Below are positions 1 to 64,000 of a DNA stretch of 64,000 nucleotides, piece by piece. Below the pieces are notes generated by a model. That model ran no database searches and was not told where the DNA came from. It saw only the letters and a list, made by a program, of their open reading frames with translations. This DNA is from Roseococcus sp. SDR (GTDB taxonomy: Bacteria; Pseudomonadota; Alphaproteobacteria; Acetobacterales; Acetobacteraceae): contig NZ_JAHRCU010000003.1 in the NCBI RefSeq assembly GCF_019083995.1, positions 186,001-250,000 on the forward strand. The letters are read 5' to 3'. The first letter of the stretch is position 1, and each line of letters begins with the position of its first letter. A program made the translations under genes and the position numbers.

Positions 1-374
1 TGGCGACGCTGATCGGCGCGCTGGTCACCAAGCCCTACGCGATCCCGGAGGCGGACTGGCAATACGCCGCTGCCGCGGGCGGGATCATCACCACCACCGA
101 CGTGGTGCTCCGGGCAGCGGCGGCCGCCGGCATCCGGAACTACGTCACCTCGATCGATGTGCGCAACGCGCATGCGACGGTCGCGACGGAGGTGGTGATC
201 AAGGACGGCGCGACAGTGATCTGGCGGCAGCTACTGCCGGCGGCGATGGCGGCCCCGGTGGAGATCACCTTCCCGACGCCGCTGCGCGGCACCGCGGCCA
301 CGGCCATGAACGTCGCCTGCATCACCACCGGCGCGCAGGTCTACGTGAACGCGCAGGGCTTCGCCGCGCCGTAA
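1..374 (+). CDS. Phage structural protein, C-terminal part (probable capsid decoration)
   Basis: The reading frame is open from the window edge (first complete codon at position 3) to the TAA before 375, so the start of the gene lies outside the window. The visible 123 residues are Ala/Thr/Val-rich and predicted beta-rich; they include IRNYVTSIDVRNAHAT and EVVIKDGATVIWRQLLP, a pattern I recall from small uncharacterised proteins next to phage capsid genes. It sits 24 bp upstream of the protease-capsid gene on the same strand. A virion decoration role is inferred from position only. Confidence 0.55.
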   Translation, partial: ATLIGALVTKPYAIPEADWQYAAAAGGIITTTDVVLRAAAAAGIRNYVTSIDVRNAHATVATEVVIKDGATVIWRQLLPAAMAAPVEITFPTPLRGTAATAMNVACITTGAQVYVNAQGFAAP

Positions 375-398
375 CGGCGCCCCGCAAGGAGCACTTCC

Positions 399-2513
399 AT
401 GACCGAGCCGATCGAACCGGCGGGGCCCACCCCCGCACCGGAACAGGAAACCGTGCCCGATCGAGTTCCCGTCGCTGGGCAGTCGATCACCGCGTGCCGC
501 GCCCTGGCAGCTCCGGTCACCGTCAATCGAGCGGCCCGCACCGTCGAGGTGGTGTGGAGCACCGGCGCACGGGCCCGCAACTTCGTGCCCCCCTATGGGC
601 CGATCCTCGAAGAGCTCGACATGGCGCCCTCCGCGGTGCGCATGGACGCGCTGCGCTCTGGCCGCGCACCCGTGCTGGACACACACCGGCGCGCTGGCAC
701 GCGCGACGTGCTGGGCCGCGTCACCGCCGCCCGCCTCGAGGCCGGCCGCGGCTACGCCACGCTCCAGTTCAGTGGCGCCGATGACGTGGAGCCGGTCTGG
801 CAGCGCGTGGCCGACGGCACGCTGCAGTCTGTCAGCGTCGGTTACCGGGTGCATCGCTACGACCCAAGGCCCGACGCCTGCACCGGCCAGACCATCCACC
901 GCGCCGTGGATTGGGAGCCCTACGAGATCTCGATCGTGCCGGTGCCGGTGGACGGCTTGGCCGTGATCCGTGGCGAGGGGGATCAAGGCACCCCCGCCAC
1001 CGCCATCGAACCCGCCCTGACCATCCCCGAGGACCCACCCATGCCCGAGACGACGCCGGCTTCGCCGGATCCCGCGCCGGCGCCGCCTGCGCCGCCCACC
1101 ATTCCGCACCAGGAGGTCCCCGTGACCACGACGCCCGCCAGCACCCCGCCCACCGCGCCGCCCGAGCCGACCCGCGCCATGCCGCCCACGCCTGACCTCG
1201 AGGCCATCCGCGCCGAGGCCGAACGCGCCGCGGTCGAGCGCATCGCCGGCTATGAACCGGTGCTGGCCGCCGCCCGCGGCCTGGTGACCCCCGACATGCT
1301 CGACGCCATGCGCGAGGCCGCCATCCGCGACCGCATCTCGCCCGAGGTGCTGCGCGGCCGGCTGTGGGACGCCTTCACCAGCGGCGCCGCGCGTCCCTCC
1401 CTGCCAGCGCGCCCCGACACCGGCCCCTCCAACGAAGACCCGTCGCAGCTCCTCGACGCGATGGCCGAAGCGCTCGCGGCCCGCACCATGCCCGGCTACC
1501 AGGCCCCGGCCACCGGCCGCCACACCGAGTTCCTGGGCTGGCGCCCCTCCGACATGATCGGCGAGCTGCTTCGCGCCCGCGGCGAGCGCAACGTCCCGCG
1601 CAACCCGACCATCCTCGCCGAGCGCGCCTTCCACACCACCAGCGACTTCCCGGCGCTGCTCTCGGCTGCGGCCAACAAGATGCTGCTGGCGGCCTATGCG
1701 CCGGCGGCCCCGACCTACCGGACGCTGTTCCTCCGCCGCGATTTTCGGGACTTCAAGCCGCACCGCCACCTGCGGGTCGGCGACTTCCCGACGCTGCTGC
1801 CGCTGTCGGAGAATGGCGAGGTGCAGGCCGGGACCATGTCCGAGAGCCAGGAGCTGGTGTTCCTGCAGACCTTCGCCCGGCGCATCCGCGTCACGCGGCA
1901 GATGCTGGTGAACGACGACCTCGGCGCCTTCACTGACTTCGCCAGCATGATCGGCCGGCGCGTCGCGGACTTCGAGAATGCGACGGCCTATGCCCTGGTG
2001 AACAGCGCCGCCGGCGACGGCCCCACGCTCATCACTGGTGCCGCGGCGGTGTTCGGCACCGCGGCGGCGCGGGCCAACAAGGCTGGTGCCGGCACCGCGC
2101 TGGACCTGCCGAACCTGGCCCTCGGCCGCGCCGCGGTGATGCGCCAGAAGACCTTGGACGGCCTGCCCATCGCGGTCGGCTCGCAGATGCGCCTGCTGGT
2201 CGGGCCGAACCAGGAACTCGCGGCGCGGCAGCTGACCGTGTCGGTGCAGGCGACCCAGACCAGCAACGCCAACGTCTATGCCGGCTTCGTCCAGCCGCTG
2301 GTCGAGCCGCTAATCCCGAACAACCGCTGGTACTTGTTCTCCGATCCGCTGGCGGCACCGGTCTATGTCTACGGCTACCTGAACGGCGCGGAGGGGCCGC
2401 AGGTCACCACGGGCAATGTCCAGGGTGTGGATGGCGTCGAGGTCAGCGTGATCTTCGACTTCGGCGTCGGCGCTATCGACTGGCGCGGCGCCTGGTTCAA
2501 CCCGGGCACCTGA
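399..2513 (+). CDS. Prohead protease-major capsid protein fusion
   Basis: A 704-residue protein with two parts. Residues about 30-200 match the HK97-type prohead protease (U35/S78) pattern: His96 in LDTHRR, Ser146 in SVSVGY and an acidic stretch WEPYEISIVPVPVD. A Pro/Ala-rich linker (about 210-275) and a helical scaffold-like region follow. From about residue 400 to the end the sequence resembles an HK97-fold major capsid protein. In such fusions the protease is expected to cleave itself and the scaffold from the capsid during head assembly. AAGGAG precedes the ATG at 399. The next structural gene lies beyond an antisense toxin-antitoxin pair. Confidence 0.88.
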   Translation: MTEPIEPAGPTPAPEQETVPDRVPVAGQSITACRALAAPVTVNRAARTVEVVWSTGARARNFVPPYGPILEELDMAPSAVRMDALRSGRAPVLDTHRRAGTRDVLGRVTAARLEAGRGYATLQFSGADDVEPVWQRVADGTLQSVSVGYRVHRYDPRPDACTGQTIHRAVDWEPYEISIVPVPVDGLAVIRGEGDQGTPATAIEPALTIPEDPPMPETTPASPDPAPAPPAPPTIPHQEVPVTTTPASTPPTAPPEPTRAMPPTPDLEAIRAEAERAAVERIAGYEPVLAAARGLVTPDMLDAMREAAIRDRISPEVLRGRLWDAFTSGAARPSLPARPDTGPSNEDPSQLLDAMAEALAARTMPGYQAPATGRHTEFLGWRPSDMIGELLRARGERNVPRNPTILAERAFHTTSDFPALLSAAANKMLLAAYAPAAPTYRTLFLRRDFRDFKPHRHLRVGDFPTLLPLSENGEVQAGTMSESQELVFLQTFARRIRVTRQMLVNDDLGAFTDFASMIGRRVADFENATAYALVNSAAGDGPTLITGAAAVFGTAAARANKAGAGTALDLPNLALGRAAVMRQKTLDGLPIAVGSQMRLLVGPNQELAARQLTVSVQATQTSNANVYAGFVQPLVEPLIPNNRWYLFSDPLAAPVYVYGYLNGAEGPQVTTGNVQGVDGVEVSVIFDFGVGAIDWRGAWFNPGT

Positions 2514-2534
2514 TCCAGCAGCTCTTCGCCACCG

Positions 2535-2954
2535 TCACAGCTTGGTGGTGGCGAAGGGGTTGTGGACCGTCACGCCACGCCAGGTGAACCCGTGCTGCAT
2601 GTCCTCAGAGAGCAGCATGCGGCAGTCTGCCTGCGCGGCCGCCGCCAGCATCACCGAGTCCCAAAGCGCCAGACGATGGGTGGTGGCGATCTCCATCGCC
2701 TCCACCATCACCGCCGGCGTGGTGCCGATCACCGGATAGCTGTCGGACCAAGCGAGAACCGCGGTGCGGGCATCGGCAGGCTCACGCCGGGCCTTGCGCG
2801 TCAACACGACGAACAGCTCGCCCAGCGCCTGTGCAGGGACCAGGACATCCGCGCCGTCAAACCCACGCAGGATATCGAGCGCGATCGCTTTCCGATCCTC
2901 GCCGTTCACGCCCTCGGCGTAGGCCAGGACATTCGTATCGAGCGCCAGACGCAT
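2535..2954 (-). CDS. PIN-domain toxin, VapC-like
   Basis: A 139-residue PIN-domain protein, probably an RNase toxin. The four acidic positions of the fold are visible: Asp in MRLALDTNVL, Glu in ALGELF, Asp in LWDSVML and Asp in LLSEDMQHG. I start at the ATG ending at 2954, one base after the antitoxin stop codon, because the frame upstream of it overlaps the antitoxin gene and has no PIN character. The pair lies antisense between two phage head genes, so it behaves as a moron. The RNA target cannot be read from the sequence. Confidence 0.85.
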   Translation of the reverse strand: MRLALDTNVLAYAEGVNGEDRKAIALDILRGFDGADVLVPAQALGELFVVLTRKARREPADARTAVLAWSDSYPVIGTTPAVMVEAMEIATTHRLALWDSVMLAAAAQADCRMLLSEDMQHGFTWRGVTVHNPFATTKL

Positions 2955-2955
2955 C

Positions 2956-3198
2956 TCAGCGCTCGTACAGATCGTCGCGGTTCCAGCGGCCGACATCGAC
3001 CACGGGCTGCGCGGCAAGCCGTGCCAGCAACTCGGCTCTCGCCGCTCCGCGCGCGGCATCGGCGGCGTCACAGGGCACGAGCCGCGCCACGGGCTTGCCG
3101 TGGGCGGTCACGACGAAGCTGCGGCCTTCCTCCCTGACCTCGCGGAGCAGGCGGGAGAAGGCGCGGTTGGCGTCGGCGGCGGAGATGGCGGTGTCCAT
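2956..3198 (-). CDS. Antitoxin, Phd/YefM family
   Basis: An 80-residue protein with the N-terminal Phd/YefM fold (ISAADANRAFSRLLREV, then FVVTAHGKPVARLVP), which binds DNA as a dimer and normally autoregulates the pair. The C-terminal tail, ending VDVGRWNRDDLYER, would be the toxin-neutralising segment. The stop codon is one base before the toxin ATG, so the two are co-transcribed with the antitoxin first. Its promoter must lie in the roughly 100 bp before the DUF2190 gene at 3305. Confidence 0.85.
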   Translation of the reverse strand: MDTAISAADANRAFSRLLREVREEGRSFVVTAHGKPVARLVPCDAADAARGAARAELLARLAAQPVVDVGRWNRDDLYER

Positions 3199-3304
3199 CC
3201 TTCGCTAATAGTGAAATGCACTACTTCATGCAACCCCGATCGCAGGTCGCAGCCGCTGGCTCCGGCCCTGCGCCACCCCAACCACCACTGGAGACCTCAT
3301 CCCC

Positions 3305-3652
3305 ATGCGCAACTATGTGCAGCCCGGCGACAGCCTGGCGCTGGCCGTCCCCTATGCGGGCGGTGTCACCTCCGGCCAGGGCGTGCTGGTCGGCGCGATC
3401 TTCGGTGTCGCCGCGGTCGATGGCGTGCAGAACGCCGTCATCGAATGCCAGACCAAGGGCGTGTTCGACATCACCAAGGAGCCGGCCCTGGCGATCACCG
3501 CCGGCGCGCGCCTCTTCTGGGACAACACGAACCGGCGCCTCACCACCACGGCCACAGGCAATTTCCAGGTGGGGATAGCCACGGTGGCAGCGCTCGCCGC
3601 GGACACCACCGTCCGCACCGTGCTGCTGCGTGTTCCGGCGATCGGCACATGA
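3305..3652 (+). CDS. DUF2190 family capsid-associated protein
   Basis: A 115-residue protein with the DUF2190 pattern: an early GDSLALAVPYAGGVTSGQGVLVG stretch (here shown in part), then GVFDITKEPALAITAG and LFWDNTNRRLT. Members lie next to capsid genes in many phages and are thought to decorate or stabilise the head. The TGA overlaps the ATG of the next gene (ATGA at 3649), indicating translational coupling in the late operon. The call rests on pattern and position. Confidence 0.72.
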   Translation: MRNYVQPGDSLALAVPYAGGVTSGQGVLVGAIFGVAAVDGVQNAVIECQTKGVFDITKEPALAITAGARLFWDNTNRRLTTTATGNFQVGIATVAALAADTTVRTVLLRVPAIGT

Positions 3653-4287
3653 GCATCGATCCGAAGGCCACGCGGGGCTATCGCAACCGCAACCCGGGCA
3701 ACATCGAGCACGTCCCGGCCAACAAGTGGCAGGGGATGGCCGAGCCGCCCTCGGATGGGCGCTTCTGCCGCTTCACCAGCCACGAGTTCGGCATCCGCGC
3801 GCTGGCTGCGCTGCTGGTCACCTACCAGGACCGGCACAAGCTGCGGACGCCGCGCGCGATCATCGAGCGCTGGGCGCCGAAGGTGGAGAACGACACCGCC
3901 GCGTACATCGCGGTGGTGGCGCGGCGGATCGGCGTCGGGCCTGACGATGCGATCGACCTGCATCGGCACGATCACCTCCGGCCGCTGGTCGAGGCGATCA
4001 TCCACCACGAATGCGCCGGACTGAGCTATCCGGCCGGCGTCATCGATCGCGCGCTCACCCTGGCCGGGGTGCCGCCGGCGCCGCCGGTGACCCTGCGCGA
4101 GGTGGCGGCCGTCACCGGCACCGGCCGCGGTGCGGTGCTGGTGGGCGCCGCGGGCATCGCCACCGCCGTGGCGCAGGCCGCACCGGCGATCCAGGCGCTG
4201 GGCACGCTGGCGCCGGCTGTCGCCATCGCGGTCATCGCCGCCGCGGTGGTGGGCGTGCTCGCCTGGCGACTGCGACGACCAGCATGA
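3649..4287 (+). CDS. Virion-associated muramidase-like protein with C-terminal membrane segment
   Basis: A 212-residue protein beginning at an ATG that overlaps the DUF2190 stop codon. Its N-terminal part contains RGYRNRNPGNIEH, FTSHEFGIRALAALL and a RWAP/ENDTAAYI/VARRIGV series, the pattern of the P5-like phage structural proteins with a lysozyme-type fold. Residues about 185-207 form one hydrophobic helix (VAIAVIAAAVVGVLAWRL). Possible roles are local peptidoglycan digestion during DNA entry or host lysis, since a holin-like gene lies two genes downstream. The catalytic Glu cannot be assigned with certainty. Confidence 0.62.
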   Translation: MSIDPKATRGYRNRNPGNIEHVPANKWQGMAEPPSDGRFCRFTSHEFGIRALAALLVTYQDRHKLRTPRAIIERWAPKVENDTAAYIAVVARRIGVGPDDAIDLHRHDHLRPLVEAIIHHECAGLSYPAGVIDRALTLAGVPPAPPVTLREVAAVTGTGRGAVLVGAAGIATAVAQAAPAIQALGTLAPAVAIAVIAAAVVGVLAWRLRRPA

Positions 4288-4592
4288 ACGCCTTCGCCGC
4301 GGCCATGGATGCGTTGGCCGCGGATCCGAACATCGGTGCGGATGCACTCTACCGGGCCGGTGGCACGGGCGCGCCAGTCCTGCTCCGCGTGGTCCGCTCG
4401 GCGCCGGACCGTCTCGGCGACGCCTTTGGCACCAGCGTGATCCAGGCCAGCGACGTGCTGACCGTCGCCATCGCCGTGCTGCCCAGCGTCGGGGCGGACG
4501 ACACCTTCACCCTCGGCGCTGACACCCTGACCGTCCAGCACGCCGAGCGGGACGCCGCCGGCATCGCCTGGCGCGTCTTCTGCCGCCGATAG
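4284..4592 (+). CDS. Small head-tail protein (gpFII-like candidate)
   Basis: A 102-residue protein whose ATG overlaps the previous stop codon. It opens with MNAFAAAMDALAADPNIGADALY and has a beta-rich remainder (LLRVVRS, VLTVAIAVLPSVGADDTFTLG). Size and position between head and tail genes resemble the lambda FII/Phage_attach type of head-tail joining protein. The resemblance is weak, and this is mainly a positional call. No catalytic motif was seen. Confidence 0.5.
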   Translation: MNAFAAAMDALAADPNIGADALYRAGGTGAPVLLRVVRSAPDRLGDAFGTSVIQASDVLTVAIAVLPSVGADDTFTLGADTLTVQHAERDAAGIAWRVFCRR

Positions 4593-4602
4593 GAGCACCG
4601 CC

Positions 4603-4902
4603 ATGATCGACCCGGAGCGCATCGGCGGCATCGTCGGCGAGGCTCTGCTCGCCGGCGCCCTGGGTGCGCTCGGGGCGATGGCGCGCTTCTCGTCCACCGA
4701 CCGGCCACTGCTCACGCGCGCCTATCTGCTCCACGCGCTGGCGGGCGGCAGCCTCGGCACCGGCGCCTGGCTGATCGCCCATGCCTTCGAGCTCGACGGC
4801 TGGTGGCTGTTCGCCGTGGCCTGGCTGGCGGGGACGCTGGGATATGCCGCACTGCACGACCTGCTGCTGCGCATCCTCAGCCGCAAGTTCGGCGGGCGCT
4901 GA
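4603..4902 (+). CDS. Small membrane protein, possible holin
   Basis: A 99-residue protein with three likely membrane helices (about 8-28, 40-60 and 66-88) and a basic C-terminus (LLLRILSRKFGGR). Small size, several membrane helices and closeness to a muramidase-like gene suggest a holin that times lysis, but nothing in the sequence is diagnostic. AGGAG precedes the ATG. Alternatively it is a tail or head membrane-interacting protein. Confidence 0.5.
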   Translation: MIDPERIGGIVGEALLAGALGALGAMARFSSTDRPLLTRAYLLHALAGGSLGTGAWLIAHAFELDGWWLFAVAWLAGTLGYAALHDLLLRILSRKFGGR

Positions 4903-4905
4903 TCC

Positions 4906-5631
4906 ATGCGGCTCGGTGCCGCGATCGTCGGCGATCTGCGCAAGGTGCTGGCCGATGAGGTGAAGGCGGGCGAGCGCGCGGCCATGACCGCCATCCGCGC
5001 TGAGACCGAGCAGGTGAAGGCCGAGTTGCGCCGGCAGGTCACCACCGCCTTCTCGGGCAACGCGCGCGGAATCGCTAATGCCTGGCGGTCGATGATCTTC
5101 CCGCGGACGGGTCAGTCGCTGCGGCCAGCGGGGTTGGTCTTCACCAAGGTGCCGAACGTCATCGACGCCTTCGAGCGGGGCGCGCTGATCCGCGCCAAGG
5201 GTGGCGGGAAGTTCCTGGCCATCCCGACCGGCTTCAATGCGGCGCGGGGGCGCCGGGGGCGCGGTGAGAAGGGCATGCGGGTAACGCCCGCGCAGATGGT
5301 CGCCTCCGGCCAGGCCTTCCTGCGGCCCTTCAAGTCGGGCCGGGGCTTCGTGTGGTGCCTGCCGCTGCGGCAAGGCGAGCAGACCGGGCGCCGGCGGCGG
5401 ACCCGCCTCGTGGCGGGAGGCGTTACGGAGATCGGCACCGCCAACCGCAAGGGGCGCGAGGCCTGGGCGCGCGGGCTGCTGGAGCAGGGAATGGTGCCGA
5501 TGTTCCTGCTGCTGCCCCAGGTGAAGCTCGCCAAGCGGCTCGACGTGCGCGGCGCGGCCGAGCGTGGGCTGCGTCGGCTTCCCGCCCGGTTCGTGGCGGC
5601 TTGGGAGCGTGAGAGCGGGAGGTCCGCGTGA
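4906..5631 (+). CDS. Phage tail-completion region protein, DUF6441-like
   Basis: A 241-residue basic protein with a helical N-terminus (residues 1-45), then a region with RSMIFPRTG and KFLAIPTGFNAARG, and a C-terminal helix ending FVAAWERESGRSA. This layout matches the family I know as DUF6441, found between head and tail genes of alphaproteobacterial prophages, probably a neck or tail-completion protein. Its TGA overlaps the start of the next gene by 4 bp. No enzymatic motif is visible. Confidence 0.62.
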   Translation: MRLGAAIVGDLRKVLADEVKAGERAAMTAIRAETEQVKAELRRQVTTAFSGNARGIANAWRSMIFPRTGQSLRPAGLVFTKVPNVIDAFERGALIRAKGGGKFLAIPTGFNAARGRRGRGEKGMRVTPAQMVASGQAFLRPFKSGRGFVWCLPLRQGEQTGRRRRTRLVAGGVTEIGTANRKGREAWARGLLEQGMVPMFLLLPQVKLAKRLDVRGAAERGLRRLPARFVAAWERESGRSA

Positions 5632-6074
5632 GCATCCGCGAGGCAGCCATCGCGGCGCTGCACGGCCGGCTCGTCACGGCGCTGGCCCTCCGGAACCCCG
5701 CGCCGCTGGTGCTGCGCGGCGAGACCATCCCGCAGCGCATCCCCGCCGGCGGGCTGGTTCTCGTCCGCGACGGCGAGACGGCCGAGGAAACGCCAATCCT
5801 CTCGCCGCTCGTCTGGCAGATCGAGCATCGCGCCGAGGTCGAGATCACCGTCGCTGGCGCCACGCCCGCCGCGCGCAACACGCTGCTGGATGCGTTGCTG
5901 GTGGATGTCGCGGCCGCCATCACCGCCAACCGCACCCTCGGCGGCGCCGTCGAATGGGCACAGCCCGCCGGCGCGTCCTTCGAGGATGTCGAGTTCGAAG
6001 GCGCGGCCGCGGCCCGCGCCGCTGCCGTCCCCATCACCCTCTGGTTCACCGTCGCCGGCTCGCCGCTGGCCTGA
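5628..6074 (+). CDS. Tail terminator-like protein
   Basis: A 148-residue alpha/beta protein starting in a GTGA overlap with the previous stop codon. It opens with MSIREAAIAALHGRLVTAL, has a central beta region and ends VPITLWFTVAGSPLA. Size and location immediately upstream of the tail tube gene fit a tail terminator or tail-completion protein (lambda gpU-like), which caps the tail tube. No specific motif proves it. Confidence 0.58.
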   Translation: MSIREAAIAALHGRLVTALALRNPAPLVLRGETIPQRIPAGGLVLVRDGETAEETPILSPLVWQIEHRAEVEITVAGATPAARNTLLDALLVDVAAAITANRTLGGAVEWAQPAGASFEDVEFEGAAAARAAAVPITLWFTVAGSPLA

Positions 6075-6095
6075 TCCGCCTCCAGGAGAACGCCC

Positions 6096-7049
6096 ATGCC
6101 CCGTGCCATCGGCGCGAATTGTCGCCTGCTCATGCTGCCCGAAACCACCTACGGCACCGCGCCTGGCAGCAACTGGCGGCGCATGCCGTTCCTGTCCTGC
6201 GACCTGGGGGCGGAGCAGCCGTTGCTCGATGCCGATGTGATCGGCGTGGGCAGCAACCGCGATCCGGCAGCACCCTTCCTCGACACGGTGACGGTTGCTG
6301 GCCAGGCGGTGGTGCCGGTCGATCTGATCAACATCGGCCACTGGCTGCGGCTGCTGCTCGGCGCGCCGACCACCACCGGCACCACCAACTTCATCCACAC
6401 CTTCGCCTCGGGCGCCGCCGCGCTGCCGAGCAACGCGATGGAGATCGGCTATCCCGACGTGCCGTCCTTCGACGTGTGCACCGGCGTGCGCGCTGACACA
6501 CTGGAGCTGGACTTCACGCCGACCGGCGCGGCCACTGCGACCTTCGGATTGCTGGGTCAGGGCTCCGTGCGCACCGGAGCGACGTCAGGCGGCACGCCGA
6601 CCAGCGCCGCCTATACGGCCTTCAACAAGGCGCAGGGGTCGATCACGCGCAGCGGTTCGGCGCTGGCACAGGTCACCGGCGCGCGGCTCACCTACGCCAA
6701 TGGGATGGAAGCGGTGCGCACGATCCGCGCCGATCGCCGCGTCGAGGGCGTGGACCCCGGCATCGCCCGCTGCACCGGCCAGATCACCGTGCGCTTCGAA
6801 AACACGACGCTGCTCGCGCAGGCGCAGGCCGGTACCTCAGCGGAGTTTGCGCTCGCCTTCACCATCGACGCCAACCGCAGCCTGACCATCACGCTGCACG
6901 AGGTCTATCTGGCGCTGGCCAAGACGCCGATCGAGGGGCCGGCCGGGGTGGAGGCCAGCTTCGATTTCAGGGCCGCCTTCAACGCGACGGCGACGCGGAT
7001 GATGACCGCGGTGTTGCGGAACCAGCAGGCCGGGACGGAGTATGCGTGA
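6096..7049 (+). CDS. Phage tail tube protein
   Basis: A 317-residue beta-rich protein, a common size for the tail tube protein of long non-contractile tails, which polymerises into the DNA conduit. Recognisable stretches are LPETTYGTAPGSNWRRMPF near the N-terminus and, at the C-terminus, LTITLHEVYLALAKTPIEG followed by FDFRAAFNATATRMM. CCAGGAG lies upstream of the ATG. The 87 bp after the stop and the next gene interrupt the expected tube-chaperone-tape measure order. Confidence 0.78.
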   Translation: MPRAIGANCRLLMLPETTYGTAPGSNWRRMPFLSCDLGAEQPLLDADVIGVGSNRDPAAPFLDTVTVAGQAVVPVDLINIGHWLRLLLGAPTTTGTTNFIHTFASGAAALPSNAMEIGYPDVPSFDVCTGVRADTLELDFTPTGAATATFGLLGQGSVRTGATSGGTPTSAAYTAFNKAQGSITRSGSALAQVTGARLTYANGMEAVRTIRADRRVEGVDPGIARCTGQITVRFENTTLLAQAQAGTSAEFALAFTIDANRSLTITLHEVYLALAKTPIEGPAGVEASFDFRAAFNATATRMMTAVLRNQQAGTEYA

Positions 7050-7136
7050 CGCCCTAGCAGCCTCTTCCGCTTCCGCATCAAGGCCGCCAAACTACCATCT
7101 TCCGTAAGCTCCGTCGGCTGCAAAGAGGCATAAGGG

Positions 7137-8114
7137 TTGAGGGTCTTCATCGCGAATTTCGGTCAGGCGAACTACCTCTGGCCGAAATGCCGGGAGCGCA
7201 GCACCGTCGCGACCATCAACAACGAGCGCGTCCATCCCTTTTGGGAGCGGCGGGACCGCGAAGGCTTCGTCGACTTCGCGGTGGCAAACCTCAAGACGGC
7301 CCGGATGGAAATTCCCACACGGGCGGTCGCGTCACGTTGGTTCGGTCTGAACGATGCCATTGCTGAGACAAGCGGTGACCTCTGGATCCACAGAGAGAAG
7401 GACAACTTGTGGTGGACGATCTCCCGCCCTGAGCCCGTCGAGATCACCCTGATGCCCTCCGTCAATCCGCAGCGAGATGGCCCCCGCGTCTTCGAGCTGC
7501 ACAAGGCAGCCGAGCCCTGGCGAAACCGCGACCGAAAGGGGCGCCCCCTGCCTTGGGCCGGCCTCCATCCGAAGGCTCGCGACTTCCTCTTCACCGAAGG
7601 CACCCTGCAGCAACTCTCACCCGACAACGCGGAGTATGCGCTCGCTCTGATCGAGGGCGACGGCCTCGAGCCCTGGCACGGCAGGCCCGCATGGCAGGCG
7701 AAGGCTATGCGAACGGGCCGAAATCCCGCGACCATCTATGACGCCAAGCGGAAGACTATCTTCCGGATGGTTGAAACCGTGTTCAGCACGGTGGCTGGTG
7801 CGAATGGTCAGCAGGTGCTGCGCACCCTCAAGGACAAGCGCACGTCCTTCGACAAGCCGGCGCTGGAGAAGTACGTCGCTTCACTCATCGATGACCAGGA
7901 CGGGCTTTGTGCCATCACCGGGATAGCGCTGCAGTTTGACGAGGACGGCAGCGATCCGGAGATGCGCTGCTCACTCGATCGAATCGACAGTTCGGGGCAC
8001 TACGAGCCCGGCAATTTGCAGGTCGTGTGTCGCTTCGTGAATCGCTGGAAGAGTGACAGCCTGGATGCAGAATTCCGCCGTCTTGTTGGCCTGGTGAGGG
8101 TAAGCACCTTCTAG
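7137..8114 (+). CDS. HNH-type nuclease with N-terminal unknown domain (moron)
   Basis: A 325-residue protein starting at TTG (7137) behind a purine-rich AGAGGCATAAGGG. The C-terminal 80 residues carry an HNH-like core: CAITG, then LDRIDSSGHYEPGNLQVVC and NRWKSD, as in small endonucleases that bind metal through DR-D and N residues. The N-terminal region (about 1-120: YLWPKCRE, HPFWERRDREGF, LWIHREKDNLWWTI) is unrecognised and might be a sensor domain. GC is visibly lower than in the neighbours. It separates the tail tube from the tail chaperone, suggesting a late insertion, either a homing-type nuclease or a superinfection-exclusion gene. Confidence 0.68.
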   Translation: MRVFIANFGQANYLWPKCRERSTVATINNERVHPFWERRDREGFVDFAVANLKTARMEIPTRAVASRWFGLNDAIAETSGDLWIHREKDNLWWTISRPEPVEITLMPSVNPQRDGPRVFELHKAAEPWRNRDRKGRPLPWAGLHPKARDFLFTEGTLQQLSPDNAEYALALIEGDGLEPWHGRPAWQAKAMRTGRNPATIYDAKRKTIFRMVETVFSTVAGANGQQVLRTLKDKRTSFDKPALEKYVASLIDDQDGLCAITGIALQFDEDGSDPEMRCSLDRIDSSGHYEPGNLQVVCRFVNRWKSDSLDAEFRRLVGLVRVSTF

Positions 8115-8290
8115 CTCTCGCCGGCCAAATGGCGCGTCTACGTGATGCTCGAGGTGACCGCGCCTGGACCGCCGACCGGCGGCTTTGGGTTCGCTCAGGC
8201 CAAGCGTGTCGATGCATGCCCATTCCTTCGCGGACGGGCCACAGCCGCGATGCGACGACGCAACAAGCTGACATTGGAAGGATTGCTCCC

Positions 8291-8668
8291 ATGCTCACCC
8301 TCGACCTCCCGGTCGAGCCGTACTGGCTCGACCTGCCGCGCGGGGTCCGCGTGGAAATCCGCCCCGTCACCACCGCCGTCATGGCCGCGGCCCAGGCTGG
8401 TTCCGCCCGCCGCCTCGGCGCGTTGCGCGCCTCGGACGCCGACCTCGACCCCGACATGGCGCGGGGCCTCGCCTTCGCCTTTCTGGTCAAGGCGCTCGCC
8501 CGCCACGCCGTCACCGCCTGGGAGGGCGTGGGCGACGCCGCCGGCAAGCCGCTGCCGCTCTCCCCCGAAGCGGTCGAGCGCCTGATGGACATGGACGAGA
8601 TGGCGGCCGCCTTCTGGGACCGCGCCACCGGCCCCGTCGCCGCCGTGGCCCTGGAGGGAAACGGCTAA
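8291..8668 (+). CDS. Tail assembly chaperone, short (unshifted) product
   Basis: A 125-residue protein starting at ATG 8291 (MLTLDLPVEPYWLDLPRG). An in-frame extension upstream to 8129 looks non-coding. Position between tail tube and tape measure matches the lambda gpG-type chaperone that coats the tape measure during tail assembly. The last codons are GAG GGA AAC GGC TAA and contain the heptamer GGGAAAC, so a fraction of ribosomes probably shift -1 into the 8665-8985 frame (separate entry). Helical content is high, with an LMDMDEMAAAFWDRATG stretch near the end. Confidence 0.72.
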   Translation: MLTLDLPVEPYWLDLPRGVRVEIRPVTTAVMAAAQAGSARRLGALRASDADLDPDMARGLAFAFLVKALARHAVTAWEGVGDAAGKPLPLSPEAVERLMDMDEMAAAFWDRATGPVAAVALEGNG

Positions 8669-8985
8669 GGGCCCGAGCCGAATGGCATTTCGGCCAGGGC
8701 CCTGACTACTGCCGCGGCTGCGCGGCCCTCGACCGCGACTGCGGCCTGGCCTGCCCCTACGCCGCCCACGCGCCGGCCAGCGTCGAGGGCGCTGCGGCCT
8801 GGGCCGCCGGCACCACCTGCGCCGCGGCGACCATGGCGGGCCTCGATCTCGACATGCCGGCCGCGCTCGCCACCGCTCGCGAGATGGGCGCCTCCGGCTG
8901 GGCCGCAGCCGAGTTGCTCCTGGCCATGCGCATGGGCCTCGCCGCCGGCAGCGCCGCGCGCCGCACTGATCCCCCCGGATCCTGA
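8291..8985 (+). CDS. Tail assembly chaperone, -1 frameshift product (gpGT-like)
   Basis: If ribosomes slip back one base at GGGAAAC (8656-8662, phased G GGA AAC), reading continues CGG CTA AGG and stays open until TGA at 8983-8985, adding about 108 residues. The added part starts LRARAEWHFGQGPDYCRGC, has a Cys-rich segment (DYCRGCAALDRDCGLACPY) and then an Ala-rich helix. It has no in-frame ATG/GTG near its beginning, so it is not an independent gene. The pattern corresponds to lambda gpG/gpGT, where the T part recruits tail tube subunits. Confidence 0.68.
8656..8662 (+). promoter_or_regulatory. Slippery heptamer for -1 frameshifting
   Basis: GGGAAAC is of the X XXY YYZ type and is correctly phased (G GGA AAC), four bases before the zero-frame TAA. 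After a -1 slip the new frame is open for over 300 bases. GC-rich downstream sequence could provide a stimulatory structure. Confidence 0.7.
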
Positions 8986-9014
8986 CCACCCCACCGACGC
9001 AGGAGGCATGACGC

Positions 9015-11168
9015 ATGGCGGATAGCACGCGCCGCGTCTCGGTCCGCCTGTCGCTGGACGACGCCGCCCGGGTCAAGCAGGAGCTGCGCGAGGTCGGCGA
9101 GACCGGCCAGCGCAGCCTGGAGCGCATCCAGGGCGGCGCCGATCGCGCCTCCCGCGCGCTGGACCTGCTCGACGTCGCCGTGCGCGGCGTGCAGATCGCC
9201 GGCCTTGCCGCAGGTCTGCGCGCGGTAGTGGTGGCCGGCGACGCGCTCACCCAGTCCATGGGGCGGCTCAACACCGCGCTGGGCTCCGTCGAGCGCGCCG
9301 GCGAGATCTACGACCGCCTCTATCGCGACAGCCTGCAGACCGGCGTCGCCGTCCGCGAGAGCGTCGACGCCTTTGCGCGCTTCTCGATCGCCGCCCGCGA
9401 GATCGGCGCCACCTCCGACCAGGTCGCCACGCTGGTCGGCGGCCTGCAGCGCATCGCCATTGCCTCGGGTGCCAGCCAGCAGGAAATCGCCTCCTCCACC
9501 CAACAGCTCGCCCAGGCGCTGGCGTCGGGCACGCTGCAGGGCGACGAACTGCGGTCCATCCTCGAAGGCCTGCCCACGCTGGCGCAGGCTCTGGCCCGCG
9601 AGCTCGGCGTCTCCATCGGCGAGCTGCGCAAGCTCGGCTCCGAGGGCAAGCTCACCGCCGACACGGTCTTCCCCGCGCTGCTGCGCGCCGTCGAGCGGCT
9701 GAACGGCGAGTTCGAGCGCGCCCCACTCTCCGTCGGCCGCGCCTTCGGGCAACTGACCGCCGCGGCGGACCAGTTCCTCGCCCGGCTGGACCAGGCGATC
9801 GGCCTGTCCAACGCCCTGGCGAGCGCGCTGTCCGGTGCCGCGCGCGTGCTAGACGGCGTCCGCCGCGGCTCCGGCCTGCTGCTCCCCTCTGAGCAGGAGG
9901 CCGACCGCCGCGCCCAGGCCGAGGCCCTGCGCGCCCAGATCGCCCGGTTGGAGGCGGAGAGCGAGGGGCAGAGCCTGCGCGCCCCGGTCCGCCGTGGCAG
10001 CATCCGTCCTGGCTTGGTGGGGGCGGCCCAGCAGCAGGCCGGCGTAGATCGCGCCGCCCGGCTGGAGGAGCTGCGCCGGCAGTACACGGAACTCCAGGAG
10101 GAGATCACTCGCGGCGAGGCGGCCGCTGGTGAGCGCCAGCGCACTGAGCAGGAGAGCGCCGCTGCCCAGGCCGCCGAGGCCCGCCGCCGCCGCACCGCCG
10201 CCGATGCCGAGGAACTGCGCAAGGCGCTCGACGTCCGCTTCCGGATCAACAGCGAATACGAGGACCGCGTCCGACGCCTGCGCGAGGCCGAGGCCGCGGG
10301 CGGCATCACTGCCGCGGATCGCACGCGCCTCGAGACGCTGGCCCTGCGCGAACGCGACGAGGCCCTGCGCCGCATCGAGGGCACCACCCGCCGCGTGGCT
10401 TCCATCCCGCGCCCGGACCGCGAGGCCGAGCGCGAGATCAACGACATCATCCGCGAGCGTGAGCGGCTGATCCAGAACAACGAGAACGCTCAGGAGCGCT
10501 ACACCCGCCGCCTCGAAACCCTCGGCCGGCTGGTAGAGCGCTCCGAGCGCATCGGGCAGCCCATCCCCGACGAGACCGTCTCGCGCGAGGCCAATGCCGC
10601 GCTGGAGGAGCTGGAGCGCAGCCAGCAGCGCGTCCAGCAGGCCACGGAGCGCACCAGCAACACGGCGCGCGAACTCGGCCTGACCTTCTCGTCGGCCTTC
10701 GAGGACGCGATCATCAAGGGCGAGAGCTTTTCCAAGGTGCTTCAGGGCATCCTGCAGGACATCGCCCGCATCGTCGTCCGGCGCACCATCACCGAGCCGC
10801 TCGGTACGGCGGTGACCTCCAGCCTGGCTGGCTTTGACTTCGGCTCGATCTTCTCCGGGATCGGCTCCGCGCTGGGTGGGCTGTTCCGCGCCGAGGGCGG
10901 GCCCGTGGCGGGTGGGCAACCCTACATCGTGGGCGAGCGCGGGCCCGAATGGTTCGTGCCGAACCGCAGCGGCACGGTGCTGCCCAACGGCATGGCGCCA
11001 GGCGGGCCGGTGATCAACCAGAGCATCACCATCGATGCGCGCGGCGCCGATGCCGGGGTCGAGGCGCGGCTGCGGGTGCTCTCGGCGCAGATCGTGCGCC
11101 AGGCCAGTGCCGCCACGCTCGACGCCATCCGCCGCGGCGGCAGCGCCACCTCTATCGTGCGGGGATAG
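9015..11168 (+). CDS. Tape measure protein
   Basis: A 717-residue protein of the tape-measure type, which sets tail length and is ejected with the DNA. Residues about 70-260 form the tape measure domain (MGRLNTALGSVERAGEIYDR, LQGDELRSILEGLPTLAQAL, LRKLGSEGKLTADTVFPALL). Long coiled-coil-like, charged segments follow (about 290-530). The C-terminus has the usual ending GGPVAGGQPYIVGERGPEWF. Roughly 700 residues predict a tail of about 105 nm at 1.5 Å per residue. It starts 29 bases after the frameshift product ends. Confidence 0.9.
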   Translation: MADSTRRVSVRLSLDDAARVKQELREVGETGQRSLERIQGGADRASRALDLLDVAVRGVQIAGLAAGLRAVVVAGDALTQSMGRLNTALGSVERAGEIYDRLYRDSLQTGVAVRESVDAFARFSIAAREIGATSDQVATLVGGLQRIAIASGASQQEIASSTQQLAQALASGTLQGDELRSILEGLPTLAQALARELGVSIGELRKLGSEGKLTADTVFPALLRAVERLNGEFERAPLSVGRAFGQLTAAADQFLARLDQAIGLSNALASALSGAARVLDGVRRGSGLLLPSEQEADRRAQAEALRAQIARLEAESEGQSLRAPVRRGSIRPGLVGAAQQQAGVDRAARLEELRRQYTELQEEITRGEAAAGERQRTEQESAAAQAAEARRRRTAADAEELRKALDVRFRINSEYEDRVRRLREAEAAGGITAADRTRLETLALRERDEALRRIEGTTRRVASIPRPDREAEREINDIIRERERLIQNNENAQERYTRRLETLGRLVERSERIGQPIPDETVSREANAALEELERSQQRVQQATERTSNTARELGLTFSSAFEDAIIKGESFSKVLQGILQDIARIVVRRTITEPLGTAVTSSLAGFDFGSIFSGIGSALGGLFRAEGGPVAGGQPYIVGERGPEWFVPNRSGTVLPNGMAPGGPVINQSITIDARGADAGVEARLRVLSAQIVRQASAATLDAIRRGGSATSIVRG

Positions 11169-11183
11169 GTCCAGGAGGGCATC

Positions 11184-11870
11184 ATGACCGAATACACCTG
11201 GCCCGCCACGCTGCGCCCGTCGCGGCTCAGCTTCTATCTGCAGCACAACACGCTACGCTTTGTCTCGCCGGTCACCCGCGCAACCCAGGTGCTGCGGCGC
11301 GAGGGTGCCCGCTGGGTGGCGGAGGCGAGCTTCGAGCCGCTGGGGCGTGTCCAGGCCGGGATGATGGACGGGCTGCTGGCGGCACTCGCCGGCTCGGCCA
11401 ACACGGTGCGCATCTGGGACTGGCGGCGCGAGTACCGCACCGGCGATCCGCGCAGCCAGGGCGATGTGCCGACCGGACCGTACTCCTTCTCGGACGCCAC
11501 CATCTTCACGGACGGGACCGGGCTGGTGGTGGGCTCAGGCAATCCCTCACTGGCGGCCGGCGCACCCCGCGGGGCGCTGTCCATCGTCACGCAGGGCTGG
11601 TGGCCGGGCACCGTAGCCGTGGGCGCCGGCGACTACATCGGCCTCGGCGGCCGGCTCCACATCGCCACGGCCGCGGTCGCAGCCTCCGGGGCAGGCACCG
11701 CCACCATCGCCATCGCGCCACCGCTGCGCGCCGCGGTGGTGGTCGGCGAGCCGCTGATCCTCTCCCTGCCGAGCGTGCCGATGCGGCTGGTCTCAGACGA
11801 CGAGGCGGCCAACCCGACGCGGCCGGGCCCCTTCGCCGCGGTCACCATCCGCATGGAGGAGGCGCTGTAG
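11184..11870 (+). CDS. Distal tail protein, unrecognised family
   Basis: A 228-residue beta-rich protein preceded by CCAGGAGGGC. It opens MTEYTWPATLRPSRLSFYLQ and contains VRIWDWRREYRTGDP and VPMRLVSDDEAANPTRPGPF. Position directly after the tape measure, where distal tail or baseplate-ring proteins are encoded, suggests a tail-tip role. I do not recognise a named family. Its TAG is two bases before the next ATG. Confidence 0.6.
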   Translation: MTEYTWPATLRPSRLSFYLQHNTLRFVSPVTRATQVLRREGARWVAEASFEPLGRVQAGMMDGLLAALAGSANTVRIWDWRREYRTGDPRSQGDVPTGPYSFSDATIFTDGTGLVVGSGNPSLAAGAPRGALSIVTQGWWPGTVAVGAGDYIGLGGRLHIATAAVAASGAGTATIAIAPPLRAAVVVGEPLILSLPSVPMRLVSDDEAANPTRPGPFAAVTIRMEEAL

Positions 11871-11872
11871 TC

Positions 11873-12439
11873 ATGTCCGGCACCCCACGCCTCAGCAACC
11901 AGGCAGCCTCCGCCGCCACCGCGCCGATCGCCACGCCGGTCGTCCTGGTTGAGCTCGACTTCGCCACCGGTCCCTTTCGCGTCTGGACCGGGCTCGGCCC
12001 GCTGGACTGGGCGGGGAAGGTGTTCGAGGGCGCCGGCAGCATCGGCGCCATCTCGGATGTGGAGGAGACGGTGGAGCTGCGCGCCGTGCGGCTCACCCTC
12101 GCGCTGTCGCCCGTGCCGCAGGAGGTGGTGGATATAGCGCTGGCTGAGCGCAGCTACCGCCTGCGGCCGGTCACGCTGTGGGGCGCCCTGCTGGACGCGC
12201 AGGGCGCCTTTGTCGCGGACCCGTTTCCACTCTGGGCCGGGCTGATGGACACCATGGAGGTCACGGACGGCGCGGAGCCCTCCGTGGCACTGGCCTGTGA
12301 GAGCCGGTTGGTCGACCTCGAGCGCGCCGAGGTGCGGCGCTACACCGACGCCGATCAGCAGGCGGAATACCCCGGCGATCGGTTCTTCGAGTTCGTCCCC
12401 GCCCTGCAGGAGGCGGAGATCCGGCTGCCTATCCAATGA
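11873..12439 (+). CDS. Tail-tip protein, DUF2163-like/gpL-like candidate
   Basis: A 188-residue protein. The ATG at 11873 is chosen because it follows the previous stop codon and the long upstream extension of this frame overlaps two real genes. It has VVLVELDFATGPFRVWTGLG near the start and WAGLMDTMEVTDGAEPSVAL later, the beta-sandwich layout of minor tail-tip proteins upstream of the NlpC-type and J-type proteins. It overlaps the next gene by 4 bp. The function is a positional inference. Confidence 0.58.
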   Translation: MSGTPRLSNQAASAATAPIATPVVLVELDFATGPFRVWTGLGPLDWAGKVFEGAGSIGAISDVEETVELRAVRLTLALSPVPQEVVDIALAERSYRLRPVTLWGALLDAQGAFVADPFPLWAGLMDTMEVTDGAEPSVALACESRLVDLERAEVRRYTDADQQAEYPGDRFFEFVPALQEAEIRLPIQ

Positions 12440-12789
12440 CCCGGCTACCCGACTGGCCGGAGCGGCTGGCGGCGCTGATCACCGTCGCTGAGCATCGGCC
12501 CTTCGACCTGGCGCGCTGGAACTGCGGGCGCCTCGCCTTGGCCGCGGTGGTGGCCTGCACCGGACACCGGCCGTCGTGGCAGCACCACCCCACGCTGGCG
12601 GCGATGGCGGACACTGCCGGCTTCCCCCGCGTCCCGGTGCCTTTCGCGCGCGCTGGCGACGTGGTGCTCGCCGCGGGCCCCGACCGCCTCGGCGTCGTGC
12701 TGGACGCCGGCCGCGCTGCCTTCGTCGGAACCGCGGGGCTGCTTCGCCTCCCCATCAACGCCTGCGCCATTGCCTGGAAGGTTGGCTGA
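12436..12789 (+). CDS. Tail assembly protein, DUF6950/NlpC-like
   Basis: A 117-residue protein in the position of the gpK-like NlpC/P60 tail peptidase. It has PFDLARWNCGRLALAAVVAC, which resembles the conserved Cys helix of the family, and GVVLDAGRAAFVG where a catalytic His would be expected but is absent, so activity is doubtful. The name DUF6950 is my recollection for this group. ATGA overlaps exist at both ends, so it is translationally coupled with its neighbours. Confidence 0.55.
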   Translation: MTRLPDWPERLAALITVAEHRPFDLARWNCGRLALAAVVACTGHRPSWQHHPTLAAMADTAGFPRVPVPFARAGDVVLAAGPDRLGVVLDAGRAAFVGTAGLLRLPINACAIAWKVG

Positions 12790-14810
12790 TGCCCGTCGCC
12801 ATTCCCTTCATCGCAGCCGCGGCGGGTGCCGCCGCCTCCGCCGTCATCGGTGGCGGCATCCTGGGCGCCGTGGCGGCCGCCGGCGCCGCCCTGGTGGTGT
12901 CCGCCGTCGGTGCCGCGGTCTTCCGCCCCAAGTCGCCCTCCGCCGCTCGCAGCGCCAACGTCACGCCAGGCACCGACACCGGCCCGGGCTCCGGCTTCGA
13001 TCCGCGCACGCCCGGCGCCGGCCGCACCCAATCCTTCCGCCAGCCCATCACCGAGCACCAGATCGTCTTCGGCCGCTGCCGCACCTCGGGCCCCGTCGTG
13101 TTCCTGCATTCCGCCACCGATGACGAGGGCCGCGCCGACGGCTTTCTCCACGTCGTCGTGGTGCTGGCGGCGCATCGCGTGCGCGCCATCGGCGAGGTGT
13201 TTCTCAACGGCACCGCCTCGACCGACGCGAAGTTCGCCGGACTGCTGCGGATCGATCGCGCGCTGGGCGATCCGGGTCAGGCCGCCAATAGCAATCTGGT
13301 GGCGGACACGGGTGGCCAATGGACCGCCGCGCATCGTGGCCAGGGCCGGGCCTACCTCGCCGTGCGGCTCAAGCTGCGGCCCGAGGCCTTTCCCTCCGGC
13401 GCGCCCAGCCTCTCGGCTATCGTCGAGGGGGCGGACACCATCCTCGATCCGCGCACCGGTGCCACCGGCTGGTCCGACAATCCCGCGCTCTGCCTAGCCT
13501 GGTACCTGACCTCGTCCTTCGGGTGGCGCGCGGCCTGGGCGGATATCGACCTGCCGGCGCTGATGGCGGCGGCGAACATCTGCGACGAGATCATGGGCCG
13601 GCGCGATGGCACCGCCGAGCGCCGCTACACCGTCAACGGCGCCGTCACGCTGGGCGAGGGCAAGATCGCCATCACCCGCAAGCTGGTCGCCGCCATGGCC
13701 GGCGCGCTCGTGGTGTCGGGTGGGCGCTTCTACATCCATGCGGGTGCACCCGCGCTGCCGGCGGCGACACTCACCTCCGACGACCTGCGCGGCGACGTCA
13801 CCATCGTCGGCTCGCGGCCGCGGCGGGATCTCTTCAACGGGGTGCGCGCCGTCTATGTCGAGCCGGCCGCCGCCTGGCAGCCCACCGACGCGCCACCGCT
13901 GCTGGCCAGCAACTACGTCACCGAGGATGGCAGCGAGGCGATCTACCGCGACATGGAGTTCCCGCTCACCACCTCGGCGGCGACCGTCCAGCGCCTGATG
14001 AAAATCGAGCTGGAGCGCAACCGCCGCCAGCGCGAGGTGGCGATGCAGGCCAACCTTTCGGCGCTGCGGCTGCGGCCCTGGGATGGGGTGACGGTGGCTC
14101 TCGACCGGCTCACGCCGTTCCCGGCGCGTGTGACCGGCTGGGCGCTGGCGCCGGATGGTGGGGTGAACCTGCAACTCGCGGAGGAGGATCCCGCCGTCTG
14201 GGCGTGGAACCCGGCGACGGACGAGCGGGCCACGGGGCAGAACCCCTCGGTGGTGCTGCCGAACCCAGGCGTGATCGCGGCGCCGGCGACCATCCTGGTG
14301 GAGACGCCAGTGGTGATCGCCTTCACGGCCATTGCCGTGTCCTGGTCGGCGGTGGGGTCGGCCTATCTCGCCGGCTACGAGATTGAGCTCCGGCCGGCCT
14401 CCGTCGCGGTCTGGCAGGGCTATGCCGGTGGCTTCGGCGCCACCGCCGTCGCTATCCCCACCGCGGAGCCGACCGCATTCCGCGTCCGGGCGCAGGCCCG
14501 CAGCGGAGCCGTGTCGGGCTGGCGCGAGGCGCTGGTGCCGGCCGCCGCGTCGGGCCTGGCTGCGACCGGCATCGCGAGCGGCGTGCGGCTGTCGGGCGGC
14601 TTTCCCGCGGATGCCGTTCGGCTGCAGGTGTTCGAAGCCAGCAGCGCCAGCCTGGCCGCCGCCATCAAGCTGGCCAGCGAGCCGACCGCGCTGCCATGGG
14701 ACCGCACCAGCCTCACCACCGGCCAGACCCGCTGGTACTGGCTGCGCAGCGTCTCGGCCGAGGGCAACGTCTCCGCCTTCGCCGGCCCGGTCACCGCCAC
14801 CGCCCTTTGA
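12789..14810 (+). CDS. Tail tip attachment protein, gpJ/TipJ-like
   Basis: A 673-residue protein starting at ATG 12789, which overlaps the previous stop codon. It begins with an Ala/Gly-rich hydrophobic segment (residues 1-45), then FDPRTPGAGRTQSFRQPI, FGRCRTSGPVVFLH and a central hub region (about 90-470: LVVSGGRFYIHAGA, YRDMEFPLTTS). Two fibronectin-type beta modules follow (about 495-670). This is the architecture of the central tail fibre or receptor-binding hub of long-tailed siphoviruses. It lies directly upstream of the tailspike gene. Confidence 0.75.
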   Translation: MPVAIPFIAAAAGAAASAVIGGGILGAVAAAGAALVVSAVGAAVFRPKSPSAARSANVTPGTDTGPGSGFDPRTPGAGRTQSFRQPITEHQIVFGRCRTSGPVVFLHSATDDEGRADGFLHVVVVLAAHRVRAIGEVFLNGTASTDAKFAGLLRIDRALGDPGQAANSNLVADTGGQWTAAHRGQGRAYLAVRLKLRPEAFPSGAPSLSAIVEGADTILDPRTGATGWSDNPALCLAWYLTSSFGWRAAWADIDLPALMAAANICDEIMGRRDGTAERRYTVNGAVTLGEGKIAITRKLVAAMAGALVVSGGRFYIHAGAPALPAATLTSDDLRGDVTIVGSRPRRDLFNGVRAVYVEPAAAWQPTDAPPLLASNYVTEDGSEAIYRDMEFPLTTSAATVQRLMKIELERNRRQREVAMQANLSALRLRPWDGVTVALDRLTPFPARVTGWALAPDGGVNLQLAEEDPAVWAWNPATDERATGQNPSVVLPNPGVIAAPATILVETPVVIAFTAIAVSWSAVGSAYLAGYEIELRPASVAVWQGYAGGFGATAVAIPTAEPTAFRVRAQARSGAVSGWREALVPAAASGLAATGIASGVRLSGGFPADAVRLQVFEASSASLAAAIKLASEPTALPWDRTSLTTGQTRWYWLRSVSAEGNVSAFAGPVTATAL

Positions 14811-14822
14811 TCGGAGAACGCC

Positions 14823-16652
14823 ATGCCGGCCCGCATCGACGACCTGCTGGTCCTGAACGCCAACCTCAACAAGAGCGACTTCGCGAAGTATCTGCGCGAC
14901 CGCGAGGCCGTGCTGCCGAATGATTTCGGCGGGCTGGGCGATGGCGTGGCGGATGACCGCACCGCCATCCAGGCCGCCTTCGATCGCGCCAGTGCGGACC
15001 AGAAATTCGCGATGATCCCGCCCGGCACCTGGAACGTCTCCGGCACGGTGACCCTGCCGGGCGGCGCGCGCGGGCTGATCATGCAGGGGACCATCCGCTA
15101 CACAGGCACGGTGCCGACCTCCGTGCTCGTGCTGGGCGATGGCGGCACCATCCGCAACGCCGAGAAGCTCTACACCGGGCTCAACGTGATCCGTCAGACG
15201 CTGTCGGACTGGTCCTCCGAAGCGGACATCGGCATCACCGTGCGCAACGTCGATGCGAGCCAGATCGAGCTGCGGCGGGTGGAAGGCTTCACCATCGGCA
15301 TGCGCACGTTGGGCGATGGCCGCGGCGTGGAGGACAGCACCTTCACGTTGGGCCGCATCGTGAACAACCGCATTGGCCTCGATATCTGGTGCGCGACGGC
15401 GACGGCCTGGAACACCTCCATCCGCTACTACGGCGGGCACTTCGCCCAGGCGACGGGGGTGAACGCGAGCCAGGACCGCTTTGGCGTGCGCTTCGGCAAT
15501 GAGGTGGGCGCCTACTCCAACCACAACCGCCACGTCTTCGACGCGCCGAACTTCGAGCTGCGCCAGGCCGGCAGCAACATCGCCATCCCCTTTCTGAACC
15601 AGACCTCGGGCTCTGCCATCATCGCGCGCAACATGCGCATGGAGGCGTGCTCACCGCTGGCGGCGCGGCACACGGCGGGCGCGCAGGATTGCGAGTACGA
15701 CATCGCCTGGACCAACACCTATCTTGTGGGCATCGACTACACGGCCACGGCGAACCGCTGCGGCAATGCGGTGATCAACCGGCACCGCGCGCCGGCGTCG
15801 CGGTTCCAGCGCTTCCTGGCCGGCGTGCCGAACATCCGCGCGGCGGCGTTCCGCCAGTCGGCGACGGAGATCGGCGTGGAGGGGCTGATCACCATCGCGA
15901 CCTCGACCACCACCGCGACCTTCATGGCGGATTTCTGCTTCAACGGGCTCGACGACGTCACCCCAACGGATCGGGCTTTGACGCTGGCCGCCCAGCGCGG
16001 CTTGTGCTGGTTGCTGGACGTATCGGCGACCAAGGAGTTTGCCCTCGTCCACACCCTGGCCGGCAACGCCCCTGGAGGTCGGCTGTTCGCGCGGTGCTTC
16101 GATGGCGCAGGCAACATCCGCACCAACCTGGCGGGCGACGTCCTGGCCTCCATCACCACCATGCTGTGGAGCCCGCCGGGTAAGCTTTGGACGGGCGGCT
16201 CCCCCATGGAGGATAGCAGCCTCAACCGCCGCCAAAGCCTGCGCTTTGGGCCAGCCGTGGCCTATGCCCAGATCGGCATCGTCGGCTTTGACGGGCCAAT
16301 CGACATGCAGTCGCTCCGGCTCTACGGGCTGCCGGAGGCCGCACCACCAGTGCTCAACGGCACGCCGCTGGCGCCCAACGGCGGGCGGCGGGAATTGGCG
16401 GCGGAGGTGTCGTGGGACCTGCCAAGCCTGGCGCCAGGGGCGACCGCGCTGCTCGACGTGACGGTAAACGGGGCGCGGACTGGCGACCTGGCGCAGGCGT
16501 CGCTGGTGTCGTCCACCCGCTTCATCGAGCTCGACGCATCCGTGTGGTCGAACAACACGGTGCGCGTCATGGCGCGAAATATCTCGGCGGCCACGTTCGA
16601 CTTGACGGCCGTGACGCTGTCAGTGGGGGTGGTGAAGCGGCGGATGCCGTGA
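14823..16652 (+). CDS. Tailspike with pectate-lyase-like beta-helix
   Basis: A 609-residue protein. The N-terminal region (1-35) is an adaptor-like segment, followed by NDFGGLGDGVADDRTAIQAA, the signature start of the pectate-lyase/right-handed beta-helix fold of phage tailspikes. Repeated beta stretches (GITVRNVDASQIELRRVEGF and similar) continue to about residue 300. The C-terminal 200 residues are likely a trimerisation or receptor-binding part. It would bind or cleave surface polysaccharide. It is the last gene of the late operon; the next gene is convergent after 6 bp. Confidence 0.78.
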   Translation: MPARIDDLLVLNANLNKSDFAKYLRDREAVLPNDFGGLGDGVADDRTAIQAAFDRASADQKFAMIPPGTWNVSGTVTLPGGARGLIMQGTIRYTGTVPTSVLVLGDGGTIRNAEKLYTGLNVIRQTLSDWSSEADIGITVRNVDASQIELRRVEGFTIGMRTLGDGRGVEDSTFTLGRIVNNRIGLDIWCATATAWNTSIRYYGGHFAQATGVNASQDRFGVRFGNEVGAYSNHNRHVFDAPNFELRQAGSNIAIPFLNQTSGSAIIARNMRMEACSPLAARHTAGAQDCEYDIAWTNTYLVGIDYTATANRCGNAVINRHRAPASRFQRFLAGVPNIRAAAFRQSATEIGVEGLITIATSTTTATFMADFCFNGLDDVTPTDRALTLAAQRGLCWLLDVSATKEFALVHTLAGNAPGGRLFARCFDGAGNIRTNLAGDVLASITTMLWSPPGKLWTGGSPMEDSSLNRRQSLRFGPAVAYAQIGIVGFDGPIDMQSLRLYGLPEAAPPVLNGTPLAPNGGRRELAAEVSWDLPSLAPGATALLDVTVNGARTGDLAQASLVSSTRFIELDASVWSNNTVRVMARNISAATFDLTAVTLSVGVVKRRMP

Positions 16653-16658
16653 GCGAGG

Positions 16659-16865
16659 TCAGAACACGCGATCGGTGATGATCAGCGGCGTGTCGGGCGG
16701 TACCAAGCCGTGCTCTCGCGCGAGCTGCCGCGAAACGAACAAAATCATCTTGCGGCCATCGTCACCGACATGGTCCCAAATGCGAAACACCTCCTCCCGC
16801 TCATTAGGGCGTGGCTTACGGCCAAGGACCCGCTTTGGCATCGCAGTGCTGTCCTTGACTCTCAT
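16659..16865 (-). CDS. Small hypothetical protein at phage/cargo border
   Basis: A 68-residue basic protein, MRVKDSTAMPKRVLGRKPRP then EEVFRIWDHVGDDGRKMILF. I chose the ATG ending at 16865 because AGGAG lies 8 bases before it; a longer frame goes to 16913. I recognise no domain. It is convergent with the tailspike gene and marks the point where phage structural genes give way to metal-resistance genes. Confidence 0.5.
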   Translation of the reverse strand: MRVKDSTAMPKRVLGRKPRPNEREEVFRIWDHVGDDGRKMILFVSRQLAREHGLVPPDTPLIITDRVF

Positions 16866-16926
16866 CAGCATCTCTCCTGTCCAGCAACCTGCCCCAACGC
16901 CAGCCAGGACCATGATGGCGTGCCAG

Positions 16927-17370
16927 TCAGCAGATCACACCATGCCCTGACCCGAGGCAGTGGCCATGTGTATGATCGGCCAGGGTTTCGATGATGCGGC
17001 ACTCCGCCACGCGGCCGCCTTGGCAGGCCTCCGCCACCCGGGACAGTTCAGCGCGCAAGGCCGTCAATTGCCGCATCTTCGCGTCGATCGCCTCGATCTG
17101 CGACATGGCAGCCGCGTGCGCCTTGCCACAATCCTGTTCCGGCTCGGCCGCCAGATCCAACAGTGCGCGCACCGCCGGCATCGCGAAGCCCAGCTCCCGC
17201 GCGTGCCGGATGAAGCCGAGGCGCTGCAGGTGTGACGCCGCATAGGCTCTATGTCCACCCGCGGTGCGGCCAGGTTCCGGCAGCAGCCCCTCCGCCTCAT
17301 ACCAGCGGATCGTGGTCGGCTTCACGCCGGTCGCGCGGGACAGATCGCCGATGGACAGGCTCTTTTGCAT
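16927..17370 (-). CDS. MerR-family metal-responsive regulator (CadR/PbrR/ZntR type)
   Basis: A 147-residue protein with an N-terminal MerR helix-turn-helix (LSIGDLSRATGVKPTTIRWY, then GGHRAY), a coiled dimerisation helix and a metal-binding C-terminus. Cysteines at 81, 116, 124, 138 and 147 plus the His-rich HTHGHC fit CadR/PbrR-like sensors of Cd, Pb or Zn. I start at the ATG ending at 17370, since the longer frame would include the operator. It diverges from the P-type ATPase gene, whose promoter has the 19-bp MerR spacer, so it should activate that operon by DNA distortion when metal binds. Confidence 0.85.
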   Translation of the reverse strand: MQKSLSIGDLSRATGVKPTTIRWYEAEGLLPEPGRTAGGHRAYAASHLQRLGFIRHARELGFAMPAVRALLDLAAEPEQDCGKAHAAAMSQIEAIDAKMRQLTALRAELSRVAEACQGGRVAECRIIETLADHTHGHCLGSGHGVIC

Positions 17371-17387
17371 GATCCGAAGATGGGGGC

Positions 17388-17418
17388 TTGCACCTCCAGT
17401 CGCTAGAGGTCCCATAAC
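17388..17418 (+). promoter_or_regulatory. MerR-type promoter and operator of the ATPase operon
   Basis: The -35 element TTGCAC (17388-17393) and the -10 element CATAAC (17413-17418) are separated by 19 bp, the over-long spacer typical of MerR-controlled promoters. Between them lies the dyad ACCTCCAG-TCG-CTAGAGGT (17392-17410), 7 of 8 positions symmetric. Transcription would start near 17425. Confidence 0.75.
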
Positions 17419-17444
17419 GTGCCCGCATGATATGGAGCGGGCTC

Positions 17445-19598
17445 ATGAACGACGGCAGCAGGATGGTTTGGCGGGTGGAGGGCATGGATTGCGCCTCCTG
17501 CGTCGCCAAGGTCACGACGGCGCTGGGCCATGTGCCCGGGATTGCCAATATCGAGGTGAACCTCATGGCGGAGCGCCTCTCCGCCACCGTGCCACCGGTC
17601 TCGGTGGCAGAGGTCGAGCGCCAAGTCCGTGGCCTGGGCTACACCATCACCGCCTTGCCGGCGACCGGCGCCGCACCCTCCCATGCGCATGGCGACCACG
17701 ACGACGACCCGGCCGATTTGGAAAAGCCCTGGTGGAACACCGGCAAGGCGCGGCTGGTCTGGCTGTTGGGCGCCCTGGTGGGCGGCGCCTATGCCTTGTC
17801 GCTGCTGCTCCCGGAACGCTTCACCTATCCGCTGTTCCTGGCCGCGACGTTGGTGGCGGTAATCCCCTTCGGCCGCCGCGCCGTGGCACTCGCCCGCGCC
17901 GGCAGCCCCTTCTCCATCGAAACGCTGATGGTCACCGCGGCGCTCGGCGCCACCATCATCGGCGCGGCCGAGGAAGCGGCCATCGTCGTGCTGCTGTTTG
18001 CGCTTGGCGAACTGCTGGAGAATGTGGCGGCCGGCCGTGCCCGGGCCGGCATCCGCGCACTGGCGTCCCTCATCCCGCGCGTCGCACTGCGCCTGCGCGG
18101 CGATGGCAGCACCGAAGAGGTCGCACCGGAGCGGCTGGCGGTAGACGATCTGGTCCTGGTCCGCCCCGGCGACCGCGTGCCCTGCGACGGTCTGATCGTT
18201 GAAGGCAACTCCTCCCTGGACGAAAGCCCGGTCACCGGTGAGAGCATCCCCGTGGCACGCGGCCCTGGCGATGCCGTGGTCGCGGGCTCCATCAACACCG
18301 ATGGCGCACTGCGCCTGCGCGTCACCCGCGCCGCCGCCGACAACACCATCGCCCGCATCATCCGCATGGTGGAGGATGCGACGGCCTCCCGCGCGCCCAC
18401 GCAGCGCTTCATCGAGCGCTTCTCGCGCTGGTGGACGCCGGGTGCCATGGTCGTCTCGCTCGCGGTCATCCTGCTCACGCCGTTTTTGTTCGGCTGGGAC
18501 TGGTCGACCAGCCTCTATCGCGGCCTCGCCGTGCTGCTGATCGCCTGCCCCTGCGCGCTGGTAATCTCGGTGCCGGCCGCCATGGCCTCGGGCCTTTCCG
18601 CGGGTGCCCGGCGCGGCCTGCTGGTCAAGGGCGGCGCGGCGCTGGAGGCGATCGGCGCCGCAAGGACGGTCGCCTTCGACAAGACCGGAACACTCACCGA
18701 AGGCCGGCCGCGCGTGACGGACGTGATTGCGGTACCGGGGCGGACGGCGGATGAGGTGATCAGCCTGGCTGCCGGCGTCGAGCAGGGCAGCGCCCATCCG
18801 CTCGCGAAGGCGATCCTGGTCGAGGCTGGGACCCGTGGCCTGGCCCTCCCGCCGGCCCGGGATGCCTCGGCCATTCCAGGCAAGGCCGTGGTGGCGATGC
18901 TGGGCGAGCGTCGCGTCGAGGTCGGCAGCCCGCGCCATGCCGCCGAGCGCGGCGTGGCGCTCGGCGATCTGGCAAGCACGCTGGAACGCCTGGAAGGCGA
19001 GGGCAAGACCGTCTCCGTGGCACTCATCGACGGCGCGCTCCTCGGCCTGATCGCGCTGCGCGACGAGCCACGGCCGGATGCCGCCGCCGGGATCGCGGCA
19101 CTGCGCGCCCAGGGCGTGAATGCGGTGATGCTGACCGGCGACAATGCCCGCACCGGTGCGGCCATTGCCGCCTCGCTGAGCATGAGCGTGAAGGCGGAGC
19201 TGCTGCCGGATGACAAGCTGCGCGAGATCGCTGCGCTGAAGGCCGCTGGGCCGGTGGTGATGGTGGGCGATGGCATCAACGATGCGCCGGCCCTGGCCGC
19301 CGCCTCGGTCGGCGTGGCTATGGGCGGCGGCACCGATGTGGCGCTGGAGACGGCCGACGCGGCGGTGCTGAAGGACCGCGTCACGGGTGTTTCAGAACTC
19401 GTCGGCCTCTCGCGTGCGACGATGACGAACGTCAAGCAGAATGTCGCCGTGGCCGTGGGTCTCAAGGCGGTATTCCTGGTGACGACCCTGTTCGGTATCA
19501 CCGGGCTGTGGCCGGCCATTCTCGCTGATACCGGCGCCACCGTGCTGGTGACGCTGAACGCGCTACGCCTGCTGGCCTGGAAGCCGCCCTCTGCCTGA
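17445..19598 (+). CDS. P1B-2 type Zn/Cd/Pb-exporting P-type ATPase
   Basis: A 717-residue inner-membrane pump. It has an N-terminal HMA domain with GMDCASC (Cys16, Cys19), a His/Asp-rich HAHGDHDDD linker, the CPC motif (368-370), DKTGT with phosphorylated Asp412, TGDN and VGDGINDAP. The last helix contains DTGATVLVTLNALRLL with Asp695, the feature that separates Zn/Cd/Pb exporters (ZntA/CadA/PbrA) from copper exporters. I start at ATG 17445 (GGAG 8 bases upstream) because ATG 17427 would be almost leaderless. A MerR-type promoter lies directly upstream and a DsbA-like gene overlaps the stop region. Confidence 0.9.
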   Translation: MNDGSRMVWRVEGMDCASCVAKVTTALGHVPGIANIEVNLMAERLSATVPPVSVAEVERQVRGLGYTITALPATGAAPSHAHGDHDDDPADLEKPWWNTGKARLVWLLGALVGGAYALSLLLPERFTYPLFLAATLVAVIPFGRRAVALARAGSPFSIETLMVTAALGATIIGAAEEAAIVVLLFALGELLENVAAGRARAGIRALASLIPRVALRLRGDGSTEEVAPERLAVDDLVLVRPGDRVPCDGLIVEGNSSLDESPVTGESIPVARGPGDAVVAGSINTDGALRLRVTRAAADNTIARIIRMVEDATASRAPTQRFIERFSRWWTPGAMVVSLAVILLTPFLFGWDWSTSLYRGLAVLLIACPCALVISVPAAMASGLSAGARRGLLVKGGAALEAIGAARTVAFDKTGTLTEGRPRVTDVIAVPGRTADEVISLAAGVEQGSAHPLAKAILVEAGTRGLALPPARDASAIPGKAVVAMLGERRVEVGSPRHAAERGVALGDLASTLERLEGEGKTVSVALIDGALLGLIALRDEPRPDAAAGIAALRAQGVNAVMLTGDNARTGAAIAASLSMSVKAELLPDDKLREIAALKAAGPVVMVGDGINDAPALAAASVGVAMGGGTDVALETADAAVLKDRVTGVSELVGLSRATMTNVKQNVAVAVGLKAVFLVTTLFGITGLWPAILADTGATVLVTLNALRLLAWKPPSA

Positions 19599-19612
19599 TG
19601 CCGGAGAAACCG

Positions 19613-20215
19613 ATGCCCAACCTCCCTCGCCGCGCCGTTGCGGCCCTCGCCTTCACCCCCTTCGCTGCAGCCATGGCGCAGACGCCGCCTGGCGAACGCG
19701 TCATTGGCCGCGCCGACGCGCCGGTCACGGTGATCGAGTTTCACTCCCTCACCTGCGGCAACTGCGCGCGCTTCCACAACGACATCTTCCCGCGCATCAA
19801 GGCGGAATTCGTGGACACCGGCCTGGTCCGGTTCGTGCTGCGGGACTTTCCACTGGACCGCGTAGCCCTCGAAGCGGCGGTGATGGTGCATTGCGCCGGG
19901 CCGGAACGGTTCGAACCCCTCATCACGCTCGTCTATGCAAAGAAGGAGGCATGGGCGCATTCGCCCGACCCGCGCGCCGCCCTCCGCCGATACGCGGGTC
20001 TCGCGGGCCTCAGCGCTTCGGCGCTCGAAGCCTGCTGGTCCGATCCCGCCTTCGCGCGCGCCGTGGTCCAGATGCGCCTCGAGGCCGAGCGCGACCACGG
20101 GGTAAACGCCACGCCCTCCTTCCTCATCGCCGGGCGGCTGCATCGCGGCATCCTCACCTTCGACCAGTTCGCGGCCCTGGTCCGTCCACTTCTGCCGGCA
20201 CGGAGACCGTCGTGA
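19613..20215 (+). CDS. Periplasmic DsbA-family thiol oxidoreductase
   Basis: A 200-residue thioredoxin-fold protein with a signal peptide (MPNLPRRAVAALAF..., cut after AMA, about residue 22). The active site is Cys48-Gly-Asn-Cys51 and the cis-Pro loop is NATPSF with Pro168. It is in the DsbA/DsbG-like group with a helical insert. ATG 19613 is preferred because GGAG lies just upstream; ATG 19598 overlaps the ATPase stop codon. With Sco and CcdA downstream it forms a thiol/metal relay set, likely keeping cysteines of exported proteins in the right redox state under metal stress. Confidence 0.85.
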   Translation: MPNLPRRAVAALAFTPFAAAMAQTPPGERVIGRADAPVTVIEFHSLTCGNCARFHNDIFPRIKAEFVDTGLVRFVLRDFPLDRVALEAAVMVHCAGPERFEPLITLVYAKKEAWAHSPDPRAALRRYAGLAGLSASALEACWSDPAFARAVVQMRLEAERDHGVNATPSFLIAGRLHRGILTFDQFAALVRPLLPARRPS

Positions 20216-20844
20216 CCATTCTCCGCCTGCTCCGCTACGGCGCCTGGGCGGCCGTCGCCGCCTTGGCGTTTGTCACGGTCGCGGTCGGCAGCGGCTGGTT
20301 CGTGGTGGACGGGCCTGGTGCGCGACGCGTCATCGCCACCGGCCCTGCCTCGCTGCCGATCGGCGGCCCCTTCACGCTGACCGACCAGCGCGGCCGCGCC
20401 GTGACCGAGCGCGACTTCCGCGGCCGGCCGATGGCCGTCTTCTTCGGCTTCACCCATTGCCCCGATATTTGCCCGACCACGCTGGGTGAATTCGCCGCCT
20501 ACATGGAGGCGCTCGGCCCCGATGCGGATCGGCTGCACTGGCTCTTCATCACGGTCGATTCCGAACGCGACACGCCGGAGCACCTGGCGCGCTACATGGA
20601 GCTCTTCGACCCGCGCGTCGTGGCGCTGACCGGCACCGAGGCCCAGGTGGCTCAAGCCGCGCGCAACTTCCGCGTGACCTATCGCCGCGTGCCGCTGGAT
20701 GGCGGCGGCTACACCATCGACCACAGCGCCAGCACCTTCCTGCTCGATGCGCAGGGCCGCTTCGCCGGCACCATCGACTTCAAGGAGCCCGACCACATCG
20801 CCATCGAAAAGCTGCGCCTGCTGCTGCGCCGCCCCGCGACGTGA
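20212..20844 (+). CDS. SCO1/SenC-type copper/thiol protein
   Basis: A 210-residue membrane-anchored protein starting at GTG 20212, overlapping the DsbA stop codon. One N-terminal helix (about 10-30) anchors a thioredoxin-like domain with FTHCPDICPTT (Cys83, Cys87) and the distal His171 in DHSAST, the three copper ligands of the SCO family. SCO proteins deliver copper to cytochrome oxidase CuA or act as thiol reductases. The location in a metal operon suggests a copper-handling or redox role here. It overlaps the next gene. Confidence 0.88.
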   Translation: MTILRLLRYGAWAAVAALAFVTVAVGSGWFVVDGPGARRVIATGPASLPIGGPFTLTDQRGRAVTERDFRGRPMAVFFGFTHCPDICPTTLGEFAAYMEALGPDADRLHWLFITVDSERDTPEHLARYMELFDPRVVALTGTEAQVAQAARNFRVTYRRVPLDGGGYTIDHSASTFLLDAQGRFAGTIDFKEPDHIAIEKLRLLLRRPAT

Positions 20845-21563
20845 TGCTGGAACTCTCGGCCTTCGGCCTGCTGGTGGCCTTCGCCGGCGGCATGGTGTCC
20901 TTCCTCTCGCCCTGCGTGCTGCCGCTGGTGCCAGGCTACGTCGCCTGGGTGGCCGGCACCGATCTCGCGACCGCGCGCGCGGAGCGTTGGCGGGCGCTCA
21001 GGCTCTCGCTGTTCTTCGTGGCGGGCTTCGGCATGGTCTTCGTGTTGCTGGGCCTGGGCGCCACCGCGCTGGGCGGGGCGCTGCGCCGCTGGTCCTACGA
21101 GCTCACCATCGCCTCGGGCCTGCTCATCATGCTGATGGGCGTGGTGCAGATGGGCCTCCTGCGCGTCGCACCCCTGATGCGCGAGCTGCGCTTCACGCCG
21201 CCCTCCGCTGGCGGCGGCCCCGCGTCGGCGACCTTGATCGGCGTGGCATTTGGTTTCGGTTGGACGCCCTGTATCGGCCCGGTCCTGGCCGGCGTCCTGG
21301 CGGCGGCGGCGCTGACGCCGGGCGCAGGCGTGGGGCTGCTCGCGGCCTATGCGCTGGGCCTGGGTGTGCCCTTCCTGCTGGCGGCCTTCTATCTGCCGGC
21401 GGCCATGACGCGCCTGCGGGCTTTGGGTCGGTTGGGGCGGGCGCTGCAACTCGGCTCGGGCGCGCTGATGGTGCTGTTCGGCCTCGCCATCGCCACGGGG
21501 GAACTGACGCGCCTGGCCATCTGGTTCATGAAGACCTTCCCCTGGCTCGCGAGACTTGGATGA
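20844..21563 (+). CDS. CcdA-type thiol-disulfide membrane transporter
   Basis: A 239-residue protein with six predicted membrane helices. The two membrane Cys motifs of CcdA/DsbD-beta are present: SFLSPCVLPLVPGY in helix 1 and FGWTPCIGPVLAG in helix 4. It moves reducing equivalents from cytoplasmic thioredoxin to periplasmic partners such as the DsbA-like and SCO proteins encoded upstream. The ATG at 20844 shares its A with the previous TGA. GTG 20841 is an alternative start. Confidence 0.88.
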   Translation: MLELSAFGLLVAFAGGMVSFLSPCVLPLVPGYVAWVAGTDLATARAERWRALRLSLFFVAGFGMVFVLLGLGATALGGALRRWSYELTIASGLLIMLMGVVQMGLLRVAPLMRELRFTPPSAGGGPASATLIGVAFGFGWTPCIGPVLAGVLAAAALTPGAGVGLLAAYALGLGVPFLLAAFYLPAAMTRLRALGRLGRALQLGSGALMVLFGLAIATGELTRLAIWFMKTFPWLARLG

Positions 21564-22045
21564 CCACACGACGCAACCGCCTGCTCCTCGCCGCCGCCGC
21601 CGCGCTGTTGGCCTTCCTGACCGACCAGGCCACCAAGCTCTGGGCGCTCGATGCGCTCTGGCCGCCTTACCAGGTGGTGGTGGAGGTGCTGCCGGTGTGG
21701 AACCTGCGCCTGGGCTTCAACACCGGCGTCACCTTCGGCATGTTCCGCGACAGCGCGGCCGAGGCGGTGTGGCTGCTGGTGCTGATCAAGCTCGGTGTCG
21801 TCGCCTTTCTACTGTGGTGGCTCTGGCGCGGCGAGACGCGCGTGGAGGCGCTCGCGCTCGGCCTTATTGTGGGCGGCGCCATGGGCAATGTGCTGGACCG
21901 CGTGCGGATCGGCGCCGTGGTGGACTTCCTGGATTGGCACTACGCCGGATGGCACTGGCCCACCTTCAACATGGCGGATGTGGCGATCGTGTGCGGCGTT
22001 GCACTGTTGCTCTTTGCCAGCATGCGTCCGCCACGCGCAGCATAG
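21560..22045 (+). CDS. lspA: Signal peptidase II
   Basis: A 161-residue aspartyl protease of the inner membrane that cleaves prolipoprotein signal peptides. Conserved parts are TDQATK (residues 21-26), GFNTGVTFG, GGAMGNVLDR with Asp113 and FNMADVAI with Asp140, the catalytic pair. Four membrane helices are visible. It starts in an ATGA overlap with ccdA. A P-type ATPase followed by an LspA homologue recalls the PbrA/PbrC pair of lead-resistance operons, so this copy is probably resistance-dedicated rather than the housekeeping gene. Confidence 0.88.
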   Translation: MTTRRNRLLLAAAAALLAFLTDQATKLWALDALWPPYQVVVEVLPVWNLRLGFNTGVTFGMFRDSAAEAVWLLVLIKLGVVAFLLWWLWRGETRVEALALGLIVGGAMGNVLDRVRIGAVVDFLDWHYAGWHWPTFNMADVAIVCGVALLLFASMRPPRAA

Positions 22046-22112
22046 CCAGTCCTCTAACCACCCCTCAGAAAGAACAGCTTGCCGATATTGCTCCATTGCA
22101 CTACCGCATTGG

Positions 22113-23501
22113 ATGCAAAGAAAAAATATCCATCACGTCCACGCAAGTCTTCATCTGAAGACCTATGCATACCTCGTCTTCCTGCTCGGCGTTCTCGGTG
22201 TCGGCAAGGCCTCGGCTCAATCATCTGACGCCATCTTTCCACGCCTGGCCGAAACCCAGGCGCAGCTGGAGGCGGAAGGCTGGCTGCTGCGCGGCCAATC
22301 CACCTTCGTGCAGAACTTCTACCCGACGTTCCGCGCGCCCTATGAAGGCGGCAACAGCCTCAACCAAGGGCCGCGCGGCCGAAACACCTTCTCGGCCGAT
22401 GTGGTGCTGGGGCGGCGCCTCTGGACCGGGGCCGAGGTGGTGTTCAACCCCATCGTCACCCGCGGCCATGGGCTTTCTGGCACGCGCGGCTTCGCGGCCT
22501 TCCCGAATGGCGAGGCCTTCCGCGTCGGCACGGATGGCCCCATGGCCACCGTGGCACGGCTGTTCCTGCGGCAGACCATCGGCCTCTCCTCCGACATGGC
22601 GGCGCCGGATGACGACCCGCTGCGTTTCCGGGCACCCCCGCCGCGCGAGCGCATCACGCTCACCGTCGGCAAGTTCTCGATCTTCGACATCTTCGACGAC
22701 AACCGATACGCGCATGATCCGCGCACGCAATTCCTGAACTGGGCCTTCGTCGGCGCCGGCGCCTTCGATTTCGCGAATGACGCCAAGGGCTACACGCTCG
22801 GTGCGGCCGCGGAATGGGAGAACGGCCATTGGGGCCTGCGGGCCGGTGCCTTCCAGGTGGCGCGGCGGGTGAATTCCCTCTCGATGGACCCGCAGCCGCT
22901 GCGCGGGCACCAGTTCCTCGTTCAGGGCGACCGTTTCTTCGAGGTGAATGGCCGTCCGGGTGCGGTGCGCCTGGTCGCCGGGCTCTCGCGCAGCCGGGCG
23001 CAGACCTACAACGCCCTGCTGAGCGGCGACATCGAGGCGACCGATGAATCCCCCACCGGCCGCTACACCACGAAGCACATGCTGATCCTGAACATGGAGC
23101 AGGAGGTGACCGATGATCTCGGCCTCTTCGCGCGGCTGTCCTGGAATGACGGCCGCACCCAGCAATGGATGTTCACGCAGATGGACTGGGCGATCTCGGC
23201 CGGGGCCTCGCTGGCCGGCACGAGATGGGCGCGGCCACAGGACAGGGTGGGGCTGGCCGCGAATATCGGCGGACTGGCAAGCGGCCAGCGTCGGTTCCTG
23301 GCGGCGGGTGGCCTGGGCTTCATCATCGGCGACGGCCGGCTCAACTACCGGCCGGAGACGACCACGGAACTGTACTACGACATGCGGGCGGCGCCCGGCA
23401 GCAACATCACCGCCAACATCCAGCTCATCGCCAATCCCGGCCACAACGCCGATCGTGGGCCCGTTGTGGTGATGGGGCTTCGCCTGCGCACGGCGTTCTG
23501 A
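22113..23501 (+). CDS. OprB-like outer-membrane porin
   Basis: A 462-residue protein with an N-terminal export signal ending KASAQ and a beta-barrel pattern to a C-terminal phenylalanine (LRLRTAF). It contains LTVGKFSIFDIFDDNRYAHD and WENGHWGLRAGAFQV, seen in carbohydrate-selective OprB-family porins. The ATG at 22113 is weakly supported because no clear ribosome site precedes it. It is the last gene of the + operon. A porin in a metal-export set might alter outer-membrane metal permeability. Confidence 0.75.
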   Translation: MQRKNIHHVHASLHLKTYAYLVFLLGVLGVGKASAQSSDAIFPRLAETQAQLEAEGWLLRGQSTFVQNFYPTFRAPYEGGNSLNQGPRGRNTFSADVVLGRRLWTGAEVVFNPIVTRGHGLSGTRGFAAFPNGEAFRVGTDGPMATVARLFLRQTIGLSSDMAAPDDDPLRFRAPPPRERITLTVGKFSIFDIFDDNRYAHDPRTQFLNWAFVGAGAFDFANDAKGYTLGAAAEWENGHWGLRAGAFQVARRVNSLSMDPQPLRGHQFLVQGDRFFEVNGRPGAVRLVAGLSRSRAQTYNALLSGDIEATDESPTGRYTTKHMLILNMEQEVTDDLGLFARLSWNDGRTQQWMFTQMDWAISAGASLAGTRWARPQDRVGLAANIGGLASGQRRFLAAGGLGFIIGDGRLNYRPETTTELYYDMRAAPGSNITANIQLIANPGHNADRGPVVVMGLRLRTAF

Positions 23502-23516
23502 GGATGGCCGCCTGGA

Positions 23517-23651
23517 GGCCACACTTATCGCAGCCACAGGGGCGATGCCCGCATAAGCCACCATCTGAAGAGCGAATGCTGTGCCAAGCAGGGCCGAAAG
23601 CTGCGCCACGAATAGATTCCGGTACGTCCGATTGACCAGCGGCCCAAGCAT
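23517..23651 (-). pseudogene. Remnant of an MFS transporter N-terminus
   Basis: On the minus strand the frame begins MLGPLVNRTYRNLFVAQLSA, then LLGTAFALQMVAYAGIAPVA, and afterwards continues as noise into the antisense of the porin gene. This resembles the first helices of major-facilitator exporters, with helix 1 and the loop apparently fused to helix 2 by an internal deletion. No further MFS sequence follows. I read it as a decayed gene end. Confidence 0.45.
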
Positions 23652-23695
23652 GCGCCCCTCTTAATCGGTCAGGGCATGGCACCCTCGTCGTGGGC

Positions 23696-24163
23696 TCAGG
23701 CCGGTGCAGCACCACGCATGCGCAGTAGGGCGAACTGCGTGCCGTCAGGGCGCCAGGCGATGACGTCATAGGGCTCGGCCTCGCGTCCCGGCACTTCCAT
23801 TCCCGGCGTTCCGACCGGCATAGCGGGGACCGCCACGCCGGCAATCCGGGCGGGGCCTTCGCGAAGTGCTGCCCGGATGGCGAAGGCCGGCACGTGACCC
23901 TCCAGCGCTATGCCAGCGATGCGTCCGGCATGGCAGGACAGTAGCTCCGCCGGCGTCCCCAGCATGCGCCGAAAGGGCGCGACGCTGGGCACCACCCGGT
24001 CCGTCACCGCAAAGCCTTCGGCCCTGAGATGCTCGACCCAGCCGCCGCAGCAGCCGCATTGCGGGTCACGCCAGACCTCCGCCGTCAGGCGCTGCGCCGA
24101 AGCCGGTGCGGCGGCAGCCGCCATTAGCAACGTACGGCGGGCGACCGTCGCGGCGCGTCTCAT
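23696..24163 (-). CDS. DUF411 periplasmic metal-binding protein (CopG-like)
   Basis: A 155-residue protein with a signal peptide ([15 protein letters not shown]). The DUF411 signatures are present: [35 protein letters not shown] and [12 protein letters not shown]. Members bind copper or silver through the CGCC cluster and lie in copper/silver resistance loci. The start overlaps the stop codon of the DUF305 gene (24160-24163), so the two are co-translated. It ends about 200 bp from the convergent porin gene. Confidence 0.85.
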
Positions 24164-24546
24164 CGAGCGGGCAGGCGCTGCAGGATGGCCCGCATCTGCG
24201 CGATCTCCCGCTCCTGATCGCGGATAATGGACTCCGCCAGGGCGCGCACCTCGGGATCACGCCCATGTTCGAGAACGACGCGCGCCATGTCGATGGCGCC
24301 CTGGTGATGCGGAATCATGCCGGCGGCAAAGTCACGGTCGGCATTGCCGCTGTAGGTCATCATCATGCCATCATGCATGCGATTCATGACCGCGATGTAG
24401 GCCCGTGTGGCGGGCGTTGCGTCGGCGGGCGCCTGCATCATCGACATGCCCGGCATCCCAGCATGTCCGGCATGCGGAGCCATTTGAGCCATGGCCAAGC
24501 CACCAATGGCCAGGGTTGCCGCGGCCACGATCAAGATGCGCTTCAT
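24160..24546 (-). CDS. DUF305 periplasmic copper-associated protein
   Basis: A 128-residue protein with a signal peptide ([16 protein letters not shown]..., cut near AMA). A Met/His-rich segment ([13 protein letters not shown]) follows, then the DUF305 helical core [20 protein letters not shown] and [18 protein letters not shown]305 proteins are ferritin-like periplasmic proteins common in copper-resistance clusters. The ATG ending at 24546 is fixed by GGAGG 8-9 bases upstream. It lies between the Cys-rich protein gene and the DUF411 gene. Confidence 0.85.
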
Positions 24547-24652
24547 TGTTCTGTCCTCCAAGGGTGCAAGAGGCTTGCCACAGCCCCTGTATCGGCAGGT
24601 TTCCGTAGGATGACAAATCATGTCAGGCGGCCGCCGAAGCGCCCGCTCGTAC

Positions 24653-24985
24653 TCAGGCTGCCATGCGGGAGCAGGACTCGGCGCAGGCTTTGCATGCCTC
24701 GGCGCAAGTCAGGTCCATGGCATCGCCATCGGCCACGGCGCGACAGCTCGCCTCACAGGCGCGGCAGATCTCGGCGCATTCCTTGCACAGATGATGTGCA
24801 TGATCTGAACCGCGCAGCATGAAGTCGGCGCAGGTCAGGCAAATCTGCGCGCAATCCATCATGATGCGGATATGCGCAGCATCGGCATGCTTGCCGCCGT
24901 GCTCCAGGCAATGCGCGATGGTCGCCACGCAGGTTGCGTGGCAGTCGAGGCAAATCTTCGCTTCAGCCTGCATGTCATGATGCAT
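24653..24985 (-). CDS. Four-helix-bundle copper-binding protein (Csp-like)
   Basis: A 110-residue protein with 16 cysteines in helical spacing ([43 protein letters not shown]) and several His, the DUF326/Csp type that stores Cu(I) in the core of a helical bundle. No signal peptide is seen, so a cytosolic (Csp3-like) store is likely. The ATG ending at 24985 follows GGGAGA. It is divergently placed from the secreted protein at 25236, with repeats in the shared upstream region. Confidence 0.85.
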
Positions 24986-25068
24986 CGTTCGTCTCCCGTG
25001 GGGTGAGTTTGAAGGTGGGCACCCAGTGGGAAGAACGGCGTCACTCCGCGGACGTTGCGGTTTACAAT

Positions 25069-25156
25069 TTGACAAAGTATGTCGGCCCATACTTGCGGAC
25101 TTGGCCGAGACCGGCGCGGTCATTATTTCATAACAGTTCTGTCATACTTTGTTATG
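25069..25156. promoter_or_regulatory. Divergent regulatory region with repeated AAAGTATG and CATAACA sites
   Basis: This AT-richer stretch lies between divergent genes (24985 and 25236). It has TTGACA (25069-25074), AAAGTATG (25074-25081), its inverted partner CATACTTG (25088-25095) and CATACTTT (25143-25150). It also has the perfect inverted repeat CATAACA (25129-25135) / TGTTATG (25150-25156). A regulator, possibly the OmpR-type protein encoded at 27597-28349, probably binds here. Confidence 0.5.
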
Positions 25157-25235
25157 CTGCTGACGCCATGTGTCAGCGGTTTCTGGGCATACCCACTGCA
25201 CGGCAATTTGCCGGACAGAAGAGGAAAACCAGACC

Positions 25236-25559
25236 ATGTTCCGCAGCTTGATCATCGCGGCCACGCTCGTCTCCGGGGCCGCCCTGGCCCAGCCTCACCC
25301 CGATGTCCGCTCGATCCCCGGCGGCGTGCAAGGCAACGCACCCGCCCATGTGGATGGTGTGGACGGAGATGGCAATCCGATCATCCATCGCCCCGAGGTT
25401 CCCGCCAACCGGGCCGTGACGGCCGGCCCCGGCCGCCTCGAAGGCGGCGCCGAGGACAACAGCGTGACCCGCACGGGCCCCGGCCGCGGCACGATGGGCG
25501 GCGACCGCGCGGCCATCGTCACTGGCAACGAGGAAGGCCGGCCCGTCATCGCACGCTGA
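25236..25559 (+). CDS. Small secreted protein, unknown
   Basis: A 107-residue protein with a clear signal peptide (MFRSLIIAATLVSGAALAQ). The mature part is Gly/Pro/Asp-rich and looks disordered (HVDGVDGDGNPIIHRPEVP, GPGRLEGGAEDN). I recognise no family. GAGGAAA lies upstream of the ATG. Expression is probably controlled from the divergent regulatory region. A strong hairpin follows the gene at 25572-25597. Confidence 0.6.
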   Translation: MFRSLIIAATLVSGAALAQPHPDVRSIPGGVQGNAPAHVDGVDGDGNPIIHRPEVPANRAVTAGPGRLEGGAEDNSVTRTGPGRGTMGGDRAAIVTGNEEGRPVIAR

Positions 25560-25571
25560 GCCGATCGTCTC

Positions 25572-25597
25572 CCACGGCAGGCATCGGCCTGCCGTGG
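25572..25597 (+). terminator. Hairpin between two secreted-protein genes
   Basis: CCACGGCAGGC pairs perfectly with GCCTGCCGTGG (11 bp, loop ATCG), 12 bases after the stop codon at 25559. There is no T run, so it may be a weak terminator or a stability element for the upstream transcript. Confidence 0.5.
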
Positions 25598-25662
25598 CGG
25601 GAGCGGCGAAGCAGCAGGCCGCGTCCCACCATCACGCTGCACATCCACCATGGGAGAGTTCA

Positions 25663-26274
25663 ATGATCCGAGGAATCCTTCTGGCCGCGACCACCGTCGC
25701 GGCAATCGGCGCCACGCCGCAGGCGCAGGCGCAATCCGGCGACGCGACCTGGCGGTTCCGCTGCCCCGCCGCCGGCACCACCGTCGAGCAGTCGAGCGGC
25801 ACCATGCTGCGCTTCCGCGGCCCGGCATCCACCAACCCGGGCGAGTGCATGACGGCGGGCAACCAGCGCCGCTTCATGGGCTACTGGCAGGTGGGGGAAG
25901 GCTTCTACAACGCTGCGGGGCCACGCCTGGCGGCAGCCTTCGCCAACGGCATCAATCTCGCCAATGTCAGCCCGCTCGAATTCACCTATTACGGGTTCAA
26001 CCGCTCGAACGACAGCATCCAGATCATGGAACGCTGGACGGCCGCGGCGGGCGGCGCGGTGACGACGCCCGCCGGGACCTTCGATACCGTTCGCGTGGAT
26101 CGGTATTTCAACGTGATCGGTTCCTCGTTCCAGTATACCCAATCCGTGTGGTTCGATCGTGCCACGAACGTTCCCGTGCGTGCGAATATCGACCATCGCA
26201 ACTTTGCTCAGGCACCCACGCTCGTGAACTGGGTTGCATTTGATGTGACGCATCCGCAGACCGCGTCGCGCTGA
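25663..26274 (+). CDS. Secreted protein, unknown
   Basis: A 203-residue protein with a signal peptide (MIRGILLAATTVAAIG..., cut near AQAQ). The mature part is beta-rich, with TWRFRCPAAGTTVEQSSG, two cysteines (RCPAAG and GECMTAG) that may form a disulfide, and TPAGTFDTVRVDRYFNVIG, a stretch seen in periplasmic DUF-type lipocalin-like proteins. GGGAGAG precedes the ATG. I cannot name a family. It ends at the terminator shared with the kinase gene. Confidence 0.6.
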   Translation: MIRGILLAATTVAAIGATPQAQAQSGDATWRFRCPAAGTTVEQSSGTMLRFRGPASTNPGECMTAGNQRRFMGYWQVGEGFYNAAGPRLAAAFANGINLANVSPLEFTYYGFNRSNDSIQIMERWTAAAGGAVTTPAGTFDTVRVDRYFNVIGSSFQYTQSVWFDRATNVPVRANIDHRNFAQAPTLVNWVAFDVTHPQTASR

Positions 26275-26281
26275 CTTGGGG

Positions 26282-26312
26282 GGGCGGCGCGGGATGTATT
26301 CCCGCGCCGCCC
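26282..26312. terminator. Bidirectional terminator between convergent genes
   Basis: A perfect 13-bp stem, GGGCGGCGCGGGA (26282-26294) and its complement (26300-26312), with loop TGTAT. It lies between the stop of the secreted-protein gene (26274) and the stop of the minus-strand kinase gene (26314). No T tract, but the position and symmetry fit termination from both sides. Confidence 0.65.
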
Positions 26313-26313
26313 A

Positions 26314-27600
26314 TCAGCCTGGCAGAAACACGCTCACCAGCAAGCCACCATCCGGTCCAACGCCGAGGGTGAGTTCGCCCCCTTCGGCTGTGGCAAAACG
26401 CTTGGCGATGGTCAGTCCCAAGCCGATGCCGCTGCCACCGCGGGCCAGATCCAGTCGGACGAAAGGTGAGAGGACACGTTCATACTCGACGGGTGGAATA
26501 CCTGGCCCGGCATCCGCTACCTCCACGCGCCACCCTCCTTGCCCGGCCCGGAGCCGAACCCGGACCGGTTCTGCACCGTGCTGCAACGCATTGCCCAGCA
26601 GATTGCTGAAGGCACGTTTCGCGGCGAGACGTCGCAGTGACATGACGGCATGCGCCGGTCCCTCATAGCTCACATCACGCCCCGCATCCGCAGCGTCATC
26701 GGCCAAGGTTTGCAGAATTGCGGCGAGGTCGGTCGGCACTGCCGGCTCCGCATCGCGACCCTCCCGAAAATACTCCAGCGTGCGGCCCACCATGGCCTCC
26801 ATCTCAGCCACATCGCCCTCGATGCGCGTGCGCTCCTCACCTTCGGGCAGGAAGCCGGCGCGCAGCCGCAGCCGTGCCAGCGGCGTCCGAAAATCATGGC
26901 TCAGCGCCGCCAACGCCTCGGTGCGGTCCTCGATCAGCCGGACGATCCGGGCCTGCATCGCGTTGAAGGCTTGCGCCGCGTGTCGCACCTCGATCGGCCC
27001 ATTGGTGGGCAGGGTGGCGGGCCTGGGGTCTCGCCCCACCTTGTCCGCGGCTTCCGCCAAGCGGCGCAGCGGCTCGGTCATCCAGCCGACGATTGCGATG
27101 GAGGCGAGAAGGATTCCCAGTGCCATGGCCCCCATGGAAATCCAGTCTGCCGGCAGGGAGGGGAAGCGATGGATCGGCGGCCTGGTCGCAACGAAATGCA
27201 CCCAACCACCGCCGTGGGCCTGAACGGCGCCCTGGCTTTCCATGCCGTTGCGCAAGCTGCGCAGTTGCGGACCCAGCCTGGCCGCAAGCTCGGCCGGGGC
27301 GAACACCGCGTCCTCGGCCACGCCCGGCTGCGGGCCGCTGCGCCAATCGAGGGTCAGGCCTGGAAGGGAAAGACCACGCACCATGGCCTCACGCGCAAGC
27401 TCCGGCGTTTGGGCTGCGATGTTGCCGGCCGCCAGGATGCGGTCGGCCATCCGGGCTTCCAGCGCGTTCACCTCGGCACCGTGCAGCGAGCGCTCATGGA
27501 TGAACATGCTGCCCAAATGCAGCAGGCTGAGCCCGCCCACCAGAAGCCAAACCGTGCGCCCGGCGAGGCTGTCGGGCCGCAGGAGCCTGCCCAGCCTCAT
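26314..27600 (-). CDS. Sensor histidine kinase (EnvZ/OmpB-like class)
   Basis: A 428-residue inner-membrane kinase. It has a first membrane helix (about 15-33), a periplasmic sensor of about 120 residues, a second helix (about 154-173) and a HAMP linker, then the H-box ALSHDFRTPLARL with His235. The ATP-binding region has N (NLLGNALQHG), G1 (DAGPGIP) and G2 (GSGIGLGLTI) boxes. The sensor domain has no obvious Cys/His metal site apart from scattered His. The gene overlaps the response regulator by 4 bp and is last in the efflux operon. Confidence 0.88.
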   Translation of the reverse strand: MRLGRLLRPDSLAGRTVWLLVGGLSLLHLGSMFIHERSLHGAEVNALEARMADRILAAGNIAAQTPELAREAMVRGLSLPGLTLDWRSGPQPGVAEDAVFAPAELAARLGPQLRSLRNGMESQGAVQAHGGGWVHFVATRPPIHRFPSLPADWISMGAMALGILLASIAIVGWMTEPLRRLAEAADKVGRDPRPATLPTNGPIEVRHAAQAFNAMQARIVRLIEDRTEALAALSHDFRTPLARLRLRAGFLPEGEERTRIEGDVAEMEAMVGRTLEYFREGRDAEPAVPTDLAAILQTLADDAADAGRDVSYEGPAHAVMSLRRLAAKRAFSNLLGNALQHGAEPVRVRLRAGQGGWRVEVADAGPGIPPVEYERVLSPFVRLDLARGGSGIGLGLTIAKRFATAEGGELTLGVGPDGGLLVSVFLPG

Positions 27601-28349
27601 TCGCGCGTCACCGGCGGCACGAAGACATAACCGCTGCCACGCACCGTCTTGATGATGGCGGGGCTCGCCTCATCCGGCTCGATCTTGCGGCGCAGGCGGC
27701 TGACCTGCACATCCACCGCGCGGTCCGAGGCATCCACGCTCATCCGCCGCTTCGCGACCTCCATCAGCTGCTCCCGGCTCAGCACGCGTTGGGGGTGTTC
27801 CAGAAACGCAAGCAGCAGATCATGCTCGGCGCCCGAAAGATCCACGATCGCGCCCGCCGGCGAGGTCAATTCGCGGGCTTTGAGGTCCAGGGACCATCCA
27901 GCAAAGCGCAGCCGCCGGGGCGCTGCCGCGCTGTCCCCCGGATCCATCATGCTGCGGCGAAGCACCGCGCGCACCCGCGCCACGAATTCGCGCGGCGCGA
28001 AAGGCTTGGCCACATAGTCATCCGCGCCGATCTCCAGCCCCACCACCCGGTCCGTCTCATCGGCGCGCGCGGTCAGCATGATGATGGGCACCCGGCTCTG
28101 CGCGCGCAGGCGGCGGCACAGATCGAAGCCGGAGGCCCCAGGCAGCATCACGTCCAGCACCACGAGGTCGGGCGGCGAGGTCGCCTCGGCCATCACCTCG
28201 AACATCTCCCGCCCGTCGCGGGCGGTGGAGACGCGGAAGCCCGCCTCGCGCAGCAGCCGGGCCACCAGGGCGCGCATCTCGCCGTCATCCTCGACGATCA
28301 GAAGATGCGCCTCCGGGTCAAGCAGGCGCTGGTCGCGCTCCTGGATCAT
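27597..28349 (-). CDS. OmpR-family response regulator
   Basis: A 250-residue two-domain regulator. The receiver domain has the acidic pair in LLIVEDDGEM, phosphoacceptor Asp66 in LVVLDVMLPG and Lys in DDYVAKPFAP. The C-terminal winged helix ends with TVRGSGYVFVPP. It is co-transcribed with the kinase downstream and with the CzcCBA-type genes upstream. It probably activates its own operon and maybe the copper-protein genes nearby. Confidence 0.9.
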   Translation of the reverse strand: MIQERDQRLLDPEAHLLIVEDDGEMRALVARLLREAGFRVSTARDGREMFEVMAEATSPPDLVVLDVMLPGASGFDLCRRLRAQSRVPIIMLTARADETDRVVGLEIGADDYVAKPFAPREFVARVRAVLRRSMMDPGDSAAAPRRLRFAGWSLDLKARELTSPAGAIVDLSGAEHDLLLAFLEHPQRVLSREQLMEVAKRRMSVDASDRAVDVQVSRLRRKIEPDEASPAIIKTVRGSGYVFVPPVTRE

Positions 28350-28356
28350 GCGGGTG

Positions 28357-28746
28357 TCATGGGATGGCCGCGAAGCGCACCGAACGCTGTGGCTGGCCGG
28401 GCAAGGTCAGCGTCGCCACCACGCGCAGGCCGCGGGCCGGTATGTCGCCCCGCCCGACCAGGAAGGCATCATCCGGGCCCGCTTCCAGCCGCACCGTCTG
28501 CTGCCGTCCCCCTGCCTGAACGACCACGCTGCCGCTGGCGCCACGAGCGCTGGTCGGGCGGTCCTGCTCATCCAGCACGTAAATGCGCAGTTCACCGGCC
28601 TGCACCACCAGTTCGACATGGCGGTTGCCGACCTCGCCGATGGCTCCGCCATTCGGGCCGGGGGCGTGGCTGTGGGAATGGCCCTGCGCCAGGGCTGCGC
28701 CCGGCATGGCCAGCACGGCGGTGATGATGAGGTTGCGTCGGTTCAT
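28357..28746 (-). CDS. Small periplasmic His-rich protein
   Basis: A 129-residue protein with a signal peptide (MNRRNLIITAVLAMPGAALAQ). The mature protein starts GHSHSHAPGPNGGAIGEVGN, a likely metal-binding tail. The rest is a compact beta-rich domain (HVELVVQAGELRIYVLDEQD). I recognise it as a type often encoded beside heavy-metal RND pumps but cannot assign a verified name. It lies between the pump and regulator genes of one operon and may deliver or buffer metal in the periplasm. Confidence 0.68.
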   Translation of the reverse strand: MNRRNLIITAVLAMPGAALAQGHSHSHAPGPNGGAIGEVGNRHVELVVQAGELRIYVLDEQDRPTSARGASGSVVVQAGGRQQTVRLEAGPDDAFLVGRGDIPARGLRVVATLTLPGQPQRSVRFAAIP

Positions 28747-28764
28747 GTAGGTATACTCCAGTGT

Positions 28765-31700
28765 TCAGAAGGTTTCGGGAATGGCGGCGGTGGGTGCTGA
28801 ATTGCGCGCCGCGTCGGCCTCGGCCCGCAGGCGTTCCAGCGCCGGCCGGCCGAAGCGGTGGAACAGGATGGGTGTGACGAAGGTGTCGAGCAGCGTGGCG
28901 CTGACCAACCCGCCCAGGATGGTCACGGCGACCGGGTGCAGGATTTCCTTGCCCGGCGCGTCCGCTCCGATGGTCAGCGGGATGAGGGCCAGGCCCGCCG
29001 CCAGCGCCGTCATCAGCACCGGCGTCAGTCGCTCGGCCGAACCACGCAGAACCAGCGCGAGGCCCCATTTCTCGCCCTCATGCAGGGCAAGGTTCAGATA
29101 GTGGCTGATCTTTAGGATGCCGTTGCGCGCCGCGATACCCGTCAACGTGACGAACCCCACAAGAGTCGCCACCGACAGCGGCTGCCCAGAGATCCAGATG
29201 GCCAGCACCGCGCCGATCAACGCCAGAGGCACGTTGCCCATGATGATGAGCGCGAGCGTGGCCGAGCGATAGCGCGAGTAGAGCACGGTGAAGATCATCG
29301 CGAGCGACAGGAGGCCCAGCAGCCCGATGGTCTGCATCGCCTCCTCCTGCGCCTGGAATGTGCCCTCCAGGCTGGTGGAGTAGCCCGGTGGCAGCTCGAT
29401 GCGCGCAAGCTCGGCCCGGATGCCGGCCACGGCCTGCGCCATGTCCACCTTGCCGTCGGTATTGGCCTGCACCACGATCCGGCGCCGCGCGCCTTCGCGC
29501 AGCACCTGGTTGGGGCCATCGGCGTCCTCCACGCGGGCGAGCATGCGCAGTGGAACGCGGCCGCCCGGCGTCTCGATCAGCGCATTGGCCAGGCTGTCGG
29601 TGGTGCGGTCCGCGTCGGCCAGCCGCATCACGAGGTCGTAGCGGCGCGAGCCTTCCAGGATCTGGCTGACCACTATGCCGCCGGTCAGCGCCTGCATCTT
29701 CTCCAGGATCGCCGCGGTGGAGACGCCGTAGAGCGAGGCGCGCTCGTGGTCGATCGCGATCCGCAGCTGCGGCACGCGCACCTGGCGTTCCAGCTGGAGG
29801 TCCACGAGGCCCGGAACACTAGTGGCCAGCCGGGCGCGGATGGTCTCGGCCAGGGCGCGCAGAGTGTCCAGATCGTCGCCGAACACCTTGAGCGCGATCT
29901 GCGCCTGCACGCCGGAGAGCATGTGCTCCAGCCGGTGGCTGATCGGCTGGCCGATCGAGACGGAACCGGGCAGCACCGCCAACCTGTCGCGCAGGTCGCC
30001 CAGCACCTCGGCGCGGGAGCGCGCGCTGGGTGCGAGGTCCACGTCGAGCTCGGAGCGGTGCACGCCCTCGGCATGCTCATCCAGTTCGGCCCGGCCGGTG
30101 CGGCGGCCCACGCCGCGCACCTCGGGCACCTGGCGTACGATGTTCTCCGCCGCCCGCCCCAGCTCGCTCGACTGGTTGAGCGAGATGCCGGGCTGGAAGG
30201 TGAGCGAGATCAGCACCGTGCCCTCGTTGAAGGCGGGCAGGAACAGGCGCGGCAGAAACGGGACCGAAGCGCCCGCCGCAAGGACCGCGATGCCGGCCAC
30301 GCCCAGCACCGCGCCCCGCCGCGCGAAGGCCCAGCGCAGCAGCCGGTCGTTCAGCGCCTTCAACTTGCGGACCAGCCAGCCCTCATGCTCACCGAGATTC
30401 TTCATCTTCGGCAGCAGGAAGTAACACAGCACCGGCGTGACGGTGATGGACACCACCAGCGATGCCAGGATGGCCACGATGTAGGCGATGCCGAGCGGCG
30501 CGAAGAGCCGCCCCTCGATGCCGGTCAGCGCGAACAGGGGCAGGAACACCATGATGATAATCATCGTGGCGTAGACGATTCCGGATCGAACCTCCATGCT
30601 GGCCGCCGCGATCACCTGCAGGATGGGCGCGGGTGTGGCGGCATGGCGGTTCTCGCCCAGGCGCCGGAACACATTCTCCACATCCACCACCGCGTCATCC
30701 ACCAGCTCGCCCACGGCGATGGCGATGCCGCCCAGCGTCATCGTGTTGATGGAAATGCCGATCCAGGAGAACACGATCACCGAGAGCAGGATCGAGAGCG
30801 GGATAGCGGTCAGCGAGATGAAGGTGGTGCGGACATTGAGCAGGAAGGCAAACAGCACGATCGCGACGACCACCGCCGCCTCGGCCAGCACGGTCTGGAG
30901 ATTGCGAATGGAGGTTTCAATGAAGTTCGCCTGGCGGAACTTCACGCGGTCCCCCCTCACGCCGCGGGGCATGGCCGATTGCAGGTCCGCCAGCGCCGCC
31001 TCGACAGCCTGGGTCAGGCGGATGGTATCCGCGCCGGGCTGCTTCTGGATCCCCAGGATCACGGCGCTACCGCCATCCACGCCGGCATCGCCGCGCCGGA
31101 AGCGGGCGCCGAAATCAACCTCGGCCACCTGGCGCAGCAGGATAGCCTGGCCTTCGCGGAAGCCCACCGGGGCGTTACGCAAATCCTCCAATGAGGTGGT
31201 CCGGCCAAGATTGCGGATCAGGAATTCGCGGCCGGCCTGATCGACATAGCCGCCGCCGGCATTGGTGCCGAATTGCCGCAGCGCCGCCTGCAACGCCTCG
31301 AAGTCAATGTCGAGGGCATTGAGCCGATGCAGGTCCGGCATCACGCGGAACTGCCGCACCTCCCCGCCGATCGGGATCACCTGCGAGACACCGGGGATGG
31401 TCAGCAGCCGCGGCCGCATCACCCAATCGGCCAGCGTGCGCAATTCCATGGCGGAGACCGAGCCGTCGGCGGGCGCCGTCATCGCGACCAGCATGATCTC
31501 GCCCATGATGGAGGAAACCGGCGCCATCATCGGCTGAACTCGCGGCGGCAACTGCCCGGCGATCTGTCCCAGACGCTCATTCACCTGCTGGCGTGCGCGC
31601 CAGATATCCGCACCCCAGTCAAATTCGACATAGACGATGGACAGCCCGACCGAGGAGACGGAGCGGACCCGAGTGACACCCGGCAGCCCGTTTACCGCCG

Positions 31701-31914
31701 TCTCGATCGGGAAGGAAACGAGCTGCTCGGCCTCCTCTGGCGCCATGCCCTCCGCCTCGGTCATCAGCACGACGGTGGGCTTGTTCAGATCGGGGAAGAC
31801 ATCCACCGGCATGCGCGTCAACGTCCAGGCGCCATAGACGGTGACGAGCATGGCCGCGACCAGCACGAACAGCCGGTTGCGAAGCGAGAAGGTGACGAGG
31901 GTGTTGAACAGCAT
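28765..31914 (-). CDS. czcA: Heavy-metal RND efflux pump inner-membrane protein (CzcA/CusA family)
   Basis: A 1049-residue RND transporter of normal length, with twelve membrane helices and two large periplasmic loops. The helix 4 motif is GELVDDAVVDVENVFRRL, which keeps the acidic residues of proton-driven heavy-metal pumps but differs from typical CzcA (DFGxxxDGA) and CusA. The substrate (Zn/Co/Cd or Cu/Ag) therefore cannot be read from it. It forms a tripartite complex with the adaptor and outer-membrane channel encoded immediately upstream. The ATG ending at 31914 is 3 bases after the adaptor stop codon. Confidence 0.88.
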   Translation of the reverse strand: MLFNTLVTFSLRNRLFVLVAAMLVTVYGAWTLTRMPVDVFPDLNKPTVVLMTEAEGMAPEEAEQLVSFPIETAVNGLPGVTRVRSVSSVGLSIVYVEFDWGADIWRARQQVNERLGQIAGQLPPRVQPMMAPVSSIMGEIMLVAMTAPADGSVSAMELRTLADWVMRPRLLTIPGVSQVIPIGGEVRQFRVMPDLHRLNALDIDFEALQAALRQFGTNAGGGYVDQAGREFLIRNLGRTTSLEDLRNAPVGFREGQAILLRQVAEVDFGARFRRGDAGVDGGSAVILGIQKQPGADTIRLTQAVEAALADLQSAMPRGVRGDRVKFRQANFIETSIRNLQTVLAEAAVVVAIVLFAFLLNVRTTFISLTAIPLSILLSVIVFSWIGISINTMTLGGIAIAVGELVDDAVVDVENVFRRLGENRHAATPAPILQVIAAASMEVRSGIVYATMIIIMVFLPLFALTGIEGRLFAPLGIAYIVAILASLVVSITVTPVLCYFLLPKMKNLGEHEGWLVRKLKALNDRLLRWAFARRGAVLGVAGIAVLAAGASVPFLPRLFLPAFNEGTVLISLTFQPGISLNQSSELGRAAENIVRQVPEVRGVGRRTGRAELDEHAEGVHRSELDVDLAPSARSRAEVLGDLRDRLAVLPGSVSIGQPISHRLEHMLSGVQAQIALKVFGDDLDTLRALAETIRARLATSVPGLVDLQLERQVRVPQLRIAIDHERASLYGVSTAAILEKMQALTGGIVVSQILEGSRRYDLVMRLADADRTTDSLANALIETPGGRVPLRMLARVEDADGPNQVLREGARRRIVVQANTDGKVDMAQAVAGIRAELARIELPPGYSTSLEGTFQAQEEAMQTIGLLGLLSLAMIFTVLYSRYRSATLALIIMGNVPLALIGAVLAIWISGQPLSVATLVGFVTLTGIAARNGILKISHYLNLALHEGEKWGLALVLRGSAERLTPVLMTALAAGLALIPLTIGADAPGKEILHPVAVTILGGLVSATLLDTFVTPILFHRFGRPALERLRAEADAARNSAPTAAIPETF

Positions 31915-31917
31915 GGC

Positions 31918-33567
31918 TCAGCGGACCTGGGCGATGAGATTGGCGCCCTGCGTCACCACCCGCCGACCCGGCTCGATGCCAGCCGTAATGACGACACGCG
32001 CGCCGTCAAGCGGCAGGACCCGCACAGGTCGCGGCGCGAAACGCTCCGCCGCCGTATGCTCGAACACCACGGGCGGCCCCTCGGCGGAGCGCACCACCGC
32101 CTCGGCGGGCACGACGATGCCCTGCACATTGCGCCGGTTTCGCACCAGCACGACCACGGGCGCGCCCACCGCCACATCGGCCGGCGGGTTCACCACGCGA
32201 AAGTTGAGCGGGACGGCCTGCTGCCGCACGGTCAGGCCGCGCCCTGCGAATTCCAACTCGACGCTGCGGCCATCTCCGAGCACCGCGCTGGCACCGGCGA
32301 TGTTGTCGAGACTGGTGCGGTCGAAGGCCAGCGCCTCCACCCACAGCCGGGCCGGGTCCACGATTTCGAACACGGCCTGGGTGTTGTCCACCAACTGCCC
32401 CAGGGCGGCGCGTACCACCGACACCACGCCCGAGACCGGTGCCACTAGCGGCTCCCGGCCCGACAAGGCCGGCTGGATGGCAGCCCGGCGCTGCCGCACG
32501 CCGTTGAGTTCGGCCTGTGCCTCAGAGATTTCCCGTTCGGAGACGCTCCCGCGCAGCGCGGTCAGGCGGTTCACCCGGGCGGCCAGGATGGTGATCTGCG
32601 AATCCAGCTCGGCGGCATTCTGTACCAGCGTGCCACGCTCGGAGGCGGTGTAGCTGGGCGTCACGAAGGCCAGCACCTGGCCGCGCTCCACCCGTTGGCC
32701 CAGGGTGGGCAGACCGCGCTCGCCTGGCTCCAGCCGGCCGGACTGGCTGGGCTGTACCCGGCCTGACGCATTCGGGTCAGGCACAAGCGTGCCGACGATC
32801 TGCGTGGTGGCCAGAGCGTCGCCCGTCGCGGTCACCTCGGTGCGGATGGTAAGCAGGCGTTGCGACGGCTTGGGCATGAAGACGGTGCCATCGTCGTTCC
32901 GGCGCGGCGGTTCCGCCACGGTGGTCTGCGCCATGGCCGGGAGGGACATCAGTAAGACTACGGCCACGGATGCCGCCACCCGGATGGCCTTGGCTTCAGG
33001 CACCGGCTGGGCCGGCGCCAGATCGGCCTCAATCATCGCGGGCAGCGGGCGGGGCGCCGAGAGCCTACCAATCAAAAGCCCCACGACAAGGAGACCCAGC
33101 CCAGCCGCCAGCAGCACCGGCGCCTCACGCAGCGCGTCGAGCCACGTATGTTGCTCCGCCGCGGCGCTGGCTGGCTCGGGGATGCCCAGATGCCCGGTCA
33201 GCAGGTCCATCTCCTCGCCAGCGGTGATAGAGAAGATAAGATCTAATGAACCCGGCTGTGCCAGCCGCGGGTGGCGAAGCAGGAACAGGCCGATGCCCTG
33301 CCGCTCGGCCTGGATCTCCTGCCCATCCAAGGTGACGTTGACCCCGCCATCGACCGGGGCATTGCCGGCCCAACGATCCAGATAGATCAACATGACGCCG
33401 CCGGGCTGGAGAATACCGACCAGTTCGAAAGCTTCGCTCTCGGCTGCCACGCGCGGCAGCGCAGCGGCCGAAGTGGGCGCTTCGTCGCCATGTCCTTCAT
33501 GCGCCCCTGCCTGCCCGGCCAGCGCAAACATCAAAAGCGCGGCGAGGAACATCCGTCGAAGGATCAC
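31918..33567 (-). CDS. czcB: RND adaptor (CzcB-type) with extra N-terminal secreted domain
   Basis: A 549-residue protein, about 150 longer than usual adaptors. Residues 1-22 are a signal peptide, followed by HEGHGDEAP (a possible metal site), a small beta domain and a membrane helix (about 150-168). Then a second signal-like segment, RVAASVAVVLLMSLPAMAQ (about 195-213), precedes a normal adaptor (barrel-sandwich and hairpin region about 245-430, ending VVTQGANLIAQVR). It looks like two secreted proteins fused. The predicted topology (out, in, out) would still place the adaptor in the periplasm. It overlaps the channel gene by 4 bp. Confidence 0.85.
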   Translation of the reverse strand: MILRRMFLAALLMFALAGQAGAHEGHGDEAPTSAAALPRVAAESEAFELVGILQPGGVMLIYLDRWAGNAPVDGGVNVTLDGQEIQAERQGIGLFLLRHPRLAQPGSLDLIFSITAGEEMDLLTGHLGIPEPASAAAEQHTWLDALREAPVLLAAGLGLLVVGLLIGRLSAPRPLPAMIEADLAPAQPVPEAKAIRVAASVAVVLLMSLPAMAQTTVAEPPRRNDDGTVFMPKPSQRLLTIRTEVTATGDALATTQIVGTLVPDPNASGRVQPSQSGRLEPGERGLPTLGQRVERGQVLAFVTPSYTASERGTLVQNAAELDSQITILAARVNRLTALRGSVSEREISEAQAELNGVRQRRAAIQPALSGREPLVAPVSGVVSVVRAALGQLVDNTQAVFEIVDPARLWVEALAFDRTSLDNIAGASAVLGDGRSVELEFAGRGLTVRQQAVPLNFRVVNPPADVAVGAPVVVLVRNRRNVQGIVVPAEAVVRSAEGPPVVFEHTAAERFAPRPVRVLPLDGARVVITAGIEPGRRVVTQGANLIAQVR

Positions 33568-34766
33568 GGCTCGACTCCCAGGATCTGGTTGATGGTGGAG
33601 GCTGCACGATCGCGCTCGACCCGGCTTCGCCGCCGCGCCGCGTCGGATTGCGCGAGCTGCGCGCGCACGCGCGCCACCTCGATGAAGGGGACATTGCCGG
33701 CACGGAAGGCGGCCTCGATCAGTCCGGCCTGCTCGGCCAGCGCGCGGTGCCGCTGCTCGGTCAGCGTGGTCAGCGCTTCGGCATCTTCGCGCTGGGCGCG
33801 GGCGCGACGTTCGGCGCTCTCGAAGCTTCGGGCGATGGTGGCCAACTGCGCTTCGGCCGCCGTCGCCTCGGCGCGCGCCATCGCCACGCGCTCCTCAACC
33901 TGGGGGGCGTACGCAAAGGGAATCCGGATGCCGATGACAGGCCGGTCCCGCCAGGGCTCGCCGAAGGCATCCCGCTCGCGCCGCCAGCCGGCAAAGACGG
34001 TCGGGCTTGCACGATCGCGCACCTGGGCCAGCCGCTCCTCGGCACGCGCAAGCTGCAGGCTGGTGGTGGCGAGCGCCGCCTGCGGCAGGTCACGCAGGGC
34101 GGCACCGGGTATGCCGGTGCGTGCAATCGGCTCGGCGGCGCCTGGGGTCGGATCGCGCCCGGACAAAGCGCGAAAGGTGAGTGCGGCATCGCGCACCTGC
34201 CCCTCGGCAATCCGAACGGCGCCCTCGGCGTCACGCGCTTCGGCTTGGGCGACGAGCAGATCGGTGCGCGGCGCATTGCCCGCCCCCGCCTGCCGGGCCA
34301 TGTCGCGCTCCAGCGTGCGGGCTGCGCTGAGGCGAGCGCGGGCGGCATCCCGTTCGGCCAGGGCCAGGGCCCATGCCCAATACGCATCCCGAACCTCGCC
34401 CGCGAGGGTAATGCGCGCCTGTCGCAGCCGCGCATCCAACTGCTGTTCCTGGGCGGTCACGCTGCCGCGCAGCGCCCGGGATTCTCCCGGCAGCCAGATC
34501 GGCGCCTCCAAGCCCACCTCGAACTCCTGATATCCGCTGCGTTGCGGATTGATCTGTGTGCGCCAGGAGGGCGCGAGGGTCGGCGCTCCAGGCAGCAGGG
34601 TCTCTGAGCCACGGCGTCGAGCGGAAATGACGTCGCGTTGCGCTGTCAGCGCTCGGATCTCAGCATTGAGCTCGATCGCCGCAGCAAACCCTGCCCGCAG
34701 ATCAGCGGAAGCGGCAGGGGAGTGGACGCTGTAGATCAGAGGTAGTGCGAGTAACAGCCTGCGCAT
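33564..34766 (-). CDS. czcC: Outer-membrane channel of the efflux system (CzcC/TolC-like)
   Basis: A 400-residue protein with a signal peptide (MRRLLLALPLIYSVHSPAASA) and two repeats of long amphipathic helices rich in Ala/Arg/Glu, typical of TolC-family channels (DLLVAQAEARDAEGAVRIAE and AAFRAGNVPFIEVARVRAQL as paired helices). The ATG ending at 34766 gives a standard length; a longer frame to 35141 is non-coding in character. It is the first gene of the six-gene minus-strand operon, so the operon promoter should lie in 34767-34900. Confidence 0.85.
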   Translation of the reverse strand: MRRLLLALPLIYSVHSPAASADLRAGFAAAIELNAEIRALTAQRDVISARRRGSETLLPGAPTLAPSWRTQINPQRSGYQEFEVGLEAPIWLPGESRALRGSVTAQEQQLDARLRQARITLAGEVRDAYWAWALALAERDAARARLSAARTLERDMARQAGAGNAPRTDLLVAQAEARDAEGAVRIAEGQVRDAALTFRALSGRDPTPGAAEPIARTGIPGAALRDLPQAALATTSLQLARAEERLAQVRDRASPTVFAGWRRERDAFGEPWRDRPVIGIRIPFAYAPQVEERVAMARAEATAAEAQLATIARSFESAERRARAQREDAEALTTLTEQRHRALAEQAGLIEAAFRAGNVPFIEVARVRAQLAQSDAARRRSRVERDRAASTINQILGVEP

Positions 34767-35502
34767 GCTTGCTTTCCCTAGATGCCAGTTTGGTCGCACG
34801 GCGTACGTGTCAGTGGGCTGCAAGCTTGTGACAAAAGATTGCAAGCGCGAGTGGCCCTCCCCCATCCCAGTAGGATCGCGGGCTACCCCCCGCCGCCCGG
34901 ACAGACCCGAGCGTGCGCTGCTAACGCACTCAGCTCCCACCTCGGGTGTTTGACGATGAAGCGTTGCTGCGGACACGGGTGTTGAAGCCTGGCGGGCGGC
35001 AGCCACCGCATGGCGCCGATCGCCTGCTAGTTGTTGGGCACCGGGTGATACGTGAGATAGCCGCGCACAACTTGGCCGAGCCAGCGCCCCTGATTGGACT
35101 CTGGAAAATGACGCATCCAGTGAGAATCGTCTCACGAACACCAGAGCAGGTTAGATTCCGGTTCCCACCGCTGCTCCAGTCGGTTTTCCAACCTCACATT
35201 TCCCACGCGCAGATCGCGCCCTGAACCGCAGGTTTCCTGGGGTTTCGCCGGGTCGGCTTGAGGGTTGGAGAACGCAACAAACCCGGAATTCTCTCTCCGG
35301 AGGCCCCAAAGTCTCCGAAGCTCGGGGGTGCAGCGATTTACCCTACAAGCTTCAAGTTATTGAAGTTCCTCGTGTTCCGTGACGGCAAGGTTGAGGCTTT
35401 TCAGCATCCCTACCGGTCGCCGGCGCATACTCGCTCCCAAACTTCGCCGAAAACCTACAAGCTGCCGGGGGCGCCGCCGAAGCACCGCCCCGTTGGCCCG
35501 GG
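34767..35502. other. Long non-coding interval upstream of the efflux operon
   Basis: Seven hundred bases with no convincing gene on either strand, between the efflux operon and the restriction operon. Base composition is less GC-rich than the surroundings. Near the left end is the efflux promoter region (separate entry). At 35120-35135 the short hairpin GTGAGA-ATCG-TCTCAC occurs. The remainder has no identifiable site. It may be a junction of two transferred segments. Confidence 0.55.
34819..34846 (-). promoter_or_regulatory. Candidate regulator site upstream of czcC
   Basis: TGCAAGC occurs twice in direct orientation, at 34819-34825 and 34840-34846, 21 bp apart (two helical turns), with TGACAAAA (34829-34836) between. 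TGACAA half-sites are known for CusR/CopR-type regulators. The position about 50-80 bp before the czcC start fits control by the operon's own response regulator. Confidence 0.4.
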
Positions 35503-36366
35503 TCAGTGCCGGCCGCCGACCTCGTCGTGATGGGCCCGGACTTCGTCCTCGATTCGGGCCACTAGGGCGTCGACGTCATCTTCCTCCAACACCTCAGGAT
35601 CGAGCGCCGCCTGGCGGAACAGCGCGACGGCCCTTCGATAGGCAGGTGCCAGTGCGGGGTCCTGCGGCGCACCGAGGATGAAGTGCAGCTTCAGCGGGTC
35701 CGTCGCACCGTCCCGAACGGCCGTCAGATGCCCCAGCCACCGGTGGGTCTTCGCCATGATGCCGTCGCCATCGGCCAGGTCGAGCGAGACGGGCTCGTAC
35801 ACATGCCAACTGCCATTCTTCCAGGCGTGCTCGAAGGTGATGCTGTCGAGCGAACCAGCGATCACCTTCGGCTCGAAGGGCACCTGTACATTACGTTCCG
35901 CCAGCTTCTCCCGGACAGGGCGCCAAACCTCTTCATCGACCCGCCGGCGCACCGTCCGATCGTCGTTGCGACGAACCAAGCGTTCGAACAGCCGCTCCAG
36001 CGTCGCCTCAGCGTCGCTGGTCAGCCCTGAGCCCACAGGCGACCACTGGAGAGCGCTGTCATCCGCAGCCATCGCCTTCCGGGCATAGCTGGCGGCATCC
36101 CCCTGGCCAGACAGCAGCGTGGTGGCCGCGACATCCTCGGCCACGGCGCGGATGGCCCGCTCGACCGCGCGCATGGCACGTCGGAACGCCTCCCCGTCGA
36201 GATCAGGGAACGCATCCTTCAGCCGACCATGCGTATGGCGGGTCTTGACCAGCAAGCGATGCTCGGCAGCGACGTGCAGCACGATGCCGACATTCAGCAT
36301 CTCGCCCGCTCGCGCGTCGTGCACGTAGCGGAGGACGGTGTAGGTGTATGGTCGCTGCTCGGTCAT
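35503..36366 (-). CDS. DUF3037 family protein
   Basis: A 287-residue protein starting MTEQRPYTYTVLRYVHDARA, followed by GEMLNVGIVLH, the pattern of DUF3037. The rest is mixed alpha/beta, with a charged C-terminus. Its function is unknown. It overlaps the preceding HipA-like gene (36363-36366), and the two families are known to me as frequent neighbours, implying a joint function. It is the last gene of the restriction operon. Confidence 0.75.
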   Translation of the reverse strand: MTEQRPYTYTVLRYVHDARAGEMLNVGIVLHVAAEHRLLVKTRHTHGRLKDAFPDLDGEAFRRAMRAVERAIRAVAEDVAATTLLSGQGDAASYARKAMAADDSALQWSPVGSGLTSDAEATLERLFERLVRRNDDRTVRRRVDEEVWRPVREKLAERNVQVPFEPKVIAGSLDSITFEHAWKNGSWHVYEPVSLDLADGDGIMAKTHRWLGHLTAVRDGATDPLKLHFILGAPQDPALAPAYRRAVALFRQAALDPEVLEEDDVDALVARIEDEVRAHHDEVGGRH

Positions 36367-37157
36367 GCCAGGACCCTTTTTATCTCGTTGAGGCACCCGT
36401 CTATATGGTCACGCGCGTCCTTGATGAGGCGGATGGCCGCCGCCGTGTCTGCCGCGGCCGAGGCCCATTCCGCCGGAAGGGCTGACGCATACCCTTCGAT
36501 CCGCCCGTCCGACAAGGCGGCCCAGGCTGCCCGGATGGGGTCGAAGTTAAGCGCCGCCCGCCGCAGCTTGTCACGGAAGATGTGCGCGCCTGGATTTACA
36601 AGGCGTTGCAGCCCGCCGAGTTGCCATGGCGGCTGCCAGCCGATGATGATCAGCCGATGCGCGAAGGCGAGTTCGTGATCGATGATCCGCAGGTGCTCGC
36701 CCAGCACCAGGCAGTTGGCGTTGCCCTCCCGCCGGTCGTCGTTCTGGATGATGGCGTCGAACACGAAGATGCCGAGCGCCGCCTCCACCATCTCGGGCCG
36801 CAGGGTGATGCCGGCGTTCCAGGTGGCGAACTGCGGCCCGGCAAGGCGCGAGCCGAAGGCGACGGGCAGGCTAGCGGCCATGGCGGCACGGATATCGGGA
36901 TCCGGCACCGCGGCCACCCAGGCGGGCGGCAGGTCAACCAGGAAGGGCTGTGGCACCGGCAGGCCGAGATCGCCCGCGAGGCAGGCGGCGATGGCCTCCC
37001 GGGCAAGATGCACCGCCCCCTGTTCACAGCGGGCGGAGATCTTTGCGAAGAGTTCGACCTCGTCCCCGGTCGGGTAGGCGCAGGCGAGCATGACGGGCTT
37101 GGTGCGGCCGTTGCTGGCCGCACGGGTGAACTCGGTGGCGGTGACCCGCGTCAGCAT
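36363..37157 (-). CDS. HipA-like kinase
   Basis: A 264-residue single-domain kinase related to HipA but shorter. Visible features are a candidate ATP-binding Lys39 in LFAKIS, the catalytic loop IIQNDDRREGNAN (residues 137-148) and a metal-binding Asp160 in IIDHELAF. No HipB-like antitoxin lies next to it; its partner is the DUF3037 protein. The ATG ending at 37157 lies inside the end of hsdS, so it is translationally coupled with the restriction genes. It might phosphorylate a restriction subunit or a translation factor; neither can be inferred from the sequence. Confidence 0.78.
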   Translation of the reverse strand: MLTRVTATEFTRAASNGRTKPVMLACAYPTGDEVELFAKISARCEQGAVHLAREAIAACLAGDLGLPVPQPFLVDLPPAWVAAVPDPDIRAAMAASLPVAFGSRLAGPQFATWNAGITLRPEMVEAALGIFVFDAIIQNDDRREGNANCLVLGEHLRIIDHELAFAHRLIIIGWQPPWQLGGLQRLVNPGAHIFRDKLRRAALNFDPIRAAWAALSDGRIEGYASALPAEWASAAADTAAAIRLIKDARDHIDGCLNEIKRVLA

Positions 37158-38305
37158 CCGGCCGGGCTGAAGGTCTGATGCAGCATGGCGGGCAGAAGCG
37201 CGGCTGCATCTTCGGCCGCCGCGGCGTTCAGAGCGCGAACAGCCTTCGCTTTCATGCGCAGATCCTCGAACCACTGCTGCGCATCGAGAGGCGGCACAGG
37301 CACGAGGATGGCTTCAAGGCGGTCCTGCGCCAGGGTGCGATTTCGATCTGCGCTGCCCGGCGATGCCGCCTGGATTTGCGCCAGCCCGTCGCGCGATTGG
37401 AGGAAGAACCAAAGCACGCCGGGAAGCAGCCTTCGGTGATCAGCGACGCAGGTCAGGTACCGGTGCGATGCCACCTTCCCGTGATGCGCCGGCTCAGCCA
37501 CCGCGAATGCGCCCTCCCATGCCTTGATGTTGCTGATGACGAGGTCGTCCGCCTCGATGCGGAATAGCTTCTGCCAGGTCAGGCTATCCCCTCGTAGCGT
37601 AGGCTTCAGGAAAAGGCCGCGACCGAATGCGCGAGCACCGATCTCCTCGTAGGTCCCGTCCTGCTCGATTTCGACGGGGCGACGCACCAGCGGCGCGACA
37701 TCGGCCATGCGGGCGCGCTGGCTGCCTGCGGTGAGCCGCGCGAAGGCTTGCTGAAGCATCGCAGCGAGCTCCGACTCCTGCCGGTCCGCGGCATCCGCGC
37801 GTGCCTTGAGCCGCGATGACACCGCATCCAGCCGCGCGGCGATGCGGCGCTGCTCGTCCAGGGGCGGGAGCGGCACCTGAAAGGTCAGAAGGCTTTCTGG
37901 ATGCACGCGGCGCCGACGGTCGCCCATTCCAACGCCGAGTTTGGCAATCTCGGCCCAAACACCGGGCTGCTTGAAAATCCAAGCAATGAAGGCGGGATCA
38001 GCAGAGCCTTCGATCCAATCGAAGGTAGGGAATTCGTTCGATACGAAGCACCCATCCAGGTCTAGCGGGACAACCGCATAGGCGCCTTCGAAAGCGAACA
38101 GCCTGCTGTAGATGAACTGTCCCGCACGAACCCGGTAGAGGGTCTTCGCGCTCGTATCCATGCCGGTGATGTCGGGTTTGGCAAAGACTCCACGACCGAA
38201 ACCGAAGATGCCGAGGTTGGGGTAACTCCGTTCAGGATGAACCGCCTCAGCGTCCTGGACAGGTCGGAGAACATCGCCCAACGGCACCATGCGCCAACGC
38301 GACAT
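37151..38305 (-). CDS. hsdS: Type I restriction-modification specificity subunit HsdS
   Basis: A 384-residue protein with two target-recognition domains. The conserved pieces are LPPLDEQRRIAARLDAV after the first domain and VPPLDAQQWFEDLRMKA after the second, each starting a spacer helix. It determines which sequence is methylated or cut. A start at GTG 38311 overlapping the hsdM stop codon is also possible. The two recognition domains differ clearly from each other, consistent with a bipartite asymmetric target. Overlaps on both sides tie it into the operon. Confidence 0.88.
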   Translation of the reverse strand: MSRWRMVPLGDVLRPVQDAEAVHPERSYPNLGIFGFGRGVFAKPDITGMDTSAKTLYRVRAGQFIYSRLFAFEGAYAVVPLDLDGCFVSNEFPTFDWIEGSADPAFIAWIFKQPGVWAEIAKLGVGMGDRRRRVHPESLLTFQVPLPPLDEQRRIAARLDAVSSRLKARADAADRQESELAAMLQQAFARLTAGSQRARMADVAPLVRRPVEIEQDGTYEEIGARAFGRGLFLKPTLRGDSLTWQKLFRIEADDLVISNIKAWEGAFAVAEPAHHGKVASHRYLTCVADHRRLLPGVLWFFLQSRDGLAQIQAASPGSADRNRTLAQDRLEAILVPVPPLDAQQWFEDLRMKAKAVRALNAAAAEDAAALLPAMLHQTFSPAGC

Positions 38306-38307
38306 GA

Positions 38308-39864
38308 TCACGCGCGCTCCGCCACCAGCGCCTCAATCTCCCGCAGCAGGTCCAGCACCTGGGCCTCCCGGGCCACCATCCCGGAGACGATCTCGGCCGG
38401 CGTGCGATGGTCCTCCGCCTCCACGGCGTTCGGATTCTTCAGGTCGAGGTTCACCGCCAGCACGCGCCCCTCCGCGTCCGTGCGGATCAACCCCTCGGCC
38501 GGCACCGTCCAGGCCCGCGGGTCTTCGCCACGTGCACCCCACCAGGCCAAGCAATCGGCCAGATCCTCGAACTGCAAAGGCGCGGTCTTGCTGTATTTCC
38601 GACGCCCCTCCGGCGCGGGCTGCTGCCAGTAGCTGATCGTCTGCGTCGGCCCGCTGGTGTCGAAGAAGATCACATTGGTGGGGATATCGGTGTAGGGCGC
38701 GAAGACGCCCTCCGGTAACCGCAGCACAGTGTGCAGGTTGAACTCGCGCAGTAAGTCCGCCTTCACCCGCGCGGCCACGCCGCCCTCGAACAGCGTGCCA
38801 TTAGGCACGATCACCGCGGCGCGTCCCTGCCCATGCCGCTTCAGCCGCCGCATGATGAGCTGCAGGAACAGCATCGCCGTCTCATTGGTCCGGCGGTCAT
38901 CGGGAAAATTGGCCTGGATACCGACCTCCTCCTCCCCGCCGAAGGGCGGGTTGGTGAGGATGACATTCACCCGGTCCCGCTCACCGATCTGCGTCAGGCG
39001 CTGGCGGGAGAGCGTGTTGCCGAGCGTGATGTCCGGCGCCTCCAGCCCATGCAGCAGCAGGTTCATCTGCGCCAGCAGGAAGGGCAGCCGCTTCGCCTCG
39101 CCACCGATCAGGCTGCGATCCTGCAACACCTCCCGGTCCTCGGTGGTGCGCACCTGGGCGGAGAGATGCTCGAAGGCCTCAGCCAGGAAGCCGCCCGTGC
39201 CACAGGCAGGATCGAGCACCACCTCGCCCAGCCGCGGATTGGTGACGGCCACCATGAAGCGCACCACGGCGCGCGGCGTGTAGAATTCGCCGCTGTCGCC
39301 GGCGGCGTCCCGCATCTCCCGCAGCAGCCCTTCATAGAGGCGGGAGAGGGTGTGGATCTCCTCCGACGCGTCGAAATGGATTGCGTCCACCAGATTGACC
39401 ACGTCGCGCAGGAGGTAGCCGCTTTCCATGCGGTTGGTCATTTCGGCGAAGACGGTGGCGATCACGTCGCGCCGGTCCCGCACGCCATCCCGGCCGCGCA
39501 GCGAGCGGAGATAGGCGAAGAGGCCCGGCCCCTTCGAACCATCGGGCCGGATCGTCTCCTCCGCCGCGAGGAAGCGGATCAAGTCAGGCCCGGTGATACC
39601 GTCCCGGCGCGCCGCCCAATCGCGCCAGCGATAAGGCGGGTCGATCGCCGCATGGAAGGGCTTGCCGGCCAGAACCGCCTCGTCCTCATGGATGCGCTCC
39701 ATGTCGTCGAGGAACTTCAGGAATAAAACCCAGGTCAGCAGGGGCAAGCGGTCCAGGTCGCCGTTCAGCCCCTTGTCCTTTCGCATAATCTGGCGGGCTG
39801 ATTTGACGATGCTGTCCAGGCGCTGGGCGGTGGTCTGCTGCGCGGCCGCGGGGCGCTTAGCCAT
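38308..39864 (-). CDS. hsdM: Type I restriction-modification methyltransferase HsdM
   Basis: A 518-residue N6-adenine methyltransferase. The N-terminal helical domain (LDSIVKSARQIMRKDKGLNG) is followed by LDPACGTGGFLAEAF (about residue 220, cofactor binding) and NPPFGG (about residue 305, catalytic). It uses S-adenosylmethionine and needs HsdS for target recognition. It starts inside the end of the small gene X (overlap 39857-39864). Confidence 0.92.
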   Translation of the reverse strand: MAKRPAAAQQTTAQRLDSIVKSARQIMRKDKGLNGDLDRLPLLTWVLFLKFLDDMERIHEDEAVLAGKPFHAAIDPPYRWRDWAARRDGITGPDLIRFLAAEETIRPDGSKGPGLFAYLRSLRGRDGVRDRRDVIATVFAEMTNRMESGYLLRDVVNLVDAIHFDASEEIHTLSRLYEGLLREMRDAAGDSGEFYTPRAVVRFMVAVTNPRLGEVVLDPACGTGGFLAEAFEHLSAQVRTTEDREVLQDRSLIGGEAKRLPFLLAQMNLLLHGLEAPDITLGNTLSRQRLTQIGERDRVNVILTNPPFGGEEEVGIQANFPDDRRTNETAMLFLQLIMRRLKRHGQGRAAVIVPNGTLFEGGVAARVKADLLREFNLHTVLRLPEGVFAPYTDIPTNVIFFDTSGPTQTISYWQQPAPEGRRKYSKTAPLQFEDLADCLAWWGARGEDPRAWTVPAEGLIRTDAEGRVLAVNLDLKNPNAVEAEDHRTPAEIVSGMVAREAQVLDLLREIEALVAERA

Positions 39865-40354
39865 CGGCGCGAAGGTCCTGCGCGGCCTGGGCGGCGATCA
39901 GCGCGACACGATGCGCGTCCGGGATGGCGCAGACATGCGTCTCGACGCCGAACGCATCCCATGCCTGGTTCGCCCATGCCTTCGGGCCGAAGCTCGCCCG
40001 CGCAATCGGGTCCAAGAACACCAGCATCTTTCGTACCCGCTTGCCCTGCCACTCAGCGGCATGGGCCTGTTCAATCAGCAGCATCTTCAACGTGTCCTTC
40101 AGGACCTTGTTCTTGGTTGCCGTCTTCATGGCCGAGCCGACGCGCGCGTTCACTTCCAGCAGCACCACCTCGTCCGTCGATTCGGCGAAGGCGTCCACGA
40201 TGGCCGCCGCTGGGCCGATCGGAAAGCGCTTCTGGGTCTCGACATGCGAGAGGCCGAGTTCCGCCGCGACGATACCGAGGGCGACCTTCTCGGCTTCACG
40301 CTGCGCCAGGGAATCGCTGCCCATACGGGGCACGGCGCCAATGTCACGCGGCAT
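39857..40354 (-). CDS. Restriction-operon accessory protein X, unknown
   Basis: A 165-residue protein between hsdR and hsdM, overlapping both genes (40344-40354 and 39857-39864). I start at MPRDIGAVPRMG because the longer frame reads back into hsdR. The centre contains EVVLLEVNARVGSAMK and KMLVFLDPIARASFGPKAW, an alpha/beta pattern somewhat like a nuclease core but without the E-x-K pair. It is not an ordinary part of type I systems. I cannot assign a function; a modulator of HsdR or HsdM is an inference from its location. Confidence 0.65.
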   Translation of the reverse strand: MPRDIGAVPRMGSDSLAQREAEKVALGIVAAELGLSHVETQKRFPIGPAAAIVDAFAESTDEVVLLEVNARVGSAMKTATKNKVLKDTLKMLLIEQAHAAEWQGKRVRKMLVFLDPIARASFGPKAWANQAWDAFGVETHVCAIPDAHRVALIAAQAAQDLRADG

Positions 40355-42758
40355 AGAGCTGTTCCTGTAACTCGGCCATCGCAGCGCGCAGCTGATCGGC
40401 GCCACCGAAGCGGCGGACGATCTCGCTCGGGTTCCCCATGGAGGCTACTGGCTCGATCCGCAGCGCATCCGGCAGGCGCAACTCATCGGCACCATGAGCG
40501 GCGTACTTCTCCAGCAGCGCTTCCAGCACCGCGCGCGCATCGGGGCCGTGGCGGTCGAAGAGGTCCTGCCGCTCGGTGCGCAAGCGCTCGGCGCGCTGCC
40601 GTCGTGTGCGCAGCGGCGCGTCCCAGGCGAGATGGCACAGAAGGTCGAAGGGGTCGTCATCCGGCCGCGCCATCTCGGTGGCCAGGGTCGTGAGGTCGAT
40701 ACCCCTTTCCGCCAGCTCCTCGACGACTGCCGCGCGCTTATCGGCGATGGTCCAGGCAGCGCGAAAGGCTGATGGAGTGGGATAGAGGGTGCGGATCTTC
40801 TCGCCGGTGTAGTCGGTGATGCGGCGGGCGGTCAGACGCTTGCCATCGGCGTCGAGCTCATAGACGTGGTGCTGCACCACTTCGACGGTGCCACCATCCA
40901 CATAGAATTTTCGTGGCTCACCAGGCTGGCCGCCGCCGGGCGGCAGCGGCGTGGCGGGGCCGGCCGGCTCGTCACCACCCGGCTCCTCGCCACCTGGTGG
41001 GGCAACAGGGTCGATCACTACGCCCGTCTCGATGCCATTCGGGTCGATAGTGGTGGTGGTCGCGGCGACGGGATCGCCATCGAAATCGGGATCGGCGAAT
41101 TTCGCCGTCGCGGTGCCCGTGTAGTCGAGGATGTTGAAAAACAGCTTGCCGTAGTCCTCCCGCAGGCGGGTGCCGCGGCCGATGATCTGTTTGAACTCGC
41201 TCATGGAGCCGACCACGCGCGCAAGCACCACGTTGCGGCATGTCGGCGCATCCACGCCGGTCGTCAGCATCTGGGAGGTGGTGAGGATGACGGGCGTTCG
41301 CTTCTCAAGGTCCTGAAAGTGCGACAGGTGGCCCCGACCGATCATGCCTTCGTCGGACGTCACGCGGCAGACGTAGTTCGGGTATCGCGCCACGAGATCG
41401 GCATTGAGGTTGGAAAGGGCACGGCGCATCTCGCTGGCGTGCTCCTGGTCCACGCAAAAGACGATCGTCTTGGCGAAGCGGTCGGTGGCCTTCAGGAAGC
41501 CGGTCAGATGGCGGGCGATCGCCTCAGTGCGGGCACGCAGGGCGACGACGCGCTCAAAATCCTTCGTGTGGTACTCCTCGTCCGGGATCTCGCGACCGAA
41601 ACGGTCGAGCTCCCCCTTCGTAGGACGCCAGCCGGCCGCATCGGTATCCGTCACGACACGGTGGACCCGATAGGGCGCGAGGAAGCCGTCCGCGATGCCT
41701 TGCGCGAGCGAGTAGGTATAGAGCGGGTCACCGAAATAGGCGTAGGTGTCGCGGTTGTCCTCACGCAGCGGCGTGGCGGTCATGCCGATCTGGAACGATG
41801 GCGCGAAGTAGTCGAGGATCTCGCGCCAGCTGCTGTCGTCGCGGGCGCTTCCACGGTGGCATTCATCGACGATGATCAGATCGAAGAAGTCGGGCGGGAA
41901 CTCGCGGTAGAGACCGGGGCGCCGCTCGTCCTGGGCAATCGCCTGGTAGATCGCGAAGTAGATGTCCCGACCGAGGCTTACCCGCCCACCCTCGATCTTG
42001 AAGCGGCCCTTGCCGAACGGCGCGAAGTCGCGCGCCATCGGGTCGTCCACCAGCACGTTGCGGTCGGCCAGGAAGAGGATCTTGGGCTTCAGATGGTCGC
42101 CACGCCGGTTCCAGCCGGATGACCAAAGGCGCCAGGCGATCTGGAACGCGATCGGCGTCTTGCCGGCCCCGGTGCAGAGGGTGAGGAGGCTGCGCTGCCG
42201 TCCGGTCAGAACGGCCTGTACGGCACGGTTGACCGCAATCTCCTGATAGTAGCGGAGCGGCTTGGCCGGATCAGGATAGCCGGGGGTGAGCGCCATCTGC
42301 GCAAGCGAGTCGTCGGCGAGGCCGAGGCCGGCGCGTTGCCGCGCCCAGAGATCGGCGGGGGTGGGGAAGTCATCGACCACGCGTTCAATGCCGGCGAAGA
42401 AATCGAACTCGATGATCTCCTTGCCATTGGTCGCGTAGGCGAATTTGAGACCGAGTATTTCGGCGTAGTCCTTTGCCTGCTGCAGCCCGTCGGCGGCGCT
42501 GAGGTAGGTGGGCTTCGCTTCGACGACGGCGAGCGCCAAGTCGGGACGATACCGCAGCAGGTAGTCCGCGCGCTTGCGGCGGCCGCGGCGGGGTTGCCCG
42601 GCCACGAACACGACCCGCCCATCGGTGAAAGTCCGCTGCTCCTGTACGGCGTGCGGCGCGGAGTCCCAGCCGGCAGCCTGGAGCCGAGGCACAACGAAGA
42701 GGCGGCAGGTGTCAGCTTCGGTGTTCAACTCGCCTCCCTCGGCCAGAATTCGAAACAA
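40344..42758 (-). CDS. hsdR: Type I restriction endonuclease/translocase HsdR (EcoEI-like)
   Basis: An 804-residue protein. The N-terminal nuclease domain contains ADYLLRYRPDLALAVVEAK, with the D...E-x-K arrangement of restriction nucleases. Next comes a superfamily 2 motor: TLCTGAGKT (about residue 199), IIVDECHRG (about 297), GMTATP and QIIGRGTRL. A Pro/Gly-rich linker leads to the EcoEI-type C-terminal domain that contacts the methylase. The start is TTG 42758, weak, so the true N-terminus may differ by a few residues. It is the first gene of the six-gene operon. Confidence 0.9.
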   Translation of the reverse strand: MFRILAEGGELNTEADTCRLFVVPRLQAAGWDSAPHAVQEQRTFTDGRVVFVAGQPRRGRRKRADYLLRYRPDLALAVVEAKPTYLSAADGLQQAKDYAEILGLKFAYATNGKEIIEFDFFAGIERVVDDFPTPADLWARQRAGLGLADDSLAQMALTPGYPDPAKPLRYYQEIAVNRAVQAVLTGRQRSLLTLCTGAGKTPIAFQIAWRLWSSGWNRRGDHLKPKILFLADRNVLVDDPMARDFAPFGKGRFKIEGGRVSLGRDIYFAIYQAIAQDERRPGLYREFPPDFFDLIIVDECHRGSARDDSSWREILDYFAPSFQIGMTATPLREDNRDTYAYFGDPLYTYSLAQGIADGFLAPYRVHRVVTDTDAAGWRPTKGELDRFGREIPDEEYHTKDFERVVALRARTEAIARHLTGFLKATDRFAKTIVFCVDQEHASEMRRALSNLNADLVARYPNYVCRVTSDEGMIGRGHLSHFQDLEKRTPVILTTSQMLTTGVDAPTCRNVVLARVVGSMSEFKQIIGRGTRLREDYGKLFFNILDYTGTATAKFADPDFDGDPVAATTTTIDPNGIETGVVIDPVAPPGGEEPGGDEPAGPATPLPPGGGQPGEPRKFYVDGGTVEVVQHHVYELDADGKRLTARRITDYTGEKIRTLYPTPSAFRAAWTIADKRAAVVEELAERGIDLTTLATEMARPDDDPFDLLCHLAWDAPLRTRRQRAERLRTERQDLFDRHGPDARAVLEALLEKYAAHGADELRLPDALRIEPVASMGNPSEIVRRFGGADQLRAAMAELQEQLYAA

Positions 42759-42950
42759 ATGACTGCTTCAGGCCGCGCGCCCGTTCCAGGGCCAGGGCAC
42801 GGGATGCCTGGCGGGTTCGAGATACGCGGCATGGGCTGTCGACTCCGCGGGCATTACGGCGGCGGCCGCAAACGTCCAAGTATTGATCATTGTGCCCAAG
42901 GATAAACCCGCTGTCATCTGCCGCCGATGGCGACGCGGGGTTAGCAGCAG

Positions 42951-43340
42951 CTATTCGGCCGCATTTATGGCTGCGCGCTGGGCATCCCATGCGGCTGGGA
43001 GCGGGTCCAGCAGCACCGGCAAGCCGATTCGTTCGGGGTGCCTGCCATCGAGAACGCTCTCGACGATGTCGGGAGCGAGAAGCGTCAGCTTCAGCAGGCT
43101 GCCGAGATATCCCCGATCGAGTTTTTCGACTGCCGCCAATTCGGTGATAGAGGCATATCGGCCCTCGTCCAGCATCCGCTGATATCGGAACGCCCGTGCC
43201 AGCGCCTTCACTAGCGCCGGGTCGGCGCGCGTCGTGACCGGCGCCACGCCATCGGTCATCGGCGTCACGACGGTCTTCCGGCCCGGTCGGTGCCGAATCG
43301 CCAGCGGCACCCGGACCGTGATGCTGGTCGCCGTGGTCAT
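42951..43340 (-). CDS. Recombinase-associated DNA-binding protein
   Basis: A 129-residue protein overlapping the recombinase stop region. The N-terminus is beta-like and basic (ITVRVPLAIRHRPGRKTVV). The centre, ALARAFRYQRMLDEGRYASI then AVEKLDRGYLGSLLKLTLLA, resembles a helix-turn-helix of the kind encoded right after large serine recombinases in alphaproteobacteria. It ends with VLDGRHPERIGLPVLLDPLP. It may act as a directionality or accessory factor; this is inferred. Confidence 0.65.
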   Translation of the reverse strand: MTTATSITVRVPLAIRHRPGRKTVVTPMTDGVAPVTTRADPALVKALARAFRYQRMLDEGRYASITELAAVEKLDRGYLGSLLKLTLLAPDIVESVLDGRHPERIGLPVLLDPLPAAWDAQRAAINAAE

Positions 43341-44689
43341 GCTGCCGCCATCAGCGCGTTGGGCGAGATGGCGGTGAGATCGCGGACCAGGCCGGCGAGG
43401 CCCTCCACGCGCAGCCTAATGTCGGCACCGGCCGGCCCGACCACCACCCGTTCCACCAGTGACCGCACGATCCTCGCCTGCTCCGCGGGGAACAGATGCT
43501 CCCACAGTGGGTCGAGCCGATGCAGCGCGTCCTGGGTCTCGCCCTCAGTCAGGTCCGGCGCCTCCCGGCGCGCCGCCCGCCAGGTGCCAACCACGATCTC
43601 CGGCTGCCGCAGCAGCGTCCGCACCTGATCGACCACCGCCGCCTCGATCTCCGCTGCCGATACCCGGCGCACGATGGTGTCGTCACCGGCGGCGTCGCCC
43701 TTCAGCACGCGCTGGGCCACGTAGTAGCGATAGAGGCGGCCGTGCTTCCTGGCGTGGGTCGGCGACAGTGCCCGGCCATCCACGCCAAAGATCAGCCCCT
43801 TCAGCAGCGCTGGCGTCTGCGCACGGTTCTGATTGGCGCGCACGCGTGGGCTGATCTGCAATACGGCATGCGCCCGATCCCAGAGATCCCGCGGCACGAT
43901 CCCCTGGTGCTCACCGGGGTAGACCTGTCCCTTGTGGGCGGCGTCGCCGACATAGGTCCGGTTGTTCAGCAGCTTGTAGACGTCGCCCTTGTCCAGCGGC
44001 CGGCCCGCCTTGCTGGTGGCGCTCTCCGCCCGGAGGCGGGTCACCGTCTCGATGCCCGATCCCGTCTCGGCGAAAATCTCGAACACGCGGCGAACCCGCG
44101 GCGCCTCGTCCTCATTCACGATCAACTTCCGCGCGACGACGTCGTAGCCGAGCGGCACCTTGCCCCCCATCCACATGCCGCGGGCGCGGGAGGCAGCGAA
44201 TTTGTCGCGGATGCGCTCGCCAATGACCTCGCGTTCGAACTGCGCGAAGCTGAGCAGGATGTTCAACGTCAACCGACCCATGCTGGTGGTGGTGTTGAAG
44301 GACTGCGTGACGGAGACGAAGGTCACGCCATGCGCATCCATCACCTCCACCAACTTGGCGAAATCCATCAGCGAGCGGGACAGGCGGTCGATCTTGTAGA
44401 CCACGATCACGTCGACGAGGTCGGCCTGGATGTCGCGTAGGAGGCGCTGCAGCGCCGGCCGCTCCAGCGTGCCGCCCGAGAACCCGCCGTCGTCATAGCT
44501 GTCGCGCACCAGCACCCAGCCCTCGGCGCGCTGGCTGGTGATGTACGCTTCGCAGGCGTCGCGCTGCGCGTCGAGCGTATTGAATTCCTTCTCCAGCCCC
44601 TCGTCCGTGGATTTGCGCGTGTAGACCGCGCAGCGCAGCTTCTTCGTGGTGGCCGGCATGGCCGGCTCAATGCGGGCGCGGCGGCTCAT
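43337..44689 (-). CDS. Large serine recombinase
   Basis: A 450-residue site-specific recombinase. The N-terminal resolvase domain has CAVYTRKSTDEG with catalytic Ser27, FNTLDAQRDACEAYI, and YKIDRLSRSLMDF with the conserved Arg residues. The recombinase domain follows (VPLGYDVVARKLIVNEDEAP and LNNRTYVG). The C-terminal 130 residues lack the usual CxxC zinc-ribbon cysteines. This is the likely integrase of one element in the window. It overlaps the DUF2924 gene by 4 bp and the downstream small gene. Confidence 0.88.
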   Translation of the reverse strand: MSRRARIEPAMPATTKKLRCAVYTRKSTDEGLEKEFNTLDAQRDACEAYITSQRAEGWVLVRDSYDDGGFSGGTLERPALQRLLRDIQADLVDVIVVYKIDRLSRSLMDFAKLVEVMDAHGVTFVSVTQSFNTTTSMGRLTLNILLSFAQFEREVIGERIRDKFAASRARGMWMGGKVPLGYDVVARKLIVNEDEAPRVRRVFEIFAETGSGIETVTRLRAESATSKAGRPLDKGDVYKLLNNRTYVGDAAHKGQVYPGEHQGIVPRDLWDRAHAVLQISPRVRANQNRAQTPALLKGLIFGVDGRALSPTHARKHGRLYRYYVAQRVLKGDAAGDDTIVRRVSAAEIEAAVVDQVRTLLRQPEIVVGTWRAARREAPDLTEGETQDALHRLDPLWEHLFPAEQARIVRSLVERVVVGPAGADIRLRVEGLAGLVRDLTAISPNALMAAA

Positions 44690-45183
44690 GCGTCACCTCG
44701 CGCGCGCAGCCCGAAGAACGTCCAGCCGTTCCAGCGCGTGCCGGTGATGTGGCGCGCGATGGCGGACAGGGACTGATACGGCCGTCCCTCAAATTCAAAG
44801 TCGTCGGCGCGCACGGTGACCACGTGCTGCACGCCCTGCCATTCCCGGATCAGGCGCGTGCCGGCAAGCGGGCGACTGTCGGCGCGGATTCGGCGCAGGA
44901 CGACGTTTCCGCCATCCAGTTGCTCGCCGAGCGCCACCAGCCGATCGGCGGTCTCGGGCTTCAGCCCGCCATAGGCCAATTCCTGGATGCGATAGGCCAG
45001 CCGGCTCTGGATGTAGGCCCGGTTCCAGGGCGGCGGCTCCTTGCCGAACAGTTCGCGCCACTGCTGCTTCAACGTAGCGGTCGGCGCCGCCTGCAGCGCG
45101 GCGAGCCGCGACAGCACCTGCGTCGGCGGGATCTTCGGGATGGTGGGCGCCGGCGCGGGCGCGGCGGTGGATCGTCTGGTCAT
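44686..45183 (-). CDS. DUF2924 family protein
   Basis: A 165-residue basic protein with PTATLKQQWRELFGKEPPPW, LAYRIQELAYGGLKPETADR, then TRLIREWQGVQHVVTV, FEGRPYQSLSAIARHITG and TRWNGWTFFGL, the DUF2924 pattern. The family is found next to large serine recombinases in alphaproteobacteria. The ATG ending at 45183 has AGGAAGGGA upstream. It is probably an accessory DNA-binding protein of the recombinase cassette, an inference from context. Confidence 0.8.
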   Translation of the reverse strand: MTRRSTAAPAPAPTIPKIPPTQVLSRLAALQAAPTATLKQQWRELFGKEPPPWNRAYIQSRLAYRIQELAYGGLKPETADRLVALGEQLDGGNVVLRRIRADSRPLAGTRLIREWQGVQHVVTVRADDFEFEGRPYQSLSAIARHITGTRWNGWTFFGLRARGDA

Positions 45184-45398
45184 GCGAGTCCCTTCCTGTT
45201 GGGGTTCGCATGCAGGCGCTGGTGGGCGGTGGAGTGTAGGGGAACGTCTCCCACCCCCCGAGCTATCTGTGCATCCCGCGCATGGTCTTCGGCAGCGCGG
45301 CTGCGCAGCCGCACCAGGCCGGCGGCCAGGATCGAGCAAACCTCCCGAAGGTGCGGCGGGAGCTGCTGGTTCATCGGGCCGGATGCGGGAAGGCTCAT
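45180..45398 (-). CDS. Small protein of the recombinase cassette
   Basis: A 72-residue protein, MSLPASGPMNQQLPPHLREV then CSILAAGLVRLRSRAAEDHA. Its TGA overlaps the DUF2924 ATG (45180-45183), which supports a real gene even though it is short. I recall similar short helical proteins ahead of DUF2924 in such cassettes. The function is unknown. The 103 bp to the divergent gene at 45502 must carry both promoters. Confidence 0.6.
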   Translation of the reverse strand: MSLPASGPMNQQLPPHLREVCSILAAGLVRLRSRAAEDHARDAQIARGVGDVPLHSTAHQRLHANPNRKGLA

Positions 45399-45501
45399 CC
45401 CAAGCCATTACTCGGCAAGGCCAGAATCCGTATCACGTGACCGTTGCGCCGTGCTCACAACCTCCGATAGAAAGATTACGAATCATCAATCGGAGCTTCG
45501 C

Positions 45502-46734
45502 TTGGCCAAGAACGTCCGAAACTTCGTAAACCGCCTGTTCATGCAGACGGTCGACCTTGGCCTTCTTCGAGAACTCCTTGCGCCGCATGAGCCAGAAATG
45601 GCCTTTAAGTGGCTTGAGCTTCCTGAAGACGAATCTGCCCAGCGGGATGCCCTCTTCCACCTCTTCCGGGAGCGCGGTGACGAGTTCCCCGATATATTGT
45701 TGGATGCGCTTCACTCAATACTGACTCTTTCGACGCCGAATGGAGCGCGGGCGCTTCAGGAGATTGCCGATGAGCGCGGCGTGCGACTGGCCGAGGAGGC
45801 CGAACCGGCACCCGCCGACGATCGGAAGCGCCTGACCGCGCGCCATCTCGCGCTGATCGCCTACCTGCACCACCGCGATATCTTTCAGCGAGCGGTCCAT
45901 CGGCACGCGTTTTTCGCATCATCCCCCCTCAGGCTGATCGGAGCCAGGAAAGGAGTGGTGCCGCGGCACGAGGACGAGACGGCACGGGAAGCCTTCAAAG
46001 CCGCCTGCCGGGAATACTTCGCGCGGCGCTACCAGGGGCGAATTTGCGACGTCTACTGGTACCCGGAGTCCACGCACATGAATCTGCTGGTTGAGCACGG
46101 CATGAACGCCGTGATCCTTCCCGTGGAGGAGGGCGGCCGGCAGACGACGCGTCCTGTGCGCGAGATCACAGCAGACGCCATTTGCTTCGAGCCAGAGACA
46201 GGGCTGATTAAGGTGGCGGCGCGCGCCAAGGTCGAGCGCCTGAAGCTGGTGCACCTATTCGCCGAACATCTCCTCGACGATCCCGACTTTTTCTCTGGTC
46301 CGAAGAGCGATCAACTTTACCATCTGGCGCCCATCGAAAAGAAGGGCACCACCTGGAAGTTCGAGAACGACTGGGACGACGATCTGAAAAGCGTCAAGGT
46401 CGTCGAGATCGAGATCGATGAGGGGCAAGCAGGCAAAGGCGGCCGCGGAGGTTCCCCGTGGAGCCTCCGCATGACCGACACCCTGAATTCCGTGTCCCGG
46501 GTCGAGCGCGTGTGTCCAGACATCGATCTCTCGACCTTGCGGGTATCGGGGCTGAAGATGCGGATGCGCTTCGAAATCGACGGGGAGCGACGCGACGTCA
46601 CGGTCGCGATCAAGGTGCCCAACACAGTCTCCTTTCGCGACCATCTGCTCGAGGCCCGGATTTTCGAGCACCTTCGGCTCAACGGATTTCTGATGGATGA
46701 CGACCCTGCTCGCCTCGCTGCTGCAGCAGATTGA
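45502..46734 (+). CDS. Unrecognised protein A of a two-gene operon
   Basis: A 410-residue protein starting at TTG 45502 with CGGAG 7 bases upstream; the frame upstream is antisense to DUF2924. N-terminal helical part FVNRLFMQTVDLGLLREL and EMAFKWLELPEDES, then a central segment with REYFARRYQGRICDVYWYPE and a C-terminal part with LFAEHLLDDPDF and VRVSGL-like strands. I find no catalytic motif and no family. GC is lower than in neighbouring phage genes. It overlaps gene B by 38 bp, so both are expressed together. Confidence 0.7.
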   Translation: MAKNVRNFVNRLFMQTVDLGLLRELLAPHEPEMAFKWLELPEDESAQRDALFHLFRERGDEFPDILLDALHSILTLSTPNGARALQEIADERGVRLAEEAEPAPADDRKRLTARHLALIAYLHHRDIFQRAVHRHAFFASSPLRLIGARKGVVPRHEDETAREAFKAACREYFARRYQGRICDVYWYPESTHMNLLVEHGMNAVILPVEEGGRQTTRPVREITADAICFEPETGLIKVAARAKVERLKLVHLFAEHLLDDPDFFSGPKSDQLYHLAPIEKKGTTWKFENDWDDDLKSVKVVEIEIDEGQAGKGGRGGSPWSLRMTDTLNSVSRVERVCPDIDLSTLRVSGLKMRMRFEIDGERRDVTVAIKVPNTVSFRDHLLEARIFEHLRLNGFLMDDDPARLAAAAD

Positions 46735-47671
46735 TCTGCATCCCATCCGCGCGCTGCCCGCCGCAGCGTGCATAGGGTGGGAGCCGCTTCGAGATCACCT
46801 CCGCCAAGTGGGCATCCTGGCCTGGCGTCCACCGCTGGACGAGGCGGACGCAGCGGATGTCGAGTTTGTCGATGGCGAGCCCTACCTCACCGTCGTCCAA
46901 GATGATCTGCATGCGCGTTCGCTCGACATCGACTTTCGCGCGACGGCGGTCGCCATCCGCCGGGACTGCGGGATCACGGGTCCACCTTTGGAACTGCTAG
47001 ACGCACGGGTTGTGCGCATCGGCGCCGTCCCGGCCAAACCGTACCCGTGCGGCGTCTACCTGGTACGACTCCTGTCCGACCGGAATGCATTGGACACCTT
47101 GTCGGCGATCAAGGCACGCCATGGTGCGGGTCGCGTGATCATCATGACACCGACATTGCGCTTCCTCAGTCCCGAGACGCTTCGTTTGATTCAGCCACTC
47201 GGCGTCACCATCAGCCCCGTCGCCGAGCGCATAGCTGGCGCCCTGCCCGCGCCTTTCCGAATGCTGCTCGACGATCTTGTCAGCGGACAGGATGCGGCTC
47301 CGCGGGAGGATGCTCTGCAGCTCGATGAGATTCGCTCGGTTGCGGCCTTTCGGGGCAGCGAGCTTTCGCTGACCCCCCGTGAATTCCACGCCCTGCGAGA
47401 ACTCGCCGGTGCGGCTGCCGACCGCGATCCCATCGTTTCGAGGGGTGCGATCCTGGATGTTCTCGCCAGATACTCGACCCATGGCGAGGAGCCGAGAGAC
47501 GAGCAGGTGACACTGGTCATCTCGGCCATCAAGAAGGCCATTGCGGCAGCAGCGTCACCGGAAGAGAAAGCCTCGGACGCGCTCATCCGGACCGTTCGCG
47601 GTGTTGGGTACGAGCTTCGGCTGCCGGCTGACCGCATCTGGTTTCGACGCTCGGACGCACGAGCAGAATAG
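46697..47671 (+). CDS. Unrecognised protein B with C-terminal OmpR-type winged helix
   Basis: A 324-residue protein. Residues about 1-200 are unrecognised (LLQQIDLHPIRALPAAACIG, VVRIGAVPAKPYPCGVYLVR) and contain no response-regulator acidic pocket. Residues about 220-310 are a winged helix: LSLTPREFHALREL, DEQVTLVISAIKKAI and LIRTVRGVGYELRLP. It is therefore a DNA-binding regulator with an unusual N-terminal domain, possibly regulated by protein A. A 21-bp-period direct repeat starts at its stop codon (47668). Overlap with protein A indicates coupling. Confidence 0.7.
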   Translation: MTTLLASLLQQIDLHPIRALPAAACIGWEPLRDHLRQVGILAWRPPLDEADAADVEFVDGEPYLTVVQDDLHARSLDIDFRATAVAIRRDCGITGPPLELLDARVVRIGAVPAKPYPCGVYLVRLLSDRNALDTLSAIKARHGAGRVIIMTPTLRFLSPETLRLIQPLGVTISPVAERIAGALPAPFRMLLDDLVSGQDAAPREDALQLDEIRSVAAFRGSELSLTPREFHALRELAGAAADRDPIVSRGAILDVLARYSTHGEEPRDEQVTLVISAIKKAIAAAASPEEKASDALIRTVRGVGYELRLPADRIWFRRSDARAE

Positions 47672-47706
47672 CTTCCGCATAGGTTCGGATAGCTTCCACA
47701 CAGGTT
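47668..47706. repeat. Tandem direct repeat, period 21 bp, behind gene B
   Basis: ATAGCTTCCGCATAGGTT (47668-47685) and ATAGCTTCCACACAGGTT (47689-47706) match at 16 of 18 positions, 21 bp apart. They sit between gene B and the first early phage gene (47763). OmpR-type winged helices bind such direct repeats, so protein B may control early phage transcription here. Confidence 0.6.
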
Positions 47707-47762
47707 GAATCCCCCCCGCGAACGGCACGGTCCGCCCATCAACTCGATGGAAAGGACCACCG

Positions 47763-48335
47763 ATGGCTTCCCACCCCAATCTCCCCGACCTCGCTCCGGC
47801 CCACCATCTCGCCGGCGTTGCAGCCTCGGCCCTGTGCCGCAGCCTCGGCCTGCCGCCTGAGGATCGCGAAGACTTCCGCCAGGATCTTCTTGTCGATCTT
47901 CTGACCCGTCTTCCTGCCTACGACCCCGCGAAGGGCGAGTTCGGCGCCTTCGCTCGGGTCTGCATCCGGAATGCTGCCGCACTGATCGCCGGCAAAGCCC
48001 GTCGCCAGCGCGCGGCCCGCCATCCGCGCTCCCTCGACGATGCCGTTCCCAACACCGAAGGCCTGACGCTGGGCGACACCATCGCGGAGGCGGATGGATA
48101 CGGCGCGTGGTGCGGCCAGTCCACCGACGCCATCGGCGCGCTGGAACGCCGCCTCGACCTGGAGCGCGCGGCCGGCGCAATCGCCCCCGAGGACTACCCG
48201 CTCTGCGCAGCGCTCAGCGAGCACACGCCGCACGAGTTCGGCGAGCAGAAGACGATGCCGCGCATGCGCATCTATCGCCGCATCCGGGAAATCCGCCTGC
48301 GGCTGCTCGCCGCCGGCATCCCCTCCGCCGCCTGA
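47763..48335 (+). CDS. Sigma-70-like factor encoded with phage early genes
   Basis: A 190-residue protein with a region 2-like segment: PEDREDFRQDLLVDLLTRLP and YDPAKGEFGAFARVCIRNAA, followed by ARRQRAARHPRSLDD. A shorter C-terminal helical part may represent region 4 (MRIYRRIREIRLRLLAAG). It could redirect RNA polymerase to phage promoters. GGAAAGGACCACCG precedes the ATG. It is the first gene of the early + strand block. Confidence 0.7.
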   Translation: MASHPNLPDLAPAHHLAGVAASALCRSLGLPPEDREDFRQDLLVDLLTRLPAYDPAKGEFGAFARVCIRNAAALIAGKARRQRAARHPRSLDDAVPNTEGLTLGDTIAEADGYGAWCGQSTDAIGALERRLDLERAAGAIAPEDYPLCAALSEHTPHEFGEQKTMPRMRIYRRIREIRLRLLAAGIPSAA

Positions 48336-48359
48336 TACGGATTTGGAGGTGGATGAGTA

Positions 48360-48710
48360 ATGGCTGTCATGGACACCAACATCCCCGACATTCGCGCGGT
48401 GGCAGCGCCCCTCACCGAGGCGTCGCTCTGCACCTGGCTGGGCGCCGCGGCGCCTGGCGACAGCATCACCTACCACCGTGGCGCGCTCGCCCGGCAGGTC
48501 TGCCCGCAGTTGCAGTGCCTGCCCGAGAACGAGCGCACCGCGCTCCAGCGCCTGGCGGCCCGTGCCTGGAAGCTGGCTGAACTCGGCCTCGCCGACATCG
48601 TCCAGCGCCGCCACGGCTATGAGGACTACGCCTACATCCTCGTCGCCCGCCGCCGCCCGCGTCGCGCCGCCTCCGCCATCCTGCCGCTGCTGCTCGCGGA
48701 GGCCGCGTGA
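48360..48710 (+). CDS. Phage hypothetical protein
   Basis: A 116-residue protein, MAVMDTNIPDIRAVAAPLTE then DSITYHRGALARQVCPQLQC, and a helical C-terminus ending AILPLLLAEAA. Its helix-rich centre (NERTALQRLAARAWKLAELG) resembles a small winged-helix-like fold, but I do not recognise it. GGAGGTGG lies about 8 bases before the ATG. It overlaps the next gene by 1 base and is conserved-looking in codon bias with its neighbours. Confidence 0.6.
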   Translation: MAVMDTNIPDIRAVAAPLTEASLCTWLGAAAPGDSITYHRGALARQVCPQLQCLPENERTALQRLAARAWKLAELGLADIVQRRHGYEDYAYILVARRRPRRAASAILPLLLAEAA

Positions 48711-49252
48711 TGGACGCGCTCCGCATCAACCGCCCCACCCTCGACGCGCTGCGCCACATGCCGGTGAGCGATGTCATCGCGCTGCCCGCCGAGCATCTGG
48801 CGCTGCTGCAGACCGATGCGCGCGAGGCGCTGGACGCCGCCAAGCGCATGCAGGACTGGATCGAGGCCGCGATCGCGCTCCGCTACGAGCAGCGCGCCAT
48901 CGGCGCCCGTGCCGCCGCCGGCAAGGATACCGGCACGGTCCGCTTTCAGGACGGCACCGTGGAGATCGCGGTCGACCTGCCGAAGAAGGTGGAATGGGAC
49001 CAGGCGCGGCTCGCCGCACTGGCGGAGCAGATCCGCGCCGGCGGCGAGGATCCGGGCCAGTACGTCGAGGTCAGCTTCAAGGTCTCCGAGCGGGCCTACA
49101 CCGCCTGGCCCGATCGCATCCGCCAGGCCTTCGAGCCGGCACGCACGGTCCGCACCGGCCGCGCCACCTATCGCCTCGCCATCATGTCCGAGACGGCGCT
49201 GCGCGACAGCCCGCATGGCGCCGGCGTCATCCCGCTGCGGGGAGGCCGCTGA
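48710..49252 (+). CDS. Phage hypothetical protein, recombination cluster
   Basis: A 180-residue protein. The N-terminal half is helical (EHLALLQTDAREALDAAKRM, then IGARAAAGKDTGTVRF); the second half has FQDGTVEIAVDLPKKVEW and VEVSFKVSERAYTAWPDRIR. It precedes a RecA-fold ATPase in a pattern seen in alphaproteobacterial phages, so a recombination or exonuclease-accessory role is plausible. I do not recognise the family. The ATG is in a TGATG overlap with the previous stop codon. Confidence 0.55.
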   Translation: MDALRINRPTLDALRHMPVSDVIALPAEHLALLQTDAREALDAAKRMQDWIEAAIALRYEQRAIGARAAAGKDTGTVRFQDGTVEIAVDLPKKVEWDQARLAALAEQIRAGGEDPGQYVEVSFKVSERAYTAWPDRIRQAFEPARTVRTGRATYRLAIMSETALRDSPHGAGVIPLRGGR

Positions 49253-50127
49253 TGGCGCTGCGCATCATCACCGCCGACGAGCGGCAGGCTGAGGCGCGCG
49301 GCATCAAGGCCGTGATCTTCGGCAAGAGCGGCATCGGCAAGACCTACCTCCTGCTGACACTCGACGAGGGCAGCACGCTCTTCATCGACCTGGAGGCGGG
49401 CGATCTCGCTGTGCAGCACTGGCGTGGCGCGTCGATCCGCCCGCGCACCTGGGAGGAATGCCGAGACCTCGCGCTGTTCCTCGCCGGCCCCAACCCCGCA
49501 CTGCGCGATGACCAGCCCTATTCCGCCGCGCAGTTTGCACGCGTCCTGCAGGCCTATGGCGATCCGGCGCGCATGGACGGCTTCGCCACCATCTTCGTGG
49601 ACAGCATCACGGTCGCCGGCCGGCTCTGCTTCCAGTGGTGCCGCGGTCAGCCCGAGGCGCATTCGGAGAAGACCGGCAAGCCGGACATCCGCGGCGCCTA
49701 TGGCTTGCATGGCCGCGAGATGATCGCCTGGCTCACGCATCTGCAGCATGCGCGTGGGCGCAACGTGATCTTCGTCGGAATCCTTGACGAGAAGCTCGAC
49801 GACTTCAATCGCCGCGTCTTCGTGCCGCAGATCGACGGCAGCAAGACCGGCCTCGAGCTGCCCGGCATCGTCGACCAGGTGATGACGCTGGCGGAGATCA
49901 AGCCGGACGCCGCTCCCGGCCAGCCTGCGCTCGCATCCTTCCGCGGTCTGGTCTGCCAGACGCTGAACCCCTGGGGCTACCCCGCGAAGGATCGTAGCGG
50001 CCGGCTCGACATGCTGGAGCCGCCGCATCTCGGGCAGCTCTTCCAGAAGATCCGCAGCCCATCGCCGCCGATCGCCGCGCACGGCGCGCCGTCGATCACG
50101 CCGCCCGTCCCTACCCCCAACACCTGA
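49252..50127 (+). CDS. RecA-fold ATPase, Sak4-like phage recombinase candidate
   Basis: A 291-residue protein with Walker A FGKSGIGKT (residues 23-31) and a Walker B-like ATIFVDSITV (about 115). The following region has LEAGDLAVQHW and LTHLQHARGRNVIFVGILDE. This is the single-domain RecA-like AAA type (Sak3/Sak4 group) involved in strand annealing and recombination in phages. The start overlaps the previous stop codon. It is followed by a candidate single-strand binding protein, a typical pairing. Confidence 0.7.
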   Translation: MALRIITADERQAEARGIKAVIFGKSGIGKTYLLLTLDEGSTLFIDLEAGDLAVQHWRGASIRPRTWEECRDLALFLAGPNPALRDDQPYSAAQFARVLQAYGDPARMDGFATIFVDSITVAGRLCFQWCRGQPEAHSEKTGKPDIRGAYGLHGREMIAWLTHLQHARGRNVIFVGILDEKLDDFNRRVFVPQIDGSKTGLELPGIVDQVMTLAEIKPDAAPGQPALASFRGLVCQTLNPWGYPAKDRSGRLDMLEPPHLGQLFQKIRSPSPPIAAHGAPSITPPVPTPNT

Positions 50128-50143
50128 TCGGAGCAGAAGCACC

Positions 50144-50776
50144 ATGGCTGCCTGGAACGACTACAACGACGCCCAGTCCAACCCGAACCTGATCCCCAAG
50201 GGGACGCTGGCGAAGGTCCGCCTCACCATCCGCCCCGGTGGCTTCGACGATCCGAGCCAGGGCTGGACCGGCGGCTACGCGACGCGCGGCAGCACCGGCG
50301 CCGTCTATCTCAATGGCGAGTTCACCGTGCTGGAGGGGCCCTACGCCAAGCGGAAGATCTTCACGCTGATCGGCCTCTACAGTCCGAAGGGGCCGGAATG
50401 GGCGGGGATGGGCCGCAGCTTCCTGCGCGGGATGCTGAACTCCGCGCGCGGCATCTCCGACAAGGATGTCTCGCCCCAGGCGCAGGCGGCGCGCCGCATC
50501 GGTGGCTTCGCGGACCTCGATGGCCTCGAGTTCGTGGCGAAGATCGAGCACGGCACCGACGCCGGCGGCGAGACCAAGAACGAGATCCGCATGGCGGTGA
50601 CGCCGGACCATCGGGACTACGCCCAGCTGATGGGGCGGCATGTGGCGCCGGCGGGTTATGCGCAGCCAGCCCAGGCCTACGCGCCGCCCGCCACGCCGGC
50701 CATCCCCCAGGGCGCCTTCCCGGCCGCCCAGCCCGCCGCCACCGGCGCCGACCCGCGTCCCGCCTGGGCGCGCTGA
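50144..50776 (+). CDS. Candidate single-strand DNA-binding protein
   Basis: A 210-residue protein, MAAWNDYNDAQSNPNLIPKG, with a beta-rich core of OB-like length (VYLNGEFTVLEGPYAKRKIF, FVAKIEHGTDAGGETKNEIR) and a disordered Pro/Ala/Gln-rich tail ending DPRPAWAR. Location directly after the Sak4-like ATPase matches phage SSB genes. I recognise no exact family; this is inference. GGAGCAGAAGC lies upstream of the ATG. Confidence 0.55.
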   Translation: MAAWNDYNDAQSNPNLIPKGTLAKVRLTIRPGGFDDPSQGWTGGYATRGSTGAVYLNGEFTVLEGPYAKRKIFTLIGLYSPKGPEWAGMGRSFLRGMLNSARGISDKDVSPQAQAARRIGGFADLDGLEFVAKIEHGTDAGGETKNEIRMAVTPDHRDYAQLMGRHVAPAGYAQPAQAYAPPATPAIPQGAFPAAQPAATGADPRPAWAR

Positions 50777-50793
50777 GGTAGGGCCGCACCAGC

Positions 50794-52470
50794 ATGATGC
50801 TCCGCCCCCGCCAGAAACTCTTCGTCGAGCGCAGCCTTCGTGCGCTCGGCGAACACGGCAACACCCTCGGCGTCGCCCCCACCGGCGCCGGCAAGACGAT
50901 CATGCTGTCGGCGGCGGTGGGCGAGCATGTCGGCGGCAGCGCCGCCAAGGCCGCGGTCCTCGCCCATCGGGACGAACTGACGGCGCAGAACCTGGCGAAG
51001 TTCCGCCGCGTGAACCCCGGCCTCTCCACCTCGGTGGTGGATGCCGGCCAGAAGTCCTGGGGCGGCCAGGTCACCTTCGCCATGGTGCCCACGCTGACGC
51101 GCGCGGCAAACCTGGAGGCGATGCCGGCGCTAGACCTGCTGGTGATCGACGAGGCGCATCACGCCGTCGCGGACAGCTATCGCCGCATCATCGATCGCGC
51201 CTTGGATCGCAACCCCGACTGCCGGATCTACGGCGTCACCGCCACGCCGAACCGCGGCGACAAGGTCGGGCTGCGCCAGGTGTTCTCGAACGTCGCGGAC
51301 CAGATCCGGCTCGGCGAACTGATCGCCTCCGGCCATCTCGTGCCGCCCCGCACCTTCATCATCGATGTCGGCGTCCAGGATGAGCTCCGGGCTGTGCGTC
51401 GCAACGGCGACGATTTCGACATGGGCGAGGTCGCCCGCGTCATGGACACGGTGCCGGTCACTGATGCCGTGGTGAAGCACTGGCAGGAGAAGGCCGGCGG
51501 CCGCCAGACGGTGGCCTTCTGCTCCACGGTTGCGCATGCCGAGCACGTCGCCGCGGCCTTCAACACTGCCGGCGTCCCCACCGTCATGGTCACCGGCGAC
51601 ATGCCGGAGAGCGAGCGGCGCTCCGTCCTGGCCGCCTATGCCCGCGGCGAGGCGCGCATCGTCGTGAATGTCGCGGTGCTGACGGAGGGCTGGGACCACC
51701 CGCCCACCTCCTGCGTCGTGCTGCTGCGGCCGAGTTCGTTCAAGTGCACGATGATCCAGATGGTCGGCCGCGGGCTGCGCACCGTGGATCCGGTCGAGCA
51801 TCCCGGCATCGTCAAGCGCGACTGCATCGTGCTCGACTTCGGCACCTCCTCGCAGATCCATGGCTGCCTGGAGCAGGACGTCGATCTCGACAGCCAGCCC
51901 GGCGAGGGCGAGCCGCCCACCAAGACCTGCCCCTCCTGCGAGGCCGAAGTGCCGATCGCGGTGATGGAGTGCCCAATCTGCGGCCACGCCTTCGAGCCCC
52001 GCGGGCGCGAGACGGCGCCGCTCACCGACTTCATCATGACGGAGATCGATCTCCTCCGGCGTTCTGCCTTCCAGTGGTGCGACCTGTTCGGCGATGACGC
52101 CGCACTGCTGGCCAATGGCTTCAACGGCTGGGCGGGCATCTTCTTCCTGAACGGCGCCTGGCACGCGGTCGGCGGCGCCAAGGAGGAGCGGCCGCGCCTG
52201 CTGTCCATCGGCGAGCGACTGGTGGCGCTGGCCGCGGCGGACGACTGGCTGAACACCTACGAGACGGACGAGAGCGCCCACAAGAGCCGGCGCTGGCTGC
52301 GCGAGCCGCCGACGGAACGCCAGCTGATCCATCTGCCCCCGGCCGCACGGGCCGATCTCGGCATGACCCGGTACCAGGCCTCGGCGCTGCTCACCTTCAA
52401 GTTCAACCGCCACGCCATCCAGCATCTCGTGCGCAGCGCCCAGCCCGCGGCGCTGGGGCAGGCCGCATGA
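50794..52470 (+). CDS. Superfamily 2 DNA/RNA helicase
   Basis: A 558-residue helicase with APTGAGKT, VIDEAHH, VTATPNRGD, and a second RecA domain with VAVLTEGWDHP and QMVGRGLRT. A zinc ribbon follows, CPSC and CPIC (about residue 380-400), then a roughly 130-residue C-terminal domain. This matches the DEAD/DEAH helicase of phage replication modules. It starts 17 bases after the SSB candidate; ATG 50797 is a near-equal start. Confidence 0.85.
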   Translation: MMLRPRQKLFVERSLRALGEHGNTLGVAPTGAGKTIMLSAAVGEHVGGSAAKAAVLAHRDELTAQNLAKFRRVNPGLSTSVVDAGQKSWGGQVTFAMVPTLTRAANLEAMPALDLLVIDEAHHAVADSYRRIIDRALDRNPDCRIYGVTATPNRGDKVGLRQVFSNVADQIRLGELIASGHLVPPRTFIIDVGVQDELRAVRRNGDDFDMGEVARVMDTVPVTDAVVKHWQEKAGGRQTVAFCSTVAHAEHVAAAFNTAGVPTVMVTGDMPESERRSVLAAYARGEARIVVNVAVLTEGWDHPPTSCVVLLRPSSFKCTMIQMVGRGLRTVDPVEHPGIVKRDCIVLDFGTSSQIHGCLEQDVDLDSQPGEGEPPTKTCPSCEAEVPIAVMECPICGHAFEPRGRETAPLTDFIMTEIDLLRRSAFQWCDLFGDDAALLANGFNGWAGIFFLNGAWHAVGGAKEERPRLLSIGERLVALAAADDWLNTYETDESAHKSRRWLREPPTERQLIHLPPAARADLGMTRYQASALLTFKFNRHAIQHLVRSAQPAALGQAA

Positions 52471-52473
52471 TCG

Positions 52474-52845
52474 ATGGCACGCTCCCCGGAACCGCCCTGC
52501 GCCGTCTGCTCCCGCCCGGCGCGTGGCTTTGGCTGGTTCGACCCGGCGCCGCGGAAGAAGCCACGGCCATCGGTCTCCTTCTGCTGCATCGCCTGCCAGG
52601 GCTTCTGGTCGCGCTTGGCTGGGAGGTCGTCCGCCATGGTTGACCTCACCGAGCAGGAGAAGGCCGCGATGCGCGCCGCCATGCGCCGCGTCGCGGAGAC
52701 GATGGCCGAGATCGGCTGGGGCACCCGCTTCCAGGAGCTAAGCGAGGCGCAGGTGCTGACCCTGATCGAGGTCGCTGTCGGCGGCTTCCAGGAGGCGATG
52801 CAGGCGATCGCCCGGCAGGACGCGGCGGCGGAGGTGCCCTTGTGA
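52474..52845 (+). CDS. DUF6511-like zinc-finger phage protein
   Basis: A 123-residue protein with CAVCSRPARGFGWFD and CCIACQGFW, two Cys pairs likely to bind zinc. A long helical remainder (LTEQEKAAMRAAMRRVAETM, VLTLIEVAVGGFQEAM) follows. The name DUF6511 is my recollection for this type of alphaproteobacterial phage protein. It overlaps the nuclease gene start. A nucleic-acid binding role is likely but unproven. Confidence 0.65.
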   Translation: MARSPEPPCAVCSRPARGFGWFDPAPRKKPRPSVSFCCIACQGFWSRLAGRSSAMVDLTEQEKAAMRAAMRRVAETMAEIGWGTRFQELSEAQVLTLIEVAVGGFQEAMQAIARQDAAAEVPL

Positions 52846-53612
52846 TGCTCGACTTCAACAGCCGCAGCCAGACATCCGCGCACGTCAATGCCGCCATCGA
52901 CGCGGCGCTGGTCACGGCCAACCAGGCGACACCGCCGCGCAGCTACCTAGGCGGCTCTCGCCTCGGCCATGCCTGCGAGCGGGCGCTGCAATTCGAGTTC
53001 GTGAAGGCCCCGAAGGATGAGGGCGCCGACTTCGATGGCCGGCTGCTCCGCATCTTCGGGATCGGCCACGCGCTGGAGGATGCGGCCGTCGCCTGGCTGC
53101 GCGCCGCCGGCTTCGATCTCTATACCCGCCGCGGCGGTGGCGAGCATGGCGAGCAGTTCGGCTTCTCCGTCGCGGGCGGTCGCATCCGCGGCCATGTCGA
53201 TGGCGTCTTCGCCGGCGGCCCGACCATCCCCGGCATGGCGTTCCCGGCGCTGTGGGAATGCAAGACCATGAATGCCAAGGCCTGGCGCGAGACGTCCAGC
53301 AAGGGCGTCGCCGTGGCCAAGTCGATCTATGCGGCGCAGATCGCGGTCTACCAGGCCTACATGGATGCCGCGGTGCCGGGGGTAGCGGACAACCCGGCGC
53401 TGTTCACCGCCATCAACAAGGACACGGCGGAGCTGCACCACGAGCTGGTGCCGTTCAACGCGGAGCTGGCGCAGCGCATGTCGGATCGGGCGGTGCGCAT
53501 CCTGGCCGCGACGGATGCCGGCGAATTGCTGCCCCGCGTTGCCGCCCAGGCCGATCACTTCGAGTGCCGCTTCTGCCCCTGGTCCAAGCGCTGCTGGGCG
53601 CTGCCTGCATGA
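52845..53612 (+). CDS. PD-(D/E)XK exonuclease, Cas4/RecB-like
   Basis: A 255-residue protein with the nuclease motifs GHVDGVF (Asp) and LWECKTMN (E-x-K), and a downstream YAAQIAVYQAYM helix with Gln. One Cys in LGHACERAL and three in CRFCPWSKRC form a likely iron-sulfur cluster, as in Cas4 and AddB. It would resect double-stranded DNA for the Sak4/SSB recombination set. The ATG shares a base with the previous TGA; GTG 52842 is an alternative start. Confidence 0.78.
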   Translation: MLDFNSRSQTSAHVNAAIDAALVTANQATPPRSYLGGSRLGHACERALQFEFVKAPKDEGADFDGRLLRIFGIGHALEDAAVAWLRAAGFDLYTRRGGGEHGEQFGFSVAGGRIRGHVDGVFAGGPTIPGMAFPALWECKTMNAKAWRETSSKGVAVAKSIYAAQIAVYQAYMDAAVPGVADNPALFTAINKDTAELHHELVPFNAELAQRMSDRAVRILAATDAGELLPRVAAQADHFECRFCPWSKRCWALPA

Positions 53613-55954
53613 CGGCTTGGGGCGACTTCAACGATGCCGCGCCACTGCCGGAGGATAGCGCGAGCGAGCTTCCCGGCGCTGAGCAGACCGCCCTTGATCG
53701 ACCTCCCGGTGCAGGGCAGCCGATGCCGGCGGCCGTTGGATCCATCGCGCCGGACATCGAGCAGATCGCCGCCTTCCTGGACGTGGTGTTCGGCTATTGC
53801 GACGGGCTGATTCCGGTCCGCGGCTTCATCGACCAAGGCCAGGGGCTCGACACCAAGCCGCACAACATCTGGGTCCCTGCCGATCGGCACGCCGCCGCAT
53901 CCCTCAGCGCCTATGCCACCTGGGCCGCGCGCGAAGGCAGCGCCGTCTATGTCATCCCCGGCACCGTCGCCGAGCAGGGCCAAGCCCGCGCCGAGCATGT
54001 GCTGCAGATGCAGACGGTGGTGGTCGATCTCGATGCCGGCGACATCACCGCCAAGCTGACGCATCTCGTCCAGCACCTCGGCGCCCCCACCCTGCTGGTC
54101 GAAAGCGGCGGCCGCACCGCCGAGGGCGTCGCCAAGCTGCATGTCTGGTGGCGGCTCACCGAACCAGCCGAGGGGGCGGACCTGGTGCGGGTCTGCGCGC
54201 TGCGCGGCGAGATTGCAGAGAAGGTCAGTGGTGACCTGCACTTCCGATCGGCCCACCAGCCGATCCGCGTGCCCGGCACTGTCCACCAGAAGCAGGGCGT
54301 CCAGCGGCGCGTCACGATTCGGGAGCATCGTCCCAGGGTCGAGGTGGAGCTCCCCGACTTCGCCGCGGCGGTGGCGGCCATGCCCAGCATGCCGGGCCTG
54401 GAGGCGCCCGCCCATAGCGCCAACCGTCCCGGTCTCGATGCGGTCCTGACCACGCCAGTGCGGGAAGGCGCTCAGGACGCCTGGACACGCTTCCAGGGCG
54501 CCAGCGCGGCCATCGGTCACTTCGTCCGTATGGTCCACGAGGGCCGAATCACCGGCGACGAGGGTTGGGAGGCGATCTGCCAGTACAACGCCGCCTGCCT
54601 CCGCCCGGCCTGGCCGCTGGACCGCCTGAAAGCAGAGGCCGACGCGATCTGGGCGCTGCATGTCGATCGCAACGGGCCGCCGCTGCTGCGCGCCGACGCC
54701 GCACTACCAGCAGCCGTGCCCGCCCACACGCTCGGCGCGCTGCTCGACGACAGATCGCCAATGCCCGACGACCTCATCGGCCCTCGCCTGCTTACCCCGG
54801 GTGGGATGCTGGTGCTGGGCGGCGCGCCGAAGGTCGGTAAATCCGACTTCCTCATCAGCTTGCTGGTGCACGCCGCCGCCGGCGCGCCGTTCCTGCGCTT
54901 CACGGCGCCGCGGCCGCTGCGGGTGTTCTATCTCCAGGCCGAGATCCAGTACCACTACCTGCGCGAGCGCCTGCAGCAGCTGCGCCTCGACCGCGCCGTC
55001 GCTGCCCGCGCGCGCGACACCCTCGTCGTCACGCCGAAGCTCCGGATGCTGCTCGACGAGCGCGGCGTGCCGCTGGTGGCTGCCGCCATCCGCCAGGCCT
55101 TTCCCGACGCGCCGCCGGACGTGATCTGCATCGACCCGATCCGCAACCTCTTCGATGGCGGCCCCGGCGGTGAGGGCGAGAACGACAACGCGGCGATGCT
55201 GTTCTTCCTGCAGAGCCGCGTCGAGGCGCTGCGCGACGAGGTGGCACCCGAGGCGGGCATCATCCTCGCGCACCACACGAAGAAGCTCAGCAAGAAGCAG
55301 GTGAAGGACGATCCCTTCCTGTCGCTCTCCGGCGCCTCCGCGCTCCGCGGCTTCTACACCTCCGGCATGATCCTCTTCCGCCCTGACGAGGAGGAGACGC
55401 CGCGCGAGCTGCATGTCGAGCTGCGCAACGGGCCCGGCCTCAACCCGCTCCTCATCGACAAGCGCGGCGGCGCCTGGGTGGAACTCGACCGCAAAGGCGA
55501 GCGCATCGTGCGGCGTGACGTCGGCGCCCGCCTTGATGCCGAGCGCAGCCGTCGCCACGACGTCATCCTCCAGATCATCGCGCAGGAGGCCCGCGAAGGG
55601 CGCGTGTTCACGGGCGGCGCCTTCGCGGCGCAGTTCGAGAACACCCACGGTCTGGGTGGCAACGACACCATCTCGCGCCGCATCAACGTCCTCGCCAACA
55701 AGGGCTACATCAAGTTCCTGCGCGCGGCCCCGGAGCATGGCATTCCTGCCAGCAAATCCTCAAAGGGCTATCTGCTGGTGCAGGACATGCTCTTCGCGAC
55801 GGGCGAGGAGACGATGGATCCCGAGACCGGCGAAATCACGCCCAGGCTGGTTCGCCTGCTCCCCACTCACTTCCAGTCCGACACCAACAGCGCCGTTCTG
55901 CCGGTCGAAAACCCCGAGGTCTGGGTGCTGAACGACCCGGAGGTCGAGGCATGA
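53609..55954 (+). CDS. Replication protein with AAA (RepA/DnaB-type) helicase domain
   Basis: A 781-residue protein. Residues about 40-260 are a primase-polymerase-like region (VVVDLDAGDITAKL, LLVESGGRTAEG, KLHVWWRL). Residues about 390-640 hold a RecA-fold AAA domain: LGGAPKVGKSDF (Walker A), VICIDPIRNLF (Walker B) and ILAHHTKKLSKK (His/Lys segment). A C-terminal helix-turn-helix-like part follows (DVILQIIAQEAREG, NDTISRRINVLANKG). It is probably the replicative initiator or helicase. Repeats begin 30 bases after its stop codon. Confidence 0.8.
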   Translation: MTAWGDFNDAAPLPEDSASELPGAEQTALDRPPGAGQPMPAAVGSIAPDIEQIAAFLDVVFGYCDGLIPVRGFIDQGQGLDTKPHNIWVPADRHAAASLSAYATWAAREGSAVYVIPGTVAEQGQARAEHVLQMQTVVVDLDAGDITAKLTHLVQHLGAPTLLVESGGRTAEGVAKLHVWWRLTEPAEGADLVRVCALRGEIAEKVSGDLHFRSAHQPIRVPGTVHQKQGVQRRVTIREHRPRVEVELPDFAAAVAAMPSMPGLEAPAHSANRPGLDAVLTTPVREGAQDAWTRFQGASAAIGHFVRMVHEGRITGDEGWEAICQYNAACLRPAWPLDRLKAEADAIWALHVDRNGPPLLRADAALPAAVPAHTLGALLDDRSPMPDDLIGPRLLTPGGMLVLGGAPKVGKSDFLISLLVHAAAGAPFLRFTAPRPLRVFYLQAEIQYHYLRERLQQLRLDRAVAARARDTLVVTPKLRMLLDERGVPLVAAAIRQAFPDAPPDVICIDPIRNLFDGGPGGEGENDNAAMLFFLQSRVEALRDEVAPEAGIILAHHTKKLSKKQVKDDPFLSLSGASALRGFYTSGMILFRPDEEETPRELHVELRNGPGLNPLLIDKRGGAWVELDRKGERIVRRDVGARLDAERSRRHDVILQIIAQEAREGRVFTGGAFAAQFENTHGLGGNDTISRRINVLANKGYIKFLRAAPEHGIPASKSSKGYLLVQDMLFATGEETMDPETGEITPRLVRLLPTHFQSDTNSAVLPVENPEVWVLNDPEVEA

Positions 55955-55983
55955 TCCGCCCGATCGGAACGCCCCCGCACCGT

Positions 55984-56170
55984 GCGGAACTTGGCAGTTC
56001 CGCAAGTTCCGCAGCGCTGCGGAACTTCCCTGCGGAACTCGATTTGCCCAAGCATTCCAATGGGTTCGCCAAGTTCCGCAAGTTCCGCAAACGGGCTTTG
56101 CGGAACTGGCTTGCGGAACTTCAAAACATCCAGCCCGATCAATCGGTTAGGCAAGTTCCGCAAGTTCCGC
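55984..56170. repeat. Array of eleven AAGTTCCGC repeats in both orientations
   Basis: The 9-bp unit AAGTTCCGC (or its complement GCGGAACTT) occurs at 55984, 55995, 56004, 56019, 56032, 56071, 56080, 56100, 56113, 56153 and 56162; eight copies are perfect and three have one mismatch. Three pairs are direct tandem copies exactly 9 bp apart. The array lies right after the replication gene and before the RuvC-like gene. It resembles an iteron-type origin or a dense binding site. Confidence 0.8.
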
Positions 56171-56177
56171 AAAATGC

Positions 56178-56226
56178 CACCCCCCTACGGGGGGTGTGCG
56201 TGCGCGCCGCAGCGGCGCGCGCACAC
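56178..56226 (+). promoter_or_regulatory. Two overlapping hairpins after the repeat array
   Basis: Hairpin 1: CACCCCCC (56178-56185) with GGGGGGTG (56189-56196), loop TAC. Hairpin 2: GTGTGC plus GCGCGCCGC (56194-56210) with GCGGCGCGC plus GCACAC (56212-56226), with two unpaired bases and loop A. They share bases 56194-56196, so only one can form fully at a time, as in an attenuator or origin structure. Confidence 0.6.
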
Positions 56227-56364
56227 CGCACCCGGAGCGGTCAGGTTCAGCCTCGGGCTCCCCCCGATGGGCACCATCCCCGCAAGCCGGGCAGCGACGG
56301 CGAGCTCCGCCAAGAACCGCGCCGTCGCCGCCCTCACCAGGATCGCCCCCTATCGGAGACCATC

Positions 56365-56913
56365 ATGGCAGTTGCGACTCTCACCATGCCCGCCGCCCAT
56401 GCAAGCGGCCCGCCCATCGCCATCCCACCCGCGATCAGCCTGGCGCACCATGCCGTGCTCGCCCTGGATCTCGGCACCACCACCGGCTGGGCGCTGCGCG
56501 GTCAGGACGGCGGCATCACCTCGGGCACGATCATCTTCCGTCCCACCCGGTTCGAGGGCGGCGGGATGCGCTTCCTTCGCTTCCGCGCCTGGCTGGCGGA
56601 GATCGCTGCACTGTCCGGCCCTGTGGCACGCATCGTGTTCGAGGAAGTGCGCGCCCATGCCGGGACCGATGCGGCGCACATCTACGGCGGCTTCCTCGGG
56701 ATGCTGAGCGCCTGGTGCGAGGAGCACGAAATCCCCTACGAGGGCGTCCCGGTCGGCACCATCAAGCGCTACGCCACCGGCAAAGGCAACGCCGATAAGG
56801 CGAAGATGGTCGCGGCCATCCAGGCCCGCGGCTTCACGCCGGCCGATGACAACGAGGCGGATGCCATTGCCCTTCTGCTCTGGGCCACCGATCCCACGGG
56901 AGGCCGCACATGA
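56365..56913 (+). CDS. RuvC-like Holliday junction resolvase (phage type)
   Basis: A 182-residue protein. It has ALDLGTTTGWALR with the first catalytic Asp, IVFEEVRAHAGTDAA with the second acidic residue, and DDNEADAIALLLWA with the final acidic pair, the RuvC/RNase H-like set. It would resolve recombination or replication junctions before packaging. ATG 56365 is chosen because the frame upstream is the low-complexity repeat region; GGAG lies nearby. It overlaps the next small gene. Confidence 0.8.
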   Translation: MAVATLTMPAAHASGPPIAIPPAISLAHHAVLALDLGTTTGWALRGQDGGITSGTIIFRPTRFEGGGMRFLRFRAWLAEIAALSGPVARIVFEEVRAHAGTDAAHIYGGFLGMLSAWCEEHEIPYEGVPVGTIKRYATGKGNADKAKMVAAIQARGFTPADDNEADAIALLLWATDPTGGRT

Positions 56914-57140
56914 GCATGCACGGCGCACCACTGCCGCCCCGGTCCTGCCTCGACCGCGGCACGCGCAGCCCGACCAACGAAAGCGAAGTGAACGCCATGC
57001 GCGCCGCCGCCTGGCATCGGCACGGCGTGGCCGCGCTGGCTGTCGCCGACATCAGGGACGACTGGCTGCGTCAGGCCATCACCAACGAAGCCAATCGGCG
57101 CTGGGGGTGCCGCGACGGGGAGAACCACCATGGCCGGTAA
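56910..57140 (+). CDS. Small phage protein, unknown
   Basis: A 76-residue protein starting in an ATGA overlap with the RuvC-like stop codon, which supports expression. It contains NESEVNAMRAAAWHRHGVAA and IRDDWLRQAITNEANRRWG. No family is recognised. The C-terminal part overlaps the start of the next gene by 11 bases. Confidence 0.55.
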   Translation: MSMHGAPLPPRSCLDRGTRSPTNESEVNAMRAAAWHRHGVAALAVADIRDDWLRQAITNEANRRWGCRDGENHHGR

Positions 57141-57684
57141 GCGCAAGACCAAGGCATCGAAGGCGAAGCAGGACGACCTGGCGAAGCCCTCGAAGTGGCG
57201 GCTGCAGCATGGCGCGTTCTCGGGTCCGATCCGCGCTGCCGATCCCGAAACCGGCACGCCCGTGCAGCATCGCCGCGCCGTAGACACGCTCGGCATGATG
57301 CTGGCCAGTGGCAGCATCACGGCGCAGATGCACGAAGCGGGTGAGATTTTCCGCGGGCTGTTCCGCGCTGCCTGCTTCGACAGCATGTCGACGTCGCAGC
57401 TCCTGCGCATCCCTGGCTCGCGCGTCGACACGCTCTCCACCATGCAGGTGGAGGCACGACACCGCGTCGCTGCGGCACTCGATTCGCTCGGGGGGCAGGA
57501 CAGCCCATGCGGCTCCTGCGCGTGGTTTGTCATCGGTCTCGAGTTCTCGGTCCGCGAGTGGTCGATGCGTCAGGGTTGGGCCGGACGAACGGTGCACGGC
57601 CCAGTCGGACAGGGCATCCTGGTCGGGTCCCTCGGTATTCTCGCTGTGCACTTCGGGCTGATGCCACGAGCGAGGGTGGCGTGA
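57130..57684 (+). CDS. DUF6456-like phage protein
   Basis: A 184-residue protein with a basic N-terminus (MAGKRKTKASKAKQDDLAKP), a central helical region (MHEAGEIFRGLFRAACFDSM) and a C-terminal block CGSCAWFVIGLEFSVREWSM. I recall the last block from DUF6456-type alphaproteobacterial proteins, where a regulatory role is suspected. The CGSC pair could bind metal. A strong hairpin follows at 57692-57721. Confidence 0.6.
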   Translation: MAGKRKTKASKAKQDDLAKPSKWRLQHGAFSGPIRAADPETGTPVQHRRAVDTLGMMLASGSITAQMHEAGEIFRGLFRAACFDSMSTSQLLRIPGSRVDTLSTMQVEARHRVAAALDSLGGQDSPCGSCAWFVIGLEFSVREWSMRQGWAGRTVHGPVGQGILVGSLGILAVHFGLMPRARVA

Positions 57685-57691
57685 CGCGGGA

Positions 57692-57721
57692 TGATCGGGG
57701 CGGTCACCATCGCCCCGATCA
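57692..57721 (+). terminator. Hairpin after the DUF6456-like gene
   Basis: TGATCGGGGCG (57692-57702) pairs perfectly with CGCCCCGATCA (57711-57721), loop GTCACCAT, 7 bases after the stop codon. The following CGCTGTTACAATT is not a strong T run. Position favours a transcription terminator of the early operon. Confidence 0.55.
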
Positions 57722-57925
57722 CGCTGTTACAATTCACCCCGTAGCGGCTCCGAAATCGATAAGGCTAGAAGCAAGATACGTAGAGAAGGTGCGAGAGCGC
57801 CGCGGCTGAACAGCCACGCTGCGGCTCGATCGAGACAGTGGCTCTCGAGCCGATGGTTCCTTCCCGGCCCCGCTGTATGCGGGGGGCGGAAGCGGGCAAC
57901 ATCGCTAGCGCCAGGCCAAAAAACA

Positions 57926-58066
57926 GGTTCGCAGTTCGCACCCTTCGCCCGTGATTTCAATCGCTTGAGTGCGAACCATGGCTGTCGTGGTTCGCACTCG
58001 ATTCGCACCCACGGTTTGCATGGTTCGCACCCTTTCCGTGTGACTTCAGCGCCGTAGCTGCGAACC
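57926..58066. repeat. Array of about eight GGTTCGCAC repeats
   Basis: GGTTCGCAC or its complement GTGCGAACC occurs, with small deviations, at 57926, 57934, 57969, 57989, 58001, 58013, 58022 and 58059. Orientation is mixed. The array ends about 50 bp before the first ParB-methyltransferase gene. It may be the binding site of the ParB-like domain or of a phage repressor. Confidence 0.7.
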
Positions 58067-58114
58067 ATCGCCACGCCCGACGCGTGGCCCCCACCCCAGA
58101 CCTCGGATGGCCCC

Positions 58115-59602
58115 ATGACGCTCCCCTGGATGGCAGCGAAGATCCTGCTGCGCCCGGTGGCGGAGCTGCGTGCGCATCCCGGCAACGCGCGCGTGCATGG
58201 CGCCGCGCAGATCGAGCAGATCAAGGCCAGCATGCTGGCCTTCGGCTTCACCAACCCGCTGCTGGTCGACGAGGCGGGCGTGCTGATCGCCGGGCATGGC
58301 CGGCTCGAAGCCGCGGTGGCGCTCGGCATCGAGAAGGTGCCAACGATCGTCCTGCGGCACCTGTCCGCGGCGCAGAAGGAGGCGCTGCGCCTCGCCGACA
58401 ATCGCATCGCAGAGAACGCGACCTGGGATCAGGCGCTGCTGCGCGACGCGCTCGCCGCGGTGCAGGCGGCGCCGGACCTCGACCTCGCGACGCTTGGCTT
58501 CTCGGCCGCGGAGCTCGACGACATCCTCGCGGCGGCTGGAGATGCCGTGTCCGACGGCGACGCGCCCGAGACCCTGTCGGCGCCCGCGGTCCAGGGGGGC
58601 GGGGACGGCGCGGCGGGGACGGACGAGGTATCGGCGGAGGATGATCCGGCCGATGCCGAACCGGATCCGCCGCGCCAGGCCGTCGCGCGCGTGGGCGACA
58701 TCTGGCGGATGGGCGACCACCGCCTCGCCTGCGGCGACAGCACCAACTCGTCCACCATCGCCCGCGTGATGGGGCCGGAGCGCGCGGCGCTGCTCTTCAC
58801 CAGCCCGCCCTACGGCAACCAGCGGGACTATACGACCGGCGGCGTCTTGGATTGGGACGCGTTGATGCAGGGCGTGTTCCAGCATCTCGACATTGCGCTC
58901 GCGCGCGACGCGCAGGTGCTCGTGAACCTCGGGCTGATCCATCGTGACAACGAATGGCAGCCCTATTGGTCAGGCTGGCTGGACTGGATGCGCGCGCAGG
59001 GCTGGCGCCGCTTCGGCCTTTACGCCTGGGACCAGGGGCCTGGCCTGCCCGGCGACTGGAACGGGCGGCTGTCGCCCGCCTTCGAGCTGCTCTTCCACTT
59101 CAATCGAGAGGCTCGCCGCCCAAACAAGATCATCCCCTGCCGCTGGGCGGGGCACGTCAATTCCGAGAAGGGCGGGCTGCGCGCCAAGGACGGGACGGTC
59201 GGGGAGTGGCAGCATGCCGGCCAGGGCGTGCAGGAAACCCGGATCCCAGACAGCGTGCTGCGCATCACCCGGCACAAGGCGCGCGGGATCGAGACAGAGC
59301 ACCCGGCGGTGTTCCCGGTCGCGCTGCCCGAATTCCTGATGCGAGCCTACGCCGACGACGGCGACATCGTGTTCGAGCCCTTCGCTGGCGCCGGCACGTC
59401 CATCATCGCCGGCCAGCGGACCGGGCGCCGCGTGCGCGCGATCGAGCTCGCGCCGGCCTATGTCGATCTCGCGATCGCCCGCTGGCGCATGCTGCATCCC
59501 GAACTGCCGGTGATCCTGGACGATGGCGGGCACGGTATCGGCCCTGACTACGACGCGGTCGCCGCCGCGCGCGCCGGGGAGGCAGTCGCCGATGCAGCCT
59601 GA
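58115..59602 (+). CDS. ParB-N domain fused to DNA methyltransferase, SPPY type
   Basis: A 495-residue protein. Residues 10-110 are a ParB/Srx-like domain (RAHPGNARVHGAAQIEQIKA, VLIAGHGRLEAAVALG). An acidic linker follows, then a beta-class methyltransferase: TSPPYGNQRDY (about residue 229, catalytic) and FEPFAGAGTSIIAGQRTGRR (about 419, cofactor binding). The SPPY motif suggests N4-cytosine methylation. It probably protects phage DNA from host restriction. It overlaps the next fusion by 11 bases. Confidence 0.85.
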   Translation: MTLPWMAAKILLRPVAELRAHPGNARVHGAAQIEQIKASMLAFGFTNPLLVDEAGVLIAGHGRLEAAVALGIEKVPTIVLRHLSAAQKEALRLADNRIAENATWDQALLRDALAAVQAAPDLDLATLGFSAAELDDILAAAGDAVSDGDAPETLSAPAVQGGGDGAAGTDEVSAEDDPADAEPDPPRQAVARVGDIWRMGDHRLACGDSTNSSTIARVMGPERAALLFTSPPYGNQRDYTTGGVLDWDALMQGVFQHLDIALARDAQVLVNLGLIHRDNEWQPYWSGWLDWMRAQGWRRFGLYAWDQGPGLPGDWNGRLSPAFELLFHFNREARRPNKIIPCRWAGHVNSEKGGLRAKDGTVGEWQHAGQGVQETRIPDSVLRITRHKARGIETEHPAVFPVALPEFLMRAYADDGDIVFEPFAGAGTSIIAGQRTGRRVRAIELAPAYVDLAIARWRMLHPELPVILDDGGHGIGPDYDAVAAARAGEAVADAA

Positions 59603-60869
59603 CATCGCCGTCGCCACCGTCCCGCTGGCCTCCCTCATTCCCTACGCCGAGAACGCCCGGACGCACTCGCCCGACCAGGTGGCGCAGATCGCCGCCTCCA
59701 TCGCCGAATTCGGCTTCGTGAACCCGGTGCTGGTGGATGCCGCCGGCGTGTTGGTCGCGGGCCATGGCCGCGTCATGGCCGCGAAGCGCCTCGACATGGC
59801 AGCGGTGCCCGCCATCCGCCTGGCGCACCTGACCGAGGCTCAAGCTCGCGCCCTGCGGCTGGCCGACAACCAGATCGCGCTGAACTCCGGCTGGGACGAG
59901 GCGCTGCTGGCGGCGGAGATCGCCCGCATCCGTGACGAGGCCATCGTGGACCTCGACGTGCTTGGCTTCTCGGGCGATGCGCTGGAGCAGCTGCTCGCCA
60001 GCCTCGACGCATCGCGTGATGAAGTTGCGGCGCAGGGCGACCCGGACGAACCGGCGCCCGAGCCGCCCGCCAACCCTGTCACGCGCCCCGGCGATCTCTG
60101 GCGCATCGGTCGCCACCGCCTGCTCTGCGGCGACGCGACCAGCAGCGCCGACGTCACTCGCCTCCTCGCCGGCGCACAGCCGCACCTCATGGTCACGGAC
60201 CCTCCCTACGGCGTGAACTACGACCCCTCCTGGCGCAACGACGCGGGCGTCTCCACCACCATCCGCACCGGCAAGGTGGCCAACGACGACCGCGCCGACT
60301 GGCGCGCGGCCTGGGCGCTGTTCCCTGGTGATGTCGCCTACATCTGGCACGCTGGCGTGCACGCCCGCACGGTCATCGAGAGCCTGGAGGCGGCGGGCTT
60401 CATCGTGCGCAGCCAGATCGTCTGGGCCAAGCCGCGGCTGGTGCTCGGACGCGGGGACTATCACTGGCAGCATGAGCCCTGCCTCTATGCCGTCCGCAAG
60501 GGCGCGACAGGCCATTGGCAGGGCGCGCGGGATCAGACGACGCTGTGGTCGATCGGCGCAGGCCCCGAGGACCTCGCCACGGTGCATGGCACGCAGAAGC
60601 CGGTGGAGTGCATGCGCCGACCGATGCTGAACAACAGCGAGGCGGGGGACGCGATATACGAGCCCTTCTGCGGCAGCGGCACCGCCATCATCGCGGCGGA
60701 GACCAGCGGGCGCGTGTGCCTCGCGATGGAGATCGACCCCGCCTACTGCGACGTGACGCTGCAGCGCTGGGAGGCAATGACCGGCGAGACCGCCACGCTG
60801 GACGGCGAGGATCGCAGCTTCGCCGATGTGTCCGCGGCTCGATTGATGATCGAGAAAGCCCAATCATAG
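59592..60869 (+). CDS. ParB-N domain fused to adenine methyltransferase, DPPY type
   Basis: A 425-residue protein of the same plan as its neighbour: ParB-like domain (NARTHSPDQVAQIAASIAEF, GVLVAGHGRVMAAKRL), then VTDPPYGVNYDP (about residue 203) and YEPFCGSGTAIIAAETSG (about 357). DPPY points to N6-adenine methylation. Start ATG 59592 has GAGG upstream. The two fusions differ in motif IV, so they most likely have different target bases. Confidence 0.85.
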   Translation: MQPDIAVATVPLASLIPYAENARTHSPDQVAQIAASIAEFGFVNPVLVDAAGVLVAGHGRVMAAKRLDMAAVPAIRLAHLTEAQARALRLADNQIALNSGWDEALLAAEIARIRDEAIVDLDVLGFSGDALEQLLASLDASRDEVAAQGDPDEPAPEPPANPVTRPGDLWRIGRHRLLCGDATSSADVTRLLAGAQPHLMVTDPPYGVNYDPSWRNDAGVSTTIRTGKVANDDRADWRAAWALFPGDVAYIWHAGVHARTVIESLEAAGFIVRSQIVWAKPRLVLGRGDYHWQHEPCLYAVRKGATGHWQGARDQTTLWSIGAGPEDLATVHGTQKPVECMRRPMLNNSEAGDAIYEPFCGSGTAIIAAETSGRVCLAMEIDPAYCDVTLQRWEAMTGETATLDGEDRSFADVSAARLMIEKAQS

Positions 60870-60906
60870 CAATGAGATAACGCTGCATCTCGCTTGGCTC
60901 CCGCGC

Positions 60907-60936
60907 ACCACAGCGCGAATGGTCCGTCACGCGCAG
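60907..60936 (+). repeat. Thirty-base direct repeat, copy A
   Basis: Matches copy B at 62343-62372 in 28 of 30 positions; core ACCACAGCGCGAA and GTCCGTCACGCGCAG. It lies 34 bp before the ATG of the small gene at 60970, a plausible promoter or regulator site shared by separate transcription units. Confidence 0.55.
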
Positions 60937-60969
60937 GGGATGGCCCCCGGCACCAGGACGGAGACGACG

Positions 60970-61338
60970 ATGACCAACCCCACCATCCTCCCCACCAAGA
61001 ACGAGGCCTGGGGCTTTTGGGGCACCATGGGCGAGCGCGCCGCGGCCGCCTGGCCGATCGCCTTCGCGGTCATCCAGGACGCGACGGGCACGGATCCGGA
61101 CTCGGTGCGCGCCTTCCTCGACAGCCGCCACGGCCGCCACTTCGCAGACGAGGTCAGCAACCACCTCCACGCCGGCGCCACCCTGCCCGACGCCATCGCG
61201 CGCGCTACCGCCACCTGGATGGGCTGGCGGATCGGGCTCCGCACCAGCCGCGAGACCGGCATCCCTGCCGGGCTGCCCTACCTGACGGGCTTTGTGATCA
61301 GCGAGGGCATCGCCGCCGACGACGCGCGCAACGACTGA
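60970..61338 (+). CDS. Phage hypothetical protein
   Basis: A 122-residue protein, MTNPTILPTKNEAWGFWGTM then AWPIAFAVIQDATGTDPDSV and ATATWMGWRIGLRTSRETGI. The start at 60970 has GGAG close upstream and the frame to 60919 is not needed. I recognise no domain; the helical content and Trp-rich start resemble small phage or plasmid proteins of unknown function. Copy A of the 30-base repeat lies upstream. Confidence 0.6.
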   Translation: MTNPTILPTKNEAWGFWGTMGERAAAAWPIAFAVIQDATGTDPDSVRAFLDSRHGRHFADEVSNHLHAGATLPDAIARATATWMGWRIGLRTSRETGIPAGLPYLTGFVISEGIAADDARND

Positions 61339-61408
61339 CGCGCCGCGCCCGCCGCCACGCGGCGCCGCCACCGCCCCGCCGGGACGCCCCGCGGGGCTCG
61401 GGCTGGTA

Positions 61409-61428
61409 GCACCCGACTGATCGGGTGC
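61409..61428 (+). promoter_or_regulatory. Hairpin in the leader of the DUF3489 gene
   Basis: GCACCCGA (61409-61416) pairs perfectly with TCGGGTGC (61421-61428), loop CTGA, about 20 bases before the ATG at 61448. It could be the terminator of the preceding gene or a leader structure. A GCCCCGCGGGGC palindrome precedes it. Confidence 0.45.
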
Positions 61429-61447
61429 CGAACCGGAGACCCCGACG

Positions 61448-62257
61448 ATGAAGCTTTCCGACACCCAACGCGTGATCCTCACCGCCGCCGCGCAGCACGA
61501 GATGGGCCTGGCCCGCGCGCCAAAGTCGCTCCCTGCCGCCGCCCGCAACGCGGTGTTCCGCAGCATGATCAAGGCCAGCCTGCTCACCGAGATCAACGCG
61601 CCCCGGGAGCATGTCGGGCTCGGCTGGCGCCAGGATGAGGACGGCACCTGGATCGTGGCGCGCATCACCGACGAGGGGCTGCGCGCCATCGGCATCGACC
61701 CGAACGAGAACGACAGCACGGCGGCGGACGACGCCACGCAGCACCACCGGGAGGAACCCGCGCAGGACGCGCGCACGGCGCCCACGGGCGGGGAGGACGC
61801 CGCGCCGGCGGATAACGCCACCACTGCACCCCGGGCGGCGACCACGCGCGCCCCGCGCGCCGGCCTGCGTGACGCCGCCACGGCCTTCCTGGCCGCATGG
61901 GATGCCAGCCCCGTGCAGGACGCGACCGACAACCCGATCGGCCAGGCGGTCGAGCAGCTGCGCGCCGCCCTCGCCGGCAAGCCCGCACGCACGCCGCGCG
62001 ACCCGGCGGCGCCGCGGAAGGCGCGCGAGGGGACCAAGCAGGAGACGGTGCTGGCGCTCCTCCGCCGCGCGGAGGGTGCCACCATCGCGCAGATCAGCGA
62101 GGCCACTGGCTGGCAGCAGCACACCGTCCGCGGGTTCTTTGCGGGCCTCAAGAAGCGCCAGGGCATCGAGGTCCAGGTGCTGGAGCGGGTCCGCCAGGTC
62201 GGACCGAACAAGGAGGGCGCGCGCGGCTCCTACAGCATCTACCGCATCGCCGACTGA
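61448..62257 (+). CDS. DUF3489 family protein
   Basis: A 269-residue protein. N-terminus MKLSDTQRVILTAAAQHEMG is the DUF3489-type start. The middle (about 95-185) is Ala/Asp/Thr-rich and probably disordered. The C-terminal 80 residues, GTKQETVLALLRRAEGATIA then WQQHTVRGFFAGLKKRQGIE, form a winged-helix-like DNA-binding domain. It is a likely phage regulator. A terminator follows at 62291. Confidence 0.78.
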   Translation: MKLSDTQRVILTAAAQHEMGLARAPKSLPAAARNAVFRSMIKASLLTEINAPREHVGLGWRQDEDGTWIVARITDEGLRAIGIDPNENDSTAADDATQHHREEPAQDARTAPTGGEDAAPADNATTAPRAATTRAPRAGLRDAATAFLAAWDASPVQDATDNPIGQAVEQLRAALAGKPARTPRDPAAPRKAREGTKQETVLALLRRAEGATIAQISEATGWQQHTVRGFFAGLKKRQGIEVQVLERVRQVGPNKEGARGSYSIYRIAD

Positions 62258-62290
62258 CGCGGCGCAGCCACAGCTCCGTACATCATCATG

Positions 62291-62321
62291 AGCGCCGCGG
62301 ATCATCAGCATCCGCGGCGCT
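62291..62321 (+). terminator. Rho-independent-like terminator after the DUF3489 gene
   Basis: AGCGCCGCGGA (62291-62301) pairs perfectly with TCCGCGGCGCT (62311-62321), loop TCATCAGCA, followed by TTCTCG. It lies 33 bases after the stop codon at 62257. Confidence 0.65.
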
Positions 62322-62342
62322 TTCTCGAGTTGGCTGTGCCGA

Positions 62343-62372
62343 ACCACAGCGCGAAGCGTCCGTCACGCGCAG
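62343..62372 (+). repeat. Thirty-base direct repeat, copy B
   Basis: Second copy of the repeat at 60907-60936, 28 of 30 positions identical, again about 30 bp before a small gene (ATG 62403) and directly after a terminator. The recurrence in front of two transcription units suggests a shared promoter or operator. Confidence 0.55.
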
Positions 62373-62402
62373 CCATCCCGCCGCGCAGCACGGAGACGGA
62401 CG

Positions 62403-62603
62403 ATGCACCAGACGGACACCATCACGCAGCTCAAGGGCCTCGCCGACCATGCCCGCCTGAGCCACGCGCACTGGCTGCGCAGCGCGCGGCAAGGCGGCAG
62501 CGGGAGCTACGGCCCTGCCTACTGCATCGAAGGCGCGGGCAACTGGCGCCGCCGGCTTGGCGAGCTGCTGGAGCAGATCCGCCAAGCGGAACGGGCGCGA
62601 TGA
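62403..62603 (+). CDS. Small phage protein, unknown
   Basis: A 66-residue helical protein, MHQTDTITQLKGLADHARLS then NWRRRLGELLEQIRQAERAR. CGGAGACGG precedes the ATG, and its TGA overlaps the ATG of the next gene, which supports expression. No family recognised. Confidence 0.5.
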   Translation: MHQTDTITQLKGLADHARLSHAHWLRSARQGGSGSYGPAYCIEGAGNWRRRLGELLEQIRQAERAR

Positions 62604-62887
62604 GCGGCCGGGGGGAACGCCGCTGGATCGTGCTGGCTCAGGATGGCCGACACGTGAGCCTGGGGCGGGCGGCGCCCCCTACGGCCGAGGAGATCGCCAC
62701 GGCGAGCGACGGCTTGGCGCGGCAGGGCCTCGCTGGCTGGATCGCCACGCTGGACGGAGCCTACTGGGGCCGTGCGCGCGTGACGCTCACGCCCGTGCGC
62801 ACCATTGGCGCCGACACGACGCTGGACTGGCCGGCGGCCGTCGCTGCCTTCGAGCAAGCTCGCCAGCGCGCGCGGCGCGCTGCCTGA
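62600..62887 (+). CDS. Small phage protein, unknown
   Basis: A 95-residue protein beginning MSGRGERRWIVLAQDGRHVS, in an ATGA overlap with the previous gene. It has a beta-rich start and a helical C-terminus (WPAAVAAFEQARQRARRAA). It lies immediately upstream of the terminase genes. No domain recognised. Confidence 0.5.
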   Translation: MSGRGERRWIVLAQDGRHVSLGRAAPPTAEEIATASDGLARQGLAGWIATLDGAYWGRARVTLTPVRTIGADTTLDWPAAVAAFEQARQRARRAA

Positions 62888-62921
62888 CCCACACCCCGCG
62901 CGCGGCGGGAGAGATGCCGCC

Positions 62922-63449
62922 GTGCCCGAACTGACCCCTTCCACCCGCGAGGCCGCACGTCGCATCGGCATCACCGAGACCGCACTGCGCAAGGCCGAGC
63001 AGACCAGTCGCATCGCCCGCGAGCCCGATGGCCAGTGGGACATCGACAAGACCCGTCGTCGCCTGGTGGAGACCGCCGATCCTGTGCGGTCCCCGCTGGT
63101 GCGCGGCGGCAGTGCGGGCAACGCTGGGGACGGCACGCCCTTCGCCCGCCTCAAGGTTGCGCAGCTCGCCTTCAAGGTGGAGGCGCAACGACTCGCGCTC
63201 GATGAGACCAAGCGCCGCCTGCTCGACGTCACCGAGGCCAACGGCGCGCTGGACGAGATCGGCAGCACGATGCGCGACGCGCTGCTGAACTGGCCGGCGC
63301 GTGTCTCCGGCCTGATCGCCGCCGAGATCAGCGTCGACCCGCATCTGCTGCAGACCATCCTCCAGGGGCACATCAACGACCTGCTGACGGAGGCCGCCGA
63401 TCGCTTCGATCCCGCAGGCCTCGGAGGGGATCGGCCTCCGCAGCCGTGA
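62922..63449 (+). CDS. Terminase small subunit
   Basis: A 175-residue protein starting at GTG 62922 with GGGAGAG upstream. The N-terminus has a helix-turn-helix (STREAARRIGITETALRKAE, then DGQWDIDKTRRRL) typical of terminase small subunits that recognise the packaging site. A coiled part follows (ARLKVAQLAFKVEAQRLALD). It lies just before the large subunit; cos or pac is expected nearby but not identified. Confidence 0.72.
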   Translation: MPELTPSTREAARRIGITETALRKAEQTSRIAREPDGQWDIDKTRRRLVETADPVRSPLVRGGSAGNAGDGTPFARLKVAQLAFKVEAQRLALDETKRRLLDVTEANGALDEIGSTMRDALLNWPARVSGLIAAEISVDPHLLQTILQGHINDLLTEAADRFDPAGLGGDRPPQP

Positions 63450-63453
63450 GCAT

Positions 63454-64000
63454 GTGCGCCGCCGCGTCGGCGCGATGCTCCGACCGCCGCCGCAGCTCAC
63501 AGTGTCGGAGTGGGCGGAGCGGCACCGCATGCTGGGCTCGCGGGCCTCGGCCGAGCCGGGCCCGTGGCGGACCAGCCGCACGCCCTACCTGAAGGACGTG
63601 ATGGACGCGCTGTCGGCGGTGCATCCGGCGCGCCGCGTCGTGTTCATGAAAGGGGCGCAGGTCGGCGCCACCGAGAGCGGGAACAACTGGCTCGGCTACA
63701 TTATGCACCATGTGCCAGCACCCGCGCTGGCGGTGCAGCCCACCGTGGAACTGGCCAAGCGCTTCTCACGCCAGCGCATCGACCCGCTGCTGGAGGAAAC
63801 ACCGGCGCTGCGAGAGCGCGTCGCACCGGCCCGAGCCCGCGACAGCGGCAACACCATGCTGTCGAAGGAGTTCCCCGGCGGCATCCTGGTGCTGACGGGC
63901 GCCAACAGCGCGGTCGGGCTGCGCTCGATGACGGCGCGTTTCCTGTTTTTGGACGAGGTGGATGCCTATCCCGGCGATGTCGCCGGCGAGGGTGATCCCA
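63454..64000 (+). CDS. Terminase large subunit, N-terminal part (GpA-like)
   Basis: The frame is open from the GTG at 63454 to the window edge, about 182 residues. It contains LTVSEWAERHRMLGSRASAE, GPWRTSRTPYLKDVMDAL, the Walker A-like FMKGAQVGATES and RFLFLDEVDAYPGD (Walker B), the GpA/lambda A-type terminase pattern, an ATP-driven DNA packaging motor. The start codon is uncertain because the ribosome-site-like GGAGGGGA is 24 bases upstream. The 3' part lies outside the window. Confidence 0.85.
   Translation, partial: MRRRVGAMLRPPPQLTVSEWAERHRMLGSRASAEPGPWRTSRTPYLKDVMDALSAVHPARRVVFMKGAQVGATESGNNWLGYIMHHVPAPALAVQPTVELAKRFSRQRIDPLLEETPALRERVAPARARDSGNTMLSKEFPGGILVLTGANSAVGLRSMTARFLFLDEVDAYPGDVAGEGDP

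Follow-up and report, generated by a model that had tools for sequence, protein, structure and literature searches.

A candidate control pair and an operator-like repeat array between the integration cassette and the early operon of a Roseococcus prophage

The window, by which we mean the whole 64,000-nucleotide stretch of Roseococcus sp. SDR DNA analyzed here, carries an operon of two genes, A and B, flanked by an integration cassette that points left and an early operon that points right (Table 1). The sequence-only reading of this DNA had placed two genes with a 38-bp overlap at this position between the recombinase cassette and the early genes, with a GC content lower than that of their surroundings, and all of this is borne out: both sets of gene coordinates hold, the placing is the same in relatives, and GC is 59–66% across the pair against 66–73% in the flanks. 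The TTG start of A is backed by an aligned ATG in two relatives (L049 and L087), and the relatives range from an overlap of up to 89 bp to genes that nearly abut. The element that contains the pair is a prophage, with terminase, portal, cement, and tail-tube families to the right and a separate primase/helicase-type gene downstream of A-B.

Table 1. Features of the A-B locus (positions in the window)
Feature	Position	Strand	Description
Flanking integration cassette	42951..45408	-	phrog_14161 protein, large serine recombinase, DUF2924 protein; context, outside the pair
Candidate A promoter	45444..45473	+	-35-like TTGCGC 45444-45449, -10-like TAGAAA 45468-45473; aligned with GATAGAAC of relatives
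Inverted repeat CTCCGAT-N20-ATCGGAG	45462..45495	.	over the candidate -10; place of the LexA box in relatives
Gene A	45502..46734	+	410 aa; TTG start at 45502, stop at 46734
Gene B	46697..47671	+	324 aa; N-terminus of no known family
PhoB/OmpR-type winged-helix domain of B	47309..47629	+	residues 205-311
Operator-like array, four half-sites	47669..47707	+	47669-47675, 47680-47686, 47690-47696, 47701-47707
Predicted RNA hairpin	47729..47758	+	overlaps the ribosome-binding region of the sigma-like gene; z -4.1
Sigma-70-like gene	47763..48335	+	opens the early operon

Protein A was originally described as having no recognizable family, and this description stands, since no family in Pfam (E ≤ 0.01), NCBIfam, or PADLOC matches it and its sole family match is phrog_37634 (E = 8e-7), a PHROG whose function is unknown. 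A Pfam scan of 34 A proteins was equally without a match, the RdgC family (PF04381) included. Claims about the fold of A rest on AlphaFold models such as the one used here, which was built from 34 sequences and has a pLDDT of 86.6. This model matches E. coli RdgC with a Foldseek E of 9e-5 and a Z of 11.1 over 225 residues (rmsd 5.8 Å), with residues of about 134–401 making up the RdgC-like part. Chl4/CENP-N is matched with a Foldseek E of 1.5e-4, a probability of 1.00, and a Z of 8.3–8.8, and CENP-L/Iml3 with a Z of 8.4–9.0. According to the aligner's own notes, unmatched models usually reach a best Z of 7–8, and against this background RdgC stands out and the kinetochore proteins do so only slightly. 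Viral RdgC-like models are also among the structure matches; RexA is absent among those listed, and no sequence link between A and RexA was found. A is thus predicted to have an RdgC fold and, more weakly, to resemble CENP-N/CENP-L. This fold is common to Chl4/Iml3, RdgC, and lambda RexA (PMC4080450, PMC11077077), and the likeness of Chl4/Iml3 to RdgC has been published (PMC4080450). An identification of A as RdgC by sequence was rejected, with an hhalign profile comparison probability of 0.7%, and at the sequence level this comparison with RdgC gave none of the homology to a housekeeping family that would have refuted the sequence-only reading. Searching the PDB sequences with a profile of A likewise gave nothing below E 0.1 and no sequence match to CENP-N/CENP-L.

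Protein B had been read as an unrecognized N-terminus of 200 residues on an OmpR-type DNA-binding domain, with no phosphorylation pocket, and this agrees with the searches: Pfam places Trans_reg_C at residues 220–307 (E = 7e-7, over the cut-off), the winged helix aligns with PhoB, BaeR, and CovR domains at a Z of 10–13.6, and no receiver family matches B at E ≤ 1. A receiver-domain origin of the middle part of B was considered and dropped, the alignments over residues 79–310 being unusable at an rmsd of 8–16 Å. In one subgroup of B proteins (L025–L032), the N-terminus contains the cysteine motif CxxCxCG...C, a possible metal-binding site that is missing from the B of the window.

Behind B lies a direct repeat (47668–47706) of two 18-nt copies that are 89% identical and 21 bp apart. 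The 21-bp period given in the sequence-only reading is real, but the repeat resolves into four 7-mer half-sites, TAGCTTC, TAGGTTC, TAGCTTC, and CAGGTTG, at a spacing of 11-10-11 bp. With 32 of 42 pairwise matches (z 3.9), the array outscores every one of 60 dinucleotide shuffles, no second strong array of this kind occurs within the surrounding 128 kb, and all 11 elements scanned had one strong array each. Among 37 loci, 17 have a four-7-mer array with 10–12 bp spacing that scores above all 60 shuffles, where 0.6 would be expected, these 17 including many close relatives; about half of the 37 loci, among them most of the distant ones, have no significant array. When the region upstream of A was scanned for arrays, raw scores were lower in nearly all loci.

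The array sequences vary by locus (TAGSTTC in the window; CCGATAG, CGAGAGG, TCCCACA, TTCTCCC, CTCCCCC, TCCTCCC, and others elsewhere) and differ between variants of B. L030 and L032 are 90% identical in A and 81% in residues 1–205 of B, with winged helices only 50% identical and different arrays, and L026 and L030, at 68% in A and 48% in B 1–205, have a 77% identical winged helix and an array in common. L023 and L024 also have a common array, though their winged helices are only 51% identical. In a Mantel test, array similarity followed the winged helix with a rho of 0.47, A with 0.40, and the B N-terminus with 0.17, values that are confounded by relatedness. This pattern is that of an operator read by B, to which its winged helix would probably bind. 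In one relative (L029), the array is about 1.6 kb away from B and still adjoins the sigma-like gene; since it stays with that gene, the repeat is better assigned to the early genes than to the stop codon of B. Its position exactly at that stop codon, which had been pointed out earlier, is correct for the window. The idea that B on the array acts as a roadblock to read-through was set aside because of the gap in L029 and because terminator-like sequences lie, by eye, between B and the array in four loci (L090, L093, L094, and L100). Downstream of B in L053, three palindromes, CTCCAT-NN-ATGGAG, stand in place of direct half-sites, which suggests another binding geometry in that B subgroup.

Hairpins similar to the one predicted between the array and the sigma-like gene recur, with an altered sequence, in relatives that have A-B (z −3.3 to −6.6), and the hairpin at an XRE-type locus is weaker (z −1.4). 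With an E. coli-like scoring matrix, the sigma-70 promoter score is poor in the early-operon region and better upstream of A, and on the same type of matrix the XRE/ImmA loci are likewise without a strong core promoter upstream of the sigma-like gene.

Searches with the alignment A1 detected A in 12 of 385 sampled genomes of the class and in 39 of 398 of the phylum (the window's genome counted), with in-frame stops flagged in some of the A matches. The pair is widespread in Pseudomonadota, and the loci that we read, whose genes were called by simple ORF picking, mostly lie beside a serine recombinase, between the integrase and the early genes. With A 98–99% identical and the same flanks, the pair occurs on six IMG/VR contigs, one of which breaks off within A, and in four named species, Falsiroseomonas stagni, F. 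tokyonensis, Rubritepida flocculans, and Neoroseomonas alba, some of these contigs and species being one genome counted twice. In more distant relatives, A identity drops to about 60%, 28%, and 22%, and the recombinase and two downstream proteins are mostly far more similar than A. No match was returned by tblastn for A against phage and plasmid records or for B against phage records; both proteins do occur on IMG/VR contigs and in bacterial genomes. In most of the loci read, the gene next to A is B-like, and two loci encode a fusion of 721–726 residues in which the A part precedes the B part. Because the genes overlap throughout and are fused in these two natural cases, we treat A and B as one unit, most likely a fast-evolving regulator pair of integrated viruses.

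In closely related prophages (L127–L131), where the recombinase is 94–99% and the downstream proteins 85–93% identical, the place of A-B is taken by a leftward cassette that encodes a protein of about 230 residues, a 93-residue XRE protein, and an M78-peptidase protein (Pfam check in L128), and L132, L135, and L146 are more divergent cases of the same replacement. The proteins of these XRE + ImmA/IrrE cassettes are unrelated to A-B, and in other relatives such genes lie beside A-B rather than replacing it. The partner of about 230 residues (L128:1749-2438) has no Pfam match and recurs in several prophages. A CI-like S24 repressor fills the slot in L149, and a similar gene, by eye, that in L133. 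The slot of L141 (6660-9295) holds a 262-residue gene and one for a 616-residue QueC-domain protein, with similar genes in L147; by eye, the C-terminus of the QueC-domain protein resembles another winged helix (GYRLNP). Where close relatives have a repressor cassette in the slot, the array is missing, and neither A nor B is itself an XRE/HTH repressor with an M78 or S24 peptidase.

The window's genome holds two related prophages in tandem (window 1-16600 and 42900-64000; G000:C3 162001-270000), the neighbor being of the XRE/ImmA type and the other of the A-B type. Tail genes of the neighbor fill the first 16.6 kb of the window and are 78–81% identical to those of the second prophage. Between the two (16600-42800) lie heavy-metal ATPase, MerR-like, and efflux-type genes, recognized by eye, as well as a type I restriction system with HsdR at 40344-42758 (PADLOC). 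Modules that reside together in one genome have different arrays or cassettes (L029 and L032 in G014, and further cases in G015, G009, and G000).

The region before A suggests how the pair itself may be controlled. An exact LexA box (GAAC-N7-GAAC) lies 33–43 bp before A in 9 of 13 closer-group relatives, against a chance expectation of 0.006 per locus, and the same place holds a box with one mismatch in three of the remaining relatives and with two mismatches in the last. Host recA and lexA, assigned by protein motifs, have the same box near them. The window's own A promoter has lost the LexA box and has an inverted repeat instead. In many other, more distant relatives, a damage-type repressor gene (XRE+ImmA, LexA-like, or WYL) adjoins A-B. 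The earlier proposal of a sensor-regulator pair for lysogeny thus keeps its regulator half, given the constant place, the exchange with XRE/ImmA cassettes, the array, and the fusions, and its sensor half is not supported: A has a predicted RdgC/CENP-N/CENP-L-like fold, and damage sensing more likely lies in whatever represses the A promoter than in A. If A-B is a product of derepression, then it should act on the lytic side, as do SetCD (PMC4344509) and LexA-controlled antirepressors (PMC3121763), and by this analogy it would be an activator.

Several known systems resemble A-B in part. Pho boxes consist of direct half-sites at 10–11 bp spacing, so that both the winged helix of B and the spacing of the array recall the PhoB/OmpR family, but B has no recognized receiver domain and an N-terminal part outside known families. 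Another partial likeness is to SetCD, which is FlhDC-like and whose folds are expected to differ from those of A-B. SetC and SetD of SXT/R391 elements form a two-gene activator complex with a short site near the activated promoters (PMC4344509); for A-B, the pair, the fusions, and the array are seen, and a complex and its binding are presumed, with the difference that A-B elements have one strong array each. Lambda RexA has an RdgC-type fold, lies in the lysogeny-control region, and influences the lysis-lysogeny switch (PMC11077077). A is placed in the same kind of region, but it carries an additional helical segment at its N-terminus, has a winged-helix protein rather than RexB as its partner or fused to it, and comes with its own array; the link to RexA would run through the predicted RdgC fold only. 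RdgC itself, a ring-shaped dimer that binds DNA without sequence specificity and the best structural match of the A model, differs in acting in recombination and repair, where A belongs to a regulatory operon, and in having no sequence-profile similarity to A.

We put a probability of about 0.5 on A-B being one regulatory unit, a control pair that activates the prophage early operon through the array. The winged helix of B would bind the four half-sites, and A, with its predicted RdgC/RexA-type DNA-clamp fold, would join and stabilize the complex. During lysogeny, the A promoter would be repressed, in the closer relatives by host LexA and in others by an XRE+ImmA, LexA-like, or WYL regulator of the phage. 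DNA damage would lead to production of A-B, which would occupy the array and turn on the sigma-like gene together with the replication genes that follow. The LexA boxes of the relatives and the poor promoter score of the early-operon region are in favor of activation. Points against this reading are the loss of the LexA box in the window, where a scan of 29 prophage proteins also gave no classical repressor, the lack of a significant array in about half of the loci, the weak core promoter of the XRE/ImmA loci as well, the array common to L023 and L024 in spite of their different winged helices, and the nearly equal correlation of the array with A and with the winged helix.

If A-B were instead the lysogeny repressor, holding the early operon off from the array, then its rapid divergence would amount to heteroimmunity, and the different arrays or cassettes of co-resident modules would fit, as would the occupation of a slot that elsewhere holds XRE/ImmA or CI/LexA-like cassettes. 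We consider this possible, though clearly less probable than activation, and it keeps real weight because the window has neither a LexA box nor, among the 29 proteins scanned in its prophage, a classical repressor. In the relatives with LexA boxes, however, a repressor would be made under damage, which is the wrong way round, and many relatives have another repressor-type gene beside A-B. The tandem direct repeats beside a DNA-binding pair, together with the clamp- or kinetochore-like predicted fold of A, would also suit a replication or segregation site (iterons or centromere-like) served by A-B as initiator or partition proteins. We think this improbable: close relatives fill the slot with repressor cassettes and no array, neither A nor B has a detected motor or initiator domain, and the primase/helicase-type gene downstream is a separate one.

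An anti-phage defense module in a variable slot of the prophage, the other function that had been suggested for the pair, seems just as doubtful. RexA, of the same fold, participates in phage exclusion (PMC11077077), the GC of the pair is lower than that of its flanks, and the L141 slot has its QueC-domain gene, but PADLOC matches none of 34 A and 37 B proteins, and the constant regulatory place, the arrays, and the exchange with repressor cassettes all speak against it. Beyond activation as such, A could be a mobile-element cousin of CENP-N/CENP-L, a clamp that B places on a tandem-repeat landing site in a centromere-like assembly controlling phage early genes. This proposal is quite unlikely, and if it were true, A-type proteins would be candidate relatives of the inner kinetochore. 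The likeness to CENP-N/Chl4 and CENP-L/Iml3 is a structural one on a predicted model, with a Z slightly above background.

New here are the fold match of A and the A-B fusions, the half-site arrays that differ by B variant, and the exchange of the slot with XRE/ImmA cassettes. Through the pair, a connection of the RdgC/RexA/kinetochore fold with transcription control becomes open to test, and since the presumed binding site is predictable from sequence, specificity could be tested by swaps of the winged helix. Naming the A-B pair, which now has no family model, would identify the lysogeny switch in many prophages that seemingly lack one.
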